Origin: Bacteroidota bacterium
GTDB lineage: Bacteria; Bacteroidota; Bacteroidia; Bacteroidales; UBA5342
Assembly: GCA_003249935.1 (NCBI GenBank)
Contig: QKHT01000039.1
Span: forward strand, 1 to 32,015
DNA: 32,015 nucleotides
Direction: 5' to 3'
The position numbers and the translations under genes are program-made. A model generated the notes under the pieces. It searched no databases. It was not told the origin of the DNA and was given only the letters and a program-made list of their open reading frames with translations. How positions within the stretch are numbered: position 1 is the stretch's first letter; each line of letters begins with the position of its first letter. Positions 1 through 32,015 of the stretch are shown here, piece by piece.

Positions 1-684
1 GTGGGATGGGATTGGGCCAAAGGGCTTGAAAAACTTGGCGGTCGCGCGGTCAATGTGGTTACCAACGGTTTCGATCCGGCCGACGGCGATGCAACAGAGG
101 CAGTGGTCGGTTCTAACTTCACAATTACCCATGCCGGAGCAATTAATGCCGACCGAAATCATACAGAATTCTGGAAAGCAATACGCGAATTAATTGACGA
201 AAATACGGGGTTTTCCCAAGCGGTAAACATAAAGTTAGTGGGTAAAAACGATGTCGCTGTATTACGCGATATTGAAGAATATGAATTAAACAATTTCGTC
301 GAACGCATTGCCTATCTGCCTCATAACGAGGTGATGCCATATCTCAAAAGTGCTTCTGTACTTTATTTGCCCGTAAACAACACGCCCAATGCCAAGGGTA
401 TTCTTACCGGAAAGGTTTTTGAGTATTTACTGGCCAAACGACCTGTATTTGCTATCGGACCTATCGACGGCGACTTAGCCAAAGTAATTGAACACACGAG
501 CGGAGGCAAAATTTGTAATTTTGGCGATACAAATGCTATAAAACAAACGTTGTTGTGGTATTTTGAACAATGGAAATCGGGTGCAGAGATGTGTACAAGC
601 ACAAATATTGATAATTTTTCGCGCAAGAATTTAACACAGGATATTGCTGGTTTACTGCAATCCATCGTCGATAAAAACCAATGA
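1..684 (+). CDS. Glycosyltransferase family 4 protein, C-terminal part (5' end outside window)
   Basis: This is the C-terminal ~227 residues of a GT-B fold glycosyltransferase that adds a sugar from a nucleotide donor to a growing surface glycan at the cytoplasmic face of the membrane. The reading frame is open from the first base, and the visible sequence starts mid-protein: residues 22-25 are the NGFD motif that ends the N-terminal domain in GT4 enzymes. The C-terminal Rossmann half follows, with residues ITHAGAI (about 42-48), a KLVG strand (57-60), and the donor-binding region KGILTGKVFEYLLAKRPV (about 132-149), where a Glu after K-x-F is typical. The GTG at base 1 is an internal codon, not a start. 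Its TGA stop overlaps the ATG of the next epimerase gene (ATGA), so the two are translationally coupled. The sugar and acceptor cannot be told from sequence. Confidence 0.85.
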   Translation: MGWDWAKGLEKLGGRAVNVVTNGFDPADGDATEAVVGSNFTITHAGAINADRNHTEFWKAIRELIDENTGFSQAVNIKLVGKNDVAVLRDIEEYELNNFVERIAYLPHNEVMPYLKSASVLYLPVNNTPNAKGILTGKVFEYLLAKRPVFAIGPIDGDLAKVIEHTSGGKICNFGDTNAIKQTLLWYFEQWKSGAEMCTSTNIDNFSRKNLTQDIAGLLQSIVDKNQ

Positions 685-1736
685 AGATACTAACAGTGGT
701 TGGGGCCAGACCCCAATTTGTAAAGGCAGCCGTTGTGAGCCTGGCACTTAAAAAAGCCGGTATAAACGAAGTTCTGGTGCATACCGGCCAGCACTTTGAT
801 GCTAATATGTCGGCTGTTTTTTTCGAAGAACTTGGTATCCCCGAACCAAAATACAATCTTGATATTCATGGTTCGAGCCATGCAGTGATGACGGGCGAAA
901 TGATGATGGCACTCGAAAAATGCATGATGATTGAGCAACCCGATTGGGTATTGGTTTTTGGTGATACCAATTCGACATTGGCAGCGGCCGTTACAGCCAA
1001 AAAGCTGAATATCAGCCTGGCACATGTAGAGGCCGGATTGCGTTCGTTCAATGACCATATGCCCGAAGAGATTAATCGTATGGTAACCGACCGATTGAGT
1101 GATTTACTCTTTTGCCCTACCGAAACGGCTGTTACAAATCTTAGAAAAGAAGGTGTGGTTGATTCGAAAATTATGCTTTCGGGCGATGTAATGTACGATG
1201 CCGCCCTAATTTTTGGATGTGATTCCAATTGTAATGATTCCGGTATTTGGGCTGAACCGTATGTTTTGGCCACGGTTCATCGGCAGGAAAGTACCAACGA
1301 TGCCGAAGTGCTGAGCCAAATATTTAAGGCATTAAATGTTATTAATCAACAAATTAAAGTCATCATGCCGGTTCATCCCCGTACCCGGGCATTAATCAGT
1401 AAGTACAATATTTCCACTGCAATTTCAATGATTGAACCGGTTGGGTACGTTGAAATGCTAAAGCTCCTCAATGGGTGTAATCTTGTGCTTACCGATAGTG
1501 GCGGCTTGCAAAAAGAGGCATATTTTTGTAAGAAACCTTGTGTAACGCTTCGTAACGAAACCGAATGGGTTGAGTTGGTTTCCAATGGCGTAAATATACT
1601 GGCCGGAACCGAAAAAAACAACATTCTGAATGCTTTTTCGGCTGCTCAAAACATGCACAAAGGGTTCAACCAAAAATTTTATGGTATCGGAAACGCATCT
1701 GAACTTATTGCCCAACGATTTTTAGATATGCTTTAA
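681..1736 (+). CDS. wecB: UDP-N-acetylglucosamine 2-epimerase (non-hydrolysing), WbpI-like subtype
   Basis: The 351-residue protein is a non-hydrolysing UDP-HexNAc 2-epimerase, which interconverts UDP-GlcNAc-type and UDP-ManNAc-type sugars in the cytoplasm for glycan synthesis. The N-terminus has the family signature VGARPQFVKAA (7-17) and HTGQH (34-38). Catalytic residues by comparison with E. coli WecB are D95 (FGDTNS), E117 (HVEAGLRS), E129/E130 (MPEEINR) and H200 (TVHR). The stretch ETAVTNL...GDVMYDA (148-173) resembles epimerases acting on diacetamido-uronic acid sugars (WbpI type) more than classical WecB; this substrate reading is an inference. The start overlaps the upstream glycosyltransferase stop by four bases. 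The 3' end overlaps the convergent GT2 gene by 15 bases. A second, distinct paralogue lies at 10299. Confidence 0.9.
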   Translation: MKILTVVGARPQFVKAAVVSLALKKAGINEVLVHTGQHFDANMSAVFFEELGIPEPKYNLDIHGSSHAVMTGEMMMALEKCMMIEQPDWVLVFGDTNSTLAAAVTAKKLNISLAHVEAGLRSFNDHMPEEINRMVTDRLSDLLFCPTETAVTNLRKEGVVDSKIMLSGDVMYDAALIFGCDSNCNDSGIWAEPYVLATVHRQESTNDAEVLSQIFKALNVINQQIKVIMPVHPRTRALISKYNISTAISMIEPVGYVEMLKLLNGCNLVLTDSGGLQKEAYFCKKPCVTLRNETEWVELVSNGVNILAGTEKNNILNAFSAAQNMHKGFNQKFYGIGNASELIAQRFLDML

Positions 1737-2519
1737 TAGCTGTTTTCCCCGATGCAGAATGTTTAGATATTCAACGACAGAACAAATGTTTTTGTATCTG
1801 GTATATTTGGTAATTGCAAAATAAATATACCACACCCAATGTAATGTTGGGTAAAACCTTGCGAAAACCAATCCAGCCACTTCGATATTGGCCGGGTTTA
1901 TGGTTCTTCCCGACGATTCGGCAGGGTGAACCACCGTAAAAACCGGTTCAAACCAAAGTTTTAATCCTTTTTTTGCACAATCGCCCGTAAAAAACGATTC
2001 CTCGCCCCCGGGATGGCTGGTGCCCAAACCCAAATTTTCATTGAAGAGGATGTGTTGCTCATGAATCATTTTTAACTTAAACGACATTTCTATCGACGAA
2101 ATAGCCATGAGCTGTAAAGGCGAACTGAAATAACCGGGTGTTGAACCGTAATTTGAATAGGGCTGACCGTTGGGTTGCTGAATTTTTGTGATAATGAGTG
2201 CTGTGTCTGGTTTTTTAGTATGAACCGTTTTGATATTCTCGATGGCATCGGGCAAATAAACCACATCGTCGTCGGCAATGACGCAAATTTGGGCGGTTGC
2301 AGCACGAATGGCCATGTTGCGACTTTTTGATAAGCCACGGTCTTTGATGCTTATGATTTGGATGTTAGGATAAGGGTTCTGAATATCAACCGGTTCGATA
2401 TTAAAACACTGATTAATAATAATCGCGTGAATGTTGTGCATGTCGAAGTGCTGAAACATTCGCTTAGCAAAATTCAAGTCGCTGCGATTGGTGGTTGATA
2501 TTAAAAATTGAACCAGCAT
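1722..2519 (-). CDS. Glycosyltransferase family 2
   Basis: This 265-residue GT-A fold glycosyltransferase should transfer a sugar to a lipid-linked glycan intermediate on the inner leaflet. It starts with a beta-strand and STTNR (8-12), continues through RGLSKSRNMAIRAA (61-74), the nucleotide-sugar contact region, and has the metal-binding DDD at 83-85 inside ICVIADDDVVYL. A C-terminal HPAESSGR segment (about 204-211) sits where many such enzymes carry catalytic or acceptor residues. An aromatic-rich stretch (LHWVWYIYFAI, about 231-241) may form a membrane-associated helix. It points opposite to the preceding epimerase and overlaps its 3' end by 15 bases. It diverges from the T9SS cargo gene with a spacer of only 57 bases. 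Donor and acceptor are unknown. Confidence 0.85.
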   Translation of the reverse strand: MLVQFLISTTNRSDLNFAKRMFQHFDMHNIHAIIINQCFNIEPVDIQNPYPNIQIISIKDRGLSKSRNMAIRAATAQICVIADDDVVYLPDAIENIKTVHTKKPDTALIITKIQQPNGQPYSNYGSTPGYFSSPLQLMAISSIEMSFKLKMIHEQHILFNENLGLGTSHPGGEESFFTGDCAKKGLKLWFEPVFTVVHPAESSGRTINPANIEVAGLVFARFYPTLHWVWYIYFAITKYTRYKNICSVVEYLNILHRGKQLLKHI

Positions 2520-2541
2520 TTTTTTTGTGTAAAAATAGATA

Positions 2542-2549
2542 TATATTTG
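2542..2549 (+). promoter_or_regulatory. Candidate -7 promoter box of the T9SS cargo gene
   Basis: TATATTTG matches the Bacteroidota -7 consensus TAnnTTTG exactly. A T-run with TTG (2521-2527) lies upstream, but only 14 bases away, shorter than the usual ~20. The implied transcript start near 2556 would give a 5' leader of about 20 bases to the ATG at 2577. This also supports choosing 2577 over the upstream in-frame ATG at 2508, which would lie before the promoter and inside the opposite gene. Confidence 0.45.
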
Positions 2550-2576
2550 AATATTAATTCTAAATATATATCGTAT

Positions 2577-3749
2577 ATGAACTTAAAAAATGTTATGCGT
2601 TGGTTGGCAATTTTTGTCTTCACCTTGAATGTTAATGCCCAGTGGAAATCTTCTATGAATGGGATCTATGTAGATTCAACAAAAGTTGGTGTGGGGATGA
2701 TCCCAAATTCCCGGTTTTCAGTAGAAGAACATGATTCGTTAAATTATGGTGGATCGAGTCTGATCTCTACTTTCGCCCGGAGATTTTTAGCCAATCGTGT
2801 ATCTTTCAATATCTACGGTTTTCCATCATCGTCACAGGCAAAATCCCATTTGAATAATTCCGTAATGTTGTTTACAGGAGACGCACGTGATATGGTATTT
2901 ACGGCAAACCGTCAAGATGGGCGAATACGATTTTTTACTCAGGATTGGCAGGATGCAAACCACGAACGAATGGTGATTAATAGTGACGGTAAAGTAGGTA
3001 TTGGTGGTACGCCCAATTCGCCATTTATGGTAAAAGAGAAAAATCCTGATTACAATTATAATGTAAATACTATTATTGCGTCGTTTAACCGCGAATACAA
3101 TGGTTCAAATGTAGCATTGAATATTTTTGGATATCCAAAATCGAATTTAAACTATCCTCATTTAAATGGAGCCATTACAATGTATACTGGTGGTGATGCA
3201 AAAGATATGGTTTTGATTTCTAACCGCCCGGACGGACGGATTAGATTTTTTACGCAGGATTGGCAGAAACCAGAGCATGAAAGAATGGTTATCGACTCAA
3301 TTGGACGGGTGGGTATTGGTGTTACAAAACCCGAGGCTGCTCTACAAGTAGCACAAGGGGATGTTTATATTAGTGATATAAAAAGTGGTGTCGTTATGCG
3401 TTCGCCCGATGGACGTAAGTGGCGTGGTACACTTGATAACGAAGGTAATCTCAAATTTAAGTTAGTTGACCAAGTCGCCGATTCTATCAATAGTGGGATT
3501 ATTGATATTAATGCGGTTGGATTTAATGTTAAACCCGGAACTACTAACGGTAATTATATTGCAGATTTTGAAGTTGATGGTAATTATCTTGTTCAGATTT
3601 TTGATATTTTAGGGAAAGAAATATTTAGCTTAAATGTTACTGGTCGTAGTTGTGGATTTTCATTGAACAGTTTTCCTTCCGGTGTTTATATTGTAAGTGT
3701 AATTAAAAATCAGAATCAGGGAATAGGAACTGTAAAGATTGTGAAATAA
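2577..3749 (+). CDS. Secreted repeat protein with type IX secretion (type A) sorting domain
   Basis: A 390-residue exported surface protein of unknown role. The chosen start gives a signal peptide (residues 1 to about 22: MNLKNVMRW, a hydrophobic core, then NVNAQ). The earlier ATG at 2508 would put 23 polar residues in front and overlap the divergent gene. Two tandem repeats of about 104 residues follow (about 36-138 and 139-243). Each contains FNIYGFP or LNIFGYP, a MLFTGDARDM-like segment and GRIRFFTQDWQ...HERMVI, and each unit begins with KVG(V/I)G. A third KVGIG-like start (RVGIG, 244-248) leads into EAALQVAQGDVYI. The GIG...P...L-V pattern is common in Bacteroidota surface proteins and tail-fibre-like domains. 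Residues ~312-390 are a T9SS type A sorting domain: IFDILGKEIF (341-350), LNSFPSGVYIVSV (363-375) and final VKIVK. It is flanked by glycan genes and ends in a strong terminator. Confidence 0.85.
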   Translation: MNLKNVMRWLAIFVFTLNVNAQWKSSMNGIYVDSTKVGVGMIPNSRFSVEEHDSLNYGGSSLISTFARRFLANRVSFNIYGFPSSSQAKSHLNNSVMLFTGDARDMVFTANRQDGRIRFFTQDWQDANHERMVINSDGKVGIGGTPNSPFMVKEKNPDYNYNVNTIIASFNREYNGSNVALNIFGYPKSNLNYPHLNGAITMYTGGDAKDMVLISNRPDGRIRFFTQDWQKPEHERMVIDSIGRVGIGVTKPEAALQVAQGDVYISDIKSGVVMRSPDGRKWRGTLDNEGNLKFKLVDQVADSINSGIIDINAVGFNVKPGTTNGNYIADFEVDGNYLVQIFDILGKEIFSLNVTGRSCGFSLNSFPSGVYIVSVIKNQNQGIGTVKIVK

Positions 3750-3771
3750 TACAATAAGTCGAATTTTTGTT

Positions 3772-3802
3772 GGTGCTCTGTTTTTAGAGCACCTTTTTTT
3801 TT
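3772..3802 (+). terminator. Rho-independent terminator of the T9SS cargo gene
   Basis: The perfect 8-bp stem GGTGCTCT / AGAGCACC with loop GTTTTT is followed by nine T residues. It begins 22 bases after the cargo stop codon. The stop codon and last residues (RKKKVL) of the convergent GT2 gene are read from the same bases, so the hairpin doubles as coding sequence on the minus strand. No T-run follows on the minus side, so it should stop plus-strand transcription only. Confidence 0.9.
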
Positions 3803-4728
3803 CGCAATTGAAAGTAGATCTTAATAAGCCATTTAATTGAATGATGTAACGTTCCCATGTAAAATATTGAATATTTTATCGAAGGGTTTTGTATTTCGCA
3901 ACGTAAAATGTGATACTTATTTGCAATCGATTTTTCGTTGAGCCAAAAAGCGTGAAATACAATCCGGTCGAAAAGATAACATTTCCCCGAATCAGACATA
4001 TATCCGTTATGTTTTTGATAAAACCGGATATAACCGTCGAGTTTTTTACGGTGGTTTGTGCTAATCCTTTCAGCAGAATGGATTATAGCGTTATGCAAAA
4101 CTTTAGGAACCAGTGTAATATGAAATTTTAATGCAATTCGGGCAAACAAATCAATATCCTGACAGGAAGGCATTCTTTCATCAAAACCTCCTGTTTCACT
4201 AAACGCTTGTTTCGAAATTAAGGGGTTTGGAACGGCAATAGATCCTCTGCTAATATCGGTAAATGCACCTGGACAAAAGCCTTCGCCAAAACTGAATTTT
4301 GTTTCGAAATGAACATGTCCATCACCGGCATCTCTGGCTTCCTGATAGCAATAAATCAGGCCGGTTTGGTTGGTTGATGCCATCAATTGTAATTCCAATT
4401 TCTCCGGCATCCAAACGTCGTCGTCATCAAAAAAAGCAATAAAAGTGCCCTTGGCCACTTTGGCTCCCGCATTGCGCGATGCACAAGCACCAATGTTGGT
4501 GTCATTTGCAAAATATTTTATTTTGGTGGGAAGTAAATTTGAAATGGCCTGAAAAGTTTCTGTTTGATGCTGCGTCCCATTCCCGTTATCGTCAATTACA
4601 ATTATTTCAATGTTTTTGTATGATTGATTCATTACATTTTCAATGGCTTTACGTATAAAATGAGGCCTGTTGAATGTCGTAATAATCACTGAAATAAGTA
4701 CATCTGAATCGAATTTGTCTGAATCCAT
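3784..4728 (-). CDS. Glycosyltransferase family 2
   Basis: A 314-residue GT-A glycosyltransferase. The N-terminal nucleotide-binding domain reads SVIITTFNRPHFIRKAIENV (13-32), then QSYKNIEIIVIDD (35-47), GACASRNAGA (80-89) and the metal-binding acidic cluster FFDDDDVW (99-106), all in the standard GT2 order. A later GGFDERMPSCQDIDLFARIA segment (about 173-192) matches the acceptor/catalytic ED-like motif with QD. The C-terminus is basic and contains hydrophobic stretches (for example IKWLIKIYFQL). The start ATG lies at the beginning of a 333-base divergent spacer. Its 3' end runs into the terminator hairpin of the convergent cargo gene. The substrate is unknown; context suggests building a surface polysaccharide or the glycan part of LPS. 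Confidence 0.87.
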   Translation of the reverse strand: MDSDKFDSDVLISVIITTFNRPHFIRKAIENVMNQSYKNIEIIVIDDNGNGTQHQTETFQAISNLLPTKIKYFANDTNIGACASRNAGAKVAKGTFIAFFDDDDVWMPEKLELQLMASTNQTGLIYCYQEARDAGDGHVHFETKFSFGEGFCPGAFTDISRGSIAVPNPLISKQAFSETGGFDERMPSCQDIDLFARIALKFHITLVPKVLHNAIIHSAERISTNHRKKLDGYIRFYQKHNGYMSDSGKCYLFDRIVFHAFWLNEKSIANKYHILRCEIQNPSIKYSIFYMGTLHHSIKWLIKIYFQLRKKKVL

Positions 4729-5061
4729 TAGATTTATACCGATAAAATAAAAGTGAAAATATCTCGTGATAAAATTAGTTATATCTTTTGTTTGAACAAA
4801 ATAAAGTATTGTTTAAGCTGCCTATATTGTGCCGCTGGCAATTGGTGTTAGGAACTTTATTTTAACTTTGCATTTGGTTGAAGTGCATTTGTTTTAATGA
4901 ATTATGATTTAATCTCGGAGATCGGTTGTTTGTATTTATGTGATTTGGTTACAAATCATTGAGTAAATAGCGGTTTTTATCATATTTTATCTTGATTTTA
5001 TGATGGCTTGTAATTCGACCTTTCAATCATTTAAAATGTATATGCGATTAATTTTGAAAAT
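4729..5061. other. AT-rich divergent intergenic region
   Basis: This 333-base spacer separates a leftward GT2 gene from a rightward methyltransferase gene and carries no convincing reading frame or RNA gene. It is strongly AT-rich. A TAATTTTG box (5049-5056) matches the TAnnTTTG -7 consensus but lies only five bases before the methyltransferase ATG. No good partner -33 element was found, and no clear -7 box was seen for the leftward gene. It presumably holds both promoters. Confidence 0.5.
5049..5056 (+). promoter_or_regulatory. Candidate -7 box implying a leaderless methyltransferase mRNA
   Basis: TAATTTTG fits TAnnTTTG exactly. If used, transcription would begin at or within a base or two of the ATG at 5062, giving a leaderless message. 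No TTTG was found about 20 bases upstream, so a chance match in AT-rich DNA is a real alternative. Confidence 0.25.
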
Positions 5062-6030
5062 ATGAGGCGTGATCTCTATCAAAAAAGTGAATCAAAAAAA
5101 TTCTATGAAATTCGTTATGAGAAAGGCTATATGGACGAATGGCCAATAGATAAGAAGCAAAGAGTTTTTGAGATTATAAGAGAATTAGAGTTACCTGAAA
5201 GTGGTAACGCATTGGATTTTGGATGCGGGAATGGCGTATTTACTGAGGTGCTTAGGCAAGCACTCCCAAAATGGAAAATATTTGGATGCGACATTAGCGA
5301 AAATGCTATTAACAATGCAATGAACAGGTATCCCGAATGCTCATTTTTTGTGTCAGATAGTAGTAAGAATGCTGAAATCAAGTTTGATTTTTTGTTTTCT
5401 CATCATGTTTTGGAACATGTATTTGACATAAAAAAGGTAATTGATGAAATAAATGATTTAATGTTGCCGAGTTCATCTGTACTTTTAATTTTCCCATGTG
5501 GAAATGAAGGAAGTTTTGAACATAAAGTGTGTAAAATGCGTACGGATGGAATAAATAAAGAGATGGAGAACCGGTTTTTCTTTGAAGATGAAGGACATGT
5601 AAGGCGACTTACAACCGAACAAACTAATAAATTGATGAGTGAATATCATTATAAGCTGAAAACTGAATTTTATAGTAATCAGTTCGATGGAGCCATTAAA
5701 TGGATTACTCAATCTTCACTTCCTTTTATACTCGATTTTACAAATCCGAAAAAGGCTATTGACAAAAAAGCCTACTGGTATTTGCAATTACTTCGTGTTA
5801 AATTAGTTATACTTTTTTTGTTGCAATTACCATCAATAATATATAATAGAATCAATATTGTAAGAAAAAAGAAACTGAAACATTATTTCATTTGGATCAC
5901 TGTCCTGATACCACAGTTGATCTCTTATCCTATTTATGCTTTCCTGAATTATAAAGCTAATAAAGAATGGAAAAATAAGAAGAAGCATAAAAATGGAAGT
6001 GCAATGCATTTGTTGTACAATAGGGTGTAA
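5062..6030 (+). CDS. SAM-dependent methyltransferase with C-terminal membrane segments
   Basis: A 322-residue class I methyltransferase. The SAM-binding motif I is LDFGCGNGVF (51-60), the acidic residue ending strand 2 is in FGCDIS (74-79), and post-motif HHVLEHV (114-120) matches the Methyltransf_11/23 type, so it should move a methyl group from SAM to a small molecule or glycan. After the catalytic domain there are two hydrophobic stretches, around residues 243-262 (LVILFLLQLPSIIYN) and 275-297 (YFIWITVLIPQLIS), followed by a very basic tail (KEWKNKKKHK). This suggests tethering to the inner membrane, perhaps to reach a lipid-linked glycan. It stands alone on the plus strand between spacers of 333 and 290 bases. 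The real methyl acceptor is unknown. Confidence 0.8.
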   Translation: MRRDLYQKSESKKFYEIRYEKGYMDEWPIDKKQRVFEIIRELELPESGNALDFGCGNGVFTEVLRQALPKWKIFGCDISENAINNAMNRYPECSFFVSDSSKNAEIKFDFLFSHHVLEHVFDIKKVIDEINDLMLPSSSVLLIFPCGNEGSFEHKVCKMRTDGINKEMENRFFFEDEGHVRRLTTEQTNKLMSEYHYKLKTEFYSNQFDGAIKWITQSSLPFILDFTNPKKAIDKKAYWYLQLLRVKLVILFLLQLPSIIYNRINIVRKKKLKHYFIWITVLIPQLISYPIYAFLNYKANKEWKNKKKHKNGSAMHLLYNRV

Positions 6031-6159
6031 TTTAAGTTGAGCCATTTTAGAGGCTGCTTTTTTTAATTGTTATCCCTAATATGGTTTGTTAGTTAACTAT
6101 GGTAAACAGAGGGTAAATTGGTAAAAAGATGTGTTTGTATTGCGATAAACATTCAATTT

Positions 6160-6223
6160 TTTGCAAGGAATTACAGGTTGTTACAAGAAATAAAATAGCA
6201 ATTTGGGTATAAAACCTTGCAAA
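6160..6223. repeat. 9-bp inverted repeat upstream of fucosyltransferase-like gene
   Basis: TTTGCAAGG (6160-6168) and its exact reverse complement CCTTGCAAA (6215-6223) are separated by 46 bases within the 290-base spacer 6031-6320. There is no gene here. The arms are too far apart for a terminator and there is no T-run, so a paired protein-binding site is one possibility and coincidence in AT-rich DNA another. The rest of the spacer shows only a weak AGCC/GGCT hairpin before a T-run (about 6043-6064) that could end the methyltransferase message. Confidence 0.35.
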
Positions 6224-6320
6224 TTAAGTTAGAGTATAATCGTAAAAATTATGACCTTGAATATTAAATAAATATATCGTCATAATTAATTGCCTATTTT
6301 TACGTCAATGAATTTGCATT

Positions 6321-7250
6321 ATGATTGTTTTGAGAGATAAACCGGGACAACTTGGTAATAGATTGTGGTCGTTGTTGCCATTTTTATTACTAAGCGAAAA
6401 AAGAAAAATATGTCTTTTCGCACCTTACCATCTAAGTGGTTATTCCGATTACTTCCAAAGTCGGGATACAAAGTCCTTTATTTACCTTTGGGTTGGATTT
6501 CCTCATCTTCACAGATTATTAAGCAAATGCTTTCGTATTTTAGAATTATTACTCAGAAAATTGAATCAATATGGGTTCTCTCTTTTTTGTATTTGGGTCG
6601 AACCGGAGAAACACAACATAGAGAAGGTTATGCAATTGTCGTGTCGGAAAGTTGTTTTTGTAAATTCGTGGGATTATGTTTTTGATATACCTGAATCTGT
6701 ATTGACAGGGGGAGTGGCATTGATTCATGAAAAATTGTACCCTAAAAGCGAGGTAGTAAAAAAGGTAACGCCAGTTTTACTTCAGATACCACATGGAAAA
6801 GTAATAGTGGGTGTTCACATTCGATTGTCGGATTATAAAAACTATCGGGGTGGAATTTATTATTACACAATATCTGTGTATTATCGAAAGATGGAAAGTT
6901 TGGCGGTTCAGTTTAAACAAAAAAATAAGGAAGTTGTCTTTGTAATCTGTTCGGATGAATCATTTGAAAAAAGTGTGTTCGAAGGTCTGGAAACGGTGTC
7001 AATTAGCAATACTACTGCAATAGACGATATGTATGCATTATCGAAATGTCATTTTATTATGGGTGCGCCAAGTTCATTTTCGTGTTGGGCATCGTATATG
7101 GGCAAGGTGCCATTGCGTTTTATTTATAATGAAGCCGACGATGTTAAAATCGACGAATTCAGCCGAATTGTTGCATTTATGAAATTTGAAAATGGTGTTG
7201 TACATATACCTGGGCAGTTGGAATATGTCAGTAATAATAGGTCGGAATAA
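6321..7250 (+). CDS. Fucosyltransferase-like (GT11/GT-B type) glycosyltransferase
   Basis: A 309-residue protein with the layout of alpha-1,2-fucosyltransferase-like enzymes, which transfer fucose from GDP-fucose. An N-terminal glycine-rich GQLGNRLW (9-16) stands in for the family GGLGNQMF motif. The donor-phosphate motif H-x-R appears as VGVHIRLSDY (163-172; H167, R169), where classical GT11 has HxRRGDY. The C-terminal ALSKCHFIMGAPSSFSCWA (239-257) corresponds to the S-x-S(T)FSWW region. Because the second Arg and Gly of the HxRRGDY motif are replaced (L, S), the donor may not be fucose; the family call is moderate and the sugar is uncertain. Its TAA stop shares one base with the ATG of the flippase gene (TAATG), so the two are coupled. 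Confidence 0.65.
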   Translation: MIVLRDKPGQLGNRLWSLLPFLLLSEKRKICLFAPYHLSGYSDYFQSRDTKSFIYLWVGFPHLHRLLSKCFRILELLLRKLNQYGFSLFCIWVEPEKHNIEKVMQLSCRKVVFVNSWDYVFDIPESVLTGGVALIHEKLYPKSEVVKKVTPVLLQIPHGKVIVGVHIRLSDYKNYRGGIYYYTISVYYRKMESLAVQFKQKNKEVVFVICSDESFEKSVFEGLETVSISNTTAIDDMYALSKCHFIMGAPSSFSCWASYMGKVPLRFIYNEADDVKIDEFSRIVAFMKFENGVVHIPGQLEYVSNNRSE

Positions 7251-8620
7251 TGTATAAAATATCAGATATAAAGCTTATAGTCAATAAGATATTTAACGAT
7301 AACAATGGCTTACTACGAAATTCCGGGTGGTTGTTAATTGAAAAGATTACAAATTTTACATTCGGATTTTTTGTTGGTCTTGTTGTAATGCGTTATCTCG
7401 GTCCGGCACGATTCGGAGAACTTAGTTATGCTATTTCTATTACCGGTATCCTTTCGTTTTTTGCAGTTTTAGGCCTTGATAGCATTGTGGTGCGCGAATT
7501 GGTTAAATTTCCGGAAAAGACGTACACCATTTTAGGAACTACTTTTGCGCTTAAACTAATAGGTTCGGTTGCATTGGTCATCTCTGCCGTAGTTGGCGAA
7601 TACTTTCTGGGCGGTGATGGTCGAAGTATAAAATTCATTTTGGTTATTGGTTTGGGTTATGTTTTCGATGCATTCCGGGTCGTCGATTTTTATTTCCAAG
7701 CACAAAAATCACTTAAATATCCGGCAATGGCTAGAGTTTTTGGAGATATTTTGTTTTCGATCTTCAGAATTTATCTTGTTTATATTAATGCCGAAATCCA
7801 ATTTTTTGTGTTTTTACAAGGTGCATATATGGCTTTTTATGGGTTATTCTTTTATCTTATAAATCGAAAACATGGGATCTCAATCAGGCTTTGGCGTTAT
7901 TCAATAGTCGAGGCTAAAATTTTATTAACACATTCCATGCCATTGATTTTCTCAAGTATAATGGTTTTGTTATATGCACGTATCGATCAGGTAATGCTCA
8001 AAAAAATTGTTGGCATAGAAACAGTTGGTACCTATGCTGCGGTGCTCAAACTTGTAGAGATGTTTTATTTGGTTCCAACTATCATTACTACTTCTATCTT
8101 TCCAACGCTAATAGAGCTTCGCGAAAAAAATTATAAACATTACATGAAGCGGCTTCAGAATCTTCATAGTTTGTTTTTTATAATTTTGTTTGGCGTAAGT
8201 GTTGTTTTTACGATTTTTGCCGGTACAATTATTGATTTGTGTTATGGTCAGGCTTATAGCGATGGCGTAGCAGTGTTGCGAATAATGATATGGAACACGG
8301 TATTTCTTGGTTTCTTTAGTGCCAGCGGATGTTGGTATATTGCCGAAAATCTTCAAAAAATTGCATTTTGGCGCAATTCTCTGGGTGGAGTAGCAAATAT
8401 AATTCTCAATCTTTTACTTATTCCTCCGCTTGGAGCAGTTGGTTCAGCCATTGCATCGCTTATTTCCCGGTTTTTGTCATCTTTTGTATTCGAGGCATTT
8501 TCGACAAAAACACGTGATGTTTTTTATATGAAGTTACGTGCTTTATGGTTGCCATACTCAGTAAAGAAAGCCACTGAAATGTTGTTTCGCGAAAAAAAAC
8601 GAACGGGGATCAGCGGTTAA
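7250..8620 (+). CDS. wzx: Wzx-type oligosaccharide flippase
   Basis: A 456-residue polytopic membrane protein of the MOP/PST superfamily (Polysacc_synt family), expected to flip undecaprenyl-linked oligosaccharide units from the cytoplasmic to the periplasmic leaflet. It has the expected length and 12-helix-like spacing of hydrophobic segments. The N-terminal SGWLLIEKITNFTFGFFVGL (about 25-44), followed by VMRYLGPARFGELSYAIS, is a standard signature (RYLGP..FG). ARIDQVMLKKIVG (243-255) lies at the mid-protein position where these flippases have a conserved D-x-x-M/L. It overlaps the upstream glycosyltransferase by one base and the convergent FkbM gene by 11 bases. No polymerase (Wzy) or chain-length protein was recognised in the window. 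Confidence 0.9.
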   Translation: MYKISDIKLIVNKIFNDNNGLLRNSGWLLIEKITNFTFGFFVGLVVMRYLGPARFGELSYAISITGILSFFAVLGLDSIVVRELVKFPEKTYTILGTTFALKLIGSVALVISAVVGEYFLGGDGRSIKFILVIGLGYVFDAFRVVDFYFQAQKSLKYPAMARVFGDILFSIFRIYLVYINAEIQFFVFLQGAYMAFYGLFFYLINRKHGISIRLWRYSIVEAKILLTHSMPLIFSSIMVLLYARIDQVMLKKIVGIETVGTYAAVLKLVEMFYLVPTIITTSIFPTLIELREKNYKHYMKRLQNLHSLFFIILFGVSVVFTIFAGTIIDLCYGQAYSDGVAVLRIMIWNTVFLGFFSASGCWYIAENLQKIAFWRNSLGGVANIILNLLLIPPLGAVGSAIASLISRFLSSFVFEAFSTKTRDVFYMKLRALWLPYSVKKATEMLFREKKRTGISG

Positions 8621-9401
8621 TACCAAGTTTGGATTTGAGATACTTAATTAGTTTTGAGAATTTGAAAATGTAACGGTTTGTGATTTCGCGAATTGGCAAT
8701 AATACCAACGAACAATTGCCAAATTTTTCTTTATGTAACGATTTGCGAACCCAAAACTGATCGCCTGATATTGGGCCGGTTGTGTCGATTGTTTTCACAA
8801 ATCCCGCATTTTTCATGGTTTTTTCTACTTCATTCTTAAGTGGTTGGTCTTTATAAAGTGCCACGCATTCAACTTCTAACCAAATACATTTCAACTGTTT
8901 CAGTATTTGGTTTGCCCCTTGCAATACCATTAGTTCAGCACCCTGTACATCCATGTGAATAAAGTCCACATTTGTGATGTTCATTGTCTCGCAAAATGTA
9001 TCTATTGTTGTGGTTTGAACCTCAATCTTTTGTTCAAATTTTAACCATGGGTGTGTATTTAATGTTTCTCCGGGCGGCAACATCGAAGAACTTTTATTGC
9101 CAAAATCGTTGCTTCCATCAGCCGATTCCGGATTACCTGAGGAAACAAAGAATTCTGTGGTACCTACCGAGTTGCTCATGCATAACAATACCGGCGTAAT
9201 ATTGCTTAGTCCGCTTTGTTTAATATTTTTTTCTATAAGTTCGAAATTTGAAGGTAATGGTTCAAAGCAAAAAACCTGAGCATGGGGGTATAGTTTCCCA
9301 TAAATTACCGAATCGGTGCCATCGCAGGCACCAATATCGAAAATAATTCCACTCGATTTTTTTTCTAAATATTTGCCCAATTCAGTTAAATGGTTGTTCA
9401 T
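8610..9401 (-). CDS. FkbM-family methyltransferase
   Basis: A 263-residue SAM-dependent O-methyltransferase of the FkbM family, which typically methylates sugar hydroxyls of glycans or polyketides. Motif I is IIFDIGACDGTDS (19-31) followed by VFCFEPLPSNFELIEKNI (43-60), the hallmark FEP motif. FIHMDVQGAELMVLQGA (about 142-158) carries the family D-x-x-G-x-E signature. It is convergent with the flippase gene, overlapping its end by 11 bases, and starts a 120-base spacer shared with the divergent methyltransferase at 9522. The C-terminal tail is basic (SKLIKYLKSKLGINR). Methylation of the surface glycan is inferred from position. Confidence 0.88.
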   Translation of the reverse strand: MNNHLTELGKYLEKKSSGIIFDIGACDGTDSVIYGKLYPHAQVFCFEPLPSNFELIEKNIKQSGLSNITPVLLCMSNSVGTTEFFVSSGNPESADGSNDFGNKSSSMLPPGETLNTHPWLKFEQKIEVQTTTIDTFCETMNITNVDFIHMDVQGAELMVLQGANQILKQLKCIWLEVECVALYKDQPLKNEVEKTMKNAGFVKTIDTTGPISGDQFWVRKSLHKEKFGNCSLVLLPIREITNRYIFKFSKLIKYLKSKLGINR

Positions 9402-9479
9402 TATTCTTGTATTTTTATTTTCTATGTCATTTTATTTGCGTTTGCGAATTTAATTAAATATAGAAACCAATTCAATAAT

Positions 9480-9487
9480 TATCTTTG
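9480..9487 (+). promoter_or_regulatory. Candidate -7 promoter box for the 9522 methyltransferase
   Basis: TATCTTTG matches the Bacteroidota -7 consensus TAnnTTTG. The predicted start near 9494 gives a leader of roughly 28 bases. The nearest TTTG (9441-9444) is 35 bases upstream, too far for a standard -33 element, so the call rests on the -7 box alone. Confidence 0.5.
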
Positions 9488-9521
9488 CCTTTTGTAAATT
9501 AATGACTTTCTCACTGTATAT

Positions 9522-10286
9522 ATGAATCATAATATTCAGTTTCACGATAAAAATCTTTGGTCAAAGTACGATAAAAACAATTTTATTGCCCAAAAAACAG
9601 AGTTTCTCAAGAAGGTAATCCCCCCCGACGTAAAATCTGTAATAGATATTGGTTGTGGAAATGGATTGATTACGAGAGAATTAAAAAATATTTTTCCTGT
9701 TGTAGTTGGTTGCGACATTTCTGCCGAGGCATTGTCTTTTATCGAAGGTGAAACCATTTGTAGTTCGTGTGATTCGATTCCCGTTTCGGACCAAAGCTTC
9801 GATTTGGTATTTTCGAGCGAAATGATTGAACACCTCGACGACACGGTACTCAAAGGTGCTATAAGTGAAATGAGCAGAATATCGCGAAAGTATATTCTTA
9901 TTACTGTTCCAAATAGCGAAGTAATGGCTGGAGCCGAGGTAAAATGCAATATTTGCGGGTGTGTTTTCCATCAGAGTGGTCACTTACAGCGGTTTACTGA
10001 AAAACGATTAAATGCATTGTTTTCTAATGATTTCTCCATCTTGATGTCCCAACCGTTTGGTGCACATGTGAGTAGAAGATTCGGTAGCCTGATTAAGCTT
10101 AGGCAACGACTTTTTGGTCAGTATGATGCCGCAGGAGAGTTTTCGGTATGCCCATCGTGCGGAAATCGGAATTTCAAGTGGCCCGTTTCTAACATTGGTT
10201 CGAAAGTAATTAATTTTATCAATACTTATTTTACGGGTAGAAAGAATTATTGGTATTTGCTCTTGCTCGAACGAAAAAGAAATTAG
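9522..10286 (+). CDS. SAM-dependent methyltransferase with probable zinc ribbon
   Basis: A 254-residue class I methyltransferase. Motif I is VIDIGCGNGL (40-49), the strand-2 acidic residue is in VGCDIS (62-67), and the Methyltransf_11 region reads FDLVFSSEMIEHLDD (93-107). Unusually, two Cys pairs follow: C142/C145 (KCNICGC, with H150 and H154 in VFHQSGH) and C210/C213 (CPSCG). Their spacing suggests one zinc-binding ribbon formed from two separate loops, inserted in or after the catalytic fold. The target is unknown; in this setting a sugar or lipid-linked glycan is likely. It is followed after 12 bases by the second WecB gene, so they probably form an operon from the promoter at 9480. Confidence 0.82.
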   Translation: MNHNIQFHDKNLWSKYDKNNFIAQKTEFLKKVIPPDVKSVIDIGCGNGLITRELKNIFPVVVGCDISAEALSFIEGETICSSCDSIPVSDQSFDLVFSSEMIEHLDDTVLKGAISEMSRISRKYILITVPNSEVMAGAEVKCNICGCVFHQSGHLQRFTEKRLNALFSNDFSILMSQPFGAHVSRRFGSLIKLRQRLFGQYDAAGEFSVCPSCGNRNFKWPVSNIGSKVINFINTYFTGRKNYWYLLLLERKRN

Positions 10287-10298
10287 GAAATTACGTTA

Positions 10299-11456
10299 AT
10301 GAAAATACTCAGCATAGTAGGGGCACGGCCCAATTTTATGAAAATAGCACCGTTTATTCGGGCTATTTCTGACTGGAATAGCGTACATGACAGTAAAATT
10401 GAGCATATTTTAGTCCATACCGGACAGCATTACGATGACCGGATGAGTGCGGCTTTCTTTCAAGCATTGGATATTCCCGCTGCCGATATTAATTTGGGTA
10501 TTGGTTCGGGTTCGCATGCCGAACAAGTTGGGCGTACGATGATCGCTTTTGAGCAGGTTCTTTTGAGCCAACAACCCGATTGGGTGGTGGTGGTTGGCGA
10601 TGTAAATGCCACGCTGGCCTGTTCGGTTACGGCAAAAAAAATGCACATTAAAGTTTGTCACATCGAGGCGGGACTTCGTTCGGGTGATCTGACAATGCCC
10701 GAAGAAATTAATCGTTTGGTAACCGATCGTATCGCCGACTTATTGCTTGCTCCTGATGCCATCTCGGTTCAAAACTTAAAAAATGAAGGTGTTTGCGACA
10801 AAGCCATTTGTTTATGTGGCAATATAATGATCGATACCCTCGATGCTCAAAGAGATAAAGCTATGTCGCTGACATTAAGTGAAATTTTCGGCAATAATGC
10901 GATTAATAATGTTGAGGTACAAAAAGTTGGTAGTTTTTCCGAAACTTTTGGCGTTGTAACGCTTCACAGGCCGTCGAATGTCGATGATTTTGAAATACTA
11001 TCCCGCTTGGTAAACTTTTTTATTAAGGAAGTGTCGCATGAATTACCTTTAGTCTGGCCGGTTCATCCCAGAACCGTGAAACAAATGGCCGAAACCGGAT
11101 TGTTACAGAACCTGATGGATTGCCCCTCGGTGTTGTTACTTCAGCCGTTAGGATACCATCAAATGTTACGGTTGAACCTGGGGGCAGCCTTGTTTTTTAC
11201 CGATAGCGGTGGTTTACAGGAAGAATGTACCGTAATTGGTACACCTTGCATTACCTTGCGAAATAATACCGAACGTCCTGTTACACTGAAATCTCACGGT
11301 GGAGTATCGTTGTTGGTTGGAAATTCAATTGAAACAATCCGATTAGCTTATGCCCAAGCAAAACAGGCTGGTAAAATGCCGGTTCGACCCGAAATGTGGG
11401 ACGGGCAAGCGGCCAAACGTATGGTTGAGGCCATTATGTCCTTTGTTGCAAGTTGA
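10299..11456 (+). CDS. wecB: UDP-N-acetylglucosamine 2-epimerase (non-hydrolysing)
   Basis: A 385-residue non-hydrolysing UDP-GlcNAc 2-epimerase that makes UDP-ManNAc. The N-terminus is SIVGARPNFMKIAP (5-18), with HTGQHYDDRMS (40-50). By alignment with E. coli WecB the catalytic residues are D101 (VGDVNA), E123 (HIEAGLRS), E135/E136 (MPEEINR) and H223 (TLHRPSN). GGLQEECTVIGTPCITLRNNTERP (around 306-329) is the usual UDP-binding C-terminal signature. The segment APDAISVQNL...GNIMIDTL places it in the ordinary WecB branch, unlike the paralogue at 681, so the two probably act on different sugar nucleotides. It lies 12 bases after the zinc-ribbon methyltransferase gene. Confidence 0.93.
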   Translation: MKILSIVGARPNFMKIAPFIRAISDWNSVHDSKIEHILVHTGQHYDDRMSAAFFQALDIPAADINLGIGSGSHAEQVGRTMIAFEQVLLSQQPDWVVVVGDVNATLACSVTAKKMHIKVCHIEAGLRSGDLTMPEEINRLVTDRIADLLLAPDAISVQNLKNEGVCDKAICLCGNIMIDTLDAQRDKAMSLTLSEIFGNNAINNVEVQKVGSFSETFGVVTLHRPSNVDDFEILSRLVNFFIKEVSHELPLVWPVHPRTVKQMAETGLLQNLMDCPSVLLLQPLGYHQMLRLNLGAALFFTDSGGLQEECTVIGTPCITLRNNTERPVTLKSHGGVSLLVGNSIETIRLAYAQAKQAGKMPVRPEMWDGQAAKRMVEAIMSFVAS

Positions 11457-11486
11457 TACTGACTTTAAAAAGCATATTTTTTTCTC

Positions 11487-11494
11487 TATATTTG
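11487..11494 (+). promoter_or_regulatory. Candidate -7 promoter box for the 11512 methyltransferase
   Basis: TATATTTG is an exact TAnnTTTG match in the 55-base gap after wecB. The predicted start near 11501 leaves a leader of only about 11 bases. No clear -33 TTTG was found at the standard spacing. Confidence 0.45.
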
Positions 11495-11511
11495 GGCAAA
11501 TTTTTAGATAA

Positions 11512-12288
11512 ATGCAAGAACGTCATACCGACAAAAAAAGATATTTCAACGAACAGGTTTATACTTCCGGAACTTTCTGTATTCCGTTTATATCGGCTAT
11601 TAAACCGGTGGTGGCCGGGTTAGATGTGCTTGAAGTCGGCTGTGGCGAAGGTGGAAACATGGTGCCGTTTATCGAAAAAGGGTGCAAGGTAATTGGTGTG
11701 GATATTAGCTGCGATAAAATTGAGAATGGCAAAAAATTTCTTGCTCAACATCCTCAGAAAGATAATATAGTGCTTGTTTGCCACGATATTTATACTTGGA
11801 AAACCGACAAACTGTTCGATATTATTTACTTGCGCGATGTGCTCGAACATTTGCCCGGACAAGAGAATTTTTTACTGTATATTAAAAAGTTTCTGAAGCC
11901 GGGTGGTTGTCTGTTTTTGGGCTTTCCTCCATGGCAAAACCCATTTGGTGGGCATCATCAGATTTGCGAAAATAAATACCTTGCTACCATGCCCTGGATT
12001 CATCTTTTACCCGAAAAGTGGTATTATGGATTACTCAAAAAGGGTGGAGAGACCAATCATAAAATTGAGGTTTTACGCGAGGTGCGTGAGACCCGAATTA
12101 CCATTGGCCAGTTTTTGGGTATGGCTAAAAGACAAAATTATACCATTCGCAAGTCGATGTACTTCTTTTTTAATCCAAATTATAAGGTAAAATTTGGCTT
12201 GCCGGTTTGGCGTCAGCCTTTAAGTTTTATCCCGGTTTTACGCAATTTTATTGTAACCACTTGTTATTACGTTATTTCTCCAAAATAG
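11512..12288 (+). CDS. Class I SAM-dependent methyltransferase
   Basis: A 258-residue methyltransferase of the Methyltransf_11/25 type. Motif I is VLEVGCGEGGN (39-49), strand 2 ends in VIGVDIS (60-66), and IIYLRDVLEHLPG (about 104-116) is the post-motif region. KPGGCLFLGFPPWQNPFGGH (about 130-149) follows, where the FPP...NPFGGH segment recurs in glycan-cluster methyltransferases of Bacteroidota. The C-terminus is hydrophobic and basic (LSFIPVLRNFIVTTCYYVI), possibly membrane-associated. It ends five bases before the YfhO gene, so the two are probably co-transcribed. The substrate is unknown. Confidence 0.85.
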   Translation: MQERHTDKKRYFNEQVYTSGTFCIPFISAIKPVVAGLDVLEVGCGEGGNMVPFIEKGCKVIGVDISCDKIENGKKFLAQHPQKDNIVLVCHDIYTWKTDKLFDIIYLRDVLEHLPGQENFLLYIKKFLKPGGCLFLGFPPWQNPFGGHHQICENKYLATMPWIHLLPEKWYYGLLKKGGETNHKIEVLREVRETRITIGQFLGMAKRQNYTIRKSMYFFFNPNYKVKFGLPVWRQPLSFIPVLRNFIVTTCYYVISPK

Positions 12289-12293
12289 CCTTT

Positions 12294-14756
12294 ATGAACA
12301 CAAAAATCAATTTTAGAAAAGTATTGAACTATTTAGTTCCTGTTGTATTGTTTATTTTAATTACGTACGCTTTTTACAGTCCCATGATAGAGGGCAAAGT
12401 GTTGTTAGCAAATGATACACGTGTTTCAATTGCCGCCTCACGCGATATTGGTCAGCATCGTGCACAGTATGGTGAAGACCCGCTTTGGAGTAATGTAATG
12501 TTTTGCGGAATGCCGGCTTATTTGACCAATACGCGTTACGATTCTAATTTCTTCGAGCGTATAAACAAAGTGTTCGAAATTGGTCAAAGGCCAGCCAGTT
12601 TGTTTATCATTGGCATGGTAAGTTTTTGGATTTTAATGTTGGTTTTTGGTGTGAACCCCTGGCTTGCAGTTGTGGGGGCCATTGCCTATGGTTTTAGTAC
12701 AAACTATGCAGTGCTTGCAGCAGCCGGCCATATAAGTAAGATTCATACATTGGCGTATGCTCCGCTTTTACTGGCCGGCGTGGTGCTTACCTTCAGGCAG
12801 AATCGCTGGCTTGGTGCTGCCATTACGGGTATGGCGATGTCGCTGATGCTTTTGGCTGGCCACCCGCAAATGACATATTATACGTTGATTGTTGTTCTTG
12901 TATTCGGGATAGTCTATTTAATCGACGCAATTAAAACTAAAAATTATATTCCTTTTTGTGTTAATGTGGGTATTTTGTCGTTGGCTGTGGTGCTTGGTGT
13001 TGCAACCAATGCCGGCCGTATGATGACAACACTCGAATACATGAAGCATTCGACCCGTGGAACCACAGAACTGGCTGCCGAAGCCGGTTCTGCCAAAACT
13101 TCGGTTGGCAAGGGGCTCGATAAGGATTATATTTGGGCCTGGAGTCAAGGTATCGGTGAAACGTTTACACTTTTGATTCCAAACCTTAAAGGAGGTGCCT
13201 CAGAACCATTTTCGAGAGAATCGGAGACTTACAAGGTGTTACAAACTGGTGGCTATCAGGCCGAACAGGTCATTAATCAGATTCCGGCATATTGGGGGCC
13301 AAAAGATTTTACATCGGGCCCAATTTATTTTGGAGCAATTATTGTATTTGCCTTTGTTTTGGGTTTGTTTTTGGTAAAAGGCAACGAGAAATGGTGGCTT
13401 TTGGCAGCAACATTGCTATCTGTTTTATTATCTTGGGGAAAATTTTTCCCTGTTTTGTCGGAGTTATTTATTAATTATTTTCCATTTTATAATCGTTTTC
13501 GCGATGTAACAATGTTGTTGGTAATAGCCAATATTACCATGCCTGTGCTTGGTGTTTTGGGGATAAAAGAATTGATGTCGGAAAAGCCGGACCGTGATAA
13601 GGTAAAAAGGGCATTGCTTTATAGTTTTGGAATCAGCGCAGGGTTATGTCTTATTTTTGCGCTTATTCCGGGATTTGCCGGCTCTTTTACGAGCGGAAAA
13701 GAAGCCCAGATTCCGCAGAATATTTTAGATGCCATGATGGACGACCGTAAATCACTATTGCGTGCCGATGCAATTCGTTCGTTCTTCCTTATAACTGCTT
13801 TTGCTGGTGTATTATATGCTTGGTTCAATAAAAACATAAAAACTACTGTGGTTTATATTCTTTTACCGCTACTTGTATTAACCGATTTGTGGGGTATCGA
13901 TAAGCGATATATTAACGACGACAAATTTTCGGAACCCAATGAGGCGAATCAACCCTATGCGGCATCGGTTGCCGATAAAGCAATTATGCAGGACAATTCT
14001 GCCGGATATCGTGTTTTAAACCTTTCAGTTTCACCGTTTAACGATGCGTCTACTTCAATGTATCACAATTCGATCGGCGGATATCATGGTGCCAAGATGG
14101 GGCGATATCAGGAACTTATTGAAAGATGCCTTATGCCGGAAATGCAATCGATGGTTGGTGCTTTGCAAAAAGGGGCAGTGGATAGTGCATTTTCGCTAAC
14201 ACCTTCATTGAATATGCTAAATATGAAGTATCTGATTGCCAATCCAAACGGAGCGCCGGTGCATAATATGCATGCTTGTGGCAATGCATGGGCGGTTTCG
14301 GATGTTTTATATGTAAACCATGCCAACGAGGAAATTGGTGCGGTGAGTAAAATAGATCCGGCAAAAACAGCCATAATAGATGCCTCTTTCAAGGATAAAC
14401 TTACGGGGTTTGTTCAAGGATCTGTGGTTCAATCAAAAACAGAGATTAAAGATTACAGGGCAAATCTTATAAAATACAGCATTACTAACGACAAAGCTGC
14501 TTTGATTGTATTTTCAGAAATGTGGTATCCCGAAGGTTGGAACGCAACTATAGACGGAAATCAGGCTGAATATGTACGTGCCAATTATGTGCTAAGGGCA
14601 ATGATGGTGCCTGCAGGCACCCATGAAGTAGTTTTTAAATTTCATCCGAAAACATTTTATACCGGTAGTACTATATCACTTGTAAGTTCTATAATTTTAA
14701 TATTATTGGTTGCAGGATTATTAGGCATGGAAATAAGAAAAAATCTTAAAGCCTGA
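12294..14756 (+). CDS. YfhO-family polytopic membrane protein
   Basis: An 820-residue membrane protein of the YfhO family. Gram-positive members are needed for glycosylating teichoic or lipoteichoic acid using a lipid-linked sugar, and the fold is related to GT-C glycosyltransferases; its role in Bacteroidota is unproven. The start at 12294 (MNTKINFRKVLNYLVP) sits just after the previous stop. An in-frame ATG at 12207 would extend 87 bases into that gene. Many hydrophobic helices fill residues ~10-560, with a periplasmic loop near 30-60 (MIEGKVLLANDTR) carrying the acidic residues typical of GT-C enzymes. A soluble C-terminal domain (about 570-790) ends in MWYPEGWNATIDG and FKFHPKTFYTG, both common in YfhO, then a last helix (about 795-812). 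Confidence 0.88.
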   Translation: MNTKINFRKVLNYLVPVVLFILITYAFYSPMIEGKVLLANDTRVSIAASRDIGQHRAQYGEDPLWSNVMFCGMPAYLTNTRYDSNFFERINKVFEIGQRPASLFIIGMVSFWILMLVFGVNPWLAVVGAIAYGFSTNYAVLAAAGHISKIHTLAYAPLLLAGVVLTFRQNRWLGAAITGMAMSLMLLAGHPQMTYYTLIVVLVFGIVYLIDAIKTKNYIPFCVNVGILSLAVVLGVATNAGRMMTTLEYMKHSTRGTTELAAEAGSAKTSVGKGLDKDYIWAWSQGIGETFTLLIPNLKGGASEPFSRESETYKVLQTGGYQAEQVINQIPAYWGPKDFTSGPIYFGAIIVFAFVLGLFLVKGNEKWWLLAATLLSVLLSWGKFFPVLSELFINYFPFYNRFRDVTMLLVIANITMPVLGVLGIKELMSEKPDRDKVKRALLYSFGISAGLCLIFALIPGFAGSFTSGKEAQIPQNILDAMMDDRKSLLRADAIRSFFLITAFAGVLYAWFNKNIKTTVVYILLPLLVLTDLWGIDKRYINDDKFSEPNEANQPYAASVADKAIMQDNSAGYRVLNLSVSPFNDASTSMYHNSIGGYHGAKMGRYQELIERCLMPEMQSMVGALQKGAVDSAFSLTPSLNMLNMKYLIANPNGAPVHNMHACGNAWAVSDVLYVNHANEEIGAVSKIDPAKTAIIDASFKDKLTGFVQGSVVQSKTEIKDYRANLIKYSITNDKAALIVFSEMWYPEGWNATIDGNQAEYVRANYVLRAMMVPAGTHEVVFKFHPKTFYTGSTISLVSSIILILLVAGLLGMEIRKNLKA

Positions 14757-14808
14757 GTTATGTTTGGTAATAAAAAGCATTAAGGTTACAAATTAGCACA
14801 AAGTGTAC

Positions 14809-14816
14809 TATCTTTG
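14809..14816 (+). promoter_or_regulatory. Candidate -7 promoter box of the ftsX operon
   Basis: TATCTTTG is an exact TAnnTTTG match in the 76-base gap between the YfhO gene and ftsX. The predicted start near 14823 gives a leader of about 10 bases. It marks a probable boundary between the glycan locus and the core operon. Confidence 0.5.
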
Positions 14817-14832
14817 CCCAGAAGTGTAATTT

Positions 14833-15711
14833 ATGGCTGGTAATAGAACAAAATTGAGCCGACAGGCTATCTTTAATTCACAATTGACTGCAACATTGAG
14901 TATTTCGCTCGTTTTGTTTATGTTGGGTATTATGGGCATTTTGTTATTTACCGGGCAGCGAATATCTGAAAGGGTAAAGGAAAATATTGGCTTTTCTCTT
15001 ATTTTGAAAAGCGATGCTTCGGATACAGAAATACAGAAATTGGTAAAATATATTGATGCTACCAATTATGCACGTTCGGTAAAATTTATTACCCGCGAAG
15101 ATGCGGCAAAAGAACTTGCCAGTCAGCTTGGTGAAGATTTTGTTGAATTTATTGGTTACAATCCATTGCTTTCGTCGGTAGAAGTGAAATTGAAAGCAGA
15201 TTTTGCTGATGCCGTAAATATTGAACGCATTAAAGAAGAATATACTGATAATTCAATAGTCAAAGAATTTTCGTACCAAAAGGATTTGGTGAGTATGGTT
15301 AATACCAATATCCGGAAAATAGCAGTTTGGATTTCAGGATTTAGTCTTTTACTTTTACTCATTTCTATTGCGCTTATAAACAATACGATAAGGTTATTAA
15401 TTTATTCTAAGCGTTTTTTAATAAACACCATGAAATTGGTTGGTGCAACCCCGGGTTTTATTCGTCGGCCTTTTATCCAACGTGGTATACTAACCGGTTT
15501 AACCGGTGGATTATTAGCAATTGTAATGATTTGCGGATTGCTGTTTGGCATTGAGGATGAAGTAAAGGATATAATATCGTTCAACGATGTGGAGATGTTG
15601 GGTATTATTTCTGCCGGTATCTTACTTGTGGGAATGCTCCTCTCACATATATCGTCGTATTTTGCTGTAAATAAATATGTTAAGTTGCGTAGTCATGAAC
15701 TTTATTTTTAA
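14833..15711 (+). CDS. ftsX: Cell-division permease-like protein FtsX
   Basis: A 292-residue FtsX, the membrane half of the FtsEX complex that couples ATP hydrolysis to activation of peptidoglycan hydrolases at the septum. It shows the family's four-helix plan: helix 1 at about 20-41, a periplasmic domain at 42-160 (including FITREDAAKEL, 85-95), and helices at about 163-185, 219-240 and 255-277. The FtsX signature MKLVGATPGFIRRPF (200-214) lies in the cytoplasmic loop. FtsE is not in this window, which is normal in Bacteroidota, where ftsX instead leads the ftsX - DUF3098 - uppP - truB - queA order seen here. It follows a good -7 box at 14809. Confidence 0.92.
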   Translation: MAGNRTKLSRQAIFNSQLTATLSISLVLFMLGIMGILLFTGQRISERVKENIGFSLILKSDASDTEIQKLVKYIDATNYARSVKFITREDAAKELASQLGEDFVEFIGYNPLLSSVEVKLKADFADAVNIERIKEEYTDNSIVKEFSYQKDLVSMVNTNIRKIAVWISGFSLLLLLISIALINNTIRLLIYSKRFLINTMKLVGATPGFIRRPFIQRGILTGLTGGLLAIVMICGLLFGIEDEVKDIISFNDVEMLGIISAGILLVGMLLSHISSYFAVNKYVKLRSHELYF

Positions 15712-15722
15712 ATAATTAAATA

Positions 15723-15971
15723 ATGAAAGAGGTTAACAATTCTAATAAGGGCCAAATGGCACTTACGAAAGAAAACTATAAACTGATGTTAATAGGTTTG
15801 GGTATCATTTTGGTTGGATTTTTACTCATGTTGGGCAGTAGTAATAATAATCCGGCGGTATTTAATACCGATATATTTAGTTTTCGCCGCATTACACTGG
15901 CACCTATCGTAATTGTATCGGGTTTTGTCTTCGAGATATATGCAATAATGAAAAAACCTAAATCTGAATAG
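15723..15971 (+). CDS. DUF3098 small membrane protein
   Basis: An 82-residue protein with two transmembrane helices (about 20-38, LMLIGLGIILVGFLLMLG, and 57-76, ITLAPIVIVSGFVFEIYAI) joined by a short polar loop SNNNPAVFNTDIFSFRR. Length, layout and position match the DUF3098 family of Bacteroidota, for which no function is established. It lies 11 bases after ftsX and 18 bases before uppP, so it probably belongs to the same transcript. The context suggests an envelope or division role, which is inference only. Confidence 0.85.
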   Translation: MKEVNNSNKGQMALTKENYKLMLIGLGIILVGFLLMLGSSNNNPAVFNTDIFSFRRITLAPIVIVSGFVFEIYAIMKKPKSE

Positions 15972-15989
15972 AAAATTAATTTAATTGGT

Positions 15990-16841
15990 ATGTCATATAT
16001 TCAAGCCATTATTATAGCCATTGTTGAAGGAATTACAGAATTTTTGCCTATATCTTCTACCGGCCACATGATAATTACCCAAAAACTTTTGGGTATGGAA
16101 ATTACCCCATTTGTTAAAGCTTTTACTGTAAATATTCAATTTGGAGCTATTCTTTCTGTTATTGTGCTTTACTGGCGAAAATTTTTCATCATCAATTCAA
16201 AAGCCGAACTAACATATCCTTCGCCAAATGTGTTTCTTAGAAAAATTCAACGGTTCATTCTTACTTTCGAATTTTATTTCAAGCTGTTAGTCGCATTTAT
16301 ACCGGCGGCAATCATTGGATTTTTACTCAGTGATTTTATTGATTCGATGCTGGAAAGCGTGGCGGTAGTCGCAGTTATGCTGGTTATTGGGGGTCTCATT
16401 CTTATTTTTGTAGATAAGTGGTTTACAAATCCATCAAAAAAACAAAATGTTTCCTACCCATCAGCTCTCAAAATAGGATTATTTCAGTGTATTGCGATGA
16501 TTCCCGGAGTTTCGCGTTCAGCAGCCACAATTATTGGTGGGATGACACAACGATTGGATCGTAAAAATGCGGCTGAATTTTCGTTTTTTCTAGCCGTTCC
16601 TACCATGTTTGCTGCCTCGGCATTTAAATTACTCCAGAATTACAAAGATATTTCAGTGGAAAACCTTGATGTTTTGATTGTCGGGAATATCGTGGCATTT
16701 ATTGTTGCTCTTATTGCCATAAAATCGTTCATTACATTTTTAACCAAATACGGGTTTAAGGTATTCGGATACTATCGTATTGTGGTTGGCGTAATTATTC
16801 TTATTATGCTGGCGTTTGGTTATGATTTAGCAATTGTATAA
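15990..16841 (+). CDS. uppP: Undecaprenyl-diphosphate phosphatase
   Basis: A 283-residue BacA/UppP-type phosphatase that removes a phosphate from undecaprenyl pyrophosphate, recycling the lipid carrier for peptidoglycan and surface glycans, and can give bacitracin resistance. Motif 1, [15 protein letters not shown] (13-27), holds the conserved (E/Q)xxxE. Motif 2, [15 protein letters not shown] (about 170-184), has the PGxSRS signature with its essential Ser and Arg. The remainder is a chain of hydrophobic helices at standard length. Its stop codon shares one base with the truB start (TAATG). Confidence 0.96.
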
Positions 16842-17530
16842 TGGATTTTGAAAAAGGGGAAATTTTGCTGTTCGATAAGCCCTACACATGGACATCTTTC
16901 GATTTGGTAAACAAAGTAAAACACATCATTCGGTATTCTACCGGAAAAAAAATAAAAGTTGGTCATGCCGGTACGCTCGATCCGCTTGCCACCGGACTAT
17001 TGGTGGTTTGCACGGGCAGGTTTACCAAACTTATTGATTCGATACAGGCTGGTACCAAAGCATATATTGCCAAAATTAAACTTGGAAGTACAACGCCATC
17101 ATTTGATCTCGAAACAGAAATTGATGCGGTATTTCCAACGGATCATGTTACAATTGAACTTGTTAACCATATATTGCCACAATTTTTGGGCTCAATTATG
17201 CAGATCCCTCCGGCACATTCGGCCATCCGGATTAATGGAAAACGTGCATACGAAATGGCCAGAAAAGGAGTAGAAGTTGATTTAAAAGCCCGTGAACTTG
17301 TAATCGACCAAATAGAGGTGCTGAAATTGGAAAATAATGAACTCACATTAAAAGTGGTTTGTAGCAAAGGAACTTATATTCGATCGTTAGCACGCGATAT
17401 TGGTATCGCACTTTGTTCCGGTGCACATTTGGTTGGGTTACAACGCACACAAATAGGTGAATATAAACTCGAAAATGCATTTTCAATAGAAAATTTCGAG
17501 AAATCTTATCGTCCATTGAAACAAAGTTAA
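16841..17530 (+). CDS. truB: tRNA pseudouridine(55) synthase
   Basis: A 229-residue TruB that converts U55 in the T-loop of tRNAs to pseudouridine. The catalytic motif GHAGTLDPLATGLLVV (41-56) has the nucleophile D47. KAYIAKIKLG (68-77) and GTYIRSLARDIG (176-187) are further family signatures, and IPPAHSAIRINGKRAYEMAR (about 125-144) is the conserved substrate region. It is shorter than E. coli TruB, lacking the extended C-terminal PUA region, as usual in Bacteroidota. It is coupled to uppP by a one-base overlap. Confidence 0.96.
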   Translation: MDFEKGEILLFDKPYTWTSFDLVNKVKHIIRYSTGKKIKVGHAGTLDPLATGLLVVCTGRFTKLIDSIQAGTKAYIAKIKLGSTTPSFDLETEIDAVFPTDHVTIELVNHILPQFLGSIMQIPPAHSAIRINGKRAYEMARKGVEVDLKARELVIDQIEVLKLENNELTLKVVCSKGTYIRSLARDIGIALCSGAHLVGLQRTQIGEYKLENAFSIENFEKSYRPLKQS

Positions 17531-17531
17531 A

Positions 17532-17549
17532 GGCTTTACGTATAAAGCC
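17532..17549 (+). other. Hairpin without T-run after truB
   Basis: GGCTTTA (17532-17538) and TAAAGCC (17543-17549) form a perfect 7-bp stem with a CGTA loop two bases after the truB stop codon. No T-run follows, so it is not a standard terminator; it could stabilise the 3' end of the message or be weakly attenuating. Further on, ACCTT/AAGGT (17580-17598) forms a second weak hairpin around a T-run. The rest of the 127-base gap before queA shows nothing else. Confidence 0.45.
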
Positions 17550-17657
17550 CGAATTGTAGTAGCTTAAAAAATAACATTACACCTTATTTTTTGAAGGTTT
17601 AGCATTAAACCGGATGTGATTTTAGCTATTTAATTTGAATTAATATATAAAAAGGAT

Positions 17658-18707
17658 ATGAAACTCTCAAAGTTTAAATTCAAATTGCCGGAAGCACTTA
17701 TTGCGCAGCATCCGACACCACATCGCGATGAATCGCGTTTATTGGTATTGAATAGAAAGACTGGTACCATTGAACATCGGATTTTTAAAGATATTATCGA
17801 CTATTTTTCCGATAAAGATGTGTTTATTTTTAATGATACCAAGGTGTTTCCTGCCCGACTCTATGGAAATAAGGAAAAAACCGGAGCGAAAATCGAAGTT
17901 TTTTTGCTTCGTGAGTTGAACCACGATCAAAAATTGTGGGATGTATTGGTTGATCCGGCCCGCAAAATTAGAATTGGAAACAAGCTTTACTTTGGTGAAG
18001 ATGACAGTGTGGTAGCCGAAGTAATAGACAATACAACCTCACGCGGCCGAACGTTGAGATTCCTTTACGATGGCGACCACGATGAATTTAAAAAAACACT
18101 TTATAGTCTTGGCGAAACCCCACTGCCAAGAACTATTACACGCAGTGTTGAACCAGAAGATGCCGAAAGATATCAAACCATTTTTGCCCGGAATGAAGGT
18201 GCTGTTGTGGCTCCGACTGCCGGATTGCATTTTAGTCGCGAATTACTAAAACGACTGGAAATTAAAGGTTGCGAATTTTCTTACGTTACCTTGCATGCAG
18301 GTTTGGGAAATTTCCGTGAAATTGATGTAGAAGATCTTACAAAGCATAAAATGGATTCGGAACAGATGCTCATTACCGATGCTGCCTGTAATATTGTAAA
18401 TGCTGCCCGCGAAAGACGCAATAATATATGCGCTGTGGGTACCACTGTAATGCGTGCTGTCGAAAGCTCGGTAAGTACTGATGGTTTTATTAAACCCTAC
18501 GATGGCTGGACCAATAAATTTATCTTTCCGCCATACGATTTTACAGTGGCCAACCGCATGATTACTAATTTTCATATGCCACTTTCATCACTGCTTATGA
18601 TGGAGGCAGCTTTTGGTGGATTCGATTTGGTTATGGATGCCTACGATGTAGCCGTTAAGGAAAAATACCGTTTTGGCACCTATGGCGATGCCATGATGAT
18701 TATTTAA
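17658..18707 (+). CDS. queA: S-adenosylmethionine:tRNA ribosyltransferase-isomerase
   Basis: A 349-residue QueA, which transfers and isomerises the ribosyl part of SAM onto 7-aminomethyl-7-deazaguanine in tRNA to form epoxyqueuosine. Signatures are [20 protein letters not shown] (10-29), [15 protein letters not shown] (56-70), the VAPTAGLHF motif (about 181-189), [14 protein letters not shown], and the C-terminal [19 protein letters not shown] (about 302-320). Length matches the family. The start is preceded by an A/G-rich AAAAAGGAT. It lies 127 bases after truB, closing the conserved ftsX-to-queA order, and ends with a strong terminator. Confidence 0.97.
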
Positions 18708-18726
18708 CAACGTGTTATTTAACAAC

Positions 18727-18758
18727 AAAAAAAGCCGGCTATACTGCCGGCTTTTTTT
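18727..18758 (+). terminator. Strong terminator after queA, potentially bidirectional
   Basis: The GC-rich stem AGCCGGC (18733-18739) / GCCGGCT (18746-18752) with loop TATACT is flanked by seven A on the left and seven T on the right. It starts about 20 bases after the queA stop. The mirrored A and T runs would let it work on either strand, but no gene approaches from the right. Confidence 0.93.
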
Positions 18759-18838
18759 GTTTGACTAAAAAAATGTTAATCTAATATTAGATGTTCTTTA
18801 ATGTTTAAATAGATGATGTTTTAATCATAAATATTTCC

Positions 18839-18846
18839 TAATCTTG
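18839..18846 (+). promoter_or_regulatory. Candidate -7 box of the two-component operon
   Basis: TAATCTTG differs from TAnnTTTG at one position. It would start transcription near 18853, about 15 bases before the chosen ATG at 18868. This also argues against a TTG start at 18844, which falls inside the box. Confidence 0.35.
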
Positions 18847-18867
18847 TACAGATTAACATATTTGATT

Positions 18868-19572
18868 ATGATTGAAAACACAATTGCGAATATTCTTATT
18901 GTAGAGGATGAACCAAAATTGGCGGATATTTTAAAACGCGGATTGGAGAATTACAACTTTCGAGTTGTTCAAGCTGCTGACGGACGGGAAGGCATCGCTT
19001 TTTCCCGGTCGGAATCGTTCGATTTAGCCATTTTAGATGTTAAGCTTCCTTTTGTCGATGGGTTTCAAATTTGTCGGGATATCCGTTCACGCAACAGTGA
19101 AATGCCTGTAATTATGCTTACTGCTCTCGATTCACTCACCGATAAATTGGAAGGTTTTGATGCCGGGGCAGACGATTACATGGCCAAACCATTTGAATTT
19201 AAGGAACTACTTGCCAGAATAAATGTTTTTTTGAGAAGATCTACCCACAAAAACAATGGTTCGGATGTAAATTCTATTCTAAGAGCCAAAGATCTTGAAC
19301 TCAATTCGAGAACAAAATTGGTTTCAAGGCAAAATGTAAATATTTCACTTACGGCAAAAGAATATGCATTGCTTGAATTTTTTATGCTAAATCCCAACCG
19401 TATTATCAGTAAAGCTGAAATTGCTGAAAAAATTTGGGAAATTGATTTTAATACCGGAACAAATTTTATAGAGGTTTATGTAAACTATTTACGCAACAAA
19501 GTTGACAAAGGATTTGAGGAAAAACTAATCTTTACGCATAGGGGAATGGGCTATATTCTTAAAACCAATTAG
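18868..19572 (+). CDS. OmpR/PhoB-family response regulator
   Basis: A 234-residue DNA-binding response regulator. The receiver domain (about 6-120) begins ANILIVEDEPKLADIL, carries the phosphoacceptor D57 in LAILDVKLPFVDG, a conserved Thr in MLTALDS (about 84-90) and K107 in DDYMAKPFEF. The C-terminal winged-helix domain (about 133-230) has SLTAKEYALLEFFMLNPNRI and the recognition region NFIEVYVNYLRNKVD, ending HRGMGYILK. The ATG at 18868 is preferred over the TTG at 18844, which adds eight residues with no family match. The partner kinase follows 10 bases downstream. The signal and target genes cannot be told from the sequence. Confidence 0.93.
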   Translation: MIENTIANILIVEDEPKLADILKRGLENYNFRVVQAADGREGIAFSRSESFDLAILDVKLPFVDGFQICRDIRSRNSEMPVIMLTALDSLTDKLEGFDAGADDYMAKPFEFKELLARINVFLRRSTHKNNGSDVNSILRAKDLELNSRTKLVSRQNVNISLTAKEYALLEFFMLNPNRIISKAEIAEKIWEIDFNTGTNFIEVYVNYLRNKVDKGFEEKLIFTHRGMGYILKTN

Positions 19573-19582
19573 ACATCCCTTT

Positions 19583-20986
19583 ATGAATATAAGAACCCGA
19601 CTTTCTCTTCAATTTGTTTTAATTGTTGCGATAATTTTGCTCGTCTTTTCCGTAGTTGTTTATACCTTATCGTCATACTATCGTTATAGCGATTTTGTAA
19701 GAAGACTTGAACAGAAGGCCGATATTTCGTGCGACATTGTTTTAAACAGAGTTAATATCGACAGTACCGCGTATTACAAAATCAGCACTTCAAACAGTGG
19801 GCTTCCTCAAGAAGTATTTATAGTTTATAATCTGGCTGGTAAAAGAGTGTTTTTTGGGGGCAAAGCAGAGGATTTTAATATCAAGGATGTAGATTTATTA
19901 AAGCGTTTCAAATCATTTGCTAATTGGAACGAAACAATCAATAATCGGGAGTTTGTTGGATTAAAATATCATTCTGAATCTACGGAATATCTTGTTGTAA
20001 TTTCGGCAGTAGATATCCATGGTAGAAACAAGGTAAGTAATTTGAGTCTGATATTAATTATTGGGTTTCCCATATTGATTTCACTGTCCTATTTGTCGGG
20101 GATGGTATTCGCCCGAAAGGCATTAAGCCCAATTTCTGAGGTAATAGACCGTGTTAATGAAATTTCGGGATCCAAACTTCACTTACGTTTATCGGAGGGA
20201 AATCGTACCGACGAACTCGCTCAACTATCGATTACCTTTAATAATATGCTCGAACGCTTAGAATCGGCTTTTAATGCGCAGCGAGCCTTTATTTCAAACG
20301 CATCACATGAATTGCGAACACCCTTAACAGTTATTTATGGTCAGTTGGAGCTGGCACTTATGCAACCCGAAAAACATAATGTATTACTCGAAACAGTAGA
20401 AGAGGTGAAATCGGAGGTTATGGAATTGGTAGGATTGGTAAACGGATTGTTACAATTGGCCAAAGCTAATTCCGACGAAAATGTGGTGGCTTTTTCAGAG
20501 GTTCGTATGGATGAGTTGATCCTCGAAGCACGTCTCGATATGCTCAAGGCCTTTCCAAATGCGGTAATTAATATTAATTTTTTATCGCCACCCGAAAATG
20601 TTGAAGAGATTATTTTACATGGAAATCCGATGCTTTTAAAAGCAATGTTAACCAATTTAATAAATAATGGATTGGTTTATTCTTCGGTAAAACCTGTGGA
20701 AGTAACGCTTAAGATAAAATCAGAAGGTTTTACTATATCGGTATTGGATAATGGAACCGGCATAAATAATGCCGAATTAAAAAAAGTGTTCGATCCATTT
20801 TACCGCAGCACCGGTTCAACCCAAAAAGATGGACATGGTTTAGGCCTATCCATTGTTAAGGGTATTGTTGAATTGCATAAGGGTGATATTTCAATACAGA
20901 ATCATACCACGGGAGGATTGTTGTTTACTATTTTTCTTCCACGAAAAACAAAATATAACCACCGTTTTGGTTCAAAATATATCTGA
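19583..20986 (+). CDS. Sensor histidine kinase with HAMP domain
   Basis: A 467-residue membrane histidine kinase, partner of the regulator just upstream. Two transmembrane helices (about 9-31 and 154-176) bracket a periplasmic sensor domain of about 120 residues with no motif I recognise. A HAMP linker follows (about 178-230, KALSPISEVIDRVNEIS...). The phosphorylated His is H242 in FISNASHELRTPL. The ATPase domain shows the N box LTNLINNGLVYS, G1 box VLDNGTGI, F box FDPFYR and G2 box GHGLGLSIV (starting G417), so it looks fully active. Its end is 54 bases before the AsnB gene, which might be read through from this operon. Confidence 0.93.
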   Translation: MNIRTRLSLQFVLIVAIILLVFSVVVYTLSSYYRYSDFVRRLEQKADISCDIVLNRVNIDSTAYYKISTSNSGLPQEVFIVYNLAGKRVFFGGKAEDFNIKDVDLLKRFKSFANWNETINNREFVGLKYHSESTEYLVVISAVDIHGRNKVSNLSLILIIGFPILISLSYLSGMVFARKALSPISEVIDRVNEISGSKLHLRLSEGNRTDELAQLSITFNNMLERLESAFNAQRAFISNASHELRTPLTVIYGQLELALMQPEKHNVLLETVEEVKSEVMELVGLVNGLLQLAKANSDENVVAFSEVRMDELILEARLDMLKAFPNAVININFLSPPENVEEIILHGNPMLLKAMLTNLINNGLVYSSVKPVEVTLKIKSEGFTISVLDNGTGINNAELKKVFDPFYRSTGSTQKDGHGLGLSIVKGIVELHKGDISIQNHTTGGLLFTIFLPRKTKYNHRFGSKYI

Positions 20987-21040
20987 AAGTGTTAATTTCG
21001 GGCGCTGCGTGATGCAACAGAATGATAAACAGTTTTTGGT

Positions 21041-22990
21041 ATGTGTGGAATTGCGGGAATTGTCCATTTTAGCGGACAGAAAGTCAATAAAGATATAATT
21101 GTTAAAATGAACCGGGTTGGAGCACATCGTGGCCCCGACGACGAGGGCTTTCTGGTTGCCGATACTCAAAAAGATTTGTTTTCGGCATGTTGTGGCCGAG
21201 ATTCAACCGAAGAAATAAGCGTTAGTTATCCAAGTATAGAAAGTGTTCCGGAAGGTAATCTCGCTTTTGGCTTCAGGCGATTGTCTATTCTCGATTTATC
21301 TGCGGCCGGTCATCAGCCAATGCATTCTGAAGATGGAAAATACTGGATTGTATTTAATGGAGAAGTATATAATTATATCGAAATCCGGGAAAGACTAATT
21401 GGTGCAGGCTACCGTTTCAAGTCGGGAACCGATACCGAAGTCGTACTTGCTGCATTTCGGCACTATGGCGAAGCATGTGTATTACAGTTTAATGGGATGT
21501 GGGCCTTTGCCATTTGGGACCAGAACAACCAAAAATTATTTTGTTCGCGCGATAGATTTGGCATTAAGCCATTTTATTACTATTACAACAATCATTCATT
21601 CTATTTTGCATCGGAAATTAAGCAATTGGTTTTGCCTGAAATATCGCGTACAATAAACTTCGATAACGTATTCAGGGCAATGGAAAATCCTGCCAATACA
21701 GTGTATCCCGGAATGACATTTTTTAATGAAATTTTGATACTCAATCAGTCCTGCAATCTAACCGTTACATCCGGTGGCATAAAAACAGAGCGGTATTACG
21801 ACCTCGATATCAGTAGTTTTGGCACTTTTAAGTACACTTTTGCCGAAGCTTCTGAGATATACCGCAATTTATTCGAAGATTCTGTGAGGTTGCAATTACG
21901 GAGTGATGTCCCGGTGGGGGTATCATTAAGTGGCGGGCAGGATTCGTCGGCTATTGCCTGTACGGCTGCCCGGTTTAGCCCGAATCGTTTACACTCCTTT
22001 ACTGCTTATTATCCCGAAAAACCGATTTACGACGAACGATCGTGGGCCACCATCGCTGCCGACAGTGCAAACATGATTGCTTCTTTTGTTTCGCCTGAGC
22101 CGGATGCTGTAATCAGAGATATTCAAAACATAACCTGGAATCAGGAATATCCGGTAAACACCTCAAGCTTTCTCACGCACTATTATGTGGCTGGACTGGC
22201 AAAACAAACCGGCGTTCCTGTGTTGCTCGAAGGGCAAGGGAGCGACGAAATTGCTGCGGGTTACAATCACACATTCTATCGATATTACGCCGACTTAATA
22301 AGAAGTGGAAAAATTTCGGGAATAAAGGATTTTGTCTTTTATTTGTTTAACGGAACCAAAGGTTCGGCCATGCGAAAATTTGCGCTTACCCTGTTGGTTT
22401 CTATGCGCAAAGAATCGGCTTTGTACGAATTTGAAGCCCATAAGATGCGTAACGATATGCTTGCGGTTCAACCCGAAAAAAGTAGCAGATGGGGGATGCC
22501 GGTGGTTGATTTAAATACCGATAAAACGTCGAACTTTTTATATAATTTGTTATATTCCACTTCTTTGCCGAGTTTGCTGAATTATGGCGATAAAAATGCG
22601 ATGGCTCATGGTATCGAATCACGCATGCCTTTTCTCGATCATCGTTTGGTGGAATTTGTTTTTACCCTGCCTTCTGAATATAAGCTGAAAGGTTCTATGG
22701 GCAAACTGGTTCATCGCGAAGCACTTAGGCCTATCGTTCCCAAAGCCATTGTTGAGCGCAAGGATAAAAACGGGTTTAGCTGTCCGGGCGAACGAGTGTG
22801 GATGCGAAATCAGTTACGCGATTTTACCGGAGATATATTCTCGTCGGCATCTTTCGGTGATCGTGGTATTTTCAATTTGCCTCTGGTCCGAAAAAATTTT
22901 GATAATTATCTCGCCGGAAGCGATAAATACGCAACAAATCTGTGGCAAATTATGGCACTCGAATTATGGTTCAGAGCCTATACCGATTAG
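21041..22990 (+). CDS. asnB: Asparagine synthase (glutamine-hydrolysing) family protein
   Basis: A 649-residue AsnB-type enzyme using glutamine as ammonia donor. The start is fixed by MCGIAGI: Cys2 becomes the N-terminal nucleophile after Met removal. RGPDDEG (about 30-36), FNGEVYNYIEIRE and the FSCDRFGIKP-like CSRDRFGIKP motif define the class II glutaminase domain. The synthase domain has the ATP PP-loop SGGQDSS (297-303), then LLEGQGSDEIAAGY and GIESRMPFLDHRLVEF. True asparagine synthesis is possible, but family members of this size also amidate uronic acids of surface glycans, and the 54-base gap after a two-component system and the nearby glycan locus keep that open. A QDSS in place of the common LDSS/IDSS is a minor difference. 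Confidence 0.88.
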   Translation: MCGIAGIVHFSGQKVNKDIIVKMNRVGAHRGPDDEGFLVADTQKDLFSACCGRDSTEEISVSYPSIESVPEGNLAFGFRRLSILDLSAAGHQPMHSEDGKYWIVFNGEVYNYIEIRERLIGAGYRFKSGTDTEVVLAAFRHYGEACVLQFNGMWAFAIWDQNNQKLFCSRDRFGIKPFYYYYNNHSFYFASEIKQLVLPEISRTINFDNVFRAMENPANTVYPGMTFFNEILILNQSCNLTVTSGGIKTERYYDLDISSFGTFKYTFAEASEIYRNLFEDSVRLQLRSDVPVGVSLSGGQDSSAIACTAARFSPNRLHSFTAYYPEKPIYDERSWATIAADSANMIASFVSPEPDAVIRDIQNITWNQEYPVNTSSFLTHYYVAGLAKQTGVPVLLEGQGSDEIAAGYNHTFYRYYADLIRSGKISGIKDFVFYLFNGTKGSAMRKFALTLLVSMRKESALYEFEAHKMRNDMLAVQPEKSSRWGMPVVDLNTDKTSNFLYNLLYSTSLPSLLNYGDKNAMAHGIESRMPFLDHRLVEFVFTLPSEYKLKGSMGKLVHREALRPIVPKAIVERKDKNGFSCPGERVWMRNQLRDFTGDIFSSASFGDRGIFNLPLVRKNFDNYLAGSDKYATNLWQIMALELWFRAYTD

Positions 22991-23003
22991 AAAAAGGAAG
23001 CAA

Positions 23004-23043
23004 TTTAGCAGGTTGATTCGAAACTGCTAAACACTATTTAGCA
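23004..23043. other. Overlapping hairpins between convergent asnB and thioredoxin genes
   Basis: Three arms are present: TTTAGCAG (23004-23011), CTGCTAAA (23024-23031) and TTTAGCA (23037-23043). The middle arm can pair with either neighbour. No long T-run follows on the plus strand. On the minus strand a TTGCTTCCTTTTTC stretch follows, so a weak terminator for the leftward operon is the most likely role. The third arm lies inside the thioredoxin coding end. Confidence 0.45.
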
Positions 23044-23546
23044 ATATCGGCTTCGATGGCAGCGGTAAGCTTTTGTATTGAATGGTTATCAAATCCAATA
23101 CTTGCATACACGATGGTACCATTTTTGCCAATTAGATAGCAACGGGGTATTTGACTTTCGGCAAAAAGCTTAAAAATTCGACGTTCGGGGTCTCCCGCAA
23201 AGGGCATGGTATATTTTTTATTGGTTGCAAAATCCTTCACTTCTGCATTGCTATGCTCGCGACCGAGAACCCACATCGAAAAAGCAGGAATGTTTTTATA
23301 TTTCATCCAGATTTGAGGCTCCATTTCGGCGAGTTCTAAACGGCATGGGCCACACCATGTGGCAAAAAACACCAGCAATGTTGTTTTTCCGATAAAGGTT
23401 GCCGACGAAACCGAGTCGCCCGATTGCGTGTTTATAAAAAACTGTGGAACCTTGTTCCCAACAGTAACTTCATGAGCGTTATTCGTCTGAGCCTTAATCG
23501 ATAGGCTAAAAAGTGCGATAACAAAAAGAAAAACAATACGGTTCAT
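23034..23546 (-). CDS. Exported TlpA/ResA-like thioredoxin protein
   Basis: A 170-residue periplasmic thiol-disulfide protein. The chosen start (MNRIVFLFVIALFSLSIKAQ) gives a signal peptide of about 20 residues and lies seven bases after the upstream stop. An alternative ATG at 23567 adds MFLYNIA and overlaps that gene. The thioredoxin fold holds the active site WCGPC (64-68; C65, C68), in LLVFFATWCGPCRLELAEM, and a cis-Pro-like IPRCYLI segment near 137-143 with an extra Cys. It closes with NGTIVYASIGFD. It is the last gene of a three-gene operon with a DD-peptidase and a membrane protein, suggesting envelope maintenance; the partner protein is unknown. Confidence 0.85.
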   Translation of the reverse strand: MNRIVFLFVIALFSLSIKAQTNNAHEVTVGNKVPQFFINTQSGDSVSSATFIGKTTLLVFFATWCGPCRLELAEMEPQIWMKYKNIPAFSMWVLGREHSNAEVKDFATNKKYTMPFAGDPERRIFKLFAESQIPRCYLIGKNGTIVYASIGFDNHSIQKLTAAIEADIAK

Positions 23547-23553
23547 AGCGATA

Positions 23554-24522
23554 TTATACAAAAACAATAAACGAGCTTAATGTGAGTAACGTATAAATGA
23601 GCAACATTACAGCTGCCATTTTTGAGTTCATTTCCTGAAATAAGTTGCTGAGTAAAAAAGCAAACGGAATGGTCATTAGTGCAAAAGCATTAGAAAAAGA
23701 GGTAAGACGCGTTGCCAGAAAAATGACCGAAGGGATTAATGCCCATAACATATTTTGGAAGAAGATGATATAGTGACTGTTTTTAGTCATCATGTTTCTG
23801 AAATACTGTAAGATTCCCATCGAAAACAACAGGCAGATGTAAACTAAAAACACCAGATACCCATTCGGAAAATCGGGATATGGATTGATATTAAATATTG
23901 TTTCAAGCGTTTCCCAAAACGCAGGCACTTTTCCTGTTGAGATAAAAAGGATACCCCCAAACCATATATGTGGGGTTACGAATCCGAGAATTGAAGCTAT
24001 TATTGCCTTGAAGCTAAACGTACGGTTGGTTAAGCCACGAATCCAAAATACCGGCAAAAATAATATGGCCACAGGGGCAATAAATGCTGCTAAGCTTAGT
24101 ATAAGTGAGATATTGAAAAACAATGCCGGAATGTTGTTTTTTTTATGTAAATCCTGCATTATTGCAAAAAGCCCAACCAAAAACAGATTGGCTACATGGG
24201 CCGGTGTGATATGCAAAAAGGTTGGCCCGGCATTCATAAGGGTAAGATAAAAAAAGAAGGTCCAGTAACTATTGTTTTGGAACAATAAGATTCGACGCTC
24301 TAAAACCATCATTAAAATACCTGTAATTAAAGTGAGTACAAAAGGCATATATTTTAAAACGATCTCACTCAGTGATGCAATTAATCTGGCAAAAACAGGC
24401 GAACTGTAATTGGTTACAAATGAATCTGCAGGTAAAAAAATATGGCCCATATAAGTGAGCATAAAGGCGAATATTACAGTAAGTATCGCCGAAAATGAAC
24501 TATTAAATAGTCTTTTTATCAT
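23554..24522 (-). CDS. Polytopic membrane protein resembling DUF6427
   Basis: A 322-residue protein of about nine to ten hydrophobic helices with short loops, such as 13-31 (ILTVIFAFMLTYMGHIFLP), 59-77, 83-100, 130-160, 215-235 and 300-322. No catalytic motif stands out; polar loop residues HITPAHVANLFLVG (about 102-115) and PHIWFGG (about 184-190) are the most distinctive. Composition, length and topology resemble the DUF6427 family of Bacteroidota, whose function is not known; this assignment is by memory of the family and moderate. Its start overlaps the end of the DD-peptidase gene by 20 bases and it ends seven bases before the thioredoxin gene, so the three are co-transcribed. Confidence 0.7.
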   Translation of the reverse strand: MIKRLFNSSFSAILTVIFAFMLTYMGHIFLPADSFVTNYSSPVFARLIASLSEIVLKYMPFVLTLITGILMMVLERRILLFQNNSYWTFFFYLTLMNAGPTFLHITPAHVANLFLVGLFAIMQDLHKKNNIPALFFNISLILSLAAFIAPVAILFLPVFWIRGLTNRTFSFKAIIASILGFVTPHIWFGGILFISTGKVPAFWETLETIFNINPYPDFPNGYLVFLVYICLLFSMGILQYFRNMMTKNSHYIIFFQNMLWALIPSVIFLATRLTSFSNAFALMTIPFAFLLSNLFQEMNSKMAAVMLLIYTLLTLSSFIVFV

Positions 24523-25909
24523 ATTGCAAAATGGCCTTAACTATCCTATTAATTTGTATTTTAACCGTATTTGTGAGCTCTGCTGGCGAGGCTGTTTTGT
24601 TGTTAACCATCAACGCAAATGCATATTTTTTTTTAACTGAACCAATGTAGCCGGCATAGCATTTAACGCCACTCATCGATCCACTTTTAATATGTGCAAC
24701 CCACTTTTCGGGTAAATCCAATTTCAAATTTGCTACTGTGCCCGAAATCCCCGCCAAAGGTAATGAATTAATATATTCGTTGGAATACATTGCTTTGGTC
24801 GCCATACATTCCAGAAACAGTGTCAGCTCGTTAGGCGAAATAGCATTCAGCACCGATATTCCCGCTCCATCTTCGATGTATGCCTGCCATGGCAGACCCC
24901 ATCTGGTACGCACAAAATTGTTAACAAAATTTGCACTATTAAAGGTAGTTCCCGATTCGAATTTGGCCTTTTCAAAAATATTGAGTGCAAAATGGTTTAA
25001 ACTCAAATAGTTAGTTTGTAGTATAATGTCGATTAGTTTTGGCGAATAGTGCGAATAAAATGTTGTGCCACTAACCGATGTGACTGAGATTTCGCAAGGA
25101 AATACCCCCTGGATTTTTTTGCTAAGCGCCTTGGCAAATAGTCTGGCGACAAACAGGGCCGGTTCGGGTATCGAGCCGTAAATGGCGTGTCCGGTTTTGT
25201 TTGCAGGAATTTCGCCAAAAATAACCTTGCGGTAGTTCCATGGATCACCATAAATATACGAGCTGTCGGTTTTTCGATTTGTGGCTTTGGCATAGCAGGT
25301 TATTACGAGTTGTTCTATTTCTGGCTGAACCGATTCGATTTGTGTTATGTGTGCCGGAGGCGTTGGCTTATATATCACTTTATATCTGTTATCTAAAGCA
25401 GAGATTGCGTTAACACCCGATCCATAATAGTTGCCAATATCTTCCCAAATTGCGCCGCGTGGCAGAGGTTCATTACCAAAAACAGATACATCCGCAATTA
25501 TTTTGCCCTTTATTTGCTTTATTCCTAAATTTATAACTGCATCTACCCAATCGTCAATAAAATCAACCCCCTTACTATCAAAGTATTTCGAACCAATTGT
25601 TGGATCACCACTTCCAACGATTACCAAATTACCATTTAGTGTGCCATCTATATCCAGTGAGCCGGTATACTTCAGGTTTGTTGTGAACCGATAATTTGGT
25701 CCGAGCAATTCTAATGCAATTCCCGTAGAAATCAGTTTTGTTAGCGATGCCGGCGTATAACTCACAGTGCTATTTTGAGCCATAATGGTGCTATTTGTGG
25801 CCATATCGCGAACCGAGAATCCGATAGTTGCCTCCGTATTCAATTGACATATAATGGTATTAGTCAATCCAACAATCACAATAGCAAATAGTAATGTCCA
25901 ATTTCGCAT
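24503..25909 (-). CDS. dacB: D-alanyl-D-alanine carboxypeptidase/endopeptidase (PBP4, family S13)
   Basis: A 468-residue class C penicillin-binding protein that trims or cleaves peptidoglycan cross-links in the periplasm. It has a signal peptide (about 1-22, hydrophobic LLFAIVIVGL). The three active-site motifs are S55-L-T-K58 (in YTPASLTKL), the SxN motif in YLSLNHFALNIFEKA (about 300-314) and KSG in HIKSGSMSGV (about 418-427). NLVIVGSGDPTIGSKYF (about 94-110) is the typical S13 GGGDP-like segment. The length fits S13, including the inserted domain between the first two motifs. Cys21 lacks a proper lipobox, so a lipoprotein is unlikely. A TATCTTTA-like box on the minus strand (25932-25939, one mismatch to TAnnTTTG) may be the promoter. 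Confidence 0.92.
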   Translation of the reverse strand: MRNWTLLFAIVIVGLTNTIICQLNTEATIGFSVRDMATNSTIMAQNSTVSYTPASLTKLISTGIALELLGPNYRFTTNLKYTGSLDIDGTLNGNLVIVGSGDPTIGSKYFDSKGVDFIDDWVDAVINLGIKQIKGKIIADVSVFGNEPLPRGAIWEDIGNYYGSGVNAISALDNRYKVIYKPTPPAHITQIESVQPEIEQLVITCYAKATNRKTDSSYIYGDPWNYRKVIFGEIPANKTGHAIYGSIPEPALFVARLFAKALSKKIQGVFPCEISVTSVSGTTFYSHYSPKLIDIILQTNYLSLNHFALNIFEKAKFESGTTFNSANFVNNFVRTRWGLPWQAYIEDGAGISVLNAISPNELTLFLECMATKAMYSNEYINSLPLAGISGTVANLKLDLPEKWVAHIKSGSMSGVKCYAGYIGSVKKKYAFALMVNNKTASPAELTNTVKIQINRIVKAILQYDKKTI

Positions 25910-26310
25910 TTAAAAGTGCCTTAATTTGTGATAAAGATAGTAACCAAAATCGGTTTAAAAAACCGTAATAGATTAAGTCGGAATCTTGCAAATAAATTTA
26001 TTTAATCGCCAATAATTTGGATTGTGTAGATATATTTTATATTTAGTTAATAGCAATAATATTAGTTTGTTAAGTACTATTACATAATCTGCTACATAAG
26101 TATTATGGGGGAAAACCCTTACAGGAAGAAATAGGGTAATCCGTGAAAAATATGTGATAAATATCAACTTTCTTTGCAATACCGAATCGAAATCAATGAC
26201 TGTTTGTTTGATGTTTGTTGACCAAATGTTAGCACAAATCGAAAACGAACCACTAATTATATAAAAGTCCCTAACCCCGAATCTAACGGGAATTACCATT
26301 GAATATATAA

Positions 26311-26342
26311 AAAAAACGGATCTGTAAAGGCCGTTTTTTTTT
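26311..26342 (+). terminator. Orphan terminator-like hairpin
   Basis: AAAAAACGG (26311-26319) pairs with CCGTTTTTT (26331-26339) around an 11-base loop, with the T-run continuing to 26342. The GC core is only three pairs. No plus-strand gene lies within 3 kb upstream, so if it works it ends an unannotated RNA; the symmetrical A/T runs also permit action on the minus strand. Confidence 0.55.
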
Positions 26343-26429
26343 GTCTTATTGCCTCCCCAAGCCGTTATGTATCGGTTTGGTTCTTAATGTTGTTAGGATG
26401 TCTGGGTGTAACTTTCATTCCATCTTTAT

Positions 26430-26461
26430 TTTGGTTACATTGCATACTTTGGTTATATTTG
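26430..26461 (+). promoter_or_regulatory. Bacteroidota-type promoter of fabG
   Basis: TTTG (26430-26433), a 20-base spacer and TATATTTG (26454-26461) fit the -33/-7 consensus TTTG-N19-21-TAnnTTTG fully. The implied start near 26468 leaves a leader of about 105 bases, which contains a small hairpin TTGCA-ATTG-TGCAA near 26470-26483. Confidence 0.7.
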
Positions 26462-26572
26462 TGCAGTTTTTGCAATTGTGCAAAGCAAGAGTTTACAAAC
26501 GATTTTAACTCGCACACTGTATTGTTCGGGTGTAGTTGATTTTAGCTTTAAAATAATTAATGTTCTATTTTC

Positions 26573-27319
26573 ATGAAGTTACTTGAAGGAAAAGTTGCAC
26601 TGGTTACCGGTGCTGCACGTGGAATTGGCAAAGCCATCGCTATTGAGTTCGCACGTAATGGTGCCAATGTAGCATTTACCGATTTGTTTTACGATGACAA
26701 TGCCATTGCAACAGAAAACGAGTTGGTTGCTTTTGGTGTACAAGCAAAGGGATATGCATCGAACGCAGCTAATTTTAACGATACTCAGGAAGTGGTAGCT
26801 AAAGTGGCTGCCGATTTTGGCCGTATAGATATATTGGTAAACAATGCCGGTATTACTAAAGATGGCGCATTAAAGCGTATGACTGAAGAGCAGTGGGATG
26901 CTGTAATTGCTGTAAACCTGAAATCGGTTTTTAACTTCACCAAAGCGGTTCAACCCATTATGTGGAAACTCGGAAAGGGAAGCATTATAAACATGAGTTC
27001 GGTGGTTGGGGTTTCCGGTAATGCCAACCAAATTAACTATTCGGCCTCTAAAGCGGGAATGATTGGTGTAACTAAATCGACTGCAAAAGAGTTTGGTGTG
27101 CGCAATATTCGTTGCAATGCCATAGCTCCCGGGTTTATAATTACCGAAATGACTCACCAGTTGCCCGAAGAGGTTCGAAACGAGTGGGCAAGTAAAATAC
27201 CGTTGAAACGTGGCGGTACACCCGAAGATGTGGCTAATACGTGTTTGTATCTTGCATCCGATTTGTCGGCGTATGTTACCGGACAGGTTATCCATGTGTG
27301 TGGTGGAATGAACATGTAA
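26573..27319 (+). CDS. fabG: 3-oxoacyl-ACP reductase (SDR family)
   Basis: A 248-residue short-chain dehydrogenase matching FabG, which reduces 3-oxoacyl-ACP with NADPH in fatty-acid elongation. The cofactor motif is VTGAARGIGKAIA (12-24) and the NNAG motif lies near 89-92 (ILVNNAGITKDGALKRM, a FabG-like sequence). The catalytic triad is S143, Y156 and K160 (NYSASKAG). The C-terminal APGFIITEMT and LASDLSAYVTGQVIHVCGGM are standard. It stands alone with its own promoter and terminator rather than in a fab cluster. FabG-like reductases are hard to tell apart, but TKDGALKRM and the ending favour true FabG. Confidence 0.9.
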   Translation: MKLLEGKVALVTGAARGIGKAIAIEFARNGANVAFTDLFYDDNAIATENELVAFGVQAKGYASNAANFNDTQEVVAKVAADFGRIDILVNNAGITKDGALKRMTEEQWDAVIAVNLKSVFNFTKAVQPIMWKLGKGSIINMSSVVGVSGNANQINYSASKAGMIGVTKSTAKEFGVRNIRCNAIAPGFIITEMTHQLPEEVRNEWASKIPLKRGGTPEDVANTCLYLASDLSAYVTGQVIHVCGGMNM

Positions 27320-27345
27320 AAGGCGGTTCAACCAAAATACAGAAA

Positions 27346-27373
27346 AGCAGCTCGAAAACGGGCTGCTTTTTTT
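27346..27373 (+). terminator. Rho-independent terminator after fabG
   Basis: AGCAGCTCG (27346-27354) and CGGGCTGCT (27359-27367) form a 9-bp stem with one T-G pair and an AAAA loop, followed by a seven-T run. It starts 27 bases after the fabG stop. Confidence 0.92.
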
Positions 27374-27386
27374 ATTATGGACAAGT

Positions 27387-27394
27387 TATATTTG
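27387..27394 (+). promoter_or_regulatory. Candidate -7 promoter box of sucD
   Basis: TATATTTG is an exact TAnnTTTG match just after the fabG terminator. No TTTG occurs at the usual -33 distance (a T-run does). The implied leader is about 97 bases to the ATG at 27498. Confidence 0.45.
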
Positions 27395-27497
27395 GTTGCA
27401 TCCAAAATTTTTCTTTCAATGTGATCGAAAATCATATTCAAATTAAACAATGTGTTGTTATTTGCTGTTAAGTAATACAAATAAACATAGTGAAACA

Positions 27498-28385
27498 ATG
27501 AGTATTCTGCTTAATAAACACTCGAAAGTAATTGTACAGGGTATTACCGGTAAGGAAGGTACATTTCATACCGGTTTGATGCTTGAGTATGGTACTAACA
27601 TTGTGGGAGGAATAACTCCGGGAAAGGGCGGCAGTCAGCATATTGGAGTGCCGGTATATGATACTGTAAAAGAGGCTGTTGTTAAAACAGGTGCCGATAC
27701 TTCGGTAATTTTTGTGCCACCACCGTATGCCGCCGATGCCATAATGGAAGCCGCCGATGCAGGCATAGGCCTCATTATTGCCATTACCGAGGGAATTCCG
27801 GTAAAGGACATGATGTATGTTAGCGAGTTTTTAAAAGGAAAGAAATCGCGGTTGATTGGTCCGAATTGCCCGGGTGTGATTACTCCCGGCGAAGCGAAAA
27901 TAGGTATAATGCCCGGGTTCATACATAAGCCCGGAAAAATAGGCATCGTATCGCGCAGTGGCACGCTTACTTACGAAGCTGTATTTCAGGTTGGGCAGGT
28001 TGGCCTTGGTCAGTCGACATGTGTGGGCATAGGCGGTGATCCGATAATCGGTTCATCCATGAAAGATATTGTAGAATTGTTTATGAATGATCCGGAAACC
28101 GAAGGTATCATAATGATAGGCGAAATTGGTGGATCTACTGAAGTTGAAGCGGCGCAATGGATAGCAAAACATGGCACAAAACCGGTTGTTGCTTTTATTG
28201 CAGGCCAAACAGCCCCCAAGGGTAAACGCATGGGACATGCCGGAGCCATTGTTGGCGGCAAAGACGATACCGCCGAATCGAAACTCCAAAAGATGGCCGA
28301 ATGCGGTCTCCATGTTGTACGCGACCCATCGCAAATGGGTGTTGCCATGGAAAGCGCATTAAAAGCTTTAGTTGCAGCAAACTAA
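27498..28385 (+). CDS. sucD: Succinate-CoA ligase alpha subunit
   Basis: A 295-residue SucD, which with SucC converts succinyl-CoA to succinate with ATP or GTP formation in the TCA cycle. The start at 27498 ([21 protein letters not shown]) matches the family N-terminus; an in-frame ATG at 27450 would add 16 unrelated residues. The CoA-binding Rossmann domain has [11 protein letters not shown], and [20 protein letters not shown] follows. [20 protein letters not shown] is the family signature 1, and the phosphorylated His is H247 in [13 protein letters not shown]. sucC, usually next to sucD in many bacteria, is not adjacent here. Confidence 0.96.
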
Positions 28386-28402
28386 GAAATATTATTAAAA
28401 AA

Positions 28403-28445
28403 AACAATGGCGTTCGGTTGTTATCGAATGCCATTGTTTTTTTTT
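28403..28445. terminator. Bidirectional terminator between sucD and the PLP enzyme gene
   Basis: A 14-bp stem AACAATGGCGTTCG (28403-28416) / CGAATGCCATTGTT (28425-28438), with one G-T pair and an 8-base loop, is flanked by eight A before and nine T after. The two genes converge on it: sucD ends 17 bases to the left and the PLP enzyme stop (28444-28446) abuts the right side. It should stop transcription both ways. Confidence 0.95.
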
Positions 28446-29673
28446 AGGCCAGAGCCTGTTTAATATCATCAATTAAATCATCAGGCCCTTCAATGCCAAC
28501 CGAAAGTCGCATCATGGTGGGTCTTATGCCCATTTCTTTGCGTTCGGTTTCTGTAAATTCGGTATAAATTGTAGACCATGGATGAATGATAAGCGATTTG
28601 TTATCGTTGAGATTTGTGGCCCTCCGTATAACCTGTAACCGGTTCATAAAGGCAAAACAAGCCTCCTGCGATTCGAGGTCGAAAGTCATAATCGTGCCGG
28701 GAATGCCTTCGAAATATTTATCGGCCCTATCTTTACCCTCACAGGATGGATGACCCGGATAGTTGAATTGCACAATTTTTTCGTGTTCGTCGAAAAAATC
28801 GCCTAATTCTAAGCAATTGTAATAACTCTGCTTGAGCCTGAGTTCAAGTATATCCAGGCCAAGTATTTGAAAATAAGCCGTGTGGGCGGTCATGCATGAA
28901 CCGAAATTGCGGAATACATTCTTTTTAAGGCGGGCGTAAAAGGTGTCGGCACCAAATCGCTCGGTAAGAGGGGCAAGGTTTGGATTGAGTTTCCAATCGT
29001 ACAATCCATAATCGAGTATAGCACCACCAACCGAAGTGGCTCCACCCGAAATAAACTTGGTCGTAGAAAATACTTCCACATCTACACCATATTTTGAGGC
29101 TTCGAAAACTGCCGGTGGTGTAAGCGTTGAATCGAGCACCACTACAATGCCACGGTTGTGTGCAATTTTTGTAATGGCTTCGATATCGGCTATTTCGAGC
29201 TGTGGATTGGTTACTGTTTCGAAATAGATGACCCGTGTTTTATCGTCAATAAGTGCTTCTATTTCGGCTATTTTGTTAAAGTTGGCAAATCGGGTTTCTA
29301 TACCAAATTGTTTGTAGGTAGTACTCAATAATGCAAAACTATGTCCGAATAGGTTGCGCCATGCCACAATATTGTCGCCACTTTCGCATAGGGCCAGCAG
29401 TGCCAGATTAATGGCTGCCATGCCCGACGAAACGGCCATTGCCTGACGTGCGCCGGTAAGCACCTTGAGTTTGCTTTCGAAATATTCTACGGTAGGGTTA
29501 CCCGTTCGGGAATAGGCATGTGCGGCAAGTTCGCCACGGAAGTTGGCTGCAATATCTTCGGAAGTGTTAAATTCGAATGCAACTGACTCGTAAATTGGAA
29601 ATTGAAGCGCATTGTGCGGATCGCTTTTCGGATACTTTACATTTAGTGCGCGTGTGGTGAAATTCTTCTTCAT
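28444..29673 (-). CDS. Cys/Met-metabolism PLP-dependent enzyme (O-acetylhomoserine sulfhydrylase / cystathionine gamma-synthase-like)
   Basis: A 409-residue fold-type I PLP enzyme of the transsulfuration family. Motifs are PIYESVAFEF (26-35), AYSRTGNPTVEYFESKL (53-69, the YSR-x-x-NPT signature), AVSSGMAAINLALLAL (about 79-94), the PLP Asp in VVLDSTLTPP, where most relatives have DNT, and the Schiff-base Lys in FSTTKFISGGAT. The C-terminal RATNLNDNKSLIIHPWSTIY and RLSVGIEGPDDLIDDI match. These favour O-acetylhomoserine aminocarboxypropyltransferase, cystathionine gamma-synthase or methionine gamma-lyase; sequence alone does not separate them. A TACTTTTG box on the minus strand (29807-29814) could be its promoter, with a leader of about 125 bases. 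Confidence 0.88.
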   Translation of the reverse strand: MKKNFTTRALNVKYPKSDPHNALQFPIYESVAFEFNTSEDIAANFRGELAAHAYSRTGNPTVEYFESKLKVLTGARQAMAVSSGMAAINLALLALCESGDNIVAWRNLFGHSFALLSTTYKQFGIETRFANFNKIAEIEALIDDKTRVIYFETVTNPQLEIADIEAITKIAHNRGIVVVLDSTLTPPAVFEASKYGVDVEVFSTTKFISGGATSVGGAILDYGLYDWKLNPNLAPLTERFGADTFYARLKKNVFRNFGSCMTAHTAYFQILGLDILELRLKQSYYNCLELGDFFDEHEKIVQFNYPGHPSCEGKDRADKYFEGIPGTIMTFDLESQEACFAFMNRLQVIRRATNLNDNKSLIIHPWSTIYTEFTETERKEMGIRPTMMRLSVGIEGPDDLIDDIKQALA

Positions 29674-29806
29674 CCGCTTAATTGTGTTTTTTTAGTATAA
29701 ATTATTGGCATTTAGTTTGCCAAACGATGATTAAACATGTTGTATTGTTTCGTAAAAGTGATAAAAATGCCATTTGAGAAACAACATAAGTCTAACAATG
29801 TTTAGA

Positions 29807-29814
29807 CAAAAGTA
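29807..29814 (-). promoter_or_regulatory. Candidate -7 promoter box of the PLP enzyme gene
   Basis: Read on the minus strand this is TACTTTTG, an exact TAnnTTTG match. No -33 TTTG was found at the usual distance, and the leader would be long (about 125 bases), so it is tentative. The rest of the 210-base divergent spacer 29674-29883 shows no gene. Confidence 0.3.
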
Positions 29815-29883
29815 ATTGAAAACCGGTGAACCTAAACAGAAATATCTCTGTTTATCTTTTATTTAATTTAAAATTAGAATATT

Positions 29884-30297
29884 ATGGCTTTCGATTTTTC
29901 ATTCAGTGATGTGAATTGGTTGTCGGTAATTGTATCGGCATTGGCTGCTTTTGCGGTCGGTAGTTTGTGGTATTCGCCTCTGATGGTGGGTAAGCGATGG
30001 CAAAAGGAGGTTGGCCTTAGCGACGAATCGATGAAAAACGCCAACATGGGTATGATTTTCGGAGGTGCTTTTGTGTTGAATGTTATTGGAGCCATTGCGC
30101 TGGAGTTGTTAATCGGCCCCGAATCTACTGCTTTTAAAGGCTTACATGCCGGACTTTTTGTCGCTGTATTCTGGATTGCCACTTCTTATGGTATTACATA
30201 CCTTTTTACCCGTAAAACTTTAACATTGTTTTTAATTGATGCTGGTTATTATATTATATTTTACAGTGTAATGGGGCTGATTTTGGGGGCTTGGTAA
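29884..30297 (+). CDS. DUF1761 small membrane protein
   Basis: A 137-residue membrane protein with four hydrophobic helices (about 10-30, 56-77, 85-106 and 112-135). The N-terminal VNWLSVIVSALAAFAVGSLW (11-30) followed by YSPLMVGKRWQKEVGLSDE is the hallmark of the DUF1761 family, whose function is unknown. It stands alone between a divergent PLP enzyme gene and the helicase gene and ends in its own terminator. No Shine-Dalgarno is visible; the leader is AT-rich (TTAGAATATT before the ATG), as is common in this phylum. Confidence 0.85.
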   Translation: MAFDFSFSDVNWLSVIVSALAAFAVGSLWYSPLMVGKRWQKEVGLSDESMKNANMGMIFGGAFVLNVIGAIALELLIGPESTAFKGLHAGLFVAVFWIATSYGITYLFTRKTLTLFLIDAGYYIIFYSVMGLILGAW

Positions 30298-30315
30298 TTG
30301 CTGCGATGCGAAAAG

Positions 30316-30354
30316 AAAATTCCGGAATGATTTAATCGTTCCGGAATTTTTTTT
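30316..30354 (+). terminator. Rho-independent terminator after the DUF1761 gene
   Basis: AAAATTCCGGAATGA (30316-30330) pairs with TCGTTCCGGAATTTT (30336-30350) around a TTTAA loop, with one T-G pair; the T-run extends to 30354. It lies 18 bases after the stop codon. Confidence 0.93.
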
Positions 30355-30367
30355 GCACTGTTTTTTG

Positions 30368-30375
30368 TATTTTTG
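30368..30375 (+). promoter_or_regulatory. Candidate -7 promoter box of the helicase gene
   Basis: TATTTTTG matches TAnnTTTG just after the terminator. The implied start near 30382 gives a leader of about 56 bases to the ATG at 30438. T-rich surroundings make a chance match possible. Confidence 0.4.
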
Positions 30376-30437
30376 CTGAACCTTGGTTGGTGGCCTTGTT
30401 TATTGATGCGAATCACTGGCTGTTAACTGATTGTAAT

Positions 30438-32015
30438 ATGAAAAATATGATTCCCATGAGTACTATCGAACAAACATTACATGCTTTAGGATTTAGTTCC
30501 TTCAGAGCCGGACAGGCCGAAACCATTCGCGCCATAGTGAACGGACATTCTGCTGCAGCCATATTCCCCACCGGCAGTGGTAAATCGTTGTGTTATCAGA
30601 TTGCGGCACTTCATTTGCCCGGATTAACCCTTGTGGTGTCGCCCTTGTTGGCACTTATACAAGACCAGATTGAATTTATGCGAAGCAAAGGCATCGCAGC
30701 CGGGCAAATAGACAGCACACTGAGCCGCGAAGCGGAACGGCAAACGATTGAAGCGATAAAAAGCCGATCCATCAAAATTCTGATGATTTCGGTAGAAAGG
30801 TTCAAAAACGAGCGGTTCAGGAATTTTATTGCGCAAATACCGGTTTCGCTGTTGGTTGTCGACGAAGCACATTGCATTTCGGAATGGGGTCACAATTTCC
30901 GCCCCGACTACCTTAAACTGCCGGTTTACCAAAAAAGGTTGAATATTCCGCAGGTATTATTGCTTACCGCAACGGCTACCCCCAAAGTGGTAGCCGATAT
31001 GCAACGCGCATTCGGCATAAGGCCCGAACATGTTATTAAAACAGGCTTCTACAGGCCAAACCTGCATATTACAGTGCTTGAGGCAACTGGTTCAAACAAA
31101 AAGGCATTGTTGCAAAACTGGCTTGCCAGCCACAAACAACGACCCACCATTATATATGTTACGTTGCAAAAAACAGCCGAAGAGGTGGCTTTGCTTTTTA
31201 AAGACAAAGGTTTAGGCGTTGAATTTTATCATGCCGGCATGAAGCATGAAGAACGTGAGGCCGTTCAAATTCGTTTTATGCGCGGCGAAACAAACACGAT
31301 TGTGGCTACAATTGCATTTGGGATGGGCATTGATAAGGCCGATATTGGTGCGATAATTCATTACGATTTGCCAAAGTCGATCGAAAACTACAGTCAGGAA
31401 ATCGGGCGTGCAGGCCGTAATGGTGGTCAGGCCGATTGCGTTGTGCTTGCTGCCGGCGATAATGTAAATATACTCAAGAACTTTGTGTATGGCGACACGC
31501 CCGAATACACCGGCATTATGAAGGTTCTTTCGGAAATTAAACAAGTAGAGAATAATTGGGAATTTACGTGGTATCAACTTTCAAACTTATCGAACATACG
31601 CCAATTACCACTAAAAACACTGGTTACCTATTTGGAAATGGCCGGCATTATTGTGCCTGCATATAGCTATTTTGCTGAATATCAGTTTGCAAATGTATTG
31701 AGCAACAGCGATATTATTTCGAAGTTTACTGGCGAGCGCCAGGATTTTGTACGAAAAATATTTTCGTACAGCACCAAAGCGGTTAAATGGTCTGCAATTG
31801 ATATGGCTACACTAACAACACAGCCCGGTTGTAATCGCGAAAGGGTAGTTGCTGCGCTCGAATACTTTTCACAACAGGGCTACATTGCATTAGAAACCCG
31901 GCAAAGTACCGAAGTATATCATGTCGAGCATCGCGATTTTGATATGGATACACTCGCCCAACAGATGTATCAATTATTTGTAACTAAAGAAGCGAACGAA
32001 ATTGCACGTATCGAC
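30438..32015 (+). CDS. recQ: RecQ-family ATP-dependent DNA helicase (3' end outside window)
   Basis: The first 526 residues of a RecQ-type 3'-5' DNA helicase involved in recombination and repair. The frame is open to the window edge. The chosen ATG is the first of three close in-frame ones (30438, 30447, 30456); the family N-terminus fits any. Motif 0 is FSSFRAGQAETI (19-30), Walker A is FPTGSGKS (43-50, K49), and the DEAH box with RecQ signature is VVDEAHCISEWGH (140-152). Motif III is LLTATATP, and motifs V and VI are TIAFGMGIDKADI and QEIGRAGRNGG. After the core, the usual RecQ zinc Cys cluster (CRR...FGE) is not seen where expected. Instead come about 170 residues with helix-turn-helix-like stretches (IRQLPLKTLVTYLEMAGII), so it belongs to a divergent RecQ branch or carries the zinc site further on. 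Confidence 0.9.
   Translation, partial: MKNMIPMSTIEQTLHALGFSSFRAGQAETIRAIVNGHSAAAIFPTGSGKSLCYQIAALHLPGLTLVVSPLLALIQDQIEFMRSKGIAAGQIDSTLSREAERQTIEAIKSRSIKILMISVERFKNERFRNFIAQIPVSLLVVDEAHCISEWGHNFRPDYLKLPVYQKRLNIPQVLLLTATATPKVVADMQRAFGIRPEHVIKTGFYRPNLHITVLEATGSNKKALLQNWLASHKQRPTIIYVTLQKTAEEVALLFKDKGLGVEFYHAGMKHEEREAVQIRFMRGETNTIVATIAFGMGIDKADIGAIIHYDLPKSIENYSQEIGRAGRNGGQADCVVLAAGDNVNILKNFVYGDTPEYTGIMKVLSEIKQVENNWEFTWYQLSNLSNIRQLPLKTLVTYLEMAGIIVPAYSYFAEYQFANVLSNSDIISKFTGERQDFVRKIFSYSTKAVKWSAIDMATLTTQPGCNRERVVAALEYFSQQGYIALETRQSTEVYHVEHRDFDMDTLAQQMYQLFVTKEANEIARID

Follow-up and report, generated by a model that had tools for sequence, protein, structure and literature searches.

The gene at 2577..3749 on the plus strand encodes a protein of 390 amino acids that probably forms a short, surface-anchored homotrimeric fibre resembling the MAT fibres of Bdellovibrio. 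The fibre would be exported and anchored by the T9SS and would probably bind glycans or reach past them. The window analysed here is the whole of contig C152 (32,015 bp), which belongs to a genome of 4.27 Mb from the order Bacteroidales.

Architecture of the gene and its product

By eye, the open reading frame begins with a signal peptide (residues 1-21; 2577..2639) that has a hydrophobic N-terminus and is followed by a predicted mature start at Q22, immediately after NVNA. This start agrees with the Q-rule for Bacteroidetes (PMC5837995, in excerpt). The 14 residues 22-35 are all that separates Q22 from the first cap. Alignment then delimits two units, unit 1 at residues 36-138 (2682..2990) with the initial cap KVGVG and unit 2 at residues 139-243 (2991..3305) with KVGIG. 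A third cap, RVGIG, starts at residue 244 and opens a neck module (residues 244-299; 3306..3473) without the two cysteines typical of its relatives. A linker (residues 300-323; 3474..3545), which to judge from its position holds a putative PorU cleavage site, leads into a T9SS type A sorting domain (residues 324-390; 3546..3746) assigned by profiles and a fold match. All of these features lie on the plus strand. Two further model matches to the protein were taken as chance, namely DUF3256 (18.7 bits against a cut-off of 25) and CNF1 (13.4 bits against 950).

The sequence-only reading of this DNA had described a signal peptide, two repeats of about 104 residues and a third, partial repeat start, and each of these is borne out. 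Units 1 and 2 are identical at 53 of 103 aligned residues, and their local alignment scores 270, as compared with a mean of 26 and a maximum of 49 for 1000 shuffles. Both contain GRIRFFTQDWQ and HERMVI, and the conserved core of the unit reads RIRFF..W....ERM.I...G.VGIG..P...L.V. Where the two units have the same residue, the codons are identical in 25 of 53 cases, which is close to the 24.0 expected from the codon usage of the locus alone, and thus the synonymous sites keep no trace of the duplication. By the NG86 method, dN between the units is 0.45 and dS is saturated at 2.9. These values support the earlier view that the duplication is old and that purifying selection has kept the protein sequence.

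Relatives, exchangeable heads and the neck

Matches to the protein occur in 27 of 393 genomes of the same order, its own included, and none was found in the other two genomes of its family. The gene has no second copy in its own genome, where the other matches (E up to 1) cover only residues 277-390. A single-sequence scan of genome contigs for the protein found nothing; a search with a five-row alignment of the unit located four further unit-bearing loci in four other genomes (L048, L049, L050 and L051). Unit number differs among these relatives, with one copy in L048 and L050 and two in L049 and L051. The two units of L049 are identical to each other at 295 of 318 nucleotides and, from the unit onward, L049 shares 88.5% identity with L048 across 9.4 kb; the difference between them could reflect a gain in L049 or a loss in L048. 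In a tree of units, the window pair forms a group (split 99), as does the L051 pair (100), and the L049 pair is weakly placed (61, 76). Since the window and L051 pairs each form a group of their own, at least two lines gained a unit separately.

L051 differs in its composition, having a short collagen-like stretch (by eye), then two units and an Lcl C-terminal domain, with no sorting domain (CTD). Its upstream end lies near the contig end, where a transposase-like gene is visible by eye. Other relatives have the neck in common (consensus ..GDIYI.DI..GIIMKSPDG.CWRGT..N.G.L.F..C) and mostly the CTD too, but carry different heads, either other fibre units or YadA-type. YadA_head scores above the Pfam cut-off in four of ten proteins scanned (L025, L026, L028 and L040), and L026 and L040 have additional matches to segments of YadA, EmaA or Ata models, far below the whole-protein cut-offs. 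YadA heads are trimeric in solved cases. These four proteins each unite YadA head repeats, the VGIG segment and neck, and a sorting domain of T9SS type A in one chain, so that heads of the autotransporter kind are paired with another export tag. L032 combines collagen repeats with the neck and has no CTD. Like L033, L034 and L037, it ends exactly at the neck module (..CP) with no sorting domain. The comparison suggests that the neck module can serve as the C-terminal end of a fibre.

The two neck cysteines are an all-or-none feature. Among 42 proteins, with related genes counted separately, 40 have the core; both cysteines are present in 35 of these 40 and neither in five (the window protein, L038, L040, L042 and L046), and in none does one stand alone. 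Such a pattern fits a neck that is structured and contains a disulfide. A search beyond the order gave 13 distant fibre matches in 10 genomes (395 genomes, own rows excluded); by eye they have no CTD, and several have a coiled-coil-like tail end. One stretch, L196, contains several VGIG fibre genes (9350-10687, 16415-17353, 18255-19241 and 19247 onward).

Position in polysaccharide loci

The gene is embedded in a polysaccharide locus (1..12288) that encodes two UDP-GlcNAc 2-epimerases, two GT2 and one GT11 enzymes, a Wzx-type flippase, and FkbM and other methyltransferases. Its first ORF (1-684) has no Pfam match and resembles a GT4 of L049. Upstream, a GT2 glycosyltransferase gene identified by Pfam (1722..2519, minus strand) diverges from the cargo gene across a spacer of 57 bases with 12% GC (2520..2576), the length and arrangement given in the sequence-only reading. 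Within the spacer, TATATTTG at 2542-2549 resembles a Bacteroides -7 box, but matches of this kind are no more frequent in the window than chance would give. The promoter-like box TANNTTTG was rejected on account of its chance frequency. Downstream, an intrinsic terminator on the plus strand (3772..3802; a 9-bp stem then 9 T, z -4.7) overlaps the 3' end of a convergent gene, likewise a GT2 glycosyltransferase by Pfam (3784..4728, minus strand). Given this strong terminator, the cargo gene is probably its own transcription unit.

To quantify the association with glycan genes, matches to 15 glycan-enzyme queries were counted within 9 kb of each gene. All five unit-bearing genes, the window gene included and the close kin L048 and L049 counted separately, have at least two glycan genes in that range. 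Queries were at first taken from the test loci; when the count was repeated without the queries of each gene's own locus, all five still had at least one. For control genes with a sorting domain, picked by hand, even one glycan gene was found for only 1 of 20 in other genomes and 0 of 20 in this genome; the 15 queries miss some enzymes, and the controls may hide comparable misses. On the far side of the L051 contig there are a GT2 match, a DUF7033 match and, by eye, more glycosyltransferase-like genes.

Beyond the unit-bearing genes the association fades. Of 21 relatives with neck and sorting domain, drawn from 44 search rows that were neither own nor unit-bearing, 19 have no flagged glycan gene within 9 kb, several of their contigs being short. 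The two positives are both of the L081 type and sit at a nadC-yihY site. This type is the nearest other fibre type; two of its six genes, the same two as among the 21, are near glycan genes, and two of the four negatives are on cut contigs. Among seven more neck-class genes in the L081-type family one was flagged (L191), and the neighbourhoods of L187 and L190 show, only by eye, a GT2-like and a GtrA-like gene. As for the distant fibres, 1 of 13 is near glycan genes and 12 are elsewhere. The earlier expectation that homologues stay in glycan loci is thus upheld for the unit-bearing genes and fails for the wider relatives, which mostly lie elsewhere.

There is about an even chance that the fibre reading is right and the glycan locus is functionally unrelated, with variable surface genes merely sharing insertion sites. 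Three of the four other unit-bearing genes (L048, L049 and L050) share the nadC-yihY site, so the link may be positional. Five fibre loci occupy this site; the fibre gene adjoins yihY in L048, L049, L071 and L081, and in L050 one gene of 791 amino acids intervenes. The same site has glycan genes and no fibre in L142, L147 and L153, with the site recognised in L142 from nadC and a search fragment of yihY and in L147 from yihY only. The location of four of the six L081-type genes and of nearly all distant fibres away from glycan genes points the same way. Against this reading, the window gene and L051 are in glycan loci with no nadC-yihY in view, and glycan neighbours accompany five of five unit-bearing genes versus 1 of 40 controls. 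The proposal of the sequence-only reading that the protein is a partner of the glycan made here therefore keeps its support from the unit-bearing genes in polysaccharide loci and loses ground to the shared site and the scattered wider relatives. The glycan link holds for the few known unit-bearing genes, but it may be positional. In L071 and L081 (genomes G302 and G365), the fibre gene is followed by a Wzx-type flippase and by candidate genes for nonulosonic acid synthesis, assigned by eye to the NeuB, NeuC and NeuA types.

Homology to trimeric fibres

Several comparisons relate the units to trimeric fibres. Among phage proteins, the window protein matches two PHROGs tail-fibre families (4.9e-8 and 1.1e-6). 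Tail-fibre matches were likewise obtained for two of the three unit-bearing relatives scanned, L049 and L051 (1e-15 to 1e-14), and for L081 (1.5e-5); the third, L050, had no PHROGs tail-fibre match. Among solved structures, the single 390-residue protein matches Bd2133 (8ond) at 9.1e-8, with the best stretch at residues 128-299. A profile from an eight-row alignment of the unit, searched against the PDB, matches Bd2133 at 2e-18 and then a second MAT, 8oml, at 8e-12. The best-aligned part of the unit is residues ~79-121, which ends in VGIG..P...L.V; good alignment with solved fibres is confined to the last ~45 residues, and the profile found no clear solved relative in the PDB for the first ~75. 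VGIG segments recur three times in Bd2133, with ends at chain positions 37, 151 and 223. Capping-loop motifs of trimeric beta-helices have been described by Caulton and colleagues, whose paper gives the consensus in a figure only (PMC10769870, in excerpt), and by its position the VGIG segment would correspond to this motif.

Structure prediction was less informative for the fibre part, which is poor in both AlphaFold2 models (mean pLDDT 50.5 for the whole protein and 54.3 for one unit). The low values may reflect a chain that must trimerise in order to fold. In a Foldseek search of 350,542 PDB chains, the low-confidence unit model, a check that the sequence-only reading had proposed, nevertheless has Bd2133 as its top match (probability 0.99, E 3e-3), with the next other protein at E 1.6; Foldseek also uses sequence letters, and this match is therefore not independent of the profile match. 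Apart from matches the size of the CTD, the full-length model returned noise.

A non-fibrous protein, such as a two-domain binding protein exported as a monomeric beta-rich T9SS cargo, with only a short VGIG loop in common with fibres, is an unlikely reading of these data. It would account for monomer models that show neither a confident fold nor a trimer and for the first ~75 residues of the unit that are without a clear solved relative by sequence. It sits poorly with a single-protein match to Bd2133 that spans a whole unit, with the repetition of VGIG segments in Bd2133 itself, and with the occurrence of the same neck after YadA heads or collagen in relatives.

Sorting domain and proposed export

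The type A sorting domain named in the sequence-only reading is confirmed by NCBIfam TIGR04183, which scores 27.9 bits against a cut-off of 23. Pfam PF18962 falls below its cut-off by hmmscan (24.8 versus 27) and reaches it only 'with its neighbours in the frame'. The model is most confident at residues 321-390, with block means of 63-86 pLDDT, and residues ~311-390 match the translocon-bound CTDs of RemA and NucA (8gl6, TM 0.76 by target; 8glk, 0.74). The genome holds 141 sorting-domain matches and two adjacent full-length PorU sortase genes (L157 and L158; G000:C20:186766-193936) that score 1129 and 1105 bits against a cut-off of 420. The earlier concern that the genome might have no T9SS genes is thereby answered for the sortase and the cargo, and the idea of a fibre-like T9SS cargo is supported jointly by these genes and the homology to MATs and tail fibres. 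The PorU of Porphyromonas gingivalis cleaves type A cargo and attaches it to A-LPS (PMC10202324, in excerpt), and a 2026 report describes cargo tethered to LPS bearing O-polysaccharide through a pentasaccharide linker (PMC13086638, in excerpt). By analogy, PorU cutting and LPS attachment may apply to the window protein too.

It is improbable that the gene is a decaying paralogue that has lost its export. Such decay is hinted at by a weak CTD, the lowest in TIGR04183 score of ten scored (27.9 versus 32.9-57.4), and by the missing PNP-type motif and both missing neck cysteines. Set against these features, the frame is intact, selection between the units is purifying (dN 0.45 with saturated dS), the CTD is predicted with the expected fold, and four relatives likewise are without both cysteines. 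A prophage or satellite fibre gene captured recently from a phage is more improbable still and was rejected: in its favour are a moron-like terminator of its own and matches to a tail-fibre PHROG and to marine phages at 28-30% identity, but a Pfam scan found no phage family among 30 window proteins, IMG/VR gave no whole-unit relative and a single partial match (29% over residues 62-120), T9SS tags are present in relatives, and the GC content of the gene (37.3%) equals that of the locus (37.6%).

Proposed mechanism and comparison with known systems

For the preferred reading, a MAT-like fibre exported by the T9SS, a sequence of steps can be proposed. Each chain would pass the inner membrane by Sec, with removal of the signal peptide exposing Q22, and would cross the outer membrane via the T9SS using its C-terminal type A domain. 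PorU would then cut the chain and join it to a lipopolysaccharide. Three chains would wind into a shaft like that of a phage tail fibre, in which two beta-helical units are stacked and VGIG capping loops close them off. The neck module would form the cell-proximal end of the shaft, and the N-terminal units would face outward as a binding surface, with the reach of the fibre set by the number of units. The gene would be part of a variable surface-structure locus, and its fibre would probably bind surface glycans or reach past them.

Judged by sequence, the protein is close to known fibres by its units and to known cargo by its tag. With the MAT fibres of Bdellovibrio (Bd2133, Bd1334 and others; PMC10769870, in excerpt) it has VGIG capping segments, stacked units and exchangeable domains in common. 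As described there, MATs are 626 to ~1,000 amino acids long, with a conserved beta-rich N-terminal domain of ~130 amino acids thought to lie at the cell surface and with C-terminal tips. In contrast, the window protein has 390 residues and a T9SS tag at the C-terminus, and it lacks the N-terminal domain, with residues 22-35 alone preceding the first cap. Beta-helical phage tail fibres (PHROG 9942 and 18345; the T5 L-shaped fibre) match by profile across unit 2 and the neck, but the window protein has a Sec signal and a T9SS tag, no phage family nearby, and no match to the C-terminal S74 chaperone/protease (Pfam E up to 0.01; NCBIfam E up to 1). The trimeric autotransporters YadA, EmaA and Ata follow the same plan of an N-terminal head and a C-terminal surface anchor, and relatives of the window protein carry YadA heads. 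A YadA head is absent from the window protein, and in place of the trimeric beta-barrel, for which it has no Pfam or NCBIfam match, it has the sorting domain. It is therefore outside the MAT family as defined, having no N-terminal domain, and outside the trimeric autotransporters, having no barrel. From T9SS type A cargo such as RemA, which has a CTD alike by profile and fold, it differs in a cargo part that is a tail-fibre-like repeat. The Legionella adhesin Lcl is linked to the window-type unit through L051, which joins such a unit to a collagen-like stretch and the Lcl C-terminal domain; the window protein has neither.

To our knowledge, the T9SS cargo described so far consists of enzymes and adhesins that are each exported as one folded chain. 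Among the top matches in the open-licence literature, no description was found of a T9SS-exported cargo that is trimeric or tail-fibre-like. If the proposal is true, the window protein would represent a new kind of T9SS cargo, a phage-tail-like adhesive fibre inside a sugar-coat gene cluster. A threefold fibre with three sorting tags would raise the questions of whether the trimer forms before, during or after passage and whether PorU acts on each chain. More tentatively, and with less than even confidence, these proteins may be the Bacteroidota counterpart of the trimeric autotransporters. They would be mosaic homotrimers in which a common disulfide-stapled neck carries a tail-fibre, YadA-roll or other head. 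The T9SS would export each of the three chains and PorU would fix each to an LPS, leaving every fibre seated on three lipopolysaccharides. The unit-bearing branch would travel with polysaccharide loci whose chains must be bound or outreached, unit number tuning the length. With such a finding, the range of phage-like mosaic adhesins would widen from a predator to a large environmental phylum, and a single locus would serve as a simple model for variation in the head, the length of the fibre and the surface glycan.
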